Origin: Mycobacteroides immunogenum
Lineage (GTDB): Bacteria > Actinomycetota > Actinomycetes > Mycobacteriales > Mycobacteriaceae
Assembly (NCBI RefSeq): GCF_001605725.1
Contig: NZ_CP011530.1
Location: forward strand, 5,270,001 to 5,334,000
DNA: 64,000 nucleotides
Direction of reading: 5' to 3'
Positions 1 to 64,000 of this stretch are shown here, piece after piece. Each line of letters opens with the position of its first letter. Position 1 is the first letter of the stretch. The notes under the pieces are model-generated. The model was given only the letters and a program-made list of their open reading frames with translations, did not search any database and was not told the origin of the DNA. The translations under genes were made by a program, and so were the position numbers.

Positions 1-1
1 G

Positions 2-454
2 CTCACCGAATGCCTCACCGAGACCGCCGACACCGTCACCACCGGTATCCGGCTCTTGGACAAGCCTGGCGCGAACGGGCCGCAGGTCGCGGCGACTTCC
101 GCGTGGGTCTATTTGTCCAGATCGCTGCACGACAGGACATACCGGGAACTCATGCGCCAGGCACCGATGGTGCTCGGCGAGGAGACCTATCGTCATATCG
201 ACGAGACGATCGTGTTGCCGCCCTTGGTCACGCTCATGGAGACCCTTGCGGCCCGAGGTGAGCTCAAGGCCGGCGTGCACACCCACATGGCCGCCCGGAT
301 GCTCATGACCATGTTCGTCACGGCCAACAGCATCATCGCCGAATCAGCCGATCCCGCAACAACAATGACCGAAGTCGCCGACACGATCGCCACCATGTTC
401 AGTGGGATCGTGCTCGGCGACGTCCCACTGTCACGTACGGCTGCTAACGGATAG
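2..454 (+). CDS. TetR-family regulator, C-terminal part (cut by left edge)
   Basis: Open reading frame entering from the left edge in frame 2 and ending at TAG 452-454, about 150 visible residues. It is all-helical and has the look of a TetR ligand-binding domain: TADTVTTGIRLLD, then YLSRSLHDRTYRELM, and a C-terminal stretch ARMLMTMFVTANSIIAES. The DNA-binding half lies outside the window. It converges on the SRPBCC gene, overlapping it by 11 bases. A perfect 26-bp palindrome upstream of that gene is a plausible operator for this regulator. The family assignment is by overall character, not by a seen HTH. Confidence 0.7.
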   Translation, partial: LTECLTETADTVTTGIRLLDKPGANGPQVAATSAWVYLSRSLHDRTYRELMRQAPMVLGEETYRHIDETIVLPPLVTLMETLAARGELKAGVHTHMAARMLMTMFVTANSIIAESADPATTMTEVADTIATMFSGIVLGDVPLSRTAANG

Positions 455-998
455 CCAGAGCCAAGAGCGCACGCTGAAAGGGGCGCACCGCGAATGCCGT
501 CCAGCGCAGCGGGAACCAGCCCACCCATTTCGGCGTGATGGCCACGGTCCACCGCACCAGGACCTTGTTTCCCTCCGCGGCGAATTCCCATCGCTCACCA
601 AAGGCATTGAGCACCAGCGGGATCGACACCCCCGTCCCGATCGTGACGAGCTTGCGGCCCTCCTCGCTGTGCACTGCCTTCTCGGTGAAGGCAAACAGCG
701 GCGAGCGGGTCACCACTCGGTCTCCCGACCACACCGGCCCGGAGATGAAAGGGATCGAATCCAAGTAACCCCCCTCGCAGACCTGGGCCCACACCCGCTC
801 GACCGGACCGGGCACGCTGACCTGTGCGGTAACCGCGAATGAGGCCGCATTGTCGAAGAAGTCCGGGTCCGGCATGGTTACTCCGAACCGGCGCGGCCCA
901 TTGTCGCCGGCAGCCAGAGCGAACAACACCGCCGCCCCCAGCAAGCCTCCGATGGCCAACACTCCCACGATGATCCCGACCAGCACCGGTGTGGACAT
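444..998 (-). CDS. SRPBCC-superfamily protein with N-terminal membrane anchor
   Basis: 184 residues. Residues about 4-30 form one hydrophobic helix (VLVGIIVGVLAIGGLLGAAV), followed by a soluble domain that begins with VTAQVSVPGPVERVWAQV and contains WEFAAEGNKVLVRWTVAI, the pattern of the START/Bet v1-like polyketide-cyclase (SRPBCC) fold. No substrate can be named. The ATG at 998 has a strong AAGGAGGAG site just upstream. The gene is read from a promoter region containing a 26-bp palindrome (1024-1049), so it is probably repressed by a TetR protein, perhaps the one it converges with. Confidence 0.75.
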   Translation of the reverse strand: MSTPVLVGIIVGVLAIGGLLGAAVLFALAAGDNGPRRFGVTMPDPDFFDNAASFAVTAQVSVPGPVERVWAQVCEGGYLDSIPFISGPVWSGDRVVTRSPLFAFTEKAVHSEEGRKLVTIGTGVSIPLVLNAFGERWEFAAEGNKVLVRWTVAITPKWVGWFPLRWTAFAVRPFQRALLALAIR

Positions 999-1023
999 AC
1001 TCCTCCTTGAGTAAGAATCAGTC

Positions 1024-1049
1024 GCTAACTGACTCGCGAGTCAGTTAGC
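1024..1049. promoter_or_regulatory. 26-bp perfect palindrome, TetR-type operator
   Basis: Half-site GCTAACTGACTCG followed by its exact reverse complement, with no spacer. It lies 26 bases upstream of the SRPBCC start codon on the minus strand. Length, symmetry and position fit a TetR-family operator. The nearest TetR gene in view is the partial one at the left edge. Confidence 0.8.
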
Positions 1050-1157
1050 AAGCTAGACCACCTACCTGCGCCCACAGAAGAGAATCCGGCGAAATTAGTG
1101 ACGATGCCCAGCCTGGACATCAATTATCTGGGGCCGACCCCCGCATGCCACGATGCG

Positions 1158-2060
1158 CTAGTTCAACAACCGATCGCCCGCACGCAGCAAAGCGCTCGGG
1201 ACTTCATGGCCGACTACCTCTTGCACTATGCGCGCCGCTGCTATCGCGGCGTCCAGATCGACGTCGACGTCGATACCGCTATCGCGCAACAGATAGACCA
1301 GATCCTCTGTCGCGATATTGCCCGTCGCGCCCGGCGCGAACGGACAGCCGCCCAGTCCACCGATCGACGAGTCGAGTCGCGTCACTCCGGATTGCACGGC
1401 GGCATACGCGCTGGCCAGGCCGGATCCGCGGGTGTTGTGGAAATGCGCGCCGAGCGGCGCGTTGCCCACAATCGGACGCACTGCCGCAACAAGATTCGCT
1501 ACGCGACGGGGTGTGGTGGTGCCGATCGTATCGGCCAGCGCGTAGCGGTCGACGCCCCAATCGCGAGCCCGCCCCACGATATCGAGCACCCGGTTCTCGG
1601 CGGTCGGACCGTCGAAAGGGCAGTCCCAGGAACACGCGATGATCACCTCCACCGTCGCGTCCGCATCGCGCGCCAGCGTCACGATCTCCTGGATACGCGC
1701 GGTGGCCTCCGCGCTGCTGGTGCCGACGTTGGCGCGGCTGTGACCATCCGCGGCCGACACCACATACTCCAACGAGGAGAATCCGGCCGCGAGCGCACGC
1801 TTGGCACCATTGGGACTGGCGACGAGTGCCGAGAATTCGATGTCCGGATAGTGATGCAACTGCTCCGCAAGTTCGGCGGCATCGGCCAGCGCCGGCATCT
1901 TGGTGGGTGACACGAACGCGGTGGCCTCGACCTCACGCACCCCCGTGGCCGCGACGGCATCGAGCAGTTTGCGTTTATCCGCCAACGTGATTGGCGCCTC
2001 TAGCTGCAATCCGTCCCGTAGCAGTACCTCGCGGATGGTGACGTGCCCGGGCAGGCTCAC
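1158..2060 (-). CDS. Hydroxymethylglutaryl-CoA lyase family protein
   Basis: 300 residues, usual family length. N-terminal LLRDGLQLE is the family's substrate/metal-binding RDGLQ motif, GAHFHNTRGSG supplies the metal-ligand histidines, and GGLGGCPFAPGATGN (about residues 233-247) matches the HMG-CoA lyase signature loop with its catalytic cysteine. It would cleave a 3-hydroxy-3-methylglutaryl-CoA-type thioester to acetyl-CoA and an oxoacid. Its start overlaps the stop of the CoA transferase by four bases, so the pair is translationally coupled: the transferase probably makes the CoA ester that this lyase cleaves. The exact substrate is unknown. Confidence 0.88.
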   Translation of the reverse strand: MSLPGHVTIREVLLRDGLQLEAPITLADKRKLLDAVAATGVREVEATAFVSPTKMPALADAAELAEQLHHYPDIEFSALVASPNGAKRALAAGFSSLEYVVSAADGHSRANVGTSSAEATARIQEIVTLARDADATVEVIIACSWDCPFDGPTAENRVLDIVGRARDWGVDRYALADTIGTTTPRRVANLVAAVRPIVGNAPLGAHFHNTRGSGLASAYAAVQSGVTRLDSSIGGLGGCPFAPGATGNIATEDLVYLLRDSGIDVDVDLDAAIAAARIVQEVVGHEVPSALLRAGDRLLN

Positions 2061-3256
2061 AACACCCCCTCCGTCCGCAGCCGCTCGATATCGTGGACGC
2101 TCATACCGAGCAGTCCTCCATAGACGTCGTCGTTGTGCTGTCCGGGGTATGCCGGACCGGCATTGCGGACACCACCCGGTGATTCGGAGAGCACCGGCAC
2201 CACGCCCGGCCCCAGCACCGAACGGCCCAGTCGTTCATCGAAGTGCTCAACGAGCATCTCTCGCGCCTTGAGCTGTGGGTCCTGCACCACCTCGGCGACG
2301 GTCTTGATAGGGCCGGCAATCACCCCCGCCGCGCTGAGCAGGTCGATGATGTCCGTGGGCAGCCGTTGCGCCGCCCACCGCGCGATGATCGCGTCCAACT
2401 CGTCCTGATTACGTCCTCGGGCAACATGATTGACGAATCGTTCGTCGGAGCTGAGTTCGGGCTGCCCCATGGCCTCGCACAGCCTGCGGAAAACGGTGTC
2501 CTGGTTGGCGGCGATTACCACCCAGCTCCCGTCGGCGCTTTGATAGATGTTCGACGGCGCGATGCCCTCCAACCGCGTGCCCGACGGACCCCGGACCACC
2601 TGACCCACGTCATAGTCGGGAATGGTGGACTCCTGCACCGCCAAACAGCTCTCGGTCAGCGCAGCATCGACCACCTGTCCCCGGCCGGTGACGGTCCGCC
2701 GGTACAGCGCGGCAAGCGCACCTTGGGCCGCGAACATACCGGCCAGCGTGTCACCGATCGACAGCGCCATCCGGGGCGGTGGTCCACCGGGGAACCCGTT
2801 GAGATGCCGCAGACCACTCGCGGCCTCGGCCACCGACGCGTATCCGGCCTTATGTGCATCCGGTCCGGTCTGCCCATAGCCGGACACTCGTACCAGGATG
2901 ATGCCCTTGTTGCGCTGTGCCAGGACGTCGTAGCCCAGACCCCATCTCTCCAAGGTGCCCGGCCGGAAATTCTCGACGATCAGGTCCGACTTCTCGACCA
3001 GATCGAGGAACAGCGCGCGTCCTGCCCCGGTCCGCAGGTCCAGGGTGATCGCCTTCTTATTGCGTGCGTGCACCGTCCAAAACACGTGGTGCCCGTCGAC
3101 CTCCGCTTGGCCCCACGTTCGCAGTGGATCCGGCGCCCCGGGCGGTTCGATCTTGAGTACCTCGGCGCCCATATCGCCGAGTAAGCGGCCCGCGAAAGGC
3201 CCGGCGATCAGGGTGCCCAGCTCCAGCACCCGGATCCCATCGAGAGCACCCGTCAT
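2057..3256 (-). CDS. CaiB/BaiF family III CoA transferase
   Basis: 399 residues from the ATG at 3256 (MTGALDGIRVLELG). The reading frame extends 48 codons further upstream, but that extension has no family similarity and would run through the promoter region shared with the sigma factor. Typical family III features: the N-terminal IRVLELGTLIAGPFAGRLL, DMGAEVLKIEPP, NFRPGTLERWGLGYD, VRVSGYGQTGP, and SIGDTLAG, where the aspartate fits the catalytic position. It transfers CoA between carboxylic acids. The four-base overlap with the HMG-CoA-lyase-like gene marks a catabolic two-gene operon. Confidence 0.9.
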   Translation of the reverse strand: MTGALDGIRVLELGTLIAGPFAGRLLGDMGAEVLKIEPPGAPDPLRTWGQAEVDGHHVFWTVHARNKKAITLDLRTGAGRALFLDLVEKSDLIVENFRPGTLERWGLGYDVLAQRNKGIILVRVSGYGQTGPDAHKAGYASVAEAASGLRHLNGFPGGPPPRMALSIGDTLAGMFAAQGALAALYRRTVTGRGQVVDAALTESCLAVQESTIPDYDVGQVVRGPSGTRLEGIAPSNIYQSADGSWVVIAANQDTVFRRLCEAMGQPELSSDERFVNHVARGRNQDELDAIIARWAAQRLPTDIIDLLSAAGVIAGPIKTVAEVVQDPQLKAREMLVEHFDERLGRSVLGPGVVPVLSESPGGVRNAGPAYPGQHNDDVYGGLLGMSVHDIERLRTEGVL

Positions 3257-3297
3257 CCCCGTGACGCTACCGGCGAACCAAACGGCCGTCGACATCG

Positions 3298-3325
3298 TGT
3301 AACCACCGGCGCTACTTCTTTCAGG
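3298..3325 (+). promoter_or_regulatory. Candidate autoregulated ECF sigma promoter
   Basis: Begins TGTAACC, with CTA 14 bases after its start. The same arrangement recurs at 4634-4661 before the cupredoxin gene; I count 20 of 28 positions identical. It lies about 55 bases upstream of the sigma-factor start. A shared element before both halves of one gene group is what a sigma factor's own promoter would look like. The -10 element is not certain. Confidence 0.5.
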
Positions 3326-3380
3326 GACAGACATCCGGCTGCCCTCGACGGACATTTTCGGGACGGGACAACCGAGGGTG

Positions 3381-3935
3381 ATGACACAGCGTGATCCCAC
3401 CGCCCGGCGCGGCTTGCGGGCTGTGCCGACGGGTGGCGATCACTATGCGGACTGGCAGTCCGTGTACGAAGACAACGCCGTATGGGTTTACCGCACCATC
3501 TACGCGCGAGTGGGTAACAAACCCGACGCCGAGGACCTGACGGCGGAGGTCTTTCTGGCCGCGCTGCGCCCACTGCGCCTTACCGTCACCAAGGCCGAGG
3601 TGCGGGCCTATCTACGGGCGACAGCGCGCACAGTCCTCGCCGCACACTGGCGCGAGACCCTGGGGCGCGAGATCACTTCTATCCCCGATATGCAGGACAT
3701 CGCCGGCCGACAGCCCGAAGCCGAGGAGTCCATCAGCACCGCGCCGCAACATGCGCAAGCGGTCTTGGAGGCGTTACCGGACAACTATCGTCGAATTCTG
3801 GAACTGCGCTTCCTGCAGAGCTGTTCGATCAAGGAGTCCGCCGCCACGATGGGTGTCACCGTCGCCAACGCCAAGGTGCTGCAGCATCGGGCATTGCGCC
3901 TAGCCGCCCAGATCAACGAACAGGACGTGTCATGA
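3381..3935 (+). CDS. ECF-type RNA polymerase sigma factor
   Basis: 184 residues from ATG 3381; an in-frame GTG lies just before it at 3378, and GAGGG at 3374-3378 is close to both. Region 2 is visible as WQSVYEDNAVWVYRTIYARVG..AEDLTAEVFLAAL, the linker is in the middle, and region 4 is LPDNYRRILELRFLQSCSIKESAATMGVTVANAKVLQHRAL, including the helix-turn-helix that reads the -35 element. It overlaps the Rieske gene by four bases. No classical zinc anti-sigma factor is adjacent; the next gene is instead a membrane-anchored Rieske protein. The gene group suggests a response to envelope redox or copper stress, which is inference. Confidence 0.88.
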   Translation: MTQRDPTARRGLRAVPTGGDHYADWQSVYEDNAVWVYRTIYARVGNKPDAEDLTAEVFLAALRPLRLTVTKAEVRAYLRATARTVLAAHWRETLGREITSIPDMQDIAGRQPEAEESISTAPQHAQAVLEALPDNYRRILELRFLQSCSIKESAATMGVTVANAKVLQHRALRLAAQINEQDVS

Positions 3936-4627
3936 ATCCGCGTGGGCTGCGCCGCTACATCGAGGATCTGCTCCGGGATCGCCGGCCCAAGGCCTTCCGC
4001 CCCGATGATTTTGAGGCGGCACAGATCCGGACCGCGATTGAGCTGCGCGCCAGTCAAGCCGGCAATGACGTACCCAGCCAAGAATTTCTCACCGATCTAC
4101 GAGGACGCCTCGCCGAGCAGATGGGTGACACGCCCGCACCATCCGAACAGAAGCGATGGCAGGCACCCAATCGGCGGACCGTTCTCGTCGGTACTTCCGC
4201 GGCCGCCGCGGCGGCTGCGGTCGCCGTCACCGCAGACCATCTACTGGCCCCCACGCCGGAGACCGACCCCCAGCAGGCGTCGGGCGAGATCGTTCCCAAC
4301 ACCGGAAGTTGGCAGCGGGTGGCTGCCAGCAGCGCCGTCCCGGACGGTGCGGTCCATCCCTTCGACCTTGGGTTCGTCAACGGGTTCGTGCGGCGGGTGA
4401 GTGGCCGGGTCGAGGCGGTGTCCGGTGTCTGCACGCACCAGGGATGCAAACTCTGGTTCGACGGGGCCCATGACCGGCTGCAGTGCCCATGCCACACCAC
4501 CTCGTTCACCACCGATGGACGGGTGATCACACACCAGTTACCCATCGCACCAAAGCCGCTGCCCACGTTGGAAGTCCGCGAGGCCGACGGCCACATCGAG
4601 GTGTTCGCACCCGACCGTCCGGTGTAG
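3932..4627 (+). CDS. Membrane-anchored Rieske [2Fe-2S] protein, possible redox anti-sigma factor
   Basis: 231 residues. Residues 1-80 are charged and cytoplasmic-looking; 81-104 (RRTVLVGTSAAAAAA...) form a single Tat-like or membrane-anchor segment; 125-231 form a Rieske domain with CTHQGC at 167-172 and CPCH at 185-188, the complete four-ligand set. It is translationally coupled to the sigma factor. Position and topology (inside domain, one helix, outside sensor domain) resemble a membrane anti-sigma factor, with the iron–sulfur domain as a possible redox sensor. Alternatively it is simply an exported electron-transfer protein with an unusual N-terminal extension. No ZAS HxxxCxxC motif is present. 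Confidence 0.85.
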   Translation: MNPRGLRRYIEDLLRDRRPKAFRPDDFEAAQIRTAIELRASQAGNDVPSQEFLTDLRGRLAEQMGDTPAPSEQKRWQAPNRRTVLVGTSAAAAAAAVAVTADHLLAPTPETDPQQASGEIVPNTGSWQRVAASSAVPDGAVHPFDLGFVNGFVRRVSGRVEAVSGVCTHQGCKLWFDGAHDRLQCPCHTTSFTTDGRVITHQLPIAPKPLPTLEVREADGHIEVFAPDRPV

Positions 4628-4633
4628 TCCACC

Positions 4634-4661
4634 TGTAACCCCCGCCCCTATCTCTGTGCGG
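4634..4661 (+). promoter_or_regulatory. Second copy of the ECF-promoter-like motif
   Basis: TGTAACC at 4634-4640 and CTA at 4648-4650, same spacing as the element before the sigma gene (3298). It lies 44 bases upstream of the cupredoxin start, in the gap between the Rieske and cupredoxin genes, and would let the sigma factor drive the downstream three-gene operon. Confidence 0.5.
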
Positions 4662-4663
4662 TG

Positions 4664-4683
4664 GTCCGCGACTCGCCGCGGAC
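4664..4683. repeat. Short inverted repeat between Rieske and cupredoxin genes
   Basis: Arms GTCCGCG (4664-4670) and CGCGGAC (4677-4683) with a six-base loop. There is no U tract, so it is not a standard terminator. It lies in the putative 5' leader of the cupredoxin gene and could be an operator or mRNA hairpin. Confidence 0.4.
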
Positions 4684-4704
4684 TCGTTCATGGAAAGGGG
4701 CCCC

Positions 4705-5175
4705 ATGCGTTTCTCTTCGTTACCCCGCGCCGCGCTGGCCGCGGTGTTGGTGATCCCACTGGCGTCGTGCTCCGGTGGAACAGGCGCTACCTCGGATACG
4801 CCGCTGTCGATCACGGTCGCCTCCGATGTCAGCGGCACGCCCGGCATGCGGGGTCATGCCACGTCGGGGATGCCGGACATGACATCCATGCCGACCACCG
4901 CAGGCGCTCCCACCGCACCGGCCCCCGCCGGGCCCGCCGTCAATATCGAGAACTTTGCCTTCAATCCCCCCACCTTGACGGTGCCCGCGGGAACCACTGT
5001 CACGTGGACCAACAAAGACGAAGAGCCCCACAACGTGGTGTCCGAGGACGGAGCGTTCCGATCGCCCGGAATGGACGCCCAGGGCACCTTCTCATACCAG
5101 TTCACCAAGGCCGGCACCTACAAGTACGTGTGCGGGATTCATCCATTCATGAAGGCGACGGTGGTAGTGCAATGA
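4705..5175 (+). CDS. Cupredoxin-domain lipoprotein
   Basis: 156 residues from ATG 4705, with GGAAAGGGG at 4692-4700; a frame-compatible ATG at 4690 overlaps that site and is less likely. Signal peptide with lipobox LASC (Cys22), so a lipid-anchored exported protein. A Met/Pro/Thr-rich linker (about 45-80, with PGMRGHATSGMPDMTSM) precedes a plastocyanin/azurin-like domain (about 82-156) with type-1 copper ligands His109 (EPHNV), Cys143, His146 and Met149 (CGIHPFM). It likely carries electrons or binds copper at the cell envelope. It overlaps the metallophosphoesterase by four bases. The methionine-rich linker may add weak copper sites. Confidence 0.9.
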   Translation: MRFSSLPRAALAAVLVIPLASCSGGTGATSDTPLSITVASDVSGTPGMRGHATSGMPDMTSMPTTAGAPTAPAPAGPAVNIENFAFNPPTLTVPAGTTVTWTNKDEEPHNVVSEDGAFRSPGMDAQGTFSYQFTKAGTYKYVCGIHPFMKATVVVQ

Positions 5176-6101
5176 CCGACGAACAAGACCCGCAGCACAT
5201 GTCCCGGCGCCAACTGATTCGGCACACCGCCTGGTTCGGCGCCGCCGTTGCCTTGACAGTTGCCGGCGGAGAAGTGATCTCGCAGGTGGCCGGTTCGGCG
5301 GCAGCGGCAACCGCACGCCCCACGCTGCGCTTCGCACAGATCAGTGACAGTCACATCGGCTTCACCGGGACCGCCAATTCGAACGTCGCCGATTCCTTCG
5401 GCCATGCCATCAACCAAATCAACAACCTTGGCTACACACCGGATTTCGTGATTCACACCGGAGATCTCACGCATTTGGCCACCGACGCACAGTTCGATCA
5501 GGTCAAGCAGATGATGTCCGGGCTCAGCACCCCTCATGTGTTCACTGTTCCGGGAGAACATGATTCGGTCGACGACGCCGGGCAGCGGTATCGCGGCGTA
5601 TTCGGCAGTGGCACCCGCGGCGACGGGTGGTACAGCTTCGACATCGCGGGGGTCCATGTCATCGGATTGGTGAACACCCTCAATCTGAAGAAGCTCGGAC
5701 ATCTTGGCAACGACCAGCTGGAATTCATCGAAAGAGACCTTGCACCCCTGTCTTCGGATACCCCGATCATCGTGTTCAGCCACATCCCACTGTTCGCCAT
5801 GTATCCCGAATGGGGCTGGGGTACTGATGATTCCGCTCAGGCACTGAGTTACATGAAACGGTTCGCGTCAGTCACATGCCTGAACGGTCATGTGCACCAA
5901 TTGTTTACTAAGACCGAAGGAAACATCACCTTTTACAGCGGGACCACAACGGCGTATCCCTTGCCCAAACCGGGTGACGGCCCGGCCCCCAAGCCGGTGA
6001 CACTGCCCGCCGGCCAATTGCACGACATCCTCGGGATCCGCGAGGTGAGTTATGTGAAGGGCAGCCAGGCCCTTGCCATCAAGGAGGACACGCTGACATG
6101 A
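5172..6101 (+). CDS. Tat-exported calcineurin-like metallophosphoesterase
   Basis: 309 residues from ATG 5172 (ATGA overlap with the cupredoxin stop). Twin-arginine signal SRRQLI at 11-16 followed by a hydrophobic stretch and AAAATA cleavage region. Metal-site motifs in order: DSH (59-61), GDLTH (97-101), GEHD (128-131, in place of the usual GNHD), SHIPL (203-207) and NGHVH (238-242). It is predicted to hydrolyse a phosphate ester outside the membrane with two metal ions; the substrate is unknown. It is the middle gene of a coupled cupredoxin–phosphoesterase–membrane-protein operon. Tat export fits a protein folded around its cofactor before export. Confidence 0.9.
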   Translation: MTDEQDPQHMSRRQLIRHTAWFGAAVALTVAGGEVISQVAGSAAAATARPTLRFAQISDSHIGFTGTANSNVADSFGHAINQINNLGYTPDFVIHTGDLTHLATDAQFDQVKQMMSGLSTPHVFTVPGEHDSVDDAGQRYRGVFGSGTRGDGWYSFDIAGVHVIGLVNTLNLKKLGHLGNDQLEFIERDLAPLSSDTPIIVFSHIPLFAMYPEWGWGTDDSAQALSYMKRFASVTCLNGHVHQLFTKTEGNITFYSGTTTAYPLPKPGDGPAPKPVTLPAGQLHDILGIREVSYVKGSQALAIKEDTLT

Positions 6102-6511
6102 ACATCACATATCGTCTCGCGCTAGCCGTGGCATTGGCTGTCAGCGGATACACCCATGCCCATCTGTACATGCATGGTTACCAACATATTCCGACCATCG
6201 GGCCCGCTTTCCTGGTGCAGGCAGCCGCCTTCTTCGCGATGGCCGTCCTTATCGTGGTGGGTGCACCCGATTGGATGGTCGCCGCGGCAGGACTGGGCTC
6301 GGCCGCGGCACTCGTGGCATTCGCCCTGTCCCGCACCGTTGGCCTGTTCGGCTTCTCCGAACGCGGTTGGGACCCGGCCCCATATGCGGCGATCAGCGTG
6401 CTGACAGAACTGGCCGCCGTCGTCTTGGCGAGTGTGTTACTCGCCAAGTACGTACGGCGGCCAGTTCCCGCGACTCCGACGTCCCGGACGGAGTCACTAT
6501 CGCAACGGTGA
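6098..6511 (+). CDS. Four-helix membrane protein of unknown function
   Basis: 137 residues, four hydrophobic segments (about 7-20, 37-55, 61-79, 97-118). The N terminus has a His/Tyr-rich patch, YTHAHLYMHGYQHI, between helices 1 and 2 that could bind metal or heme. It is translationally coupled to the phosphoesterase by a four-base overlap, so it belongs to the sigma–Rieske–cupredoxin group. I do not recognise a family; small quinol- or heme-associated membrane proteins in copper/electron-transfer operons look like this. Confidence 0.75.
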   Translation: MNITYRLALAVALAVSGYTHAHLYMHGYQHIPTIGPAFLVQAAAFFAMAVLIVVGAPDWMVAAAGLGSAAALVAFALSRTVGLFGFSERGWDPAPYAAISVLTELAAVVLASVLLAKYVRRPVPATPTSRTESLSQR

Positions 6512-7285
6512 CTACTTGGTGGTGTAGCCGCCGTTGATCAGGATGGTCTGCCCGGTGATCCACCAGCCGTCGCTGACGAGGAACCGGATGAACGGGGCGA
6601 TGTCCTCAATATCGGTGAGTCCGGTCTTGGAGAACGGGGACAGCGCGGCGGCCGTCTTGTGGTACGCCACGGCATCCTCACCCTCCGCGGGATAGAAGAA
6701 GGGCGTGTCCATCGGACCAGGGCCTACGGCTGTCACCGAAATACCGCGTTCCCCGTACTCCTTCGAGGCGGCGCGGGTGAAATGCTCGACGGGCGCCTTG
6801 GTACCTGCGTATGCCGCATAGAAGGGGGTGTACGCGCCCAGCAGCGATGTCACGAGCGTAACGATCTTGCCGTTGTCGTTGACGTGCTTGCCTGCCTCCT
6901 TGAGGAACAGGAACGCCGACTTGGCGTTGACCGCACTGGCCGAGTCGTACTCCTCCTCGGTGATTTCGGTGAACGGCTTCTTGATCACCTTGCCGACCGT
7001 GTTGATGGCGATATCGGGCCGGCCCACGGCCGCGACGGTGTCCGCAAAGAGTTTGCTTACCGCATCTCCGGTGGTCAGGTCGCCCTGGAATGCCACCGCC
7101 TTGGCGCCGGTCGCCTGAATCGCAGCCACCGTCTCGTCCGCGGCGTCCTTGCTCGACGGGCTGTTGTAGTGGATCGCGACTGCCCCGGCTCCGTTGGCGG
7201 CGAGATCCCGAGCGATCAGTCCACCCAGATTCTTACCACCACCTGTGATGAGTACTGTCTTACCATTTAGCGAATGATCCGTCAC
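6512..7285 (-). CDS. Short-chain dehydrogenase/reductase
   Basis: 257 residues. Rossmann cofactor loop TGGGKNLGG at 14-22, INTVGK in place of the usual NNAG, and catalytic YAGTK (Tyr-x-x-x-Lys). It ends INGGYTTK, the common SDR tail. NADPH preference is possible. The ATG at 7285 has AAGGGAGAT upstream. It is divergent from a LysR gene, with an inverted repeat between them, so it is probably the regulator's target. The substrate is unknown. Its stop abuts that of the membrane-protein gene with no spacer. Confidence 0.87.
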   Translation of the reverse strand: MTDHSLNGKTVLITGGGKNLGGLIARDLAANGAGAVAIHYNSPSSKDAADETVAAIQATGAKAVAFQGDLTTGDAVSKLFADTVAAVGRPDIAINTVGKVIKKPFTEITEEEYDSASAVNAKSAFLFLKEAGKHVNDNGKIVTLVTSLLGAYTPFYAAYAGTKAPVEHFTRAASKEYGERGISVTAVGPGPMDTPFFYPAEGEDAVAYHKTAAALSPFSKTGLTDIEDIAPFIRFLVSDGWWITGQTILINGGYTTK

Positions 7286-7353
7286 TCGATTATCTCCCTT
7301 TGCCTGCGTGGAGCCATCCTTTGCGAGTGGGCTCCATGATTACCCACATCTCC

Positions 7354-7375
7354 ATCCAAAATCGTAGGTTTGGAT
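7354..7375. promoter_or_regulatory. LysR-type operator in SDR/LysR divergon
   Basis: ATCCAAA (7354-7360) and TTTGGAT (7369-7375) separated by eight bases, in the 148-base gap between the divergent SDR and LysR genes. Dyads of this size in divergons are typical LysR-type regulator sites. Confidence 0.6.
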
Positions 7376-7433
7376 AGCACAAGGGAAAACCACATTATTC
7401 TTGTATAAGCACAACTAGGAGTTGTTATTGCAG

Positions 7434-8438
7434 ATGAGCGGGATAACCGAGGGTAGTTCGCTGGCTGACTTGCTGGATTCCCGGCGATTGTTTCAGTTCG
7501 TCGTGGCCGCAGAGGCACCGACGCTGGCGGCTGCCGCGGCGCAGCTATTCATCACCCAGCAGGCGTTGTCATCGGCGATACGCCAACTGGAACGCGATCT
7601 CGGCGTCGAGCTGTTTTCGCGCGCGCAACGCAGCCTGCAGCTGACCGACGCCGGCCACGAGCTGTACACCGGCGCAAAACCGCTTCTCGCCGGGATACGC
7701 GTGCTCGCCAACGCGACACGTAACCTCTCGGACCCGCAGCGTGCCTTTGTCATCGGGCATTCACCCGCGATCTCGGGCGAAGAGGTCTATCGGATCATCG
7801 AGCCTGCCGTGACCGCCGACCCCACGGTGTCGATCACGGTGCGGCAGGTCTTTCCGAGCACCATGCGCGACGGCCTCCTCGACGGGTCCCTGGACCTGGC
7901 ACTACGTCGCGGAATCGACATGCCCGCCGACTTGGCCACCGATACTCTGCTCTATCAACCACTGCGCATCGCCGTCGTGCAATCCCACCCGCTCGCCGCG
8001 CAGGAGTGTGTCAACATTGCCGAAATCGCCGAATACCCCATTGTGGTGTGGGCTCCCCCGCGCCATTCCTTTTACACCGACCTGCTGGTTTCGCACTGCC
8101 GCCGAAGCGGTTTCGAGCCCCGCTTGCTGGTCAATCCGGTCCAGGGCACTCCGCCGTACACGGCGGTGCTCGCGCATCCCGGTCACTGCGCGTTCGTCAC
8201 CGACGACCCTGGGCAGGTCTATCACCACAAGGTGCGGGTGATAGAGATCGTCAATCCCCCATTGGTTCCCGTGCAAGCCGTCTGGCTTCCCCATTCGGTG
8301 TCGACCATTCGCACCACACTGTTCGAATCCGTGCAGAGATCAGCTGTTGTCAGCACACCGGCCCGGACGGAAGATGGAGATACCCAGACAACCAGCCCGA
8401 GACATTCCCATGTCGCACACACATCGGATGTTCAGTGA
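7434..8438 (+). CDS. LysR-family transcriptional regulator
   Basis: 334 residues from ATG 7434. AGGAG at 7417-7421 could also serve an in-frame TTG at 7428, so the start is uncertain by two codons. N-terminal winged HTH: FVVAAEAPTLAAAAAQLFITQQALSSAIRQLERDLGVELFSR, the classical LysR pattern. It is followed by a two-lobed effector domain (from about residue 100). It probably controls the divergent SDR gene through the dyad at 7354. The C-terminal tail overlaps the start of the next gene. Confidence 0.92.
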   Translation: MSGITEGSSLADLLDSRRLFQFVVAAEAPTLAAAAAQLFITQQALSSAIRQLERDLGVELFSRAQRSLQLTDAGHELYTGAKPLLAGIRVLANATRNLSDPQRAFVIGHSPAISGEEVYRIIEPAVTADPTVSITVRQVFPSTMRDGLLDGSLDLALRRGIDMPADLATDTLLYQPLRIAVVQSHPLAAQECVNIAEIAEYPIVVWAPPRHSFYTDLLVSHCRRSGFEPRLLVNPVQGTPPYTAVLAHPGHCAFVTDDPGQVYHHKVRVIEIVNPPLVPVQAVWLPHSVSTIRTTLFESVQRSAVVSTPARTEDGDTQTTSPRHSHVAHTSDVQ

Positions 8439-9048
8439 TCGCCGGCACGCGGGCCGCGTGCTGGCAGACATCCTCGCGCCCTACCGCATGCAAGACACCG
8501 TGGTCCTGGCGCTACCGCGTGGCGGAATTCCTGTCGGACGGGAAATCGCCACCGCCCTTGATGTCCCGTTAGAGGTTCTGGTCGTGCGCAAGCTCGGCGT
8601 GCCGGGGCATGAAGAATATGCCATGGGAGCCATCGCCAGCGGCGGCGAAGTGGTAGTGGATGACAACATCGTGCGTACCATGGGAATCACTGCGCCGCAG
8701 TTCAGAGACGTAGCGAACCGCGAAAAGCTCGAGCTGGCCCGGCGCGAGCGGATGTACCTGACTCACCGCGGCGTGGAAATCGATGGCAAGACAGTCATCC
8801 TGGTCGATGACGGGATCGCGACCGGCGCAACAATGCGCGTGGCGTTGATGACGATCAGGAAGGCATTCCCCGCGCGGATGGTGGCAGCCGTTCCGGTTGC
8901 CCCGCGATCGGCGTTCCGCCGATTCGTTTCCCTGGTAGACGATTTCGTTGTCGCGTCGTGCCCGCCTCGATTTCAGGCAGTGGGCGACGCCTACCAAGAC
9001 TTTCACCAGATCTCCGACGAAGAGGTGCGCGCACTGCTCTCGGCATGA
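8410..9048 (+). CDS. Phosphoribosyltransferase-domain protein
   Basis: 212 residues from ATG 8410 (MSHTHRMFSDRRHAGR); a second ATG at 8428 is possible, and both overlap the LysR gene. PRPP loop VILVDDGIATGAT is the type I phosphoribosyltransferase signature; LALPRGGIPVGREIA and VVRKLGVPGHEEYAMGAIA are the conserved N-terminal motifs of the stand-alone proteins annotated phosphoribosyltransferase in mycobacteria. The true base substrate is not known. Confidence 0.85.
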   Translation: MSHTHRMFSDRRHAGRVLADILAPYRMQDTVVLALPRGGIPVGREIATALDVPLEVLVVRKLGVPGHEEYAMGAIASGGEVVVDDNIVRTMGITAPQFRDVANREKLELARRERMYLTHRGVEIDGKTVILVDDGIATGATMRVALMTIRKAFPARMVAAVPVAPRSAFRRFVSLVDDFVVASCPPRFQAVGDAYQDFHQISDEEVRALLSA

Positions 9049-9121
9049 CGGAGCACTTCTCGCCAGGTGGGGTTCTCGTGTTGTTTCCTGTCCAGCAATG
9101 TTGCGTAGCTAGCTTCCAGCC

Positions 9122-9781
9122 ATGGACATGGGTCTGGCGCCCACGGACGTCATGGATCCGATGTATTGGCTGGGCGAGGGCGGCCTGTTCGGTGGCGCTG
9201 TTCTGGCCGGTGTCATGGTCATCGTCTTCATCGAAACCGGCTTGCTCTTTCCGTTCTTGCCCGGGGACACCTTGCTGTTTTCCGCAGGACTGATTGCCGC
9301 GCAGCCCAATTCCCCCGTCTCGATCCAGGTGTTGGCACCTTGCGCCGCGCTTGCCGCGCTACTCGGGAGCCAATGCGGCTACTTCATCGGACGCCGCCTC
9401 GGCCCAGCACTGTTCAAGAAGGAAGACGCGCGGTTCTTCAAGCAGCGCTATCTGACCGCCTCTCGCGACTTCTTCGACAGACACGGACCCAAGACGCTGC
9501 TCATAGCTCAGTTCGTCGGGGTGGTACGTACATTTACCCCCGTCATCGCGGGCATGTCCGGCATGCGCTACCCAATATTCCTGCTGTACAACGCTATTGG
9601 CAGCGCTGCCTGGGGCGTGGGACTGACCATTGTCGGCTATTTCCTGGGCAACATCGCGTTCGTCGGCGAACACCTGGACATCATCATCCTCATCATCGCC
9701 GTCCTTTCGACCCTGCCCGCCGCCGCGACAGCCGCCAAGGTCTATCTGGAGAAGCGGCGCGCGGTCACCGAGAACGGCTAA
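9122..9781 (+). CDS. DedA-family membrane protein
   Basis: 219 residues with about five hydrophobic segments. ETGLLFPFLPGDTLLFSAGLIAA near the N terminus is the conserved acidic/proline re-entrant region, and VVRTFTPVIAGMSGM plus GVGLTIVGYFLGN match the second conserved half of the DedA/SNARE-associated family. These proteins act at the cytoplasmic membrane in undecaprenyl-phosphate or phospholipid flipping. It ends four bases from the convergent CGNR gene. Confidence 0.92.
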   Translation: MDMGLAPTDVMDPMYWLGEGGLFGGAVLAGVMVIVFIETGLLFPFLPGDTLLFSAGLIAAQPNSPVSIQVLAPCAALAALLGSQCGYFIGRRLGPALFKKEDARFFKQRYLTASRDFFDRHGPKTLLIAQFVGVVRTFTPVIAGMSGMRYPIFLLYNAIGSAAWGVGLTIVGYFLGNIAFVGEHLDIIILIIAVLSTLPAAATAAKVYLEKRRAVTENG

Positions 9782-9784
9782 TCG

Positions 9785-10405
9785 TTAGGAACTGCCCGCA
9801 GTTTGGCGGTCATAGTGCCGCTTGACCCTCGCCCGGTTGCCGCACTTCGGTGTGCACCATTCCCGCCGGGGATGCTCCTTGACGAAGTAGAGCACGCAGT
9901 GCGGGGCCAGGCAGGCTCGCAACTGATGCCGGGGCGGGCCACCGAAGAAGTCAATAGCCTGACGCGCGATCAAGCCGACCGCCAGCCGTGCCTGAGATCC
10001 GTGCACCGTCGCCGCCCGGATCGGCGCCCCGTCCACCGGCCACACCAGCTCGGCCCGGGCATCTGCCAGTGCATTGATGGTCGCGACAGCCTGGATGTGA
10101 TTCACCCCGGACGTCGCCGGCCGTGGATCCGCTGTGATTTCCGCGGCCAGGCTGCGTAGCGCATCTCGCAGCGCCCGGAGATCAGCGGCAACCACACGCG
10201 CATCTTCCAGCGAGAAGGAAATGGTGTGCGCACCCGATTCGGCCAAGATTCGATCTGCCATCACCTTGAGCCACTCATGGACGGACTCATCGCTGTCCAG
10301 CGCATCCCGAACGTCACCACGACCACCACGAATCGTGTTCATCAGCTCTACCGGAAGCGGCTCACCCAAAACGGCCGCAATCGTGCCGGAGCTGCTGGTA
10401 CCCAT
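9785..10405 (-). CDS. CGNR zinc-finger transcription regulator (ABATE domain)
   Basis: 206 residues. The N-terminal part (EPLPVELMNTIRGGRGDVRDAL ... DARVVAADLRALRDALRSL) is the stress-induced ABATE domain. The C terminus has RACLAPHCVLYFV followed by REWCTPKCGNRARVKRHYDR, the CGNR zinc finger that binds DNA, with Cys ligands in both segments. It is divergent from the small secreted gene at 10551 and could control it or itself. Confidence 0.92.
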   Translation of the reverse strand: MGTSSSGTIAAVLGEPLPVELMNTIRGGRGDVRDALDSDESVHEWLKVMADRILAESGAHTISFSLEDARVVAADLRALRDALRSLAAEITADPRPATSGVNHIQAVATINALADARAELVWPVDGAPIRAATVHGSQARLAVGLIARQAIDFFGGPPRHQLRACLAPHCVLYFVKEHPRREWCTPKCGNRARVKRHYDRQTAGSS

Positions 10406-10550
10406 CCCCCGACTCTAACTTTCCTAATGGATATTGCCACTTGTAACCATGTGACCTATCTAACGGTGAAGAGGGAAATATCGACTAATGGTTGCGAGTT
10501 GCCTCAAGCGTTAGTAATTCATTGCTCTACCTCACGACAAGGAAACTGCC

Positions 10551-10865
10551 ATGCCCACCCCCATCACCTCCTTCACTCGATCGGCCATCCGGTCGGCAGT
10601 TTCGTTCCTGGTCGCCCTCGCCGCGCTCGGCGCCATGGCCGTGGCTTCCCTCAGCCTCTCGGCCCAGGCATCTGCTGCCGGTGGCGGTGGATCGTCCGCG
10701 TCCGACACCGTGGACAAGCTGCAGGCGCAGGGATACACGGTCCAGCTCAACGGCATTCCGACCGCGCCCCTATCCGAATGCGTGGTGACCGGTATCGAGG
10801 GATTGCGCGGAGCTACCGCGTTTTCGACGGTCTACGTCGACATTTCCTGCCCCGCATACAACTGA
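10551..10865 (+). CDS. Small secreted protein with two conserved cysteines
   Basis: 104 residues. Cleavable signal peptide (hydrophobic 17-38, then AQASAA), leaving a mature part of about 60 residues. Pattern DKLQAQGYTVQLNG ... LSECVVTG ... VYVDISC is shared with the secreted protein at 28714 (NELKSNGYRVIITKVG ... PSQCTVQG ... AYVTLAC), so the two are paralogues and the two cysteines probably pair. AAGGAAA lies just upstream of the ATG. Function unknown. Confidence 0.85.
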   Translation: MPTPITSFTRSAIRSAVSFLVALAALGAMAVASLSLSAQASAAGGGGSSASDTVDKLQAQGYTVQLNGIPTAPLSECVVTGIEGLRGATAFSTVYVDISCPAYN

Positions 10866-11029
10866 CCTATCCAACGCCTGTCTTGCAATACCGAACGAAC
10901 CGAGCCGTCCGGTTTATTCCGCAACGGACTGACTGGCTTATCACAGGCATTTCAGGATGGCAACAGCTGGCGCCTCTGTTGTTAGAGACATCGCACGAGG
11001 ATCTTTAAAAGTATTGGAGCGCAAACAAA

Positions 11030-11314
11030 ATGACCGCCATCACCGCCACCTCGCAGGCACTCTCCACCAACGTTCGACGCGTTGTCGCCGCGGCCGGTAT
11101 CGGTCTGGCGATCCTGGCGCCCACGTATGCCGCCATCGAACTGGCGACGAGCCCCTCGTCGTCGCTGGTCGCCGGCGCTGGTAACAACGGCAACGGGGGC
11201 GGCAACCGGGATCACGCCCGGCTCGGCACCGGCCAGTACGCGATGAACAACTCGGGCCCACAAATGCGCTACACCGCACCACCCAGTGGCCAGTACATCG
11301 GCGGCATCAACTGA
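11030..11314 (+). CDS. Small exported Gly/Asn-rich protein
   Basis: 94 residues. A hydrophobic segment at about 18-38 (VVAAAGIGLAILAPTYAAIELA) acts as signal peptide or anchor; the rest is low complexity (AGAGNNGNGGGNRDH) ending YTAPPSGQYIGGIN. GGAG lies about ten bases upstream of the ATG. It follows the other small secreted gene by 164 bases and is closed by a strong terminator at 11328. I do not recognise a family. Confidence 0.75.
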   Translation: MTAITATSQALSTNVRRVVAAAGIGLAILAPTYAAIELATSPSSSLVAGAGNNGNGGGNRDHARLGTGQYAMNNSGPQMRYTAPPSGQYIGGIN

Positions 11315-11327
11315 GCAGAAATACAAA

Positions 11328-11361
11328 GGGCTGCTTCCGGATCAATCTCCGGAAGCAGCCC
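11328..11361. terminator. Bidirectional intrinsic terminator
   Basis: A perfect 13-bp stem (GGGCTGCTTCCGG and its complement) with an eight-base loop lies between two converging genes. On the minus strand it is followed by a T-rich run (TTTGTATTTCT), so it best terminates the SDR gene; the plus-strand tail is weaker (ATTCGTTG). Confidence 0.85.
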
Positions 11362-11387
11362 ATTCGTTGTGAAGGAAGCCCGTCGCC

Positions 11388-12176
11388 CTAGGGCAGGATC
11401 GAGTCCACGTAACCGCCGTCGGCACGTACCGCGGCGCCGGTGGTCGCCGATGCCAGCGGGGAACTCAGATACACCACGAGGTTCGCGATCTCCACCGGCT
11501 CGATCAAGCGTTGCAACAGAGACTGCGGTCGGTGCTTTTTCATGAATTCGCGCTGCGCCTCATCCCATGGCAGCGACTTGTCGACGAGCTGATAGACGAA
11601 GTCCTCGACACCGGCGGTATGTGTGGGACCAGCGATCACCGAGTTGACCGTGACACCTGTACCCGCGGCATCCTTCGCAAACCCACGCGTCACTCCCAAC
11701 AGCGCAGTCTTGGAGACGCCGTAGTGGATCATCTCCTGCGGAATGACGATCGCGGAATCGCTGGCGATCTGAATGACGCGGCCCCATTGCGTATCGATCA
11801 TCCCCGGCAGGTATGCCCGAATGAGGCGCACCGCGGAAAGCACATTCACCTCGAAGTAGTTCCGCCACTGTTCATCGGTGATCTCACGTGCCGGTGTAGC
11901 GCCGAAGATGCCCAGATTATTGACCAGGATGTCCACCGCTGGCAGCTGCGCGAGAAGCGCATCCACACCCTCGGCGGTGGAAACGTCAGCCGCCACCCCG
12001 ACAACGCTGCCGTGCTGAAGCCCCACCTCAGCGACCGCGGCGTCAACACGCTCTTGGGAACGCCCGTTGACCACGGCGCGCGCTCCGCTAGCCGCGAGCT
12101 GCCGGACAATCTCCAGCCCGATGCCCTGTGTGGATCCCGTTACTAGCGCTGTCTTACCCGTCAGGTCGATGTTCAC
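11388..12176 (-). CDS. Short-chain dehydrogenase/reductase
   Basis: 262 residues. TGSTQGIG cofactor loop (14-21), NNLG (about 90), catalytic serine region IQIASDSA and YGVSK. The tail VRADGGYVDSILP is the usual SDR C terminus. Substrate unknown. It stands alone, closed by the bidirectional terminator at 11328. The middle loop SLPWDEAQREFMKKHRPQSLLQR is longer than in basic SDRs and covers the substrate site. Confidence 0.88.
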   Translation of the reverse strand: MNIDLTGKTALVTGSTQGIGLEIVRQLAASGARAVVNGRSQERVDAAVAEVGLQHGSVVGVAADVSTAEGVDALLAQLPAVDILVNNLGIFGATPAREITDEQWRNYFEVNVLSAVRLIRAYLPGMIDTQWGRVIQIASDSAIVIPQEMIHYGVSKTALLGVTRGFAKDAAGTGVTVNSVIAGPTHTAGVEDFVYQLVDKSLPWDEAQREFMKKHRPQSLLQRLIEPVEIANLVVYLSSPLASATTGAAVRADGGYVDSILP

Positions 12177-12257
12177 GTATCCATTGAAGACCCATCACCC
12201 CCGACTTCATTCCCTGGGTGTGACAGGTCACGTCGGGCGGGCTGCTTCACTGAGCAG

Positions 12258-12747
12258 ATGCTTACGTCGCACCGGCCATGGGTCCGCTGGACTGGCCGCA
12301 GCGCCGTCCCCAGCTGGCGAGTCCGAAACGTCCACGAACGACTCTTCCCCGGAACCGCCCCTGAGTACACCGCGGAGTTGTTCGCGACACTAGGGACACC
12401 GGACGATCGATTCTGGCCAAAAACTGATTGGAGCCCAATGGTTCTGGATCGGAATCTGACCGTAGGAGCAAGCGGCGGGCACGGCAAGATCCGGTACACA
12501 TGCACCGCGCATATTCCGGCCCGGCTTCCTGAACTCACCTTTGACGACGTGAACGGCAGTGCCGTCGACGGCCGACTGGATCAAACTCACTGCCGTCGTG
12601 ATCCCCGCACACAATGCGGTTGTTGAGCAACTTCTTGACAATATCGAGCGCTTCATCACGGGATCGATTGCCCGCCCGCATCGTTGGGGGCTCCGCGTAG
12701 TGATTCTTCGCCGCCTGTTGGGCCTGTCGACAAGGATGGCTACCTGA
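12258..12747 (+). pseudogene. Decayed SRPBCC-family gene (internal deletion and frameshift)
   Basis: The first frame (12258-12626) reads VRNVHERLFPGTAPEY...LFATLGTPDDRFWP..WSPMVLDRNLTVGASGGHGKIRYT, the N-terminal half of an SRPBCC-like hypothetical-protein family. The C-terminal half (VIPAHNAVVEQLLDNIERFITG.IARPHRWGLRVVILRRLLG) is found in another frame, about 12586-12747. The strand-forming middle, roughly 40-50 residues, is missing, and the frame changes near 12540-12580. The family match is from memory of its typical N- and C-terminal motifs. Confidence 0.65.
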
Positions 12748-12769
12748 GCCTGGTCCGTAGGTTTTCGGC

Positions 12770-13192
12770 TTAGACGTCGCGGTTGTCGGCCGCAAGCAAG
12801 TGCGGGTCTGTGTCCGGGTCATCGATACCGAAGCTGATGATCCGACCAGGGGTAATCCGGATGATCGCGGTATCCAACTCGTCTCCGGCGGCACCCCGTG
12901 CCGCCGGAGACACAGCAGGTTGGGCCGTACCGCGAATCTCCAGACAGCGCACCCGCCAGGGTGCTCGCGATGGGATATCATCCACCACAAAAGCCACCCT
13001 GTTGTTGTGGATTATGTTGCGGTACTTACGGCTTCGACTCATCCGATAGCCGGATATGTCTATGGTGCCCAGCTGCTCGTTGTATGCGAATCCCACCGGA
13101 CTCACCTGAGGCGAGCCGTCTGGTCCGACGGTGGCAAGCCTACCGAGGTCGGCTTGACGCATGAATGCGATCTCATCGGGTCTGAAGGCCAT
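12770..13192 (-). CDS. PPOX-class flavin/F420-dependent protein
   Basis: 140 residues. Split beta-barrel pattern: FMRQADLGRLATVGPDGSPQVSPVGFAYN, SRKYRNIIHNNRVAFVVDDI, VRCLEIRGTAQP, ITPGRIISFGID. This is the pyridoxamine 5'-phosphate oxidase-like family whose mycobacterial members use F420 or FMN to reduce unsaturated or redox-active compounds. The start ATG at 13192 lies seven bases from a predicted -10 element, so the mRNA is probably leaderless. The promoter holds a SoxR-like dyad, as does that of the PPOX gene at 25061. Confidence 0.88.
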   Translation of the reverse strand: MAFRPDEIAFMRQADLGRLATVGPDGSPQVSPVGFAYNEQLGTIDISGYRMSRSRKYRNIIHNNRVAFVVDDIPSRAPWRVRCLEIRGTAQPAVSPAARGAAGDELDTAIIRITPGRIISFGIDDPDTDPHLLAADNRDV

Positions 13193-13199
13193 GTGCGTA

Positions 13200-13230
13200 A
13201 CGGTAGATCCTCAACTTAACTTGAGATCAA
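13200..13230 (-). promoter_or_regulatory. SoxR/MerR-type promoter of PPOX gene
   Basis: Read on the minus strand: -35 TTGATC (13225-13230), 19-base spacer, -10 TACCGT (13200-13205). The overlapping dyad, plus-strand CCTCAACTTAACTTGAGA at 13209-13226, differs from the E. coli SoxR box at two positions. A 19-base spacer with a dyad inside it is the hallmark of MerR-family activation. Confidence 0.65.
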
Positions 13231-13255
13231 GCCTCGATGCGGCCGCCCCCGCGAC

Positions 13256-13969
13256 CTAATGCGAGCAGCAGCATCCACCCTGCTGAGCCTGGGCAGACTC
13301 CTTCGCGCCCGCTGGCACCGTGCCATCGGGGCGCCAATCGAAGGGGAAGTGCTTGCTCGAGGCGCCGCGGTGCTCGTGTGACCATTCGAATCCGACGGAG
13401 TGGTCCTTCTTCACCACACCCCACGTCGCGGTCTGTCCCGGACCTACCTCCGCTCCCGGCGCGTTCACGGTGGTGACCCGGCGACTCGGGTCGGCAGTCG
13501 GACCAGTCAACGCCTCGACGCGCAGATCCACCTTGCCAGGAATCTCAGCGCTCCAACTCGCGAGATCGTCGGCCTTGGCGAAGTTGATCGGTACGTACTC
13601 GATGCCGCGTAGCTCCTCGATGAGACTTGCGAATTCGGCGGGCCAGCCACCTTCCTTACCGGTGAAGATCCGTTCGAGCGCGATGCGCTGACGGGCGTCG
13701 GCATCCTCGTCGATGTAGAACATCAACTTCATCGTCGCGTCCGGATCACCGATCCACATGTTGCCTTGAAACTCACCCTGAGCAACCACGCCCAGGCCAC
13801 TCAAATCGACATCGCCCCAATGTCCCTCACTGACATGCCACACCAGGGTGAACAGGCAGTCACCGTGAGTCGGCTCCTGCGCGAAGCTGCACGGGCACGG
13901 CAGCTTGCAACTGCACACATCGAACCAGTCACCCTTCAGGTTCCAGTCGTAGGTTTCCGTCGCTGTCAT
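13256..13969 (-). CDS. DUF1326 family protein, candidate copper-binding protein
   Basis: 237 residues from ATG 13969, chosen for the family N terminus and AAAGGAA upstream; the frame extends further but runs into the operator region. The N terminus has a dense cysteine motif, CSCKLPCPC (19-27) with Cys38, and the C terminus ends GGCCCSH (231-237), so eight or more thiols sit at the two ends of the chain, a soft-metal site in appearance. Directly upstream is a perfect TACCC-N5-GGGTA palindrome, the mycobacterial RicR copper-box consensus as I recall it. This points to copper-induced expression. The biochemical role of DUF1326 is unknown to me. Confidence 0.85.
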   Translation of the reverse strand: MTATETYDWNLKGDWFDVCSCKLPCPCSFAQEPTHGDCLFTLVWHVSEGHWGDVDLSGLGVVAQGEFQGNMWIGDPDATMKLMFYIDEDADARQRIALERIFTGKEGGWPAEFASLIEELRGIEYVPINFAKADDLASWSAEIPGKVDLRVEALTGPTADPSRRVTTVNAPGAEVGPGQTATWGVVKKDHSVGFEWSHEHRGASSKHFPFDWRPDGTVPAGAKESAQAQQGGCCCSH

Positions 13970-13985
13970 TTGTCCATTCCTTTCC

Positions 13986-14002
13986 ATACCCCATGGGGGT
14001 AT
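13986..14002. promoter_or_regulatory. RicR/CsoR-type copper operator, copy 1
   Basis: ATACCCCATGGGGGTAT, containing TACCC-CATGG-GGGTA. It sits 17 bases upstream of the DUF1326 start, so a bound repressor would block its promoter. Confidence 0.75.
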
Positions 14003-14043
14003 CTGACCAACCCAAGGTAGCAGTGCGCCACGCCTGCCGACAA

Positions 14044-14060
14044 GTACCCCATGGGGGTAT
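14044..14060. promoter_or_regulatory. RicR/CsoR-type copper operator, copy 2
   Basis: GTACCCCATGGGGGTAT, the same core as copy 1, 58 bases away, and 51 bases upstream of the amidohydrolase start on the plus strand. It allows divergent control of both genes. Confidence 0.72.
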
Positions 14061-14110
14061 ATTTCCGGGCGATTGATACCTGCGACCGATCGATTGATAT
14101 AGATAGGCAT

Positions 14111-15004
14111 ATGCCCCTATCAGCCTTCGATTCCGAACCCGTCAGACAGATCTGGCAGCAGCTCGGAATTCCCGGGATCGTGGACGTGCACACCCACTTC
14201 ATGCCCAAATCCGTCATGGACAAGGTGTGGGCCTACTTCGATTCAGCAGGACCGCTGGTCGGGCGCCCCTGGCCCATCACGTATCGCGCCGAAGAGTCCC
14301 AGCGCGTCGCCACCCTGCGCGAGTTCGGTGTCCTGCGCTTCACCTCACTGGTCTATCCACACAAACCTCATATGGCCGCGTGGTTGAACCAGTGGGCCGG
14401 CCAGTTCGCGGCGCAAACCCCGGACTGCATCCATACCGCCACCTTCTACCCCGAGCCCGGGGCCGCGGAATACGTACGTGCGGCGATCGATTCGGGAGCC
14501 GGCGTCTTCAAGGTCCATATTCAGGTCGGCGCCTTCTCCCCCACCGACCCTCTGCTGGCCCCGGTGTGGGGTCTCATCGAGGAGGCCGCCGTGCCGGTGG
14601 TGATCCATTGCGGTTCTGGCCCGGCACCCGGCGATTTCACGGGCCCCGATCGAATCAGAGCGCTGCTCAAGCAGTTCCCACGACTGTGCTTGATCATCGC
14701 CCACATGGGCATGCCTGAGTACAGCGAGTTCCTCGATCTCTGCGAGCAGTATGACGAGGTGCGGCTCGACACCACCATGGCCTTCACCGCATTCTCCAAC
14801 GAAAAGGCGCCCTTCCCCGAATCCGACTATCCGCGCCTCGTCGAGCTGGGCCACAAGATCTACTTCGGCAGCGACTTCCCCAACATCCCGTACGGGTACG
14901 CCGAGGCGATCACCGCGTTGCGGGGGCTCCCCGGAATCGACGACAACTGGATGCGGGCAGTCCTCTACGGCAACGGCGCAACGCTGTTCGGCATTGACGG
15001 ATAG
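14111..15004 (+). CDS. Amidohydrolase-2 family TIM-barrel metal hydrolase
   Basis: 297 residues from ATG 14111, preceded by AGATAGG. Metal-site motifs of the ACMSD/amidohydrolase-2 group: DVHTHF (HxH) at about 26-31, FKVHIQVG, VVIHCGSG, LIIAHMGMPEYSEF, and FGSDFPNIPYG near the end (catalytic Asp). Such enzymes decarboxylate or hydrolyse cyclic or aromatic carboxylates; the substrate is not predictable here. It is divergent from DUF1326 with two copper-type operators between them. Its tail overlaps the flavin monooxygenase tail by 40 bases. Confidence 0.88.
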   Translation: MPLSAFDSEPVRQIWQQLGIPGIVDVHTHFMPKSVMDKVWAYFDSAGPLVGRPWPITYRAEESQRVATLREFGVLRFTSLVYPHKPHMAAWLNQWAGQFAAQTPDCIHTATFYPEPGAAEYVRAAIDSGAGVFKVHIQVGAFSPTDPLLAPVWGLIEEAAVPVVIHCGSGPAPGDFTGPDRIRALLKQFPRLCLIIAHMGMPEYSEFLDLCEQYDEVRLDTTMAFTAFSNEKAPFPESDYPRLVELGHKIYFGSDFPNIPYGYAEAITALRGLPGIDDNWMRAVLYGNGATLFGIDG

Positions 15005-16047
15005 CACCGGCGAGACAAGCGGTCGACGACGAAAGCAGCGTCTCGGCCCACACCCCGCAGCGTCGCCGAGGACAAGGATCGCTGCCATTCCAACCCGACG
15101 AATCCCAGACCCGGTTGCGTGGTCGACACCCCGTTGCGGTGGCTCGGGACGCCCCTGGCGTCAACCGCGCCCAAGCCTGCCAGGTAGCCGAAGTCCGGCC
15201 GATAACCCGTCGCCCAGATGACGGTATCGACAGATTCTGTGCTGCCGTCCGCCCACACCACCGAATCGCCGTCCATGCGGGTGAACATCTTTCGCCAATC
15301 CGGGCGCCCTGATTCGAGCGCTTCGCGGTACACGCCGGCGTCGAAGACCGGCGCATTCGGGCGGCGCGGCAACCATGGCCCCACCGGCGCGATATCGAGA
15401 CCCGTCCGCGAATACCAGAAATGCATGTCGAACCCCAACGGTCGTTGCGGCACCAGACGTGGATAACGGCGGCTGGCCAACGTGACCACCGCCGTTTCCG
15501 CGAGTTCGGCCGCAATCTGGACCGCAGAATTTCCCGCTCCGACCACCACCACACGTTGGCCGGCGAAAGCCCCTGCCGCGCGATACCGCGCCGCGTGCAA
15601 CTGGCCACCAGAGAACGTGTCAGCTCCAGAAACTCTTGGGATAAAAGGGCTTCCATAGGTACCCGTGGCCGCGATCAGCATCGGCGAGATAAACATGTCG
15701 CCGCCGGTCAGCACACCATAGCCATGCGTCTCCCCACGGACTCCTAGCACGCGGCAATTCGTTCGTATGTCCACGTCGAGCCGCTTCGCATAGTCGCGCA
15801 GGTACACGACGACCTCATCCCGCGACGGATAGCGATCGGGGTCGCCTGGGAACGGCGAACCCACCAGGCCGGAGTATCGTGCCGGACTGAACAGGGCGAG
15901 GCTGTCGTAGTAGTGCTGCCACGCACCACCCGGCTCGCTGCCCGCCTCTACGATAACCGGGCGTATTCCCTTGTCGACCAATGCTTTCGCAGTCGCGAGA
16001 CCCGCCTGCCCGGCACCAATGACCACGGCGTCACACATCTGCGGCAC
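14965..16047 (-). CDS. Class B-like flavin monooxygenase
   Basis: 360 residues from GTG 16047 (GGGAG five to six bases upstream); ATG 16038 (MCDAVVIG) is the alternative. FAD loop VIGAGQAGLATA near the N terminus, GGAWQHYYDSL matching the GGxW motif of YUC/BVMO-type enzymes, NADPH loop VVVGAGNSAVQIAAEL in the middle, and ATGYRPDFGYL near the C terminus. It inserts oxygen into a carbon, nitrogen or sulfur centre using NADPH. It is the last gene of the LuxE–IscU–NifS–ABC–ACP–FAAL operon, two to eleven bases after the FAAL stop, so it is likely a tailoring step for that product. Confidence 0.85.
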   Translation of the reverse strand: MPQMCDAVVIGAGQAGLATAKALVDKGIRPVIVEAGSEPGGAWQHYYDSLALFSPARYSGLVGSPFPGDPDRYPSRDEVVVYLRDYAKRLDVDIRTNCRVLGVRGETHGYGVLTGGDMFISPMLIAATGTYGSPFIPRVSGADTFSGGQLHAARYRAAGAFAGQRVVVVGAGNSAVQIAAELAETAVVTLASRRYPRLVPQRPLGFDMHFWYSRTGLDIAPVGPWLPRRPNAPVFDAGVYREALESGRPDWRKMFTRMDGDSVVWADGSTESVDTVIWATGYRPDFGYLAGLGAVDARGVPSHRNGVSTTQPGLGFVGLEWQRSLSSATLRGVGRDAAFVVDRLSRRCYPSMPNSVAPLP

Positions 16048-16048
16048 G

Positions 16049-17713
16049 TCAGTCTCCCAGCTGCCCCGCCAGATACGCCTTACGCACCGTGAGGCGTTGT
16101 CGTTTTCCGCTGGTGGTCCGGGGGATCGTACGCGCCGGCACCATGACGACGTCGTCGAGCGAGAAGCCGAACACCGCGCGGACACCACCGGTGATGCGGG
16201 TACGTAGTTCCTCGTGTTCCTCCACGGCTACCCGGGTGCCGACAACGGCGATAACCGATTCGCGGCCACGTTGATCATCTCGCAGGGAGAACACCACGGA
16301 TACGCCACCCGCACCGGACAGACCGTCAATCTCACGCTCGACGTCATAGGGCGGCAAGTTGCGCCCCCGCACGATCAGCATTTCCTTGCGTCGGCCCACG
16401 ACGAATAGTTCCCCGGCAGCCAGATAACCACGATCTCCGGTGTCGTGCCATCCGTCCTCAGGCGTGGCCACCCCACCGTCAGGATTCAGGTAGCCGAGCA
16501 TCACAGACGGTCCACTCACCTGGATATCGCCCACGGCACCATCGGGAAGCAATTCACCTGCGGGTGAAAGGATGCGTAGCCGCAGGCCGTCCACCGCCCG
16601 GCCGCAAGACACCACCAGCTGACCGTCGTCTGGATTCGCCCGCCCGAACACTCGCCCGAACGCCGTCCGGCTCAGCGGATGCGGTTGCAGTGCAATGCTT
16701 GTCGCGAGTACCGTCTCCGCCATGCCATAGCACGGCACCAGTGCGTCTGCCCGCAATCCCAGCGGGGCAAGCCGCTCGGCAACCTCGCGCATCACTGCGT
16801 AGGGAATGGGTTCGGCGCCCACGTACGCGTGACGCAGGGAGGATAAGTCCACGCCGGCAGGCATATCGGCACGACCGAGCGCGTCCGATACGGCTCGATA
16901 GGCGAATGGCGGGCCCGCCGTGTGGGTCGATCCATGATGAGACATGTGCCGTATCCAGGATGTCGGATCCCGCAGAAATCCCATCGGGGTCATCACCCCC
17001 ACCCGCAGACCGTAAAGGAGCGCGGACAACACCTGGATAAAGCCCATATCGTGATAGAACGGCAGCCAGCTGAACACCCGGTCTCGCCCACGCAATGCCC
17101 TCGTGCCGTAGGCGATTGCGCAAGAGTTATGCGCCACATTGCTGTGGGTCAACATCACTGCCTTCGGAGCGGATGTCGAGCCCGAGGTGAGTTGTATGTG
17201 GTGGATGTCGCCGGGTCCGGCCGGCGAAAGTAGCTGCCAATCAATCGGATCGGCATCAGTCAACTCGTCGTACAGCACCACGTTTGGATGCTCGACTGCC
17301 GCCGCGCCCCGCGCCTGCGTTATCACCATGACCGGTTTCAACACTGCCAGCGCGGCGTGCAGATGCGCCACTCCGGCCGATTCCGGGCGCGAGGGAGTGG
17401 GCGGAGGCGCGATGGCGCACGGTACGGCGCCCAACAACAGCACCGCCAGCAGTGTGGCCAGGTACTCTTCGTCGCTGGTGGCAATCATCGCCACCCGGTC
17501 ACCGCGCCGCAGGCCACGATTGGTCAACTCAGACGCACGAATCCGTATGGCAGTAACCATATCTGCGCCCGGCAGCGCATACAGATGGCTTCGTGAATCA
17601 TAGAAATCGATCTGTTCCAGCCCCAGGCGGAGCAGCGCCGGATAGTCGATCGCCCCCGAAACCATCGCCGGTGCGTTGGCCTCCACATGCTGACGAACCT
17701 CGGAAGCACTCAT
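16049..17713 (-). CDS. Fatty acyl-AMP ligase (FAAL-type adenylating enzyme)
   Basis: 554 residues, in the FAAL range. Nucleotide loop LTSGSTSAPKAVMLTHSN at 175-192, FSWLPFYHDMGF, YVGAEPI, YGMAETVLA, GWHDTGDRGYL, and the terminal SGKRQRLTV with the catalytic lysine. WLPFYHDMG and the TSGST loop are FAAL rather than acyl-CoA-synthetase hallmarks. It would adenylate a fatty acid and load it on the acyl carrier protein encoded just upstream (four-base overlap). FAALs feed acyl chains to polyketide or peptide synthases; none is in this operon, but NRPS genes lie 22 kb away. Confidence 0.9.
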   Translation of the reverse strand: MSASEVRQHVEANAPAMVSGAIDYPALLRLGLEQIDFYDSRSHLYALPGADMVTAIRIRASELTNRGLRRGDRVAMIATSDEEYLATLLAVLLLGAVPCAIAPPPTPSRPESAGVAHLHAALAVLKPVMVITQARGAAAVEHPNVVLYDELTDADPIDWQLLSPAGPGDIHHIQLTSGSTSAPKAVMLTHSNVAHNSCAIAYGTRALRGRDRVFSWLPFYHDMGFIQVLSALLYGLRVGVMTPMGFLRDPTSWIRHMSHHGSTHTAGPPFAYRAVSDALGRADMPAGVDLSSLRHAYVGAEPIPYAVMREVAERLAPLGLRADALVPCYGMAETVLATSIALQPHPLSRTAFGRVFGRANPDDGQLVVSCGRAVDGLRLRILSPAGELLPDGAVGDIQVSGPSVMLGYLNPDGGVATPEDGWHDTGDRGYLAAGELFVVGRRKEMLIVRGRNLPPYDVEREIDGLSGAGGVSVVFSLRDDQRGRESVIAVVGTRVAVEEHEELRTRITGGVRAVFGFSLDDVVMVPARTIPRTTSGKRQRLTVRKAYLAGQLGD

Positions 17714-18015
17714 GCCTGTTGGCGGCGTTTCGCCTTATCGCGCAGACGCTGACGAATGAACGCACCGATGTCGCCCACCACAGTGAAGGCAAATGCCTCC
17801 TCTTCCGGGATGAACACCGCGAACTGATCTTCCAATTCGTTCATCAGCGCCATCAGCACCACCGAGTCGATAGGAAGACTGAGCAGCGCAGTACCGGCCT
17901 CCACGGCAGCGAGGTCTACCTGCGCCAGATCTTCCGGCGGGAGCAGCTTGCTCAGTGCGTCACGCAGCACGCCGATGATCTCGGTGTCTTCCGGAATTAC
18001 CACGGTGCCGGTCAT
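17710..18015 (-). CDS. Acyl carrier protein
   Basis: 101 residues, acidic. LPIDSVVLMALMNELEDQF around Ser51 is the phosphopantetheine attachment site (usual D-S-L/V). Translationally coupled on both sides (four-base overlaps with the ABC ATPase and the FAAL). It is most likely the acceptor of the acyl chain activated by the adjacent FAAL. It ends RDKAKRRQQA, a basic tail unusual for carrier proteins. Confidence 0.9.
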   Translation of the reverse strand: MTGTVVIPEDTEIIGVLRDALSKLLPPEDLAQVDLAAVEAGTALLSLPIDSVVLMALMNELEDQFAVFIPEEEAFAFTVVGDIGAFIRQRLRDKAKRRQQA

Positions 18016-18725
18016 TGGCCCTCTTTCTCTAGCAGTACACCATCTTCGAGGTGCAGCACACGATCCGCGATATCTGTCAGGCGCAGATCGTGGGTCACGA
18101 TCACCACTGCTGCCCCTTGGCTTCTGGCGGCATCTGCGAGCTGCTCGGCCACCTTCTTTCCGGTGGCCGAATCCAGATTTGCCGTTGGTTCATCGGCTAG
18201 AACCAAGCCTGGGCGGGCGACCAGCGCCCGTGCCGCGGCGACGCGCTGCTTCTCGCCACCCGAGAGCGCCGGCGGGCGATGGCCGGTCCGATGAGCCAAT
18301 CCGAGCTCGGTCAGAAGTCGCCGAGCGCGGGACATCGCGTCGTCTTTACTCACCCCCGCGTAACGCAACGGCAGAGCCACATTCTCCGCACTCGTCAACG
18401 CGTTCAACAGGTTGTACTCCTGAAACAGGAATCCCAGCTTCTCCAAACGGATCCGGGCGCGTTCCCGCTCGCTCAGGTCACCCACGTTCTGGCCGCCGAT
18501 CCTGACCACACCCGCGCCCGGGGTCAGCAGCAACCCCATGACCAAAAGTGCGGTGGTCTTACCGCCACCCGAGGGGCCGACAACCAGCACCACCTCACCG
18601 GCATTGACCGTCAAGTCCAGACCCCGCAGCGCACGCACCGCCGCATCTCCGGAGCCGTACTGATGCTCGATGCCCTCGAGCTGCAGAACCGGATCCTGTG
18701 AAACATTGTTGTCAGTACTGTTCAT
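18012..18725 (-). CDS. ABC transporter ATP-binding protein (MacB/LolD type)
   Basis: 237 residues from ATG 18725 with GGAGGTGAG upstream; the frame runs on but only into the permease gene. Walker A GPSGGGKTT at 50-58, Q-loop LFQEYNLLN, signature LSGGEKQR at 154-161, Walker B GLVLADE at 173-179, H-loop VTHD. It pairs with the FtsX/MacB-type permease ending five bases upstream. Systems of this type export peptides, lipids or small molecules, or act mechanically, rather than import. Confidence 0.94.
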   Translation of the reverse strand: MNSTDNNVSQDPVLQLEGIEHQYGSGDAAVRALRGLDLTVNAGEVVLVVGPSGGGKTTALLVMGLLLTPGAGVVRIGGQNVGDLSERERARIRLEKLGFLFQEYNLLNALTSAENVALPLRYAGVSKDDAMSRARRLLTELGLAHRTGHRPPALSGGEKQRVAAARALVARPGLVLADEPTANLDSATGKKVAEQLADAARSQGAAVVIVTHDLRLTDIADRVLHLEDGVLLEKEGQ

Positions 18726-18730
18726 CGTGC

Positions 18731-19837
18731 TCACCTCCGGAACGCCTGAGCGGGATCGATCCGCGTCACCCGCCGCACCGGTATCAGTGAGCCGATGACC
18801 GCCATGACACCGGTCGCGGCGGCCATCGCGCCTAGCATTACCGGTGTCACCTCCACCGTGACGTCTCCTAGCCGGTCCTTCACCAGGAACTGCACCCCGT
18901 AGGTGATCCCGGCACCCAACAGATACCCAAGTCCGGCAATCAACGCTGCTTGGGCAATGACGGTGCGGCACAGCTGCCCTGGTCGAACGCCCAGGGCCCG
19001 CAATACTCCAAAGTCACCCATCTGCTCGGTGGTGACCGCGAGGACTGTCAAGCCCACCAGCGCCACGCCGACCAGGGCTGCGATACCGATCATCGTCTTG
19101 AGTGGGCGCCCGATCATCGAAATCACGATGGCACGACTGTTGGCGGCGAAAGTTTCCGAGGTCAGCGCATCCATTCCAGGCGCCGACTTTCGCACCGAAT
19201 CCACCACTTGATCACCGGTGTACCCGTCTGAGGGCTGAACAAGGAAGTAGGACACGCGATTTCCGGCCCTCAATAGACGCGCGGCATCCTCAAGAGAGAT
19301 AAAGGCATAGAAATTACCAACAGCGGCAGTCTGATTGGACAGCCCCACGACAGTGAAGTCGCCGTCCACGAGCTGAACCGTGTCGCCGACATGAATCTTG
19401 TTCTTCTTCGCCAGCACCCGGTCCAGCACCACCTCACGGGAACCGGCAACATTGCGCCCCTCCGAGAGCGACCACGGACCACCCACTCCGGTGGCGGTGT
19501 CATATCCCACCACGAAGTAGGCGGTGTGTGCCCCGTTATGCACGAAATCTGAAGGCAGACCGAGGATTGGGTCTGCCGACCGCACACCCGGAACCTTCAG
19601 CAGGCGGTCTTTACCGTCGCCCGGCAGCCACGACACGGCCCGGAACATCTGCGAAACGCCCGGCTGGACCACCCACACCGCACCCTTCGAGTGATCGATG
19701 TAGGTGGTCACCTGGTTGGTGGTGCCGACGAAGATGCCCGACATCACCAACACCAGAATGACCGCCACCGCCACCCCGATCACCGACAGGACGAAACGGG
19801 CGCGCTCTGCGACAAGGTTTTTGACGGCGACAATCAA
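18731..19837 (-). CDS. ABC transporter permease (FtsX/MacB type)
   Basis: 368 residues from TTG 19837, preceded by GGAGGGATGG and overlapping the cysteine desulfurase stop by four bases; no ATG/GTG fits. One N-terminal helix (FVLSVIGVAVAVILVLVM), a large extracytoplasmic MacB_PCD-like domain (about 45-235), then three helices and the FtsX C terminus with GVLRALGVRPGQL and a tail PVRRVTRIDPAQAFRR. It works with the ATPase encoded next. Its place between sulfur-transfer and acyl-activation genes suggests export of the operon's product. Confidence 0.9.
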   Translation of the reverse strand: MIVAVKNLVAERARFVLSVIGVAVAVILVLVMSGIFVGTTNQVTTYIDHSKGAVWVVQPGVSQMFRAVSWLPGDGKDRLLKVPGVRSADPILGLPSDFVHNGAHTAYFVVGYDTATGVGGPWSLSEGRNVAGSREVVLDRVLAKKNKIHVGDTVQLVDGDFTVVGLSNQTAAVGNFYAFISLEDAARLLRAGNRVSYFLVQPSDGYTGDQVVDSVRKSAPGMDALTSETFAANSRAIVISMIGRPLKTMIGIAALVGVALVGLTVLAVTTEQMGDFGVLRALGVRPGQLCRTVIAQAALIAGLGYLLGAGITYGVQFLVKDRLGDVTVEVTPVMLGAMAAATGVMAVIGSLIPVRRVTRIDPAQAFRR

Positions 19838-21024
19838 CGGGCCATCCCTCCTGCCATGGCGCGCAGTCTGCGCACCGATCGTGTGGTCACCGCGACCACG
19901 GTGTTCACATCCGCCGGTGACACGTTTGGGCCCAGAGAAAACCGGACGGTGGCACGCGCCTGTTCCTCGCTCAGCCGCATGGCCCGCAGCACGTGCGATA
20001 CCGTGTCTTCCCCAGCGTGGCAAGCAGATCCGGTGGATACGTAGATGCCATGCATGTCGAGGTCATCGGCAAGGGTGTCGGCACGAACGCCGTCGAAACG
20101 CACACTCAGAGTCTCCTCCAAGACCGGTTCGGTCACATTGAGGTGCACTCCGCCGACCGCGCGCAACCCGTCGATCAACTGCTCACGGCGATCGCGCATA
20201 CCCAGCCGGTAGCCCATCGTCACCGTGCGCGCACATGCGTCTGCTGCCGCGGCCATGCCGAGTGCCCCGGGCACGTTCTCGGTGCCCGCCCGCAGGCGGT
20301 TCTCCTGTGGTCCCCCGCGCATCACCGGCAAGAGCCGATGACCGCTGCGAACATAGAGCGCACCCACTCCCCGCGGGCCGCCGAACTTATGCGCCGATAC
20401 CGAGATCATGGTGGCGCCAACAACTGTCAGGTCAAGCTTGCCCGCGGTGTGCACCGCATCGGTGTGAAACGCAGTGCCCGACTGCCTGGCCAGGTCCGCG
20501 ATCTCCACGACTGGCTGGATGGCACCGGTCTCGTTGTTGGCGTGCATCACCGATACCAGCGCGGTATCGGGCCGCAACGCGCGGGCCACGTCGGCGGATT
20601 CGACATGCCCCGTCGGCGCGGGGTCCACGAAGGTGACCTCGACACCCAGGTCACGTAATGCGTGGGCGTTCGCCAGCACCGCCGGGTGCTCTATGGACGA
20701 GGTCACCAGGTGACCTTGAAAACCCAAGGCCGCGAAGGTCCCCCACAAGGCCAGGGTGTTCGCCTCGCTTCCACCGGAAGTCAGAACCACCTCCTCGGCA
20801 TCGGCTCCGAGCATCTGCGCCATGGTCTCGCGCGCCTCGGCCAGTGCCTCCGCGGCATCACGGCCGGCACCATGGCGGCTGGAGGGGTTGCCCACCAGCT
20901 GGTGTCCACTCAGTACCGCCTGCGCCGCACGTGGATGCAGCGGTGCGGTGGCCGCATAGTCCAGATAGATCTCGGTCGGCGTTGCCTGTGTGGATGGGTT
21001 AAGAACCTGGGAGGGTGCTGACAT
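19834..21024 (-). CDS. Cysteine desulfurase (NifS/IscS type)
   Basis: 396 residues. PLP lysine in SAHKFGGPRG (Lys213), substrate loop YLDYAATAPLHP at the N terminus, EHPAVL, HANNETGAIQP, HTDAVHTAGK, RAGTENVPG, and the catalytic cysteine in STGSACHAGED (Cys335). It removes sulfur from cysteine as a persulfide. It overlaps the IscU-like gene by 26 bases and is embedded in the LuxE/FAAL operon, away from any visible suf genes. This suggests dedicated sulfur supply to a product or a special cofactor rather than general Fe–S assembly. Confidence 0.94.
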   Translation of the reverse strand: MSAPSQVLNPSTQATPTEIYLDYAATAPLHPRAAQAVLSGHQLVGNPSSRHGAGRDAAEALAEARETMAQMLGADAEEVVLTSGGSEANTLALWGTFAALGFQGHLVTSSIEHPAVLANAHALRDLGVEVTFVDPAPTGHVESADVARALRPDTALVSVMHANNETGAIQPVVEIADLARQSGTAFHTDAVHTAGKLDLTVVGATMISVSAHKFGGPRGVGALYVRSGHRLLPVMRGGPQENRLRAGTENVPGALGMAAAADACARTVTMGYRLGMRDRREQLIDGLRAVGGVHLNVTEPVLEETLSVRFDGVRADTLADDLDMHGIYVSTGSACHAGEDTVSHVLRAMRLSEEQARATVRFSLGPNVSPADVNTVVAVTTRSVRRLRAMAGGMAR

Positions 21025-21400
21025 CTTCGTGAATTCCGTTGCGGTAGTTGTTGGCTAGACGCTGCGCTACGTCGGCACCAAGCGCCGCGACGTGCTGCTG
21101 CTCGGGAGAAAGCCCCCCAGACCACTCGGCGACCTGCGCCGCTTCTATCGCCGCTACATCGTGCACCGGCATCCCGCTGAGGCGCTCGGTGAGAATAGAA
21201 GCCACGGCCAGGGACGCCGAACACCCGTATGCCTCGAAGCCGATCCGGGCCACGGCATCGTCGCGGACCTGAGCGCTCAACAAGATCTGGTCACCACACA
21301 CCGGATTTCCGATGAAGGCGGTGACGTCGGCCTGATCCAAACGACCGGGGTTGCGCGGGTTGGTGAAGTGATCGACCACTGTGGCGCTGAAACGGGGCAC
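20999..21400 (-). CDS. IscU/SufU-like sulfur acceptor lacking the third cysteine
   Basis: 133 residues from GTG 21400. NPVCGDQ (Cys35, Asp37) and AYGCSAS (Cys60) match the first two cluster-ligand motifs of IscU. The third site, usually a cysteine near 102-107 (HCS in IscU), here reads EQQHVAALG and has none. It may accept persulfide sulfur without building a normal [2Fe-2S] cluster. It starts one base inside the LuxE-like stop codon and overlaps the cysteine desulfurase, its probable donor. Confidence 0.86.
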   Translation of the reverse strand: MPRFSATVVDHFTNPRNPGRLDQADVTAFIGNPVCGDQILLSAQVRDDAVARIGFEAYGCSASLAVASILTERLSGMPVHDVAAIEAAQVAEWSGGLSPEQQHVAALGADVAQRLANNYRNGIHEDVSTLPGS

Positions 21401-22557
21401 TAGGCGCCCAATCCTTCAGTGGAACCGGCTGCTACCAGCTCACATTCGGCGACGACTTCCTGTGAGTCAATGTACTTTTCGATACTCACCGCGCAACATC
21501 CCAGTTCGGCCCCCTGGCGGCGCCTGCGGAACTTGACGGTCTGCCCGGTACGGCCGCACGGGCAGTCACTCTCGTCCACCTCGCCGATGTCGTCGGACAG
21601 CAGGAAACCCGGATACGCGGTGTTCAACGCGTCGAGAATCGCTATCCCGCCGGTCTTTCCCGGCTCGAGTTCGACGGAGGCATCGTTGACGTCCCGGATC
21701 GAGATGTAACACCACGGCGGCACATGCTTACGCTGATGCTCACACTCGATTGCGAGCATGTTGGACTCGATCATTCCGTACATGTCGCGGATGCGGGTGC
21801 GGTCGATTCCCAGCAGCCGCTGTGCTTTCTCGTTGAAATCATCGCGACTTATCGAGTTGCCGGTGTACTGCTTCCAGCCTCCGAGCATGATGATCAGCGA
21901 GTCGGGGTCGAGCGTCAGCGGGATGTCTTCTAACTCCAGATATTTCATGAATCGCGCGATGATGAAGGGCGGCCCGATGAGATGACGGGTCATCTTCCCC
22001 TCCCAGTTCCGCAGGTGTGTCAACGCATTTTCCGGGTCAAAGGAGTAATCACGCACCACGTAGCGGTGGTCATCGAGCATCCCGGTGAGCAGGTTGAAGA
22101 TCTTTACCATGCCCATCTCGGGCACCTCGGCGGTCGATGGGCACAGGAACAGCCCAGCCCCCTGGGAGATGCCCAGGAAATCGCGGTAACCGCCGAAGAT
22201 TCCCACCGACGCCCTGGTCACCGTGGTGGAGTCGCGTCGTGCCACTGAGGGCACACCACTGGTGCCGGTGGACCGGATCTCGATCTCGACGTCCTCAAGC
22301 CCGCAGGTCATGAGTACGTGCGCCCCAGCCTGTTTGAACATGCTGACGGGAAGTAGGGGCACACGGCGCAGGTCAGCGCGATCCCGAATATCGCCCGGAG
22401 TCAGGCCGATGGCGTCGCACTGGGCCCGATAGAAGCCATTGCGTTCGAAGTGCAGCGCGAAGGACTCGCGCACCACATCGGTAAGCGACCGCCGCCAGTC
22501 CTCCCGTGTCACCCGGAGGGCTTCCCCCGGCATGCCGAGCATGGTGACCAAGTCCAC
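21400..22557 (-). CDS. LuxE-like acyl-protein synthetase
   Basis: 385 residues from GTG 22557, with AAAGGAGATATGCA directly upstream. An adenylating-enzyme fold with loop RSTGTSGVPSVARR (95-108), DMYGMIESN and the cysteine knuckle CPCGRTGQ near 336. LuxE enzymes activate a fatty acid as acyl-AMP and pass it to a cysteine; no LuxC reductase or luciferase is present. It is the first gene of the eight-gene operon; the next genes are an IscU-like protein and cysteine desulfurase. One reading is that the acyl adenylate meets a sulfur donor here. That is a hypothesis. Confidence 0.85.
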   Translation of the reverse strand: MDLVTMLGMPGEALRVTREDWRRSLTDVVRESFALHFERNGFYRAQCDAIGLTPGDIRDRADLRRVPLLPVSMFKQAGAHVLMTCGLEDVEIEIRSTGTSGVPSVARRDSTTVTRASVGIFGGYRDFLGISQGAGLFLCPSTAEVPEMGMVKIFNLLTGMLDDHRYVVRDYSFDPENALTHLRNWEGKMTRHLIGPPFIIARFMKYLELEDIPLTLDPDSLIIMLGGWKQYTGNSISRDDFNEKAQRLLGIDRTRIRDMYGMIESNMLAIECEHQRKHVPPWCYISIRDVNDASVELEPGKTGGIAILDALNTAYPGFLLSDDIGEVDESDCPCGRTGQTVKFRRRRQGAELGCCAVSIEKYIDSQEVVAECELVAAGSTEGLGA

Positions 22558-22677
22558 TGCATATCTCCTTTGACTGCCTAGCCCACACAGGGCACCGGTG
22601 GAGTGGTCGAATCATCGTGAGAAAAAGTTCCCGCAGATCGTCAAGTGTTCCCGCGGCGGTATGGCAGAGTCCGCCCC

Positions 22678-24243
22678 ATGGCTGATGAACCGTTGCGGGC
22701 CGAGCATGCCGAGCTACTAACGAGACGTGCGCTCACCGAGGATGCTGCCCGCCCGGACGCGGTTGCACGCCGCCATCAGGCCGGCGGTCGCACCGCCCGT
22801 GAAAACATCGCCGATCTGGTGGACGCCGGATCATTCGTGGAATACGGGCGATTCGCCATCGCCGCGCAACGTGGCCGCCGCGAACTCGCCGACTTGATCG
22901 CCCGCACACCTGCGGACGGTCTGGTGGCCGGTACCGCAAGAATCAACGGCCACCTGTTCGGCGCCGAGCGCAGCGCCTGCGCCGTGCTGTCCTACGACTA
23001 CACCGTGTTGGCGGGAACCCAAGGTGCGCTCGGGCACCATAAGAAGGACCGGCTCTTCGATCTCATCGAGCGCATGAAGCTCCCGACCGTGTTCTTCGCC
23101 GAGGGTGGTGGGGGCAGGCCTGGCGATACCGACTACCCCGTGGTCTCGATGCTCGACGTACGCGCTTTCAAGTTGTGGGCCGCACTATCGGGGGTGGTGC
23201 CGCGGATCTCTGTGGTCAAAGGCCGATGCTTCGCGGGCAATGCGGTGATCGCGGGCTGCTCCGATCTGATCGTGGCCACCAAAGACACCTCGATCGGCAT
23301 GGGCGGTCCCGCCATGATCGCCGGCGGCGGTCTCGGTGAGGTGCATCCCGATGACGTGGGACCCCTAGCCGTCCAGTCGCCGAACGGTGTGGTCGATGTG
23401 GTCGTTGACGACGAGGAGGAGGCGGTCGCGGTATCCAAACGACTGATCGGCTATTTCCAGGGCACGACAGAGCCTGGCGCCGCGGCAGACCAAACAACCT
23501 TGCGGACAATGATTCCCGAACGTGCCCGGCGGGCATACCCGGTGGGACCCATCATCGAAACGCTCGCCGACACCGGCTCGACGATGTTTTTGCGGGAGAA
23601 ATTCGCACCCGAGATGGTGACCGCACTCGCACGCATCGAGGGCAGAGCGGTCGGCATCCTCGCGAACAATTCGATGGTGATGGCCGGGGCCATCACCGCC
23701 GCCGCGTCCGACAAGGCCGCCCGGTTCTTACAACTGTGCGATGCCTTTGGCCTTCCGGTGCTATCACTGGTCGATTGCCCCGGTTACATGGTGGGCCCGG
23801 CCGCGGAGGCCGACGCGCTGGTTCGGCGCGCCTCTCGCATGCTCGTCGCCGGTGCCGCGCTGCGTGTACCGCTGGTCGCCGTCATTCTGCGCCGCGGCTA
23901 TGGCCTTGGCGCACAAGCGATGACCGGCGGCAGCCTGCACGAGCCGCTGCTTACGGTGGCATGGCCGAGCGCACATTTGGGCCCCATGGGCCTGGAAGGT
24001 GCGGTGCGTCTGGGACTCCGAAAGGAACTCGAGGCCATTGCCGACACGGCCGCACGGGAGCAGGCGGTTCGTCAGGCCACCGCCGCCGCCCAAGAGAATG
24101 CCAAGGCACTCAACGCTGCTCAGATCTTTGAGATCGACGATGTGATCGACCCGGCGGAGACACGCGCGCTGATCGCGTCCACTTTTGCCGCTGCCCTGCG
24201 CGAACCACTGCCACCCAGGCGCACCGTGGTGGACACCTGGTAG
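22678..24243 (+). CDS. Acyl-CoA carboxylase, carboxyltransferase (beta) subunit
   Basis: 521 residues from ATG 22678. Biotin-carboxyltransferase fold in two crotonase-like halves: ARENIADLVDAGSFVEYGRFA, DYTVLAGTQGALGHHKKDRL, FAEGGGGRPGD, GGPAMIAGGGLGEVHPDDVGP, then NNSMVMAGAITAAASDKAARFLQLCDAFGLP and VDCPGYMVGP. It transfers carboxyl from biotin to an acyl-CoA. No alpha or biotin subunit is adjacent. It is divergent from the LuxE-led operon (120 bases between), so it may share regulation, but a role in that pathway is not shown. Confidence 0.92.
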   Translation: MADEPLRAEHAELLTRRALTEDAARPDAVARRHQAGGRTARENIADLVDAGSFVEYGRFAIAAQRGRRELADLIARTPADGLVAGTARINGHLFGAERSACAVLSYDYTVLAGTQGALGHHKKDRLFDLIERMKLPTVFFAEGGGGRPGDTDYPVVSMLDVRAFKLWAALSGVVPRISVVKGRCFAGNAVIAGCSDLIVATKDTSIGMGGPAMIAGGGLGEVHPDDVGPLAVQSPNGVVDVVVDDEEEAVAVSKRLIGYFQGTTEPGAAADQTTLRTMIPERARRAYPVGPIIETLADTGSTMFLREKFAPEMVTALARIEGRAVGILANNSMVMAGAITAAASDKAARFLQLCDAFGLPVLSLVDCPGYMVGPAAEADALVRRASRMLVAGAALRVPLVAVILRRGYGLGAQAMTGGSLHEPLLTVAWPSAHLGPMGLEGAVRLGLRKELEAIADTAAREQAVRQATAAAQENAKALNAAQIFEIDDVIDPAETRALIASTFAAALREPLPPRRTVVDTW

Positions 24244-24246
24244 TCG

Positions 24247-24927
24247 CTAGCCCGCGGTCTCCACGAACTCGCGTTTTCCGTAGCGAATCACGGCGTCCTG
24301 CCAGCGGCCGCCCGCGGCACCGACAAGTCGGCGCGCGATGTCGATATCCTCGACATCGGCAATCAGAATGAGCCATCCATCGTCGGTCACCGACCCTCCG
24401 GACAGGGCCTCGCGCGCGGCCGCGTCCGCGATCAGCGCGTCGTGGAATTTGATTCGGTCGACGGCTGGAACCTCCAGCGCCACTGCGTTGATGCCGGCAT
24501 CACCAGCGGGAAGATACTCGAAGGTAAGCACCGATTCCTGACCGAACTGCCTACCAACCTGTTCCCCGATGCGTCGCAGATCATCGCGATCCACGCAGGC
24601 GAGTTCAAATGCGCGCGAGCGCTCGTATGTCATCCGGTTGTTGTCGTGCGACCAATAGACACCGTCGACGGACGTCGACCGCACTGGGAGCACCAGATTC
24701 TGAACCGTCATCGCACTTACTTGCAGCGAGAAGTCGTCGAGCGGATCCCGCAGCCGCCCATCCGCCGGGTCGGTGATGGTGGCGGTGTTGTTGGTGGCAA
24801 AGAGTTCGGCCTGCGGCCGGGCCATATCTTCCGGCACGCATGCTTGCGGGTCGGCGTGGGCGCAGGCGATGGAAGGCCCCGCCCCGATAAGCGCCAGCGC
24901 ACTCGCACCGATCACGATCCTGCGCAT
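24247..24927 (-). CDS. Secreted protein, DUF7373-like lipoprotein relative, function unknown
   Basis: 226 residues from ATG 24927 (GTG 24930 also possible). Signal peptide IVIGASALALIGAGPSIACAHA ends near residue 26. The mature part has PADGRLRDPLDDFSLQ and QVGRQFGQESVLTFEYLPAG; no catalytic motif is evident. Mycobacteria encode several such secreted proteins; the named family is a guess. The stop lies three bases from that of the convergent carboxylase. Confidence 0.6.
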   Translation of the reverse strand: MRRIVIGASALALIGAGPSIACAHADPQACVPEDMARPQAELFATNNTATITDPADGRLRDPLDDFSLQVSAMTVQNLVLPVRSTSVDGVYWSHDNNRMTYERSRAFELACVDRDDLRRIGEQVGRQFGQESVLTFEYLPAGDAGINAVALEVPAVDRIKFHDALIADAAAREALSGGSVTDDGWLILIADVEDIDIARRLVGAAGGRWQDAVIRYGKREFVETAG

Positions 24928-25021
24928 CACCCAATCATTATCCCGAAACGCACGGCGCCTGCGGCAGTATCCGAAGCGAATCCGCTACGGCATCGCCCGC
25001 CGTGGCGCCGCGCACGCCGAA

Positions 25022-25052
25022 TTGACCTCAAGAGCACTTGAGATTTTAGGTT
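25022..25052 (+). promoter_or_regulatory. SoxR/MerR-type promoter of PPOX–dioxygenase operon
   Basis: -35 TTGACC (25022-25027), 19-base spacer, -10 TAGGTT (25047-25052). The spacer holds CTCAAG-AGCA-CTTGAG (25027-25042), the SoxR-box arms. The ATG at 25061 is eight bases from the -10, so transcription probably starts at or next to the initiation codon (leaderless). Confidence 0.65.
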
Positions 25053-25060
25053 GGTCAGCT

Positions 25061-25480
25061 ATGACCTCGATCCATGATGCCGCCGTCCGCGACTTCCTTG
25101 GTTCCGATCCCGCGCTGATCGGGCAATTGGGATATCTGGGAGCGGATGGGCGACCGCTGATCCTGCCCGTCTGGTATCGGCTCGCCGATGATCACCTGCA
25201 GTTTGTGACCCAGCTCAGTACTCTGAAAATCAAAGCATTGCAGCGTGATCCACGAGTTGTGATCGCGGTGGCGACGCAAACTGAGCCCTATCGCTACGTT
25301 CAGGTCCAGGGCGAGGCAAAGGTGGAAACCGATAGCTCCGGGGTGCGCGCCACCCTGATCGACATCACCGCCCGGTACCTGGGTGCCGACCGCGCCGAGG
25401 CCTACGTGGACGAGCATCACAGCGCCCCCGGCGAAGTAATCGTGCGCGTGAATCCCGTCCGCGTCCATGCCGCCCTGTAA
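25061..25480 (+). CDS. PPOX-class flavin/F420-dependent protein
   Basis: 139 residues from ATG 25061. RDFLGSDPALIGQLGYLGADGRPLILPVWYRLADDHLQF, LKIKALQRDPRVVIAVATQTEPYRYVQVQGEA and a C-terminal helix RAEAYVDEH are typical of the F420-binding PPOX group that reduces xenobiotics or redox-active compounds. It ends immediately before the Shine–Dalgarno of the dioxygenase gene (ten-base gap), so the two form an operon. Promoter structure parallels that of the PPOX gene at 12770-13192. Confidence 0.88.
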   Translation: MTSIHDAAVRDFLGSDPALIGQLGYLGADGRPLILPVWYRLADDHLQFVTQLSTLKIKALQRDPRVVIAVATQTEPYRYVQVQGEAKVETDSSGVRATLIDITARYLGADRAEAYVDEHHSAPGEVIVRVNPVRVHAAL

Positions 25481-25490
25481 GGAGACAGCG

Positions 25491-27672
<2,182 letters not shown>

Positions 27673-28713
27673 GGGACGCGACGCTAACAACCAGCTTGAC
27701 GGTCGGCCAAAATATGTGGCTTCCGTCATACTTGCCCATGACTATGGCGAGAATTACTGTCCGCCAACACGTTACTGATTACGGTAGTGCATGCCACGCC
27801 GTTCGTCTAGTCGGACAAACATGCAGGACAACATCGGTTTGTCGAATGTTGGACAACTTTGCTTCAAAATTAGCTGCGCGCCGCCGACATCGGTCACTTT
27901 TCCTGCACATCAGCGCATCACTTGTATTAACTCAGGAAATTTTCTGTTACCTATCCCACCTTTTGTCCACCACGCATCTCACTATGTGGAATGGCTTGCG
28001 CGCTATCCCATTCGGTCGTCGATACCTCTTTAGTGAGCCCGTCAGCCGGTCAACGTAGAGAATGTGACAACTCAACCGAGATTCCAGGGCCGAAACGGCA
28101 TCGGCCTTTTTGAATCCACTTCCGTCCCAGACATTTGTGGCCTGGGAATCCCCAGTACACCCGCCCACTATCTGGGCAAGGCAAGCCCGATAGCACTTCT
28201 CGGAAGGCACCCGTGACACCAGGAATGAAGAACGTTTATTAACAACGCTTTTCGTGATAAATCAATCGGATCGCGCCGAGCCCACAAGCAGGCAGACCAC
28301 CCGCGATACCGACACGTATCTATCGGTATGGCAACGGATCCCGCACTGGTGGCGGAATCGGCATGTGCGCACGCAGCCGTTTCCTCAGCAGCAACCGCCG
28401 CCACCTCGAATTCAGCGATCAGTCCTGCACGCAGGTCCATCAACAATTCCGTTGCCAGATGCGGCCAGCCGCCCCTGGGCGACCGGAATGTCAATGGAAA
28501 GGCCCACGGGAATCGCATCACGACACGAAATCTTGTGTCGCCGGGACACATACGCACGCAGGCCTAGGCTTCCATCTCGACTGGTGATGCCTCGTTTGAA
28601 ATTGAATGCCTTGGCGCCAAGCACAACTCAGGTTTGCTTCGTCCCCAGCCCAGCTACCAGTGAGTGGGCCGGCGATCGAGCATGTACCGACAGCCGCCGC
28701 CCGGAAAGAGCAA
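27673..28713. other. Gene-free stretch of about 1 kb
   Basis: No reading frame here resembles a protein family, and the frames present (for example 28254-28874 on plus, 28168-28557 on minus) are rich in Arg, Pro, Cys and Trp, as shadow frames are. Base composition at 27770-28060 is less GC-rich than the flanks. The only clear signal is an intrinsic terminator at 28088-28111, implying a plus-strand transcript, perhaps a small RNA, starting within about 27730-28000. Confidence 0.6.
28088..28111 (+). terminator. Intrinsic terminator of an unassigned transcript
   Basis: GGCCGA (28088-28093), loop AACGGCA, TCGGCC (28101-28106), then five Ts. A textbook hairpin-plus-U-tract, yet no protein gene lies upstream on the plus strand. 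Confidence 0.75.
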
Positions 28714-29019
28714 CTAGCAGGCCAGCGTCACGTAGGCGACTTTTTGCCCCGCTGTCGGAAGCGTCGTCGGCTGATTACGCATATTGCGCCCTGGCTGCAC
28801 ATTCTGAACGCCAGACTGCTGAGACACTCCCTGAACAGTGCACTGCGACGGGTGATCCGACCCTACCTTCGTGATGATCACCCGGTAGCCGTTGGACTTC
28901 AGTTCGTTGATCACCGACTCCGGGTTCTCGGCAGGGCCGGCCAGCGCGGCAGTCGCTGTCGCGAGAGACAGCCCGGCGGCGCCGAGCGCCGCCACCGCTG
29001 CCATCACGATCTTCTTCAT
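28714..29019 (-). CDS. Small secreted protein, paralogue of the 10551 protein
   Basis: 101 residues from ATG 29019 with AAGGAG upstream. Signal peptide KIVMAAVAALGAAGLSLATA, cleavage after ALA. Mature part: VINELKSNGYRVIITKVG, PSQCTVQGVSQ and AYVTLAC at the very end; the two cysteines may form a disulfide. The same spacing of GY.V, C.V.G and YV...C is seen in the protein at 10551-10865. It lies 49 bases downstream of another small secreted gene and probably shares its transcript. Function unknown. Confidence 0.85.
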   Translation of the reverse strand: MKKIVMAAVAALGAAGLSLATATAALAGPAENPESVINELKSNGYRVIITKVGSDHPSQCTVQGVSQQSGVQNVQPGRNMRNQPTTLPTAGQKVAYVTLAC

Positions 29020-29068
29020 TGCTTGCGCTCCTTCTACATCTTTGAAGACGAAGCCGCCTTGCGGGTGG

Positions 29069-29374
29069 TTATGCGTTGTCCGGCGAGGGCGACTGGCTCG
29101 GGTTGATCTTGAATGTGCCGTACGGAACGTGCGGGTTGGTACCCAGCGGAACGTGCGGGTTCGCACCCTCATAGGTCGGCTGGTGAGCGCCCTGCTCGTA
29201 GGCAGTACCGCCGGGCGTCACACATGCGCTCTGCTGGGGGTTGTTGACGCTGTTCTTATTGGCGTAACAGCCAGGGGGAGGCGTCGGGCCCGCTGCGGCG
29301 ATGGGTGCGCCCAGCATCGCGACTGTCGCAGCGACGCTGACTCCGCCAAGGATTGCAACGAGTGACTTATTCAT
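29069..29374 (-). CDS. Small secreted protein with NPHVP repeats
   Basis: 101 residues from ATG 29374, preceded by AAAGGAAA. Signal peptide LVAILGGVSVAATVAMLGA, cleavage near AAA-GP. The mature part has two cysteines (PGCYANKNS, QSACVTPGG) and a short tandem repeat GANPHVPLG/TNPHVPYG, mirrored in the DNA as a repeated CGGGTTNGNACC-like block near 29125-29165. Histidines in the repeats and the copper-type box 163 bases upstream raise the possibility of metal binding. I do not recognise a family. Confidence 0.8.
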   Translation of the reverse strand: MNKSLVAILGGVSVAATVAMLGAPIAAAGPTPPPGCYANKNSVNNPQQSACVTPGGTAYEQGAHQPTYEGANPHVPLGTNPHVPYGTFKINPSQSPSPDNA

Positions 29375-29439
29375 GTGATGTTTCCTTTCTGCTCGGTCAA
29401 CTTGCTAATGGCCAGGGCAGTGGACCTCACTTGCCTAAG

Positions 29440-29455
29440 ACATCAACGTTGATGT
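29440..29455. promoter_or_regulatory. 16-bp perfect palindrome upstream of secreted-protein operon
   Basis: ACATCAAC followed by its exact complement GTTGATGT, 66 bases upstream of the ATG at 29374. A probable operator for an unidentified regulator. Confidence 0.6.
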
Positions 29456-29536
29456 ATTCACCCAGTTCAACGGGTTTACCGAACACCTAGTTCCCAACTT
29501 ATGAGATATTCGGTTGATTCTCAGCTAAATCTCAGA

Positions 29537-29552
29537 GTACCCCATGGGGGTT
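29537..29552. promoter_or_regulatory. Third copper-box-like site
   Basis: GTACCCCATGGGGGTT: same core as the two boxes at 13986 and 14044 with one mismatch in the last GGGTA. It lies between the secreted-protein operon (minus) and the TetR gene (plus). Confidence 0.55.
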
Positions 29553-29577
29553 AGGGTCTGAGAAAAGTGGTATATAG

Positions 29578-29597
29578 CCGTTAACCGTCCGTTAACC
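29578..29597. repeat. Tandem CCGTTAACC repeat, 11-base period
   Basis: CCGTTAACC at 29578-29586 and again at 29589-29597. An 11-base pitch places both copies on one DNA face, the layout bound by OmpR/PhoP-type response regulators. Confidence 0.5.
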
Positions 29598-29617
29598 AGG
29601 TGAAACTGCCACATTTT

Positions 29618-29637
29618 CATAGATCACTTGATCTATG
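29618..29637. promoter_or_regulatory. TetR autoregulatory operator
   Basis: CATAGATCA and TGATCTATG with a two-base centre, ending eight bases before the TetR start codon. The position is right for self-repression. Confidence 0.7.
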
Positions 29638-29645
29638 ATTCGATC

Positions 29646-30272
29646 ATGCGATCTAAAACTGGCCCCGGACGCACCTTCACCGAGACCGCGCGCCGGGAAC
29701 AGATCATTACCTGCGCTATTGAGGTCATCGCGGAGGTGGGCTACCCCCAAACCACGATCCGCAGGATCGCCGACCGGGCCGGCATCGCGATGAGCGTTGT
29801 CCTATACCACTTCGGCACCAAGGACGGACTCATCGAGGCGGTCATCGCCTCCATGTACCAGGCCGCTCTGGCGACTGTGCCCCCGGCCATAGACCGGGCG
29901 CGTACCCAAACCGACAAGCTTGCGGCCTACATCCGTTCCAGCGTTGCCTATTTCGATACCCACCGCACACAGCTGGCCGCACTGGCACAACTCGGTACAA
30001 GTTACAAACCCAGCGGCGGAAAATCTTTCAACGACCTCGGGCTCACACCCGAGCTGTCCAAACAACTCACCGACCTTGATCCATCGAAGATTCTCCGATC
30101 GGGACAGAAGTCTGGCGAATTCTGCTATTTCCCTGTCGATTCCACTGCTATCGCATTGCAAGGAGCGGTGAACGCGGTGGTAGAGAAGATTCTGCGTGAT
30201 CCAGACTTCGATGCCGACCGGTACGGCGAAGACCTCGTGAAAATGTTCGGCCGAGTAGTAAGGAACGCGTGA
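29646..30272 (+). CDS. TetR-family regulator
   Basis: 208 residues from ATG 29646 (an upstream TTG at 29628 lies inside the operator). HTH: ARREQIITCAIEVIAEVGYPQTTIRRIADRAGIAMSVVLYHFGTKDGLIEAVI, the standard TetR N-terminal domain. The C-terminal domain is of the TetR_C type. Its stop overlaps the start of the glycosyltransferase (TGATG), so it regulates, and is co-transcribed with, that gene. Operator-like dyad at 29618-29637. Confidence 0.92.
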   Translation: MRSKTGPGRTFTETARREQIITCAIEVIAEVGYPQTTIRRIADRAGIAMSVVLYHFGTKDGLIEAVIASMYQAALATVPPAIDRARTQTDKLAAYIRSSVAYFDTHRTQLAALAQLGTSYKPSGGKSFNDLGLTPELSKQLTDLDPSKILRSGQKSGEFCYFPVDSTAIALQGAVNAVVEKILRDPDFDADRYGEDLVKMFGRVVRNA

Positions 30273-31504
30273 TGGCCGACGTGGTCATCGCGGCCCTCGG
30301 TAGCCACGGGGACGTTGCCCCCTTGACGGGCGTCGGCACCCGTCTCCGAGCGGCCGGGTACCACGTGACCATCGCCGCCTACCACCGCTTCGAACCCTTG
30401 GTAGTCAACTCCGGCATTGCTTTTCGCGGTATCACTGGACCGGACACGCCCCCGGACGGGGCCGGCGTCAACGTCACCAAGGCGCTCACCGAGTTTCTCT
30501 CGCCCAGGGGAATGCGATCGCTCGGCAGCGCACTGCTGGCGGCTGTACATGACGCGCCCGCCGATATCCTGCTGCTGTCACCGTTCTCAGAACTGGCCGG
30601 GCATTCCCTCGCCGAGGCGAAAGGGATTCCATCCGTTGGTATCCGGTTCCAGCCGTTTTCTGCTACCGCGGAGTTTCCGCCCGCCGCACTCGGGAACTGG
30701 TCGGCCGGCGCGGCAGGTAATCGTCTGGTATCCCGGGCCGGCGCGGGGCTTGTCGATCGTCTCTACGGCGGCGTGGTGGCCGGCATTCGCCGAGATCTCG
30801 GCCTGCCAAAGGTATCGGCCAGGCGGCTGCGGCGCGGCCGCACGGAATCGGAATGGACTGTTCTGCATGGTTTCTCGCCGCATGTTGTGCTGAGACCAGC
30901 GGACTGGCGACCGGGCCTGGAGGTGTGCGGGTACTGGTGGCCACAAGAGGATCCACACTGGCGCCCCGCCTCTCCGCTCGTCGATTTTCTCGCAGCGGGC
31001 CCGCCCCCGGTCTACCTCGGGCTGGGGAGCACCATGACATCGGCCAAACAAGCCGAGCATCTTTCAGAGCTCGCGCGAAAGGCGTTACAAAAGGCCGGCG
31101 TGCGGGGCATCGTGCAATCCGGTTGGGCAGGAATCGATGTCGCAAGCGACACCATCCTGTCCATAGACGAGGTCCCGCACAGTTGGCTGTTCCCCCAGGT
31201 GGCTGCCGTCGTACATCACTGCGGCGCAGGGACGACCGCCGCCGGACTGCGCGCCGGTGTGCCCGCGATCGCCGCACCGGGACTGGGCGATCAACCCTTC
31301 TGGGCGTGGCGGCTGCGTGATCTCGGGCTCTGCGCCGACGTCATCCCGCAACGAGTCCTGACTGTTGAACGCCTGGCCAATGCCATCCGCACCGCGGTCA
31401 CCGACCATGAACTCAAGGACCGAACCCGCAGGCTCGCGGGCATGCTCGCCGCGGAGGACGGGGCGGCCCATGTTGCCTCGACCGTCGACCGACTATTGCG
31501 TTGA
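30272..31504 (+). CDS. GT1-family glycosyltransferase (MGT/UGT-like)
   Basis: 410 residues from ATG 30272. N-terminal ALGSHGDVAPLTGVGTRLRAAGYHVTIA is the acceptor-domain start of the GtfA/UGT84 type; VYLGLGSTM opens the donor domain; HHCGAGTTAAGLRAGVPAIAAPGLGDQPFWAWRL is the nucleotide-sugar (PSPG-like) motif. It transfers a sugar from an NDP-sugar to a lipophilic acceptor such as a sterol, macrolide or lipopeptide. Translational coupling to a TetR gene suggests inducible glycosylation, perhaps of a toxic compound. Similar enzymes decorate mycobacterial glycopeptidolipids, but no other such genes are in view. Confidence 0.9.
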   Translation: MADVVIAALGSHGDVAPLTGVGTRLRAAGYHVTIAAYHRFEPLVVNSGIAFRGITGPDTPPDGAGVNVTKALTEFLSPRGMRSLGSALLAAVHDAPADILLLSPFSELAGHSLAEAKGIPSVGIRFQPFSATAEFPPAALGNWSAGAAGNRLVSRAGAGLVDRLYGGVVAGIRRDLGLPKVSARRLRRGRTESEWTVLHGFSPHVVLRPADWRPGLEVCGYWWPQEDPHWRPASPLVDFLAAGPPPVYLGLGSTMTSAKQAEHLSELARKALQKAGVRGIVQSGWAGIDVASDTILSIDEVPHSWLFPQVAAVVHHCGAGTTAAGLRAGVPAIAAPGLGDQPFWAWRLRDLGLCADVIPQRVLTVERLANAIRTAVTDHELKDRTRRLAGMLAAEDGAAHVASTVDRLLR

Positions 31505-31625
31505 GGTACCACGCACGGGCCTTGCCAGGGTGACCGAGGAAGTCCGCGACACCCCTCGTGAGTCGCCCCCCGATGCCGGCGGGGTGTGAACTCGGTCGCG
31601 GTCTCCTGGTCGTACCTGCTTAAAG

Positions 31626-31652
31626 AATTACGGCAACAGTGTTGCCGTAATT
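31626..31652. promoter_or_regulatory. TetR operator, 12-bp perfect arms
   Basis: AATTACGGCAAC – AGT – GTTGCCGTAATT. It ends 34 bases before the TetR start at 31687 and covers the expected promoter. Confidence 0.85.
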
Positions 31653-31686
31653 GCCCCGCGCTGTCAAGGCAGACATACTGGCGGGT

Positions 31687-32349
31687 ATGACGGACGCCCG
31701 ACGCACACGCGGCCGCCCGCCCCTACCCATGGAATCAATCGTCGACGCGGCGTTGCTGATCGTCGACGAAGAGGGCGGAGAGGCACTGTCCATGCGTGCC
31801 TTGGCGCGCCGCCTCGATTCCGGGACGGCGACCATCTACCGGCATTTCGCGAACCGCACCGAGGTCGTCGCGCACGTTGTGGACAGGGTCTTCGGCGAGG
31901 TGAAGTTCGATGACCGTGAGCTGGCGAAGATGTCGTGGCAGGAGGCATGCACGGTGAGTTCACGTGCGCTCTTCGATGCCCTGCGCCGCCATCCCAACGT
32001 CGCCACACTGTTGGCCGACCAGATTCCGGTCGGACCCAATGTCTTCATGATTCGCGAGCACACGTTGACGCTCTGCCTTCAGGCCGGCTTCTCACCGGCC
32101 GAGGCGATCCGTATCTATATGACGCTTGGACGCTATGTGCTGGGTTACGCCAATCAGATAGGCGTCGAACACCGGGCCAGTGAGGCCGACATGGCTCTGA
32201 TGACCCGGTTCGTCGAAAACATCGATATCGCGGATTTCCCGTCGACGCTGGCCACCGCCGGAGTCACGCTCGTCCCACTCGATGAGGAGTTCGATTTCGG
32301 TCTCCGGCTCATCGTGGCGGGACTCGAGGGCCTTCGCCACGGCAGATAG
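31687..32349 (+). CDS. TetR-family regulator (TetR_C tetracycline-repressor-like)
   Basis: 220 residues from ATG 31687. DARRTRGRPPLPMESIVDAALLIVDEEGGEALSMRALARRLDSGTATIYRHFANRTEVVAHVV is the HTH domain; the class resembles repressors that follow GRPPL starts. An outstanding 27-bp operator lies directly upstream. No target gene is adjacent on the plus strand; the convergent SnoaL-like gene ends 15 bases beyond its stop, so its targets, apart from itself, are elsewhere. Confidence 0.92.
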   Translation: MTDARRTRGRPPLPMESIVDAALLIVDEEGGEALSMRALARRLDSGTATIYRHFANRTEVVAHVVDRVFGEVKFDDRELAKMSWQEACTVSSRALFDALRRHPNVATLLADQIPVGPNVFMIREHTLTLCLQAGFSPAEAIRIYMTLGRYVLGYANQIGVEHRASEADMALMTRFVENIDIADFPSTLATAGVTLVPLDEEFDFGLRLIVAGLEGLRHGR

Positions 32350-32364
32350 GCGCTCGCGCCACGC

Positions 32365-32886
32365 TCAGTCCGGAATCCGGTGGACATCATCGCGCGGCTC
32401 GGCACCGGACAGCGCCCGCATTCCCCATAGTGCCTTCACCAAGACCAGGTAACTCGCCGGACTCGCGAAGTTCAGGCCACCAAGGAGTTGCCTGATCATG
32501 GTCAGTACATCCCAGTAGATGCGTTCACAAACCAAGGTGCTGCCGTCGAAGATGAAGTAGGCGGTCATGCGGACCTTGAAGCTGCTGCCCGTCGCGGGCA
32601 CCGCCCCGAAAGGACCCCTGTGTGTCCCCAGTAGATAGAACTCGCAGATCACCGCGTCATCGGTGTGTCGCAGCCGGATCATTTCGTGACGCTGATCCGG
32701 AAAAGCGATCCGGGTGTCGACGTAGTACTGGCGTACCTCGTCATAGCCGTCGTACACCACTGCGAGCGGAATCAACTCGTATCGCGGATGCGGGAAGGTC
32801 GCCAGCACCGCGTCCCAATCCTGATCCACCTCATCGCGGAAGTGCTGAAGAACTAACTGTTCCCGTTCTGCACGGACAGATTCCAT
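32365..32886 (-). CDS. SnoaL/NTF2-like protein
   Basis: 173 residues. VLQHFRDEVDQDWDAVLATFPHPRYELIPLAVVYDGYDEVRQYYVDTRIAFPDQRHEMIRLRH and MTAYFIFDGSTLVCERIYWD are the cone-shaped alpha+beta barrel typical of NTF2-like/SnoaL proteins, with Asp/His lining the pocket. It is the last gene of the minus-strand hydrolase run, 27 bases after the previous gene. A role in hydrolysis or isomerisation of the same substrate is possible but not shown. Confidence 0.8.
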   Translation of the reverse strand: MESVRAEREQLVLQHFRDEVDQDWDAVLATFPHPRYELIPLAVVYDGYDEVRQYYVDTRIAFPDQRHEMIRLRHTDDAVICEFYLLGTHRGPFGAVPATGSSFKVRMTAYFIFDGSTLVCERIYWDVLTMIRQLLGGLNFASPASYLVLVKALWGMRALSGAEPRDDVHRIPD

Positions 32887-32913
32887 GCCGCCATCATTCC
32901 CGGGCCGCCACTG

Positions 32914-33849
32914 CTACAGATGCTTCTTGAAGAACGGGATCAGTCCGGCCAGCGCCAGCGCCACGGGCTCTGGCTTGTCGTACAGGTCGTAGTGCGACCA
33001 GCCCTCGGCGACGACGAGTTCCTTGTCCTTGGACGCGGCGCGGCGAATGATCTCAAGCCCATCCCTATACGAACCGAACGCACCTGGTTTGTCACCGACG
33101 ACCACGATCAGGGGCTGGGTGAGAAGTACTTCGGCACGATTGAAGGCGTCCCACCCAACGGCAGTCGCCTGATGCGAGAACAACGCCCTGTTGAGACCGT
33201 GCGGCTTTTGTCCACGCGAAGTCCGGTAGTACCCGGTGGCCTCGAAGACATCGATCTCGGTGAGCCCGAGTTCTTTCGCTTTTTCCGGCGATGGCGGCAA
33301 CAGGTCGTCAACCCGAAGCTGCTGACCTCGCGCCTCTGCCGTGCGCTGTGCGGCCATGACCTCAAGCGCGCCAATCGGGTCGTAGCCCGTGAACGACTCA
33401 AGCATCAAACGACCGTAGTTGGCTCCCACGACCGTCCCGACGACCTTGATCCGGCGCTCGGTCATCGCGGCGTTGATGGAATACCCCCCGCCACCGCAAA
33501 TCCCGAGCACGCCGATCCGGTTGTCGTCCACGTACGGCAGGGTTACCAGGTAATCCACGACGTGACTGAAGTCCTGCACCCGCAACGTGGGGTCTTCGAT
33601 GAAGCGCGGCTCACCACCGCTGGCGCCCTGGAAGCTGGCGTCAAAGGCGATCACCACGAAACCCTCCGCGGCCAGCGCCGCGCCATAGACGTTCCCAGAG
33701 GTCTGTTCCTTACAGCTGCCAATGGGATGTGCACTGATGATCGCGGGGTACTTCGCCGATTCGTCGAATCCGGGCGGGAAGTAGACGTCTGCCGCGATAT
33801 CCCAGTACGGGGCCTTCACCGCGACCGTCTTCACGTTATCTGTGCTCAT
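32914..33849 (-). CDS. Alpha/beta hydrolase, dienelactone-hydrolase-like (copy 1)
   Basis: 311 residues. Nucleophile elbow GICGGGGYS with cysteine (Cys118) in place of serine, as in dienelactone hydrolase; EGFVVIAFDASFQGASGGEPRFIEDP and VAEGWSHYDLYDKPE, the latter with the candidate catalytic histidine. It is a close duplicate of the neighbouring 33862-34803 gene, with 71 consecutive identical bases in their 3' parts. The family includes E. coli YcjY-like proteins of unknown substrate. Confidence 0.85.
   Translation of the reverse strand: MSTDNVKTVAVKAPYWDIAADVYFPPGFDESAKYPAIISAHPIGSCKEQTSGNVYGAALAAEGFVVIAFDASFQGASGGEPRFIEDPTLRVQDFSHVVDYLVTLPYVDDNRIGVLGICGGGGYSINAAMTERRIKVVGTVVGANYGRLMLESFTGYDPIGALEVMAAQRTAEARGQQLRVDDLLPPSPEKAKELGLTEIDVFEATGYYRTSRGQKPHGLNRALFSHQATAVGWDAFNRAEVLLTQPLIVVVGDKPGAFGSYRDGLEIIRRAASKDKELVVAEGWSHYDLYDKPEPVALALAGLIPFFKKHL
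32972..33042. repeat. 71-bp repeat, copy in the first hydrolase gene
   Basis: Identical to 33926-33996 in the adjacent paralogue by my base-by-base comparison. It codes for the C-terminal segment around the histidine motif. It indicates recent duplication or gene conversion. Confidence 0.85.
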
Positions 33850-33861
33850 GAGATGCGCTCC

Positions 33862-34803
33862 TTAGTTTCCGAGATGCTTCTTGAAGAACGGGATCAGCGC
33901 GGCCAGCGCGATGCCCACGGGTTCCGGCTTGTCGTACAGGTCGTAGTGCGACCAGCCCTCGGCGACGACGAGTTCCTTGTCCTTGGACGCGGCGCGCCGG
34001 TACACCTCCAGACCGTCACGGTAGGCACCGAAGGCACCCGGCTTGTCGCCGACCACCAGGATGACCGGCTGCGTGAGTAGCACCTCCAGGCGGTTGAAGG
34101 CATCCCAGCCCACGGCGGTGGCCTGATGTGAGAACAGCGAGCTGGTCGCTCCGTGCGGCTTCTCACCGCGCGGAGTGCGGTAGTACTCGGTGGCCTCGAC
34201 GACGTCGATCTCGGTGATGCCCTGCTTCTCGGCGTCGGCGGGATCGCCGGGCAACAGGTTGTTGACCTTGAGTGCTGCACCCTGAGCTTCTACGGTGCGC
34301 TGTGCGGCAATGGCTTCCAAGGTTGCGATCGGATCGTAGCCGGAGAACGCCTCGTGCATCAGACGGCCGAAATTCACGCCGGTGATGGAGGCGACGGCCT
34401 TGATGCGGCGCTCGGTGGTTGCGGCATTGATCGAGTAGGCACCACCGCCGCAGACCCCGATGATGCCGATCCTGTCGGCATCGACGTAGGCCAGTGTCAC
34501 GAGATGGTCGATGACGTGGCTGACATCTTTGACCCGCTGGGTGGGATCCTCGATGAATCTGGGTTCGCCGCCGCTGGCACCCTGGAAGCTGGCGTCAAAG
34601 GCAATCACAACGAAACCCTCATCGGCTAAGGCTGTTCCGTAGATGTTGCCCGAAGTCTGGTCTTTGCAGCTGCCGATCGGGTGGACGCTGACGATCCCGG
34701 GGTACTTCTCGGACTTATCGAAGTTGGGTGGGAAGTAGATGTCGGCCGCGATATCCCAGTACGGGGTCTTGACCTTGACCGATTCCCGGTTGTCCAGTGC
34801 CAT
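33862..34803 (-). CDS. Alpha/beta hydrolase, dienelactone-hydrolase-like (copy 2)
   Basis: 313 residues, same layout as copy 1: KTPYWDIAADIYFPP, HPIGSCKDQTSGNIYG, elbow GVCGGGAYS (Cys118), and VAEGWSHYDLYDKPE near the C terminus. It starts three bases after the DUF2255 stop and ends twelve bases before the start of copy 1, so all are on one transcript. The large insertion LLPGDPADAEKQGITEIDVVEATEYYRTPRG forms the lid. Confidence 0.85.
   Translation of the reverse strand: MALDNRESVKVKTPYWDIAADIYFPPNFDKSEKYPGIVSVHPIGSCKDQTSGNIYGTALADEGFVVIAFDASFQGASGGEPRFIEDPTQRVKDVSHVIDHLVTLAYVDADRIGIIGVCGGGAYSINAATTERRIKAVASITGVNFGRLMHEAFSGYDPIATLEAIAAQRTVEAQGAALKVNNLLPGDPADAEKQGITEIDVVEATEYYRTPRGEKPHGATSSLFSHQATAVGWDAFNRLEVLLTQPVILVVGDKPGAFGAYRDGLEVYRRAASKDKELVVAEGWSHYDLYDKPEPVGIALAALIPFFKKHLGN
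33926..33996. repeat. 71-bp repeat, copy in the second hydrolase gene
   Basis: Partner of 32972-33042, 954 bases away. Confidence 0.85.
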
Positions 34804-34806
34804 GTT

Positions 34807-35205
34807 TCAGTTCCCTTCGAGTGCAATCAGTTTGACGGTGGTATCGACAGCAGGAGCAGTCACCATGGTGGTGGTGGCGCTGCCACCATGGGGGTACTTG
34901 GCGCGGTACGCGGCATCGACCGCGACATTGATCGCCGCGTCGGCCGCAGTTTCCAGGGCCAGATCTATTGCCACCGCACCAGCATCCACATGCAGCCGGT
35001 TGTCTTTGAGGGCGTTGCGGTACCAGGCAGCATCGGGGCCCAGCGCCGACCGGACGTACACCTCGTCCTCCACACGCACCGTCCAGATCGGTATGGGTCG
35101 CCGCCGGGTGCCGTCGCGGCGATATGTACTCACCTGCACCTCGTGGGCAGCACCCAACACATCTCGCTGATCTCTTGTCAGTGCCATCGAAGCCATCGAA
35201 CTCAT
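34807..35205 (-). CDS. DUF2255/PPOX-like protein
   Basis: 132 residues. RDVLGAAHEVQVSTYRRDGTRRRPIPIWTVRVEDEVYVRSALGPDAAWYRNAL is the split-barrel flavin-type pattern of the DUF2255 group (YVRS..G....WYR). The C-terminal 30 residues (GGSATTTMVTAPAVDTTVKLIALE) form the last strands. Overlaps hydrolase 3 by four bases and lies three bases from hydrolase 2. A reductase partner for the hydrolases is plausible. Confidence 0.8.
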   Translation of the reverse strand: MSSMASMALTRDQRDVLGAAHEVQVSTYRRDGTRRRPIPIWTVRVEDEVYVRSALGPDAAWYRNALKDNRLHVDAGAVAIDLALETAADAAINVAVDAAYRAKYPHGGSATTTMVTAPAVDTTVKLIALEGN

Positions 35206-36119
35206 TCCTCCCGCGCCAAGTACTTGGTGAAGAACGGCACCGCTTCCGCCACCGCCAAGTCGACATACTTGGGTACGTCATAAAAGTCCATGTGCGTGGC
35301 GTCTGCCACGAACACCAGCTTCTTCTCGCCACGCACACGAGAGTGCAGCTCCGTGGAGGCCCACAGCGATCCCGCCTCACTGCCCGCGACGATCAGAATC
35401 GGCTGCGTGAGCAAGTCCTCCACCAGGTGGAACGCGTCGTACGCGATGATCTTCGACAGGCTCTTTGCCATCAGGTATTTGTTCTTGGCGTTGGGGTGCT
35501 GGGCGCGATCGGTCAGGTAGTACTCGCGCGCCTGCGCCAGGTCATAAGGTGTGTCTTCATCGATCTCCGCCGGAGCATATGCGGCATAGGCCGTTTCGGC
35601 GCCGTCGGCCTCCGCGGTGCGCTGCTGCGCCGCGGCGTCAAGCACAGGCACCGCATCGGCATCGGTGCCCGTGCCGTACCACCCGCGGCGCCACGATGCC
35701 CCGATGTTAACCGCACTCACGGTGCCCAGAGCCTTGATCCGGTGATCGGTCATGGCTGCCGTCACGGCGTATCCACCACCCGCGCAGATGCCCCAAACAC
35801 CGATGCGCTCCGCGGCCACATAGTCCAGGGCCTGCAGGTAGTCAACGGCGGCCCGGATGTCTTCCACACGTGCGTCCGGATCCTCCAAATGGTGTGGATC
35901 ACCGCCACTTTCACCCTGAAATGAGGCGTCAAACGCCAGCGTGACGAAACCTTGTTCGGCCAGCTTGGCCGCGTACAGGCCGGCTGTCTGCTCCTTGACG
36001 CCGCCGCCGGGGTGCACGGTGATCAGCGCCGAATATGTAGCCCGATCATCGAAGTCAGGCGGTAGAAAAAGGTCGCCAGCCATGCTGATCGGGCCATTAG
36101 GAAAGGTGATGGATGTCAT
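35202..36119 (-). CDS. Alpha/beta hydrolase, dienelactone-hydrolase-like (copy 3)
   Basis: 305 residues. FPNGPISMAGDLFLPPDFDD, FVTLAFDASFQGESGGDPHHLEDP, elbow GICAGGGYA (Cys112) and FVADATHMDFYDVPKYVD near the C terminus. A more divergent paralogue of the two genes downstream, coupled by a four-base overlap to the DUF2255 gene. Confidence 0.85.
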   Translation of the reverse strand: MTSITFPNGPISMAGDLFLPPDFDDRATYSALITVHPGGGVKEQTAGLYAAKLAEQGFVTLAFDASFQGESGGDPHHLEDPDARVEDIRAAVDYLQALDYVAAERIGVWGICAGGGYAVTAAMTDHRIKALGTVSAVNIGASWRRGWYGTGTDADAVPVLDAAAQQRTAEADGAETAYAAYAPAEIDEDTPYDLAQAREYYLTDRAQHPNAKNKYLMAKSLSKIIAYDAFHLVEDLLTQPILIVAGSEAGSLWASTELHSRVRGEKKLVFVADATHMDFYDVPKYVDLAVAEAVPFFTKYLAREE

Positions 36120-36164
36120 CGACGTTCTCCTCGCTAGGTGGGATGAATTGCGTTGTTTTACTGG

Positions 36165-37073
36165 TTAATTCACCTTCTGATCGAACCAATCGATCATCAC
36201 TTCTGGGTGTCTCCCGAAGTAGTTGTATCCCTGGAACCGCAGGTCGGTTCCCTCAATCCAATGCAGTTCTTTATCCGTTGCCGCAATGTTGTTGAAGATC
36301 TGTTGCACAACCTCGATCTTGGTCGTGGTATCGGCACGTACCTGGGCCAGCAGCGTGGGAATCCGGACTGCTTGTGCGTGGTCGAGCGGGGACAGTTCGT
36401 CCAGGCGAAAGCTGGTGCGGCGCCGGATCGCCTCGTCGAATGCTGCGGAAGCAGCGAGAGGTTCCAGACCCAGGCCCTCGGCGGCACGTTCAATGATGGG
36501 GCGTGTTGCCGTTGGCTGCAGCGCGATCATGGCCTGCACGCTGCTGAACTCCTCGGGATGCTTGCGCATCGCCACCATGGTGGAGTTGGCGCCCAGACAG
36601 ACGCTCAACAAACCCGTCTTCATGCCTGCGGTATCCGGACGGGTGCCGGCATAGCGCAGCGACCCGATCACGTCCCGATACTCCAGCAACCCGATACCCA
36701 CGATCCCACCGCTCCCGGTGTCGCTCAGACCATGGTTGCGCAGGTCGTAGGTGAGTACGTTGTATCCCGCGTCGTGCAACGCCTTGTACTGCGGCAGGAA
36801 GTTCACCTCGAAGCCACCGGCGTTGGTCCACGGCTCCAGGTGTCCCGGATATCCGTAGCGATTGCCCGGCATGAAATGGTTGCAGATAACCAGCCGGTCC
36901 GAGGCCGCGGGAATGAACCAGCCTTCGAGAGTCACTCCGTCCATGGATGGAAAGAACACATCCTCGTAGGCAAGACCCAGTTCGTCGGGCCTGCGCAAGA
37001 TCGGAGTGCGTGCGCCGGTCGCGAAGAAGTCGGCCAGGCCGTCCACAAAGGCCTGCTGTGGGGATTCGGTCAT
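36165..37073 (-). CDS. Alpha/beta hydrolase (copy 4, first gene of operon)
   Basis: 302 residues from ATG 37073; the frame extends upstream only through promoter sequence. LAYEDVFFPSMDGVTLEGWFIPA, HFMPGNRYGYPGH, VLTYDLRNHGLSD, elbow SVCLGAN (Cys159), and HWIEGTDLRFQGYNYFG. Also a cysteine-elbow hydrolase, but longer at the N terminus than the other three. It is divergent from the XRE gene (103 bases between), which probably regulates the operon. Confidence 0.85.
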   Translation of the reverse strand: MTESPQQAFVDGLADFFATGARTPILRRPDELGLAYEDVFFPSMDGVTLEGWFIPAASDRLVICNHFMPGNRYGYPGHLEPWTNAGGFEVNFLPQYKALHDAGYNVLTYDLRNHGLSDTGSGGIVGIGLLEYRDVIGSLRYAGTRPDTAGMKTGLLSVCLGANSTMVAMRKHPEEFSSVQAMIALQPTATRPIIERAAEGLGLEPLAASAAFDEAIRRRTSFRLDELSPLDHAQAVRIPTLLAQVRADTTTKIEVVQQIFNNIAATDKELHWIEGTDLRFQGYNYFGRHPEVMIDWFDQKVN

Positions 37074-37176
37074 GTATCCAAGACAACGCCTTGTCGCCCG
37101 GCGGTACCAGTGGCCGTTGAACCCAGGTACTAGCAAACCCCCTCTGGTGGCAGATTTGCGCCCTACGCTGGGCGGC

Positions 37177-38052
37177 ATGGACCAGCGAAAGGAAATCAAG
37201 GAGTTCCTGGCCACCCGTCGGGCGCGGATCACCCCCGAACAGGCAGGTATCCCCGATTACGGCTCCACACGACGGGTACCCGGCTTACGCCGCGAAGAGG
37301 TCGCGCTGCTGGCCGGTGTCAGCGTGGACTACTACACGCGCATGGAGCGCGGGAACATCAGCGGGGTCTCCGATTCCGTGCTGAACGCGGTATCCAAGGT
37401 CCTGCAACTCGACGAAGCTGAGCATGCCCACCTCTTCGATCTGGCGCAGTCCGCGCAAAACACCCGACGCCCGCAACGCCGACCGTCTGCCCGAAAGATC
37501 CGGCCGAGTGTTCAGCATCTCCTGGACGCACTGATCGGCGCGCCCGCGTGGGTAAGCAACGAACGCCTGGACATGCTCGCCGCCAATCAGCTCGGTGCGG
37601 CTTTGTACCGAGACGCCGCCACCGATCCGGAACGTCCGGTCAACATCGCCAGGTTTCTCTTTCTGAATCTGCGATCGCGAGACTTCTTCGTCGACTGGGA
37701 TCAACACGCCGACAACGCGGTCGCCATCCTGCGTACCGCCGCGGGCCGCGATCCGTATGACGAGAAGCTCACCTATCTGGTCGGTGAGCTATCGACGCGC
37801 AGTGAGGAGTTCCGAACGCGCTGGGGTGCTCACAATGTCCGGTTCCACCGCACTGGACTGAAGACGTTGCATCATTCCGCCGTCGGACAACTCGACCTGA
37901 CTTTCGACGGCCTGGATCTCACTGCCGACCCCGGCCTGACGCTCTATGTCATGACTGCCGAGCCCAATTCCACTACTGCGGAAAGGCTTAAGCTGCTCGG
38001 CAGTTGGGCGGCAACCCAGCAGAATCGGCCTGCCGACACCACGGCAGAATGA
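37177..38052 (+). CDS. XRE-family regulator with MmyB/MltR-type ligand domain
   Basis: 291 residues from ATG 37177. RREIKEFLATRRARITPEQAG-like start (here QRKEIKEFLATRRAR), then LRREEVALLAGVSVDYYTRMERGNISGVSDSVLNAVSKVLQLDEAE, the HTH typical of the actinobacterial helix-turn-helix/MmyB group. The C-terminal half (PAWVSNERLDMLAANQLG ... FDGLDL..DPGLTLYVMTAEP) is the ligand-sensing domain, which can bind fatty acids. Divergent from the hydrolase operon. A possible -10 (TACGCT, 37164-37169) lies close to the ATG, so the mRNA may be leaderless. Confidence 0.9.
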   Translation: MDQRKEIKEFLATRRARITPEQAGIPDYGSTRRVPGLRREEVALLAGVSVDYYTRMERGNISGVSDSVLNAVSKVLQLDEAEHAHLFDLAQSAQNTRRPQRRPSARKIRPSVQHLLDALIGAPAWVSNERLDMLAANQLGAALYRDAATDPERPVNIARFLFLNLRSRDFFVDWDQHADNAVAILRTAAGRDPYDEKLTYLVGELSTRSEEFRTRWGAHNVRFHRTGLKTLHHSAVGQLDLTFDGLDLTADPGLTLYVMTAEPNSTTAERLKLLGSWAATQQNRPADTTAE

Positions 38053-38056
38053 CCAG

Positions 38057-38500
38057 GTGACCACATCCGGGTATGTCCTGAGTACCAGCACCGCGGTAAC
38101 ACTGCTGGCAGCGGGGCTCATCTTTCTGCTATCCCTGGTCCTTGGCGTGTGGAAATACCGCCAGATGATCACCAGCCCGAACCATCTTGCCCACCCGTAT
38201 GTCGACACCGCGCATCGGGCTGCGCTGCTCTACTCGTTCGCAACCTTGCTCACCGCGGTATTCGTCGAGCTGAGTGCGTGGCCCAGTTGGGTAAATATCA
38301 CCGCCGCAATGGTGCTGGTGTTCTTCTTCGTCGCGGCCATCGTCAGTTACATCGCGCACGGCATGCTTCGCGACACCACGAATCAGTTTGAAAAACCGGG
38401 CGCGGGAATGCACCTGGCCATGGTCCTGCTCATCCTGGGCGAAATCGGCGGTTTCGGTATTCTCTTATCCGGATTCGTTCGTGCGCAATGGTTCTGGTGA
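38057..38500 (+). CDS. Four-helix membrane protein of unknown function
   Basis: 147 residues from GTG 38057, four bases after the XRE gene, so probably co-transcribed. Hydrophobic segments at about 10-32, 56-72, 78-98 and 119-141, with HLAHPYVDTAHRAALLYSF between helices 1 and 2. No known motif. Homologous short membrane proteins occur in mycobacteria without assigned function (from memory). Confidence 0.75.
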   Translation: MTTSGYVLSTSTAVTLLAAGLIFLLSLVLGVWKYRQMITSPNHLAHPYVDTAHRAALLYSFATLLTAVFVELSAWPSWVNITAAMVLVFFFVAAIVSYIAHGMLRDTTNQFEKPGAGMHLAMVLLILGEIGGFGILLSGFVRAQWFW

Positions 38501-38517
38501 TACGCCACGACCCACAG

Positions 38518-39192
38518 TCACCACATGTAGGGCATCAGGCGATACCGCGCGGTCTGCGTGTAGGCGCGGTATCCGTCCAGCTGTTCGAGAAGTAGCTTCT
38601 CCTCATCGGCAATCCGCACGATGAGCACCAACAGGCCGGAGACCACTGAGAGCAGGCCCCAATATGAGCCGAGGGCCAACGGAAACCCGATGATGGTGAT
38701 GACGTTGCCGGTGTACATCGGGTGGCGAACAAGCCCATACAAACCACCGGTGACAAGTGTCTGGCCCGACTCCACCTGAACAGTGGAGGCCGCGAAGCGG
38801 TTTTGAATCACCACCAGGCTGGTCACCCCCAAGCCGATCGCCACCAGGACATCGCCAACCACGCAGATCGCCGCGGGCACCGACGACCAGCCGAAGCGAT
38901 GATCCAGGCCGCTGATCACAACCATCGCGGCCAGCGAGAAATACCAACCGCCGATCAGCACCTTCTGCAGCACTCGGGTTTCCGCCGCGGGACCCGCGCG
39001 TTTGCGCCGCTGATGCGCGGCGGGATCGGCCCGTTGTACGTAAATGGTGGGGATCCATGTAGACAGCCCGAACACCACCAGAAAAGCCCATACCTGCCAA
39101 TAGTGGTACGTCCCGGCGAGCAGGAACAACACCGACCCGAACACGGCAAGCTCAACGAGTCCGAGCGCTACGACTCTCGCAACGGCCTTCAC
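38518..39192 (-). CDS. Isoprenylcysteine carboxyl methyltransferase/PEMT-family membrane enzyme
   Basis: 224 residues from GTG 39192 (AGGAGA upstream), starting 13 bases after the NRPS stop, so read from the same transcript. About five membrane helices; the C-terminal SAM-binding signature LVRHPMYTGNVITIIGFPLALG followed by EEKLLLEQLDGYRAYTQTARYRLMPYMW is that of the ICMT/PEMT superfamily (RHP and paired Glu). It could methylate a carboxylate or thiol of a membrane-bound or lipophilic product. Linkage to an NRPS is uncommon. Confidence 0.85.
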   Translation of the reverse strand: MKAVARVVALGLVELAVFGSVLFLLAGTYHYWQVWAFLVVFGLSTWIPTIYVQRADPAAHQRRKRAGPAAETRVLQKVLIGGWYFSLAAMVVISGLDHRFGWSSVPAAICVVGDVLVAIGLGVTSLVVIQNRFAASTVQVESGQTLVTGGLYGLVRHPMYTGNVITIIGFPLALGSYWGLLSVVSGLLVLIVRIADEEKLLLEQLDGYRAYTQTARYRLMPYMW

Positions 39193-39205
39193 AGATTCTC
39201 CTGTC

Positions 39206-42200
39206 TCACCGTGCCGGGGAGTTTTCCAACTGCTGCGCCAAACTTCGCACCGATGGTGCGTCGAACAGCGCGAGCATCGTCAGATTGGCCTCCAGGGCTG
39301 TATTGATCGCAGCGACCACACGCATGGCCCCAAGCGAATTACCGCCGAGATCAAAGAACGACTCGTCCACTCCGACACGGTCCACGCCAAGCACATGGGC
39401 GAAGATGCTGGACAGGATCTGCTCATTCAAGGTGGCCGGCGGGCAATACGCACCGTTGGTACCCCGCGCTTCGGCGGCCTGTACCGCGCTCCACTCGCTC
39501 CACCGATCTCGGCCAATACCGTTCAGCAGATCCAGCGACGACAACTTGCGGCCAGGATGCGCGGTCATCGCGACCAATACCTGATTGAACCTCTCGATCA
39601 ACTCCTCGATACTCTCCGCGTCGAACACGTCGGTGTCGTACTGCACACGAAGTTCCAGTTCTCGGCCAGGCCCGGCCTGTACCGCGATCGGGTAGTGGTA
39701 GTAGTCACGACTGCTGAAGCCGGTGATGGACAATTCGCCGAAGTCAGCGGCCGCCCCTGTGCTGGTCGGATAGTTTTCGTACACGAACACGGTGTCGAAC
39801 AGTCGTTCCTGGCCGGTGATCCGATGGATATCACTGAGCGCCAGATGCTGATGCTCCAACGTGTCATTGTGCGCACCCTGCAACTGACGCAACAACTCTT
39901 CGGTAGTACTCGCCCCGGAAATCGTGGCCCGCACCGGCACCGTGTTGATCAGCAGACCCACCATCGACTCGGCACCAAGCACCTCAGCCGGACGACCCGA
40001 AACCGTAGTACCGAACGCCACATCGTCCTGCCCACTCAACGAACTGAGCAGCAACGCCCACGCACCCTGCAACACCACATTGACCGTCGTCCGACACGAA
40101 CGCGCCAATTTGGTAAGGGATCTGGTGGTTTTCACCGGCACCCGAAAGAGGCCAACACTGCGGCGCCCAAACTGCAGCTTCTGCGGCGGGCCGACCAGCA
40201 CCGGTGTCTCGAAACCTGCCATCGCCTTGCGCCACGCTACCTCTGCCGCATCGCGATCCCGTTCGGAAAGCCACGTGACAAAACTGCGATACGACGTAGC
40301 CGGAGACAGCCGCACCCCGTGATATCCCGCAAAGATCTCCTGCATCAGAATCGGCATCGACCAACCATCGAGAACAATGTGGTGATTGGTAAGAACGAAC
40401 CTGTGCTGGTCCTCGCCGGTCCGGATAAGCACAGCCCGGAACGCGGGCTGTGCGGCGAGATCGCAAACCGCTGCGCGCTCAACGACACATACCTGCTCAA
40501 TCTGCTCATCAATGCCGAAATCATCTACACCCGTAGATAATTCGATATATCTCCAGGGAGCCACGGGGTCAGCGGGAATGATCTGCAATGGTTGTTCAAA
40601 CTGGTCACAAAAGCGAGCTGCCAGATGCGGGTGCCGCACAACCACTGCCTGCAACGCCTCACGCAGCCGGTCCGCGTCCAGTGCACCACTGAGCGCGATA
40701 TCGAACTGCACCGCGTACACATCGTCACCTGAGCTGTTCGCAATGCCCGCATGGAACAGCAGACCCTGCTGCAAGGGCGTCAGCGGCAACACGTCAGCAA
40801 TCGGGAACTGACTCTGCAGCCCGTCGATCTGCTGCTGACTGAGCCGAGCCGGAGCGATATCCGACGGGGTCAATCCGCCTCCGCCCCTTCGCACGTGCGC
40901 ACAGATTCCAGCCAGTGCGTCGAACCACAGCCGGTTTATCCTGGTCACCGCCATGCGATCCAGTGCCGTAGGCGCCCATGTCCAGGTGGCGTTCAAGTGC
41001 GGCCCGGTATCGGTATCGATGGTCACCGCGTTGAGTTCCACGGTGTGTGGCAACGCAATCGGCATCGCACCCGCAGCACCTGTCAATGACAGTCCGTCTT
41101 GGCTGAATCGCCATACGTCTCCGGATGAGTACGCCGCTGGGGATCCCAGGCGGCCCAGGTAGTTGAATCCGATCGCCGGATCGGATTCAGGAAGATCCAC
41201 CTCCGGGTTCAGATACCGCAAGAGACCATAGGTCAGACTATCGGGCATGGCCCGAAGCTGCTCCTTGGCATCCTTGATCACCGCCCCCAGCGCCGCATCC
41301 CCGGCCACCACCTGCGTCCACCGCAGCCCACCAACAGCCAACGACACCGGATACTTCGTGGTGAACCAGCCCACCGTGCGCGACAGATCAACACCGCCAT
41401 CGCCCACACCACCCAACTCCGCCAACTCCTCCTGACGGCCATGACCCTCCACATCGATGGCGATCGGTGCGCCACCGGTACCCAAGTGTTGAGCCCAGGC
41501 CAAGGCAAAGGCGATCAACAGAATCTCGTGTACTCCGGCATGGAACGCGGCAGGCACCTCACCGAGCAGCATGTGTGTGGTCTCGGCATCCAGAAACTCC
41601 GTCAGGTATCCGGCCGAGGCGAACGTGTCTTCAGCCGGCTGCGGGGCAGCCAGACTCGAGGTGATGGACCCCACCTGCCGCCATGCCGGGGCCTGACTCA
41701 CCACGTTCGGGTGGCGCGCATGCTCGGCCAACCGATCCGACCACCGCTGGAACGATGTGCCTGCGGGCGGCAGCAGCACCTCTTGCCCGCCACGCAGCTG
41801 AGTCGAGGCGATCGTGAGATCCTCCAACAGAATCCGCCAGGAAACTCCGTCAATGGCCAGGTGATGAACGATCAGCACCAGTTGGCTCGTGGAAGCCACC
41901 CATAGCCCGCTCAACATCACCCCGGCCGCCGGATTCAGGCGCATCCGCGCCTCCACCAGCGCTTGATCGGAGAGAACATCCACCGTGCACAGACAGTCTG
42001 CCGCGGCGATCGCGCCCGGCTCGGGCACCGTCAACGACCACCCACCGTTGTCGTCATCGGTGGCCCGCAGGCGCAGCATGGCGTGCCGGTCAAGCAACGC
42101 CTGCAACATGATGACTACCGCTGCCTCAGTGACACCGGTGGGCGCCTGCAACACCACCGTCTGGTTGAACTCCCCAATGGGTCCTTCAATTCCCTTGAGC

Positions 42201-45200
42201 CAGTGCATTATCGGCGTGGCTGCCATCGGTCCGATGCCCTCGTCGACAACACCATCCGAACCGTCGGCCATTCTGACCACCCGCGCGAGCCGGGCCACGG
42301 TCTGCTGTACGAAGATGTCTCGCGGTCTGCCGACCAGGCCCGCGCCGTGGGCCCGCCACACCACCTGGATGGCCGAAATGCTGTCGCCGCCCAGATCAAA
42401 AAATGAGTCATCGACACCGACTCGCTCCAGGCCCAGAACCTGGGCATAGATGCCGGCCAGGATTTCTTCGACGGGGCTGGCCGGTGCCCGATAATGGTCG
42501 ACATCGGTGTATTCCGGTGCGGGCAAAGCCTTTTTATCAAGCTTGCCGTTGACCGTCAGCGGCAAAGCCGCCAAGGAGACCACCGCGGCGGGAACCATAT
42601 AGCTGGGGAGACAATCGGCCAGCCGAGCGCGAACCTTAACGGGGTCAGCGATACCGGTGATGTATCCGACCAGACGCTTGTCACCGGGACGGTCTTCACG
42701 AGCGATCACCGCGGCGTGTTCCACGCCGGGCTGGGCGACGAGCGCCGCATGAATTTCGCCCAGTTCGATGCGGTGTCCACGGATCTTGACCTGTTCATCG
42801 GCGCGCCCCGCGTACTGCAGCTGCCCATCGATGCCCCAGCTCGCCAGATCGCCGGTGCGATACATCCGCTGCCCCGCGGCTCCCTCGAAGGGACATGCCA
42901 CAAACCGGGACGCCGTCAGGCCGGTCCGGCCCACATATCCGTAGCCCAGCCCCGCGCCCGCCACATATAGCTCACCCACGACACCGGCCGGTACCGGGTG
43001 CAACGCACCATCAAGCACAAAGAACCCCAGATGCGCCAGAGGGCCACCGATCGGGCTTGCCAAGCGCTCCATATCCGCCGCGACGATCTCGCGGAACGAG
43101 GCATGCACCGTCGTCTCGGTGATCCCATACATGTTGACCAACCGGGGTAGCGCAGGATGCCGGTCCAGCCACGGCTTCAAACGTTGTGGCTCCAAGGCTT
43201 CCCCGCCGAACACCACCACTTCGATACCGAGCTGTCCGACGGACTCGGTACCCATCGCATCGACGGTCTGCAAGGCATAGAACGCCGAGGGCGTCTGGCT
43301 CAACACACTCACCTGCTCATCGACCAGCAAGGCGTGAAACTCTTCGGGCGACCGCACCACCGTCTCGGACACGATCACCAGCCGCCCGCCATGTAACAAC
43401 GCGCCGAAGATCTCCCATACCGAAAAATCGAAAGCCAGCGAATGGCTCTGTGCCCAGACCTGACCCGCGGACAGCTCCAGGTCGTCCGCCAGTGCCCGCA
43501 GCAGACCAGTCACGTTCCGGTGCGCGATGGCAACACCTTTCGGCACACCCGTGGTGCCTGAGGTATAGATCAAGTACGCGACATCATCAGCGGTCAGCCC
43601 CGTAAGCGGCGTGCTCACCGGCTGGGCTCCGAGTGCCGAATCGTCGACATCGATAACCACCACACCGCGCCCGTCGAGGCGTTCCACGAGATCGACAGTG
43701 GTCACAGCGACCAGAGGCTCGGCGTCGGACAGCACGAATTCCAGGCGTGCGTCGGGCACCGAGGGATCTATGGGCAGGTAGGCGGCACCGGTCTTGAGTA
43801 CTGCCATGATCGCGACGATGGCCTCCGCCGATCGCGGAAACAGCAGCGCCACTCGTTCTCCAGGCCCTGCGCCGTACTGAATAAGTAAGTGTGCCAGCCT
43901 ATTCGATGCTTCGTCCAGCTCCTGGTACGACAGGTGTCCATCCCCGAAACTGACGGCGATCGCTCCCGGAACGCGAGACACCTGCTGTGCGAACAAGGCC
44001 GGTATCGACACCGAGGTCGCCGGCCGCGACAACTCCGCGCGATTGCCCCACTCGTCCAGCTGCGCCAGCTCTTCGGCAGTCAGCACCTCGATTCCCGACA
44101 AAGGCAGGGCCGGGTCGGCGGTCATGCTCTCCAGCACCCGCTGGAGCCGACCGATGAGCGCCTCGACACTCCTCGCGTCGAACACATCCGTGCGGAACTC
44201 CACTGTTCCCGAAATCCCCTCAGGCTCACCTGCTTCGGTCCACGACTCGGCGAGTGAAAATGACAGATCCGTGCGAGCGGAATGGGTGTCCAGCGGCAGC
44301 TGGGTGAGCTGCAGATCCGCCAACGCCGCTCCACCACGTGAATCTCCGATCTGCCCAGGGATGTTTTGCCACGCGAACATCACTTGCACCAACGGGTGGT
44401 GGGTCAGCGACCGTGTCGGATTCAATCGCTCAACTAGCAACTCAAACGGCACGTCCTGATTCTCGAAGGCCCCCAGACTGCGTGCCCGCACTTGGGCCAG
44501 CACATCGGCAACGCTGGGGTCTCCCGCAAGATCGACCCGCAGCACCAGGGTGTTGACGAAGAATCCGACCAGCTCATCCAGTGCCGGATCACGACGACCG
44601 GCGATCGGGAATCCCACGGCCACATCAGAACTCGCGCTGAGCTTAGAGAAAAGCACGGCGAGGGCGGTCTGCATCACCATGAAGCTGGTCGCATTGTGCT
44701 CGCGGGCCAAGCGATTGACCCGCCGCTGCAGATCGGCCGGCCATACCACCTCTACCCTGGAACCACTTTGATCAGCGACCATGGGATACGGCCGATCGGT
44801 CGGGAGTGCCAGGCGCTCGGGCATCCCGGCCAGGGCGTTCTCCCAGTAGGCCAGCTGCCGTGAGATGCGGCTGTCGTCGTCATCGAGGTCACCCAGTTGT
44901 GCACGCTGCCAGAGCGTGTAGTCGGCATACTGAACGGCCAGCGGTTTCCGGTCAGGGTCTTGCCCCGCACACCGGCTCACGTAGGCGACTCCCAGGTCCG
45001 CCACCAGCGGGGTGATGGACCAGCCGTCCGCGGCAATGTGGTGCACGACCGCCACGAGGATGTGCTCGTCCGCGGCGACACGGAAAAGCCTTGCTCTCAT
45101 CGGAATCTCGGAGGACAGGTCGAAGCAGTACTGGGCTGATTCCGTGATCGAGGCGTCCAGGCGCTCAGTCTGCCAGTCCGAGGCATCAACGACATCCCAG

Positions 45201-47338
45201 CCGAACTCGGCCTGTTCGACGGGAACGATCAGCTGCTGCGGTATCCCGTCGACCGACGGGAACATGGTGCGCAGGCTCTCATGGCGAGCCAGCACATCCA
45301 CGAACGCCGCACCCAGGGCGGCGACATCAAGCTGGCCCCGCAGCCGCAGCCCGACCGCCAAGTTGTATACCGGAGATGGACCATGCAATTGGTCGATGAA
45401 CCACAGGCGACTTTGAGCGTACGACAGTGGCATCACTGCGGGTCGCGTCCCCGCGATCAACGGCTCAAACCGGCCTTCGTCGCCCCCGATACGGAGCATC
45501 AACTGCGCAACCGTCGGGGCGTCGAACACAGCGCGTTCCTCAAGGCCGGCGTCCATCGACCGATTGAGCGCGGCGACCAGACGCATCGCCAGCAGTGAAT
45601 CCCCACCCAGATCAAAGAAGGAGTCGTCGATACCGACCCGATCCAGGCCCAAGACTTGGGCGTAGATACCGGCCAGAATCTCTTCGGTCGGATTTGTCGG
45701 AGCCCGATACTGGTCGACGGATTGATACTCCGGTGCGGGGAGCGCGTTCTTGTCGAGCTTACCGTTGACCGTCAAAGGAAGACCCGGAACGGCTACCACT
45801 GCCACAGGCACCATGTACGGCGGCAGTCTGTCTGCCAATGCCGCACGCAGCCCGGAGGGATCGGCGGCGCCGGTGATGTAGCCCACCAACCGCTTGTCGC
45901 CAGGACGGTCTTCGCGGGCGATCACCACAGCCTGCCCGACACCATCCAAACCGTTGAGAACGGACTGGATTTCGCCGAGTTCGATCCGGTGTCCGCGAAT
46001 CTTGACCTGTTCGTCGGCGCGGCCCAGATAGCGCAGCTGCCCGTCCTCACCCCAGGACACCAGATCTCCGGTGCGATACATCCGGCTGCCCGGTCCCCCG
46101 AACGGGCAAGCCACAAATCGTGTGGCGCTCAGCGGTTCCCGCCCCGTGTAGCCATAGCCCAAGCCCGCGCCCGCCACATACAGCTCGCCGACGACGTCCG
46201 CCGGAACCGGCTGCAACCACTCATCGAGGACAGCGAATGCGAGGTGTCCCAGTGGAACTCCGACCGGACTGCCCACGTCCCCGATATCCGCGGTGCTGAT
46301 CTCGCGGAACGAGGCGTGCACCGTCGTCTCGGTGATCCCATACATATTGATCAGTCGCGGCGATCGCGGATGGTCCTGGAACCAACTGCACAGGCGCTCG
46401 GGTTCCAGTGCTTCCCCGCCGAATATCACCGCTTCCAGGTCGAGTTGCGCGTCTTGTGGCCGGGCCAGGTCTGCGGCCAACAGCGCATAGAACGCCGACG
46501 GCGTCTGACTCAACACATCGACCTGCTCATCGACCAACAGCGCATGAAACTGTTCCGGTGACCGCACCACCGTGTCCGACACCACCACCAGCCGGCCGCC
46601 GTGCAGCAGTGCTCCGAAGATCTCCCACACCGAGAAATCGAAGGCCAGCGAGTGGCACTGTGACCACACCTGCCCCGGCGAAAACTCCAGCCGAGCATCG
46701 ATTGCCGCTAGCAAGCGGGTCACGTTATGATGCGGGATAGCAACACCTTTCGGCGTGCCGGTGGTGCCAGATGTGTAGATCACGTATGCGATATCGTCTC
46801 CGCGCGGCGGCGCGGGCGCACCAGGGACGGTGGCCGATTCCCCATCGGCCGGCACACCGTCGATATCGATGACCGGCAGGCCGTAATCAGCCAACCTGCC
46901 CGCCAACACCGCAGTGCTCACCGCGACCACCGGCTCAGCATCGGACAACACAAACCCCAACCGCGCATCCGGCACCGACGGATCAATCGGCACATACGCC
47001 GCACCCGTCTTCAACACCGCCATAATCGCCACCACGGCCTCAACCGAACGCGAGAACAACAACGCAACCCGACGCCCCGGACCCGCACCATGCCCGACAA
47101 GCACATGCGCCAACCTGTTCGACGCCTCATCAAGCCCACGATAGGTAACCGCACGCCCACCACAACTGACCGCAACAGCCCCCGGATCACGAACCACCCA
47201 CCGCCCGAACAACTCCGGAATCGACACAGAAGTCGCAGGCAGATCCAGGGCCGCCCGATTGCCCCATTCTTCCCATTCGGCGCGGTCGTCGTCACCCAGA
47301 TCCATCGACAACAGCCGCCTGGTCGCATCGGCCTTCAC
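39206..47338 (-). CDS. Nonribosomal peptide synthetase, A-PCP-C-A-PCP-E-C-PCP
   Basis: 2710 residues from GTG 47338, with GGAAGGG upstream, two bases after the stop of the preceding NRPS gene. Approximate domains by position: A 47290-45740, PCP (Ser codon 45596-45598), C 45450-44100 (HHIAADGWS), A 44040-42510, PCP (Ser 42380-42382), E 42240-40890 ([16 protein letters not shown]), C of D-accepting type 40870-39530 ([10 protein letters not shown]), PCP (LGGNS, Ser 39335-39337). By-eye specificity codes: DFWSIGMVHK and DFWSVGMVHK, one or two changes from the threonine code DFWNIGMVHK. It has no A domain for the last PCP and no thioesterase or reductase. The product is unknown. Confidence 0.95.
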
Positions 47339-47340
47339 TG

Positions 47341-50300
47341 TTACTGCCCTTCCCCCGTCATGGCCTCCAGCACGCGCTGGAACCGTTCGACGGCTTTTCG
47401 CACTCGACTCGCGCCGAATAGACCGGTATCGAATTCGACCCGCAGAACCAGTTCTGTTCCGGGCATTGCTTGCAGGGTCAGCGGATAGTGGTTGTACTCA
47501 CGGCCGCTGACCTCGGTGATGGCCAACCCGTCTGCCATCGCTGACGTCACCGCCTCGACCGGGTAGTTCTGGTAGACGAACAACGTGTCGAACAGCTGGT
47601 CCTGGCCCACGGCATGCTGGATTTCACTGAGCGCCAGGTGCTGGTGCTCGAGGGTGTCGCTGTGCTGACGTTGAAGGTTGCCCAGCAGTTCGGCAATGGT
47701 GGTGTCCGGCGTCACGGTGACACGCACCGGCACCGTGTTTATCAGCAAGCCAACCATCGAATCCGCGCCCGCTACCTCGGCCGAGCGGCCGGAGACCGCC
47801 ACGCCGAACGCGACATCATGCCGGCCCGTCAGCCACATCAACACCTGTGCCCACGCGGCCTGCAGGACCGTGTTGACGGTGGTGTGTTGCGACCGGGCCA
47901 GTTCGCCTACTGCGTGCGATGTTTCGGCGGATACCCGAAATGTTTCGGTAGTGCGCCGCCCCGGTGTGCTGCCCTTGGGCGCCACCAGAGCCGGCGTCTC
48001 GAATCCCGCCAAGACTTCACGCCACGCCCTGCGGGCGTCATCGACATCTCGCGCTGCCAACCAGGTGACAAATCTGCGATAAGACCCCGCTACCGGCAGG
48101 CGTTGCCCGTAATAGCTGGCGAACACCTCGTGTAGCAGGATCGGCAGCGACCAGCCATCAAGAACGATGTGGTGATAGGTCATGACGAATCGGTGCTCGT
48201 TCTCGCCAGTGCGAATCAGCGCGGTACGAAATGCCGATTGATTGACCACATCACAGACCGCCGCACGCTCAGTCGCACACAGTTCCTGCAGACGTTGATT
48301 GAAATCGCGATTTTCCCCGGCGATTTCGACGCAAAGCCATGGCACGGCGGGGCGAGCAGGAATGATCTGCACGGGTTCGTCGAATCGCTTGTCGAACCGA
48401 GCCGCCAGGTTGGGATGGCGGCTCACCACCGTGCGCACCGCTTCCTGCAGCCGCTGTGCGTCGAGCGGGCCGGCAATGGTGACGTCAAGCTGCATGGCGT
48501 ATAGATCGTCACTGTTACCGCGACTTGCGTTGGCCTGGAACAACAGCCCATGTTGCAGCGGCGTCAAGGGCAACACATCGCCGACCTCGATTTCCCTGCC
48601 GAGATCATCGAGCTCTTGCTGAGTAAGCCTAGCCGGGGCGATATCGGACGGCGTCAAGCCACCGCCGCCCGTGCGCACATGCGCACAGATCCCGGCAAGG
48701 GCGTCGAACCACAGCCGGCCGAGCCGAGCGACCTGCTCCTCATTCAGGACCGAGGGCGCCCATGTCCACGCCGCATAAAGGCTTGGGCCATCTACCGTTT
48801 CGGCAGCGCTGGCATTGAGCTCCAGAGTGTGGCCCAGTGGCATCGGAATTGCGGTGGCCGCGGCCGCCACTTCCGCGGTGTCCTGGCTGACTTGCCAAAG
48901 TTCCGCAGCACCTTCCGAGTGGACGGCTCCTGCACCACCCAACCTGCCAAGGTAATTGAATCCCACCGTCGGCTCGGATCCGGAGAATTCGATATCGGAG
49001 TTGAGATACCGCACAAGCCCGTACGTCGTGCCCTCCGGCAAGGAGCGAAGTTGTTCTTTGGCGTCCTTGATCACGCGACCCAGCGCCGGGTCGCCGGACA
49101 CCACCTGGTTCCAGGGCAGCCTGCCCGTGGATCTCCCAGATTTTCCTGAAACACTAATCGCTACCGGATATTTCGTGGTGAACCAGCCAACGGTACGTGA
49201 CAGATCAACGCTTGGGGAGAAATCGTCCAGGTCCTCGATCCGGCCGTGCCCTTCGACATCGATGCCGACCGGTAAGGTGACCCCCACGAACTCGGTCAAT
49301 GCCAACGCGTAGGCGATCAACAGAATGTCCTGTACCCCAGTGTGGAACGCGGCTGGGACTTCACCGAGCAGCGCGCGGGTGGTTTCGGCATCCAGTGACG
49401 CCGTGCGATGACCGGCGCTGGCATAGGTATCCGACCCGGGACGCACGGCGGGCAACGTGGCCGGGGTCGCCAACACCTGCTGCCAGCGCTCAGCCTGACC
49501 TACAACGGCCGCATCACGCGAGTGTTCCGCGAGTAGCGCCGTCCAGCGGGCGAAGGAGGTGCCCGACACCGGCAGTACCACGGGTTGCCCCTGGCGGTGC
49601 TGTGCCCAGGCGATGTTGAGATCTTCCAAGAGAATCCGCCACGACACCGCATCGACGGACAGATGATGGATGGCGAGCACCAATTGGCTCGTCGATGTCA
49701 CCCACAGCGCGCTGACCATCGCGCCTGTCGCCGGATTCAACCGCGATCTGGCTACCACCAACTCCTCATCGGTGAGCACCTCCACCGACTTCAGCTGTAC
49801 TGGTGTCGCACCCTTCTCCGGGACAACCAGCGACCAATCCGCGGCACGTACCCGCAGCATCGCGTGCCGGTCCAGCAGTGCGCCAAGAACTATTTCAACA
49901 TCGGATGCGGTTACGCCGCAGGGAGCTTGGATAACCACAGTCTGGTTGAACTGATCTACGGTGCCACCCGCGCCTTCGACCTCACGCAACCATCGCATGA
50001 TCGGTGTCGCCGCTACCGGTCCCACACCTTCGTCGGCCGGATGGGTGTCGTCACCGGCCACTCCGACCACGTGCGCCAGTCGGGCTACGGTCTGTTCCAC
50101 GAAGATGTCACGGGGCCGGCACGTCACCCCACACGCGCGTGCACGCGCGACCACCTGCATGGACAAAATGCTGTCTCCGCCAAGATCAAAGAAGGAGTCG
50201 TCGACCCCGACCCGATCGAGGCCCAGCACCTCGGCATAGATGCCGGCCAGCATTTCCTCGATCGCATCGCCCGGAGCGCGGTACCGGTCGGCATCCTGAT

Positions 50301-53300
50301 ACTCAGGAGCAGGCAATGCGCGGACGTCCAACTTGCCATTCACCGTCAAGGGCAACGCGTCCAGAACGACGATGGCACTCGGGACCATATATCCGGGAAC
50401 GCTTTCCGCCAGGATGTTTCGCAGCCGGGAAGGGTCCACGGCCCCGGGCGCCGATTCCATGACATAACCGATCAGGCGCATGACACCGGGCGGGTCCTCG
50501 CGGACGATCGCCACCGATTGCGCCACCTCATCAAGCGCGGACAATGCGGCCTGCACTTCACCGAGTTCGATCCGGTGCCCGCGGATCTTCACCTGATCGT
50601 CGGCCCGCCCGAGATACTGCAGCTGCCCATCAGCACGCCAGCTCACCAGATCGCCGGTGCGATACATGCGCGCACCGGGCATGCCGAACGGGCAGGCCAC
50701 GAAGCGCGATGACGTCAATCCCGATCGCCCCAGATATCCACAAGCCACCCCGTCACCAGCCACATACAGTTCACCGATCACCCCGACCGGTACCGGTCGC
50801 AGCCACTCATCGAGCACGAAGAGCGCGGAGGTCGGGACCGGTGACCCGATCGGCGCTGCTCCCGATCCGGGGACCAGCGGCGCACTCATCGACGCGTAGA
50901 CCGTGATTTCGGTGGGGCCGTAGGCATTGATCACCGTTCGTCCGGGTGCCCAACGGTCGATGACCTCAGCCGGACAGGCCTCACCGCCGAGAAGCAACGT
51001 CACCGATTCAAGCCCTTGCAACGGAAGTGTTGCTGCGGCCGAAGGGGTTTGGGTGAGTACGTTGACCTGCTCGCTGACCAGCAGTGCATGGAAGTCATCG
51101 GGCGAACTCACGACGGACTCCGGAACCACCACCAAACGTGCACCCCCTAGCAAGGCGGCCCAGATCTCCCACACCGAGAAGTCGAACGCGTACGAATGAC
51201 ACTGCGTCCACACCTGGCCGACGGGCAGCTGCCCCGGAGTCGAGCGGGCCAGATGTGTCAGATTGCGGTGGGTCACCGCCACGCCTTTGGGAACCCCCGT
51301 GGTTCCCGAGGTATAGATGAGGTACGCGATGTCCTCGGGATCAGGGACAGGGATCTCCTTGCCGGACAGACCATTCGACGGTAAATCGGCTGGAACGATG
51401 GGCCCGTGGATGTCAACGATGCCGATCGCGCGGCCGTCGAGCCGCCCCTCCAGATCGCTGGTGGTGATCACGATGATCGGGGCCGCGTCGTCCAACATGA
51501 AATCGATGCGCGCCGCGGGCAGCACCGGGTCGATCGCAAGATATGCGGCACCCGATTTCAGCACTGCCAACATCGCGACAATTGCGTCCACAGATCTTTC
51601 GAGCAGCAGGGCCACACAGCGGCCCGGTTCCGCGCCCAATCCGACAATCCTGTGCGCCAGTACACTTGCGGCGTCGTCCAATTCACGGTAAGTCACCGAC
51701 TGCTCCGCGCTGCTGATCGCCACCGCATCCGGCGTAAGCCTCACCTGTTCGGCGAACAACGTGGGCACACACACCTCGGCCGTCGCGTGCTCTGTCAGCA
51801 TCGCACGATTGCCCAGCACATCGAGAAGAGCGTGTTCATCGGAATCCACCAGATCGATTGATGACAGCGTCCTATCGACGTCCGCGGTCATCTCGGACAA
51901 CACCCGCTCGAATCGGCCGATCAATCTTTCGATGCTGGCTCGGTCGAAGACGTCGGTGCGGAACTCCACTGTTCCGTCAATCCCTGCCGGATCGCCGGTG
52001 CGAGTGCGGGATTCGGCGAGAGAGAAGCTCAAGTCCATGCGAGCGGTCTGAGTGTCCGCCGCCAGTGGGCTCACCTCCAGGTCGCCCAGCGCCAGTCCGG
52101 GTCCGGATGTCCCGGTGCCTTGCCCGGGCACGTTCTGCCAACCCAGCGCCACCTGGATCAGCGGGTGATGGGTGAGCGACCGAGTGGGGTTGAGCCTCTC
52201 GACAAGCACTTCGAAAGGCACGTCCTGGTTTTCATACGCGGCCAGGCTACGTCCACGCACCTGGGCAAGTAGCTCCCCGACTGTCGGGTCTCCGGTCAGG
52301 TCCAACCGCAACACCAGGGTGTTGACGAAGAAGCCGATCAACTCGTCAAGGGCGGGATCACGGCGGCCGGCTATCGGGAATCCCACGGCTACATCGGTAT
52401 TACCGCTGAGCTTGCCGAGCAGTATGCCCAGCGCCGCCTGTATCACCATGAAGCTCGTCGCGTTGTGCTCTCTTGCGACGCGGGCAATCTGCTCCTGTAA
52501 TACCGCGGGCCACTGCACGTTCATCGTGGCGCCACGCTGATCGGCAGCCGGCGGGTAGGGCCGATCAGTGGGCAGCTCCACACGCTCGGGCATGCCGGCC
52601 AGCGCTTCTTGCCAATAGGCCAACTGAGTCGCAATCCGGCTTTCGCGGTCCTCGAATCCGCCGAATTCAGCACGCTGCCACAGCGTGTAATCGACATACT
52701 GCACCGGCAGCGGCGCCCAGCCAGGTGCCCGATCCGCGCACCGACTGACATAGGCGATGCCGAGGTCGGATACCAGCGGGGTGATGGACCAGGCATCAGC
52801 AGCGATGTGATGCACCACTGCCGCCAGTACATGCTCATCGCCGGTAACTCGGAAAAGTCGTGCCCGCAATGGTATTTCATGGCTTAGGTCGAATGTGTGG
52901 CGTGCCGCCTCCCCGATGGCGTCGTGCAGCTGAGCTGCCGTCCACCCGCTGGCATCTACGACATCCCACCCGAAGTGGGCGTGCTCGGGTTGCACAACTA
53001 CCTGCTGTGGCACGCCATCCGTCGCGCAGAACCGGGTGCGCAAGCTCTCATGACGGGCCACCACGTCGGCCAGCGCCACACCCAACGCATCGACATCCAG
53101 CTCTCCGCTGATCCGCAGCGCCGTTGCCATGTTGTAGACCGGCGACGGTCCTTGCAGTTGATCCAGGAACCACAATCGGGACTGCGCGAATGACAACGGA
53201 ATCTCGGCCGGACGCTCAACAGCCACCAATGGGGCCAATGCGGCCGATTCTCCACCAAGACGCGTAGCCAACCGGGCGACGGTCGGTGCTTCAAAGACAG

Positions 53301-56300
53301 TGCGCACCGACACCGTGGCGTTCAGATCCGCGTTCACCGCCGCGATCAACCGCATCGCGGACAGTGAATCCCCGCCCAGATCGAAGAACGAGTCATCGAC
53401 ACCGACTTGCTCCACTCCCAGCACCCGCGCGTAGATCCCGGCCAATACCTCCTCGGCAAGGGTTCCCGGTGCGCGGTATCGATCAATGTCCTGATACTCC
53501 GGCTTTGGCAGGGCCCGGGCGTTGAGCTTGCCGTTCACGGTCATTGGCATTTCCGCCAGTGCCACCACTGCCGCTGGAACCATGTAGGCCGGTAACTGTT
53601 CGGCCAACTGCGCACGTAACTTGGCCGGGTTTGCGGTTCCAGTCACATAGCCCACCAGACGCTTATCCCCCGGGCGATCTTCCCGGGCGATCACAGCCGC
53701 CTGCTCGACCCCGTCGAGTCCGGCCAGTACTGTCCGGATTTCGGCAAGCTCGATGCGATAGCCGCGGATCTTGACCTGATCATCGGCGCGCCCCACATAG
53801 CGCAGCTGCCCGTCCGCGCCCCAGCACGCCAGATCACCTGTGCGATACATCCGTTGACCGGGCGCCGCATCAGCGAACGGGCACGCCACGAATCGCGATC
53901 CCGTCAAATCCGCCCGCCCTACGTAGCCGACGCCCACGCCGTGGCCGGCGATGTACAGTTCGCCGACAACTCCGGGGGGAACCGGGCGCAACAGCCTATC
54001 CAGCACGAACATCGCCGCGCCGGGAACTGGCGCACCGATCGACGGTGCGCCAGATTCCCCTGCCAGCGGCGCCGTCCGGGACGCGCAAATCGTAGTCTCA
54101 GTCGGCCCGTAGGCATTGACCATCAACCGCCCGGGTGCCCAACGAGCCACCACCTCAGCCGAACACGGTTCACCGGCTACCAACAATGACATCGAGCCCA
54201 GCGACTCGGGCACCAGCATCGCCACCGCGGACGGAGTCTGACTCAACGCAGTCACCTGTTCGGCGACCAGCAGAGCAGTGAGGTGCTCGGGTGAGTGCGC
54301 CGCTGCTTCTGGCACCACCACCAATCGTCCGCCATGCAACAACGCGCCCCAGATCTCCTCGACTGAGGCATCGAACGCGTACGAATGCCATTGAGCCCAA
54401 GACTGCCCCGCCAAGAAGGTCTTGTGTGTACCCATCAGCTGCGTCACATTGCGGTGGGTGATCGCCACCCCCTTGGGTACGCCGGTGGTGCCGGACGTGT
54501 AGATGATGTAGGCGATATCGTCCGCGCTCGGCAGCGGCAACTCCGCCACAGTGGCTGCCGCCGCGACGGTATCGCTGGCATCGACGATCTCCAGGTTGTA
54601 CCCCGCCAGCCGGTCGGCCAGACCCGTCGTGACGATCGCCGTCGTGGTCACGGCGTCACTGATCATGAACTCAATCCGCGCATCGGGCAGCGCGGCATCG
54701 ATCGGTAGATACGCCGCCCCGACCTTCAACACCGCGAGCATCGCCACCACAGCTTCCGGGCAGCGCTCGGTCAGCAGCGCAACGGATACGCCTGGCCCCA
54801 CGTTGTATGCGAGTAACCGGTGCGCCAAACGATTAGATGCCTCGTCCAGCTCGGAGTAGGTGAGCTGACACCCGTTGAAACTGATCGCCACCGACTCGGG
54901 TGCACGCATAACCTGGGCGGCGAACAGAGCCGGTATCGAGTCACCTGAAGCTACGGGTCGGCGCAACACTGCGCGGTTCCCCCATCTGTCCACCTGGGTG
55001 TGCTCCGCCTCATCCAGGAGGTCGATCACTGAAAGCCGTTGGGAAGGATCGGATGTCATGGCCGCCACGACGCGTTGCCATCGCGTGATCAGTGTTTCGA
55101 TGCTGGCTCGGTCGAATACGTCGGTGCGGAATTCAACCGCACCACCGATCCCGGCAGGCTCCCCCGCAGCGGTCCACCGCTCTCCCAGCGAGAAGGTGAG
55201 ATCCATACGGGCGGTGTGCGTGTCGACCGTCAGCGGCGCGACACGCAGATCGCCCAGACGTAGCCCGTCGGCCGGACCCGCGTCCTGCCAGGGGAGGTTC
55301 TGCCATGCCAGCGCCACCTGCACCAGCGGATGGTGGGTCAGGTTCCGGGTCGGGTTGAGCCGTTCCACCAAGACCTCGAATGGCACGTCCTGATGCTCGT
55401 ACGCGGCCAGACTGCGTTGACGCACCTGCGCAAGCAGTTCCGCGACAGTGGGGTCACCGGTCAGATCGACGCGCAGCACCAGGTTGTTCACGAAAAACCC
55501 GACCAGCTCATCCAGCGCCGAATCCCGGCGGCCGGCGATCGGGAACCCCACGGCCACATCCGATGTGCCGCTGATATTGGCCAGCAGTAGCGCAAGTGCG
55601 GCCTGCATCACCATGAAGCTGGTCGCGCCGTGCTCGCCCGCCACGGCCCGCACCTGCTGCTGCAGCTCTGAGGGCCACTGCACCGCTACGGTGGCACCAC
55701 GCTGATCAGCCACCGGCGGATAGGGCCGGTCGGTCGGCAGCGCCACGCGTTCCGGAAGACCGGTCAACGTCTCTTCCCAGTAGGTCAGTTGCGCGGCGAG
55801 AGGGCTTTCGCTGTCGTCGATATCACCCAACTGTGCACGCTGCCACAGCGTGTAATCGACGTACTGCACTGGTAACGGCGCCCAGTCCGGCGCGTTCCCG
55901 CCGCAGCGGCTGGCGTACGCCGCACTCAGGTCACGTACCAGCGGAGTCAGCGACCAGCCGTCGGCAGCAATATGGTGCACCACCGCAACCAACACATGTT
56001 CCTCGTCGGCCATCCGGAAAACCTGTGCATAGAAAGGTATTTCGATAGCCAAATCGAAGCTGTGACAGACCGCCGCGGCAATGGCCTCATCCAGTTGGGC
56101 CGTCGGCCAGCCGCGGGCATCGACCACGTCCCAACCGAATTCGGCGTTGCCGCGGGGCACCACAACCTGTCGCGGGTTCCCGTCCGGTGCCTCGAAACGC
56201 GTGCGCAGGCTTTCGTGGCGACCGATCAAGTCGGCCAGCGCCGCACCCAGCGCATCGACATCGAGCGACCCGTAGAGCCGCAGCCCGACCGGCATGTTGT

Positions 56301-59300
56301 AAACCGGTGAAGGCCCTTGCAGTTGATCGACGAACCAGAGGCGATTCTGCGCGAACGACAGTGGAATCACCGCGGGACGTTCCACGGCGCCAAGCGGCTC
56401 CAGCGCTCCCACACCATCGCCTACACGCGGCGCCAGCTGCGCCACCGTGGGCGCCTCGAACACCGTCCGAGCCGAAAGATTGCTATTCAGCGCCGCATTG
56501 ACCGCCGCCACCAAGCGCATCGTGGATACGGAGTCACCACCCAGATCGAAGAAGGAATCATCGACACCGACGCGCTCCACGTCCAGCACCCGTGCGTAGA
56601 TTCCGGCCAGGATCTCTTCCACCGCACCCATCGGTGCGCGGTAGTGGTCAGCATCCTGATAGTCCGGTGCGGGTAGCGCCCGCACATCCAGCTTGCCGTT
56701 GACCGTCATCGGCAAGATCGTCAGGCCCACCACAGCAGCGGGCACCATGTAGCCGGGGAGCCGTTCTGCCAGCGCGGCACGCGCGGCAGCCGGATCCGCA
56801 GTACCGGTGATGTAACCAACCAGCCGTCTGTCGCCCGGTCGGTCTTCACGCGCGATCACCGCGGCGTTCTCGACTCCCTCCAATGCCGCGAGCGCCGACT
56901 GGATTTCGCCGAGCTCGATGCGATACCCACGAATCTTCACCTGTTCGTCAGCACGCCCCAGGTAATCGAGCTGTCCGTCGGCGCGCCACCGCACCAGATC
57001 ACCCGTCCGATACATGCGTGTACCGGGCTCACCGAACGGACATGCCATGAACCTGGCGGCGGTCAGGCCCGCTCGGCGCCAATAGCCGATACCCACACCC
57101 GCACCGGTCAGGTACAGCTCACCGACCACGCCCGCGGGCACCGGCCGCAGCCACTCGTCCAGCACGAAGAACGCTGCCCACGCCGTCGGAGAACCGATGG
57201 GTGGTGCGCCCAAACCCGGTGCCAACGGCGCACTGGCACATAACCACATGGTGGTCTCGGTCGGCCCGTAGACATTGACCATCACTCGTCCCGGTGCCCA
57301 ACGATCGACCAGCTCAGGCGAGCACGGCTCCGCCCCGATCACCAAGGCCGTCGCATCCAGACCATCGACCGACAGCATCGACGCGGCCGACGGCGTCTGT
57401 GTCAACACCGTGACCTGTTCGCGCACCAGCAGATCGTGGAAGTCCTGCGAGGAGCGGGCCACGGCCTCGGGCACCACAACCAGCCGGCCACCGTGCAGTA
57501 GCGCACCCCAGATCTCCCACACCGAGAAATCGAAGGCATACGAATGGAACTGCGTCCACACCTGCCCTGGCTCCAGTGGCACGCCGATCTGCAACGAGTT
57601 GAACAGTTGCGTGACATTGCGCTGGGTGACGGCGACGCCCTTCGGCAATCCTGTGGTCCCCGAGGTGTAGATGATGTGCGCCATATCGTCCGGGGAAGGT
57701 GCCGCCAGTCCTGTACTGAGACAAGCTCCGATAGCCGGGTCCGCCACATCCACGATCGTCAGGTCATGGGTGTGGAAGCGATCGACCAAGTCAGCGGTGG
57801 TGACGGCGGCCATCGGCGCCGCATCCGTGAGCATGAATTCGACGCGCGCATTAGGCAGTGCCGGATCGATCGGCAAGTATGCCGCACCGGTTTTGAGCAC
57901 CGCCAGGATCGCCACGATCGCCTCTGCCGAGCGCGGGAACATCAACGCCACACGGGTGCCCGGACCGACGCCGCACCCAATCAGAAAGTGCGCCAACCGG
58001 TTGGACGCATCATCCAGTTCCCGATAGGTCAGCGAGCGGCTCCCGCAGACCATCGCCACGGACTCGTCGTGCCGCTCAACCTGGACGGCGAACAGTTCGG
58101 GGATCGACGCCGACGCCGGAAGGCGGGTCAGCACTCCCCGGTTTCCCCATCGCTGCAGTCGATCATGTTCGGTTTCATCGAGCATCGAGACCGCCGACAA
58201 CGGCCTATCCGGATCTGCTGTCATCGCCGACAAGACCGATTCGACTCGCTTGACGAAGGTTTCGATGCCGCATATGTCGAAAGCCGCGGTGTCGTATTCG
58301 ATGCGCAGTCGCAGTTCGTCGCCGGGTATGGCTTGCATCGTCAGGGGATAGTCGGTGGACTCGTGGCTGGTGATCTCGCTGATGGCAATTCCGTCCACAT
58401 CCGACAACGCGGCCGCATCCACCGGGTAGTTCTCGAAGACGAACAATGTGTCGAACAGCCGTTCATGGGCAACGATCCGATGGATCTCGCTCAACGAAAT
58501 ATGTTGATGGTCAAGTGTTTTAGCGTGCGATTGGTTGAGCTGCTCGAGCAGGTCCACCGTGGAGGTGGCCGCCGTGATGTTTGCCCGCACGGGCACGGTA
58601 TTGATCAGCAGACCGACCATCGATTCAGCACCGAGCACATCGGCGGGACGCCCCGAAACCACAGCACCGAAGACCACGTCCTGCTGGCCGGTCAGCGAGG
58701 TGAGTAGCAGCGCCCATGCACCCTGCAGCACAGTATTGATGGTGGTGCGCTGAGATCGTGCCAGGTCACTCAGTGCTCGAGTCATCGATTCGGACAACTG
58801 ATGTGTCCGCACACCCCGACGCCCCAGCCCGGATTTCTGCGATGAGCCAACCAGAGTGGGGGCTTCAAGACCCGCCAGCACCTCACCCCACGCCGCATGC
58901 GCGGCGGACGAGTCGCGGTCTGCCAGCCAGCTGACGAAGCTGCGGAACGGCGTAGCGGCCGGCAACCGCTGTCCCCGGTAGCAGGCGAAGATCTCCTGCA
59001 GCAGAATCGGCAGCGACCAACCGTCGAGCACGATGTGGTGATTGGTGAGTACAAATCGATACCGCTGGGCAGCGGTACGAATCAGAACCACGCGGAATGC
59101 GGGGGGCTGGGTGAGGTCGCAGACCGCGGCGCGCTCGGCGAGGCACAGTCGTCGCACCTCATCATTCGTTTCGGCACTGTCGAGCCCGGTGTTCAGTTCG
59201 ACATACCGCCATGCCGCGGTGGGGTCTGCGGGAATGACCTGTACCGGTTGTCCGAACTGAGCACAGAACCGGGCCGCCAGATGCGGATGACGAACGGCCA

Positions 59301-62300
59301 CTGCCTGAACGGCATCATGCAGCCGCTCCGGATCCAGCGCGCCGTCAACGGTGATGTCGAGCTGCACCACGTACAGATCGTCAGCGCCGGCGTCCGTTCC
59401 ACTGTGAAGGATCAACCCCTGCTGTAATGCGGTGAGCGGCAGTACATCAGAGATTCGATACTGCTGCTGCAGCGCATCCAGCTCCCGCTGGTTCAATCGG
59501 GCAGGGGCGATATCGGACGGCGTCAGGCCGCCCCCTCCGGAGTGCACGTGCGCACAAATGCCCGTCAACGCGTCAAACCACAGCTGGCTCAAACGACCTA
59601 CCTGATCGCGATCCAGTGCCGACGACGCCCAGGTCCAGTTCGCCCGCAGCTGTAGTCCGTCATCGGTCTCGATGGCCCCTGCGTTCAAGGCCACGGTGTG
59701 TGTCAGCGGCATCGGGATCGAGGAGGCCACCGTGATGGCCGACATGCTGTCGGCGGGCATCCGCCACAGATCCTCGGCTGCCGCGGCCGTACCCCCACTC
59801 AATCTGCCGAGATAGTTGAACGCCACAGCCGGATCGGCTGTCCCGAGATCGACATCGGGGTTCAGGTATCGCAACAGACCAAAGGTCAAACCGTCGGGCT
59901 GACCACGAAGTTGTTCCTTGGCATCCTTGATCGCCGCGCCCAGCGCCGCGTTTCCGGCGATCACATCGGACCAGGAAACCCCCGCCAACGCCAGCGCCAC
60001 CGGGTACTTGGTGGTGAACCATCCCACGGTGCGTGACAGGTCGAGCCCCGGGGCAAGCTCTTCATGCCGGCCATGCCCCTCGACGTCGATGCCGACAGTG
60101 GTGGTGATGGCGGCCGAGAATTCGGACAATGCCAGCCCGAAAGCTATCAATAGAATGTCTTGTGGCCCAGCATGAAACGCAGCAGGCACTTCATGTAAGA
60201 GAGCATGGGTGGTCTCGGCGTCCAATGAAACTCCGAGCTGCCCCGCGGTTTCGAAGGTATCTATGCCGGGCAGAACGGGCGGGAAGATGGCCGGTGCCGC
60301 CGAAATCTGGCGCCATGCCTCCGCGTACTCCACAGTCCCCGGACGTTGCGCGTGTTCGGCCAACAGCTCCGACCAGCGCCGCAGTGACGTGCCGGCGAGC
60401 GGCAACACCACAGGCTGGGCACTTCGATGTTGCGCCCAAGCAATATTGAGGTCTTCCAAAAGAATCCGCCAGGACACACCGTCTACAGCGAGGTGATGGA
60501 CAATCAACACCAGCTGCGAGGTGGACCGCACCCATAGTGCGCTGAGCATCACTCCTGCCGCCGGATTCAACCGTGATCGCGCCGACTCCACGGCACTGTC
60601 ACTGAGATGCTCAACGGTGTTCAAACACTGGATGGCCTGGACCACACCGGCTTCGGGCGCCGTCAGCGACCACCCACCGGCACCGTCGCGCTCGGCGCGC
60701 AGCCGGAGCATGACGTGCCGGTCCAGCAATGCCTGCAACACGATGATGACATCATGCTCGGTGACATCGCCAGGAGCCTGCACCAGCACCGTCTGATTGA
60801 ACTCATCGATCGGACCATCAATTCCACTGAGCCACCGCATGATCGGCATGGGCGGCACCGGACCGATACCTTCATCGATCGGACCTCGCGAACCCGCTGT
60901 CACTTCGATCACCCGGGCCAGCCGGCTCACGCTCTGCTCGACGAAGACATCACGGGGACGACACACCAGGCCGGCGGCCCGCGCCCGGGCAACCACTTGC
61001 ATGGACAGGATGCTGTCGCCGCCCAGGTCGAAGAACGAATCGTCGACACCCACGCGTTCCAGCCCGAGAACCTGTGCGTAAATGTCGGCCAGAACCTCTT
61101 CCACGGCGTTCCCCGGAGCCCGATAGCGGTCGCGGTCGCGGTAATCGGGAGCGGGAAGCGCCCGGGTATCGAGTTTGCCGTTCACCGTAAGCGGGATAGC
61201 TTCAAGAGGCACCACGGCGGCAGGCACCATGTAGCCGGGCAATCGATCTGTCATCGCGGTCCGCAGCACACTGGCGTCGGCCGTCCCCGTGATGTAGCCG
61301 ACCAAGCGCTTATCGCCCGGACGATCTTCACGTGCGATCACCACTGCCTGCTCTACGCCGTCCAGACTCGCCAATACTGCCTGAACTTCGGCGAGTTCGA
61401 TGCGATGCCCTCGAATCTTCACCTGCTCATCGGCACGGCCCAGATATTGGAGCTGTCCGTCGGGTCCCCAGCACACCAGATCCCCGGTGCGATACATCCG
61501 GGTGCCCGGGAGCCCGAACGGACAGGCTACAAATCGTCCCGACGTCAGTGCTGCACGGCCCACGTAGCCGTATCCCAAACCTGCTCCGGCGACATACAAT
61601 TCGCCAATCACACCGGCCGGCACCGGGCGCAACCACTCGTCAAGCACGAACAACGCCGCCCCGGACACCGGCGCACCGATCGGCACACCCCGGCCCGCGA
61701 CGAGCGGGGCACTGATCGCCACGCACATCGTGGTTTCGGTGGGGCCGTAGGCATTGACCATCACCCGACCGGGAGCCCACTGATCCACCACCTCCGGCGG
61801 GCATGCCTCACCTACCACAGCGAGCGCCGCGGATTCCAAGCCTTCCTGCGGTAATATCCGCACCGCAGAAGGTGTTTGGGTTATCACGGTGACGTGCTCG
61901 CGAACCAGCAACGCGTGCAGATCTTCCGGAGAGCCCGCCACCTCCTCCGGGGCGATCACCACCCGTCCACCTCGAAGCAGCGCGCCGAAGATCTCCCACA
62001 CCGAGACATCGAAGGCCAGGGAGTGACTGTGCGACCACACTCCCGGACGTGGCAGCCCGGCATCAAGAGACTCCAGCAGCTGAGTCACATTGAGATGGCT
62101 GAGGGCAACGCCCTTGGGCACTCCGGTGGTACCTGAGGTATAGATCAGATAGGCAACGTCATCGGCAAGCGGCTCCGGCAGGGCGGTCGTCGGATCGGCG
62201 ACCGCGGCGTTGACACTGATTTCATCGAGGTCAATGACTGCAAGTCCGCGCCCTTCCAGCCGGCCAGCCAGCTCAGCGGTGGTGACGGCGGCAATAGGAT

Positions 62301-64000
62301 CCGCGTCGGCGAGGACAAAATCGAGGCGCGCGTCCGGCACCGCGGGATCGATCGGAAGGTATGCGGCGCCGGTCTTGAGAATGCCCAGTATCGCGACAAT
62401 CGCCTCGGCTGAACGCTGGAACAACACGGCCACGCGCAGGCCCGGGCCGGCCCCGTGAGCCGCCAGTGAATGCGCCAGCCGGTCCGCTGCTGTATCCAAC
62501 TCCTGGTACGTCCATGACCTCTCCCCACAGGTGACCGCCACCGCGTCAGGGGTACGTGCCACATTCTCGGCGAAAAGCCCGGTCACCGATACCGGCCGGG
62601 GCGCGGGCCCCGTCACGGCCGCGTGGTTTCCCAGACCCGCCAGGTGCGACCGTTCATCGTCGCCGAGCAGCTCCAGCGAGGACAGCCGTGCCGCCGGGTC
62701 TGCGGTCATCGCTGTCAGCACCCGCTCCAGCCGCGCGACCAGGGTCTGGATAGTGCGGGTATCGAATACATCTGTGCGGAATTCCACGGTTCCGCCGATT
62801 CCCGCGGGCTCGCCAAGTTTCGTTCGGCGTTCTGCCAGCGAGAAGTTCACGTCCATACGGGCTGTGTGCGTGTCTACCGGCAGCTGGGCTACCCGCAGAT
62901 CACCCATCTCGACCGCGGCAGCGGAATCATTGGCGTCACGCCCGGCGAAGTTCTGCCACGCCAGCGCCACCTGGACCAGGGGGTGATGTGCCAGGGAACG
63001 CGCCGGGTTCAGCCGCTCGACGAGCACCTCGAACGGCACGTCTTGGTTGTCGAAGGCCTCCAAACTGCGGATGCGTACCTGCGCCAAGACCTCGGAGATC
63101 GTGGGATCTCCAGACAGGTCGGCGCGCAATACCAGCGTGTTCACGAAGAACCCGACAAGTTCGTCAAGGGCCGGATCGCGACGGCCGGCGATCGGGAAGC
63201 CCACCGCAACATCAGAAGTCGCGCCCAGCCGGGAAAGCAGAATGAGTAACGCCGTTTGTACCACCATGAAGCTGGTCGCGTTGTTCTCGCCCGCCAGCCG
63301 GGCAACTCGCTGCTGCAGCGCGGCGGGCCAATTCACCGCGATCGTCGCCCCGCGCTGGTCGGCCGCCAGCGGATACGGACGATCGGCCGGCAGCGCGATG
63401 CGCTCTGGCATGCCCGCCAATACACCGTGCCAGTAGTCCAGCTGCCGCGCGATTCGGCTATCGACGTCCCCGAGGTCACCGAATTGCGCGCGCTGCCATA
63501 GCGCATAGTCCGCGTACTGCACCGGCAAGTCCACCCAGGAAGGTGCGGCACCCACGCACCGACTGGCATAGGCCACACCCAGATCGGCTATCAACGGGGT
63601 GATCGACCAGCCGTCGGCGGCGATGTGATGCACCACGGTGATCAGCGCATGCTCGGTATCGGATACCCGGAACAGCGCCGCTCTCAACGGTATCTCGGCG
63701 GACAAGTCGAACGTATGACGAGATACCGCTTCCATGGCATCGCGCAAATGCCCCACGGTCCAGTCGCCGGCGTCGACGACTTCCCAGCCCAGTTCAGCGC
63801 TGTCCGGGTCTACCACCACTTGCCGAGGGATTCCATCGGGAGCGGTGAAGAGGGTGCGCAGGCTTTCATGACGTGTCACCACATCGGCAAATGCCGCGGC
63901 CAGCGCGTCAATGTCCAGCGCTCCGTCGATCCGGAACGCAGCTGTCATGTTGTAAATGGCTGAGAGACCCTGTAATTGGTCCAGGAACCAGAGCCGCGAC
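47341..64000 (-). CDS. Nonribosomal peptide synthetase, start beyond right edge
   Basis: At least 5552 residues; the first visible residues [11 protein letters not shown] are the C1 motif of a condensation domain. Order and rough positions: C 64000-62700, A 62590-61130, PCP (Ser 61012-61014), E 60890-59560; C 59520-58190, A 58130-56680, PCP (Ser 56530-56532); C 56360-55030, A 54990-53500, PCP (Ser 53365-53367); C 53190-51870, A 51790-50310, PCP (Ser 50170-50172), E 50040-48690; C 48640-47350, then stop. C domains after each E are of the D-accepting type. By-eye codes: DVWTAVAMCK, DFWTVGVMWK, DAESLAAICK, DFWTLGAVYK; I cannot assign these. The final C domain must act with the A-PCP at the start of the next protein. 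Confidence 0.95.

Follow-up and report, generated by a model that had tools for sequence, protein, structure and literature searches.

What might a bacterium make with an operon that sets a LuxE-like acyl-adenylating enzyme beside an IscU-like protein and a cysteine desulfurase? The question is raised by a 64,000-nucleotide stretch of Mycobacteroides immunogenum DNA (contig NZ_CP011530.1, positions 5,270,001 to 5,334,000; "the window"), where eight genes lie on the minus strand at 14965-22557 in the order LuxE, IscU, NifS, permease, ATPase, acyl carrier protein (ACP), fatty acyl-AMP ligase-like enzyme (FAAL) and flavin monooxygenase-like oxidoreductase (FMO) (Table 1). All eight were found in the order given in a preliminary description of the locus, with identities assigned by Pfam. 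The junctions, said there to range from a 26-base overlap to small gaps, do so: IscU and NifS overlap by exactly 26 bases, LuxE and IscU by 1 base, and the NifS/permease, ATPase/ACP and ACP/FAAL pairs by 4 bases each, with gaps of 5 bases between permease and ATPase and 10 bases between FAAL and FMO. The LuxE-like gene begins with GTG and has AAAGGAG upstream; refined starts place the permease at 19837 (TTG), the ATPase at 18725 (ATG) and the FMO at 16038 (ATG). Within the divergent intergenic region, GGGAAC (22627-22632) and CGAC (22606-22609) are kept in 8/8 aligned Mycobacteroides-type sequences, and this block upstream of LuxE is a possible candidate for an ECF-sigma-type promoter.

Table 1. 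Genes of the operon and the adjoining upstream region, in window coordinates
Feature	Position	Strand	Remarks
LuxE-type acyl-adenylating enzyme	21400..22557	-	385 aa; Pfam LuxE 1e-39
IscU/NifU_N-like protein	20999..21400	-	133 aa; Pfam NifU_N 4.8e-27
NifS/IscS-type cysteine desulfurase	19834..21024	-	396 aa; Pfam Aminotran_5 1.7e-62
MacB/FtsX-type ABC permease	18731..19837	-	368 aa; Pfam MacB_PCD + FtsX
ABC ATPase	18012..18725	-	237 aa; Pfam ABC_tran
Acyl carrier protein (ACP)	17710..18015	-	101 aa; Pfam PP-binding
Fatty acyl-AMP ligase-like enzyme (FAAL)	16049..17713	-	554 aa; Pfam AMP-binding
Flavin monooxygenase-like oxidoreductase (FMO)	14965..16038	-	357 aa; Pfam Pyr_redox_3/FMO-like
Divergent intergenic region, 87 bp	22558..22644	-	conserved block in Mycobacteroides-type loci

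The same gene order recurs in relatives, and the operon is thus not a chance neighborhood. LuxE, IscU, NifS and FAAL were expected from the preliminary description to co-occur rather than to lie unlinked, and this expectation held: 26 of 37 LuxE loci have LuxE-IscU-NifS as an unbroken run, which continues into ACP-FAAL in the 19 whose contigs extend far enough. Hosts of this rare cassette include Mycobacteriaceae, Streptomyces, Actinokineospora, Mangrovihabitans, a Kineosporiaceae MAG, a Chloroflexota MAG and, in the Bacillota, plasmids of Priestia, two regions of which carry LuxE, IscU, NifS, ACP, FAAL and an FAD oxidoreductase together. Two loci (L107 and L134) have no ACP-FAAL beside the trio, and ACP-FAAL is therefore not strictly tied to it. 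The FMO is optional: 4 of 10 Mycobacteroides-type loci have it, so that the conserved unit there is one of seven genes rather than eight. Across 21 loci the distances obtained with each of the five core proteins are correlated with one another at 0.91-0.97, values that vertical descent alone could yield. Kept outside these counts are L137 and L138, where LuxE-NifS, lacking both an IscU match and the LuxE C-terminus, lies within about 7 kb of an ATPase match; these are probably degenerate loci. Among viral contigs there were 29 pattern matches, none of them a relative by tblastn. Among the papers listed from the open-licence literature, none gave an account of this gene set; the preliminary description likewise knew of no described pathway with it.

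The answer preferred here, to which we give about an even chance, is that a laterally spread cassette directs the synthesis and export of an acyl metabolite with sulfur in it; persulfide from NifS/IscU and a carboxylate activated by LuxE would be joined into a thioacid-type product. The conserved active sites are compatible with a transfer of sulfur to such an activated acyl group.

The LuxE-like protein scores 137 bits against Pfam LuxE (cut-off 24.9) and belongs to that family; against the NCBIfam LuxE model it reaches 149.7 bits, where the cut-off is 550. It carries vicinal cysteines, Cys354-Cys355, in a GCCA motif. Cys355 is invariant in 14 alignment rows, and its counterpart in the 7xc6 LuxE chain (alignment over residues 13-359) is residue 364, which we take to be the acyl-Cys. 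Both the Pfam family and this cysteine (7xc6 numbering) are shared with LuxE of the LuxCDE luciferase system; the window protein differs in its additional, adjacent Cys354 and its linkage to NifS/IscU, and its operon has no LuxC gene. Among the matches listed, Cys354 is present in 112/120 and 119/120 homologs. Arthrobacter-type relatives, whose loci have neither IscU nor an adjacent NifS, have N, H or D at this position; the extra cysteine of the pair travels with the sulfur genes. In a structure model of LuxE (mean pLDDT 64), residues 351-385 fall below 50, with the lowest values at the cysteine pair, a point that weighs against the preferred reading; the best Foldseek matches are PaaK-type AMP ligases at TM of about 0.4, which support a superfamily assignment only. 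Distant LuxE copies also occur at L056, L059 and L139.

With its family membership and aligned acyl-Cys, the enzyme might instead be a true acyl-protein synthetase, acylating IscU, ACP or an unlinked partner; the outcome would be an acylated protein or, if a reductase encoded elsewhere took part, an aldehyde. Possible acceptors are indeed encoded in the same operon, but no LuxC-type reductase, and hence no Lux-type fatty acid reductase, is present among the eight window genes. The LuxE match with an acyl-CoA reductase next to it is of a distant type (23.6% identity), and the linkage to NifS-IscU would be left without explanation. This alternative is very unlikely.

For the thioacid-forming route, the next proteins of interest are those that would supply the sulfur. 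The window NifS has both the PLP lysine (Lys213) and the mobile-loop cysteine (Cys335) of a cysteine desulfurase, and the catalytic cysteine is found in 27 of 28 sequences, the remaining one being cut by a contig end. The IscU-like protein keeps Cys35, Asp37, Cys60 and His103; Val104 stands where chain C of 4eb5 has the third ligand cysteine, leaving two cysteines in total (35 and 60) instead of the three of a scaffold. Scores against the NCBIfam IscU, NifU and SufU models are all below cut-off. The third ligand cysteine is replaced in 26 of 28 IscU members, being kept in those of L025 and Priestia.

These features bear directly on a further alternative, dedicated Fe-S maturation, in which NifS and IscU would assemble an Fe-S cluster needed by some oxidoreductase acting in the pathway (e.g., the U32-family protein encoded in five Streptomyces-type loci) and the product would contain no sulfur. 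In its favor, and as in the ISC/NIF sulfur relay, NifS and IscU find their best structure matches in the Archaeoglobus IscS and IscU chains, entry 4eb5 ranking high for each protein, and the third cysteine persists in L025 and Priestia. Its loss from the actinobacterial cassette IscU argues against Fe-S scaffolding and, like the tie to acyl activation, sets the cassette apart from that relay. No recognizable Fe-S client is found among the eight window genes, and a separate NifU_N gene is present in the genome of the window as well as in 8/8 host genomes tested, which leaves the operon copy of IscU free for another task. Dedicated Fe-S maturation is accordingly a distinctly unlikely explanation. 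The same loss cuts the other way as well: in canonical IscU the third cysteine is the persulfide acceptor, and its replacement in 26/28 members also weakens the model of IscU as a persulfide carrier.

As proposed, the thioacid-forming route would begin with NifS drawing sulfur from cysteine, to be carried as a persulfide on the IscU-like protein. LuxE would convert a carboxylate to acyl-AMP and perhaps then to acyl-S-Cys355; the persulfide would attack the acyl group, and the Cys354/Cys355 pair would resolve the S-S bond, leaving an acyl group of the thioacid type (R-CO-SH or a derivative). FAAL and ACP could supply or hold the acyl chain, the ABC exporter would release the product, and a flavoenzyme (the FMO in the window and in Priestia, an acyl-CoA-dehydrogenase-like enzyme in Streptomyces-type loci) may oxidize it. 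The closest chemistry may be that of sulfenicin, an acylsulfenic acid in whose pathway a flavoenzyme reportedly oxidizes a thiocarboxylic acid on sulfur. Linkage and active-site conservation thus fit the earlier suggestion of an exported, acyl-derived and possibly sulfur-containing metabolite; the thiocarboxylate named with it is a proposal. Counting against the route are the absence of ACP-FAAL beside the trio in L107 and L134 and the occurrence of the FMO in no more than 4 of 10 Mycobacteroides-type loci.

The remaining genes allow sulfur to be placed elsewhere. The ACP has Ser51 in an LPIDS motif. The FAAL-like enzyme scores best, though under the cut-off, against the NCBIfam model "fatty acyl-AMP ligase" (PRK09192), and its best PDB match is 3pbk, a fatty acyl-adenylate ligase; for the ATPase the nearest models, DevA and LolD, are likewise below cut-off. 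A scheme with a single substrate leaves the presence of two acyl-activating enzymes, LuxE and FAAL, unaccounted for, which counts against the preferred reading. The five Streptomyces-type loci carry FAAL, ACP and an acyl-CoA-dehydrogenase-like gene together, some with a flavin reductase, a combination that would suit addition of a thiol or persulfide to an enoyl-ACP derived from FAAL-loaded acyl-ACP. The mercapto acid so formed would bear its sulfur on the carbon chain, and LuxE would activate another acid, with which S or N would be acylated. A parallel is offered by the FadD10 ligase of the nrp operon, which serves beta-isocyano acyl chains (PMC9600254). No dehydrogenase gene is present in the window operon, and the trio does without neighboring FAAL and ACP in L107 and L134, so that we regard this arrangement as unlikely.

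A similar set of genes (acyl-CoA synthase, ACP, acyl-CoA dehydrogenase and cysteine desulfurase) is described for the paulomycin cluster, which makes the isothiocyanate of paulic acid, and resembles the Streptomyces-type cassette (PMC4425429). By such a route an aminoacyl-ACP would be desaturated and cysteine-derived sulfur would become an isothiocyanate or thioamide-like group. Sulfur transfer for paulomycin is ThiF-like, however, with LuxE and IscU not named in the passages on it (PMC4425429), and the window operon has neither a ThiF-like nor a dehydrogenase gene. This is the least probable of the readings weighed.

What a thioacid-type product might do is suggested by the surroundings of the cassette in certain relatives. 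Eight of 12 Mycobacterium-type loci adjoin a CtaG copper block, six of these with a CPC-type ATPase, and copper-homeostasis genes adjoin 2 of 10 Mycobacteroides-type loci. In three other genomes the same position beside the CtaG block is taken by the isonitrile-chalkophore (nrp) operon. The ppe1-nrp diisonitrile chalkophore operon and the cassette thus share a place in some Mycobacterium genomes, beside CtaG, DUF5134, HMA and P1B ATPase genes, and have in common an adenylate-forming enzyme and an ACP. The window operon differs in carrying sulfur genes instead, with no NRPS and no TauD-type gene or isonitrile-forming oxygenase among its eight genes, and it is not itself beside a copper block. 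The block often occurs with no cassette next to it: neither LuxE nor nrp is present in 15 of the 20 regions examined, and LuxE was seen in 2 of 30 short CtaG loci. A link to metals did not hold up as a trait of the cassette in general, given the neighborhoods in Actinokineospora (a P-type ATPase with an SPC rather than a CPC motif), Streptomyces (an ArsR-type regulator and a cation-efflux gene among the neighbors tested), Priestia (no copper genes in the region) and Chloroflexota (none among the neighbors examined).

In mycobacteria copper may be bound by the product, and a copper metallophore based on sulfur is a plausible hypothesis. The fuller proposal, a "thio-chalkophore", is tentative and somewhat doubtful: a thioacid-type acid or lipid, made by a new acyl-thiolation module (vicinal-Cys LuxE, dedicated NifS, and IscU without the third ligand cysteine) and exported by the FtsX-type ABC system, would serve as a sulfur-ligand copper metallophore, in some mycobacteria occupying both the genomic place and the role of the isonitrile chalkophore.

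The locus points to a module linking LuxE-type acyl activation with the sulfur-relay proteins of primary metabolism. It spans three phyla, and its short sequence signature, GCCA, lends itself to searching. Should the product prove to be a copper ligand, certain mycobacteria would possess, in sulfur chemistry, a second means of coping with scarce copper. Even without a role in copper, the cassette would offer a path to natural products of the thioacid type that can be tested in hosts that include the widely available Priestia megaterium.

Eight genes on the minus strand of the window, read in the preliminary description as a single operon, were borne out as LuxE, IscU, NifS, permease, ATPase, ACP, FAAL (fatty acyl-AMP ligase-like) and FMO (flavin monooxygenase-like), with IscU and NifS overlapping by 26 bases. 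The M. immunogenum genome forms a single 5.57-Mb contig, on which the window spans 5.27-5.33 Mb, and operon and window are alike in GC content (0.634 and 0.630, respectively). The closest relatives found are Mycobacteroides-type genomes, with LuxE at 89-93% identity. The operon IscU is an extra copy, since a separate second NifU_N gene lies elsewhere in the genome.

Coordinates of the operon and of features at related loci (L-numbers are LuxE or CtaG loci from other genomes, in locus coordinates)
Locus	Position	Strand	Feature	Other loci
Window	14965-22557	-	Eight-gene operon
Window	22645-24243	+	Carboxyltransferase-like gene, divergent, 87 bp from LuxE	Other nine Mycobacteroides-type loci; short fragment in L004
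Window	13256-13969	-	DUF1326 gene, two genes downstream of operon; CSCKLPCPC near start, GGCCCSH tail	Adjoins operon in L003, L005, L006, L008, L146
L014	8068-9912	as LuxE	Gly-rich PGRS-like protein, conserved Cys/Met-rich C-terminus, directly upstream of LuxE; no Pfam family matched	Gene upstream of LuxE in nine Mycobacterium-type loci: L014, L009, L011, L012, L013, L015, L017, L019, L034
L016 (M. simulans)	9896-11988		Operon decayed to LuxE and FAAL fragment, copper block still adjoining
L023 (Streptomyces-type)	8495-9868		Penicillinase-repressor/M48-peptidase pair directly upstream of LuxE (Pfam on L023, clusters)	Equivalents in L022, L024
L053 (Priestia KF18 plasmid)	8778-10543		FAAL annotated as two overlapping pieces	Intact in L090
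L134	3546-4716		Adjoining operon; by-eye likeness to DUF302, CsoR-family and carboxymuconolactone-decarboxylase-family genes

A pattern scan with the window LuxE as query, in a set that has a single genome for each species (84,980 by its stated size), returned 37 LuxE loci. LuxE, IscU and NifS adjoin one another in the same orientation in 26; the other 11 are ten Arthrobacter/Pseudarthrobacter loci and M. simulans L016. ACP and FAAL accompany this trio in all 19 of the 26 loci whose contigs reach far enough. Two additional mycobacterial loci, L107 and L134, carry the trio together with exporter genes, and no ACP or FAAL match was found near it. Hosts of the cassette, that is, the trio plus partner genes, are Mycobacteriaceae, Streptomyces palmae, Streptomyces lateritius, Actinokineospora, Mangrovihabitans, a Kineosporiaceae MAG and a Herpetosiphonaceae MAG (Chloroflexota). 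A Bacillota version on Priestia plasmids comprises a carboxymuconolactone-decarboxylase-family protein, FAAL, FAD oxidoreductase, ACP, LuxE, IscU and NifS (two regions read); LuxE, found on 14 such plasmids, is 44% identical to that of the window. Two protein searches, each at its own threshold, put the number of LuxE relatives at 348 and 446, and Lysinibacillus, Geobacillus, Paenibacillus and Chloroflexi are among the matches listed (120 per search).

This LuxE type is rare. With the own or centre genome counted, it occurs in 2 of 397 genomes of the order sample and 1 of 301 of the Chloroflexota sample, and in 25/396, 3/396 and 3/297 of the genus, phylum and Streptomycetaceae samples, where a few matches are Arthrobacter-like, distant, partial or degenerate. 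In the LuxE tree the Mycobacteriaceae form one well-supported group except for M. llatzerense, which is placed by Actinokineospora with modest support.

Neither IscU nor an adjacent NifS was found in the ten Arthrobacter-type loci, seven of which have an NRPS-type operon in common; Pfam, run on L029 alone, identified PALP, carrier/NRPS-like, TauD, ornithine-cyclodeaminase-family and LuxE genes. PALP, carrier/NRPS-like and ornithine-cyclodeaminase-family genes lie beside LuxE in all seven (L026, L027, L029, L030, L032, L033, L035), TauD in some, and their LuxE has a GxCP motif.

Window LuxE Cys355, invariant in 14/14 alignment rows, aligns to residue 364 in the LuxE chain from 7xc6, the acyl-carrying Cys. 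The preceding Cys354 is present in 112/120 and 119/120 homologues among the matches listed in two protein searches; N, H or D replaces it in eight of the first list, and the named exceptions there are Arthrobacter and one Actinomycetota MAG. NifS has Lys213 and Cys335 in place, and its catalytic Cys is seen in 27 of 28 members, the remaining one (L034) being cut by a contig end. The ACP serine motif is present in 21/21 members. Window IscU retains Cys35, Asp37, Cys60 and His103, and the third ligand Cys is Val in 26/28 members, being retained in L025 and Priestia.

The gene set, linkage and residues are observed; the mechanism that we infer would comprise sulfur transfer to an acyl group, oxidation and export. 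A persulfide would pass from NifS to the IscU-like carrier, LuxE would make acyl-AMP or acyl-S-LuxE, and the persulfide would attack this activated acyl group, so that a thioacid-type product might be released with the aid of the vicinal Cys pair of LuxE. FAAL and ACP may supply or hold an acyl chain, and the product would be oxidised by the flavoenzyme and exported. An Fe-S role for the operon NifS and IscU is less likely, because the third ligand Cys is lost, the window operon has no recognised Fe-S client, and a separate NifU_N gene is present in all eight host genomes tested. That same loss weighs against the persulfide scheme as well, since we take this Cys to be the persulfide acceptor of canonical IscU; a further point against the scheme is that two acyl-activating enzymes need two roles.

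The flavoenzymes and exporters vary. Among ten Mycobacteroides-type loci, FMO occurs in four (window, L003, L006, L008), and a Priestia flavoprotein is related to it at 32% identity; the closest solved structures to FMO are 4usq, 4usr and 4c5o/4a9w, the last of which we take to be a sulfide-oxidising enzyme. U32-family and acyl-CoA-dehydrogenase-like genes replace FMO in L021-L024 and L036 (by gene clusters, with Pfam on L023 for both and on L024 for the latter), three of which (L021-L023) have a flavin reductase gene. ABC permease and ATPase genes occur in the mycobacterial loci and L024, and L012, L021, L022, L023 and L036 have an MFS gene in the neighbourhood; no exporter was identified in L025. 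A peroxiredoxin gene lies in or beside the operon in M. persicum L010, L107 and L134.

Twelve Mycobacterium-type loci had enough upstream sequence for assessment of copper genes (L011, L020, L034 and L038 were too short). CtaG lies within 10 kb of LuxE in eight (L009, L010, L013, L014, L015, L016, L107, L134), the gene classes for this count having been chosen after the loci were seen. Six of these (not L010 or L015) also encode an HMA-type chaperone together with a CPC-motif P1B ATPase, and seven have DUF5134, as only a fragment in L107, with none in L134. No copper-block genes were found near LuxE in L012, L017, L018 and L019. A different HMA/P1B pair begins about 1 kb beyond the FAAL end of the operon in 2 of 10 Mycobacteroides-type loci, L028, where the CPC motif is seen, and L144, where the ATPase is cut by the end of the stretch read. 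In the window's genome, which has 6 E1-E2 ATPase and 3 CtaG genes, about 3.3% of positions are calculated to lie no more than 10 kb from such a gene; the window operon has no neighbour of this kind. Because the loci are related, independent linkage events may number as few as two.

With L014 CtaG as query in 148 genomes, 20 of the 30 new loci among the matches listed were read as regions (ten were left out, some on short contigs). An nrp-type operon adjoins the copper block in three, next to DUF5134 in L106 and L110 and with one or two genes between in L105; the LuxE operon does so in two, L107 and L108 (the same locus as L016), and 15 have neither. Pfam confirmed this for L106 (PPE, TauD) and for L105 (acyl-AMP ligase, ACP, NRPS-type genes); L110 was assigned by sequence likeness. 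The nrp cluster directs a diisonitrile chalkophore in M. tuberculosis and M. marinum, where ppe1 is required for low-copper growth (PMC9600254), and sigC induction raises ctpB and nrp (PMC7924339).

No description of this gene set was found in the literature searched. The chief threat to its novelty is the sulfenicin pathway. What the paulomycin cluster shares with it is an acyl-CoA synthase, an ACP, a dehydrogenase and a desulfurase; that cluster, however, employs a ThiF-like enzyme (PMC4425429). The cassette is sorted with thioacid-type or metallophore gene clusters, and there is a real chance that it is more than that.
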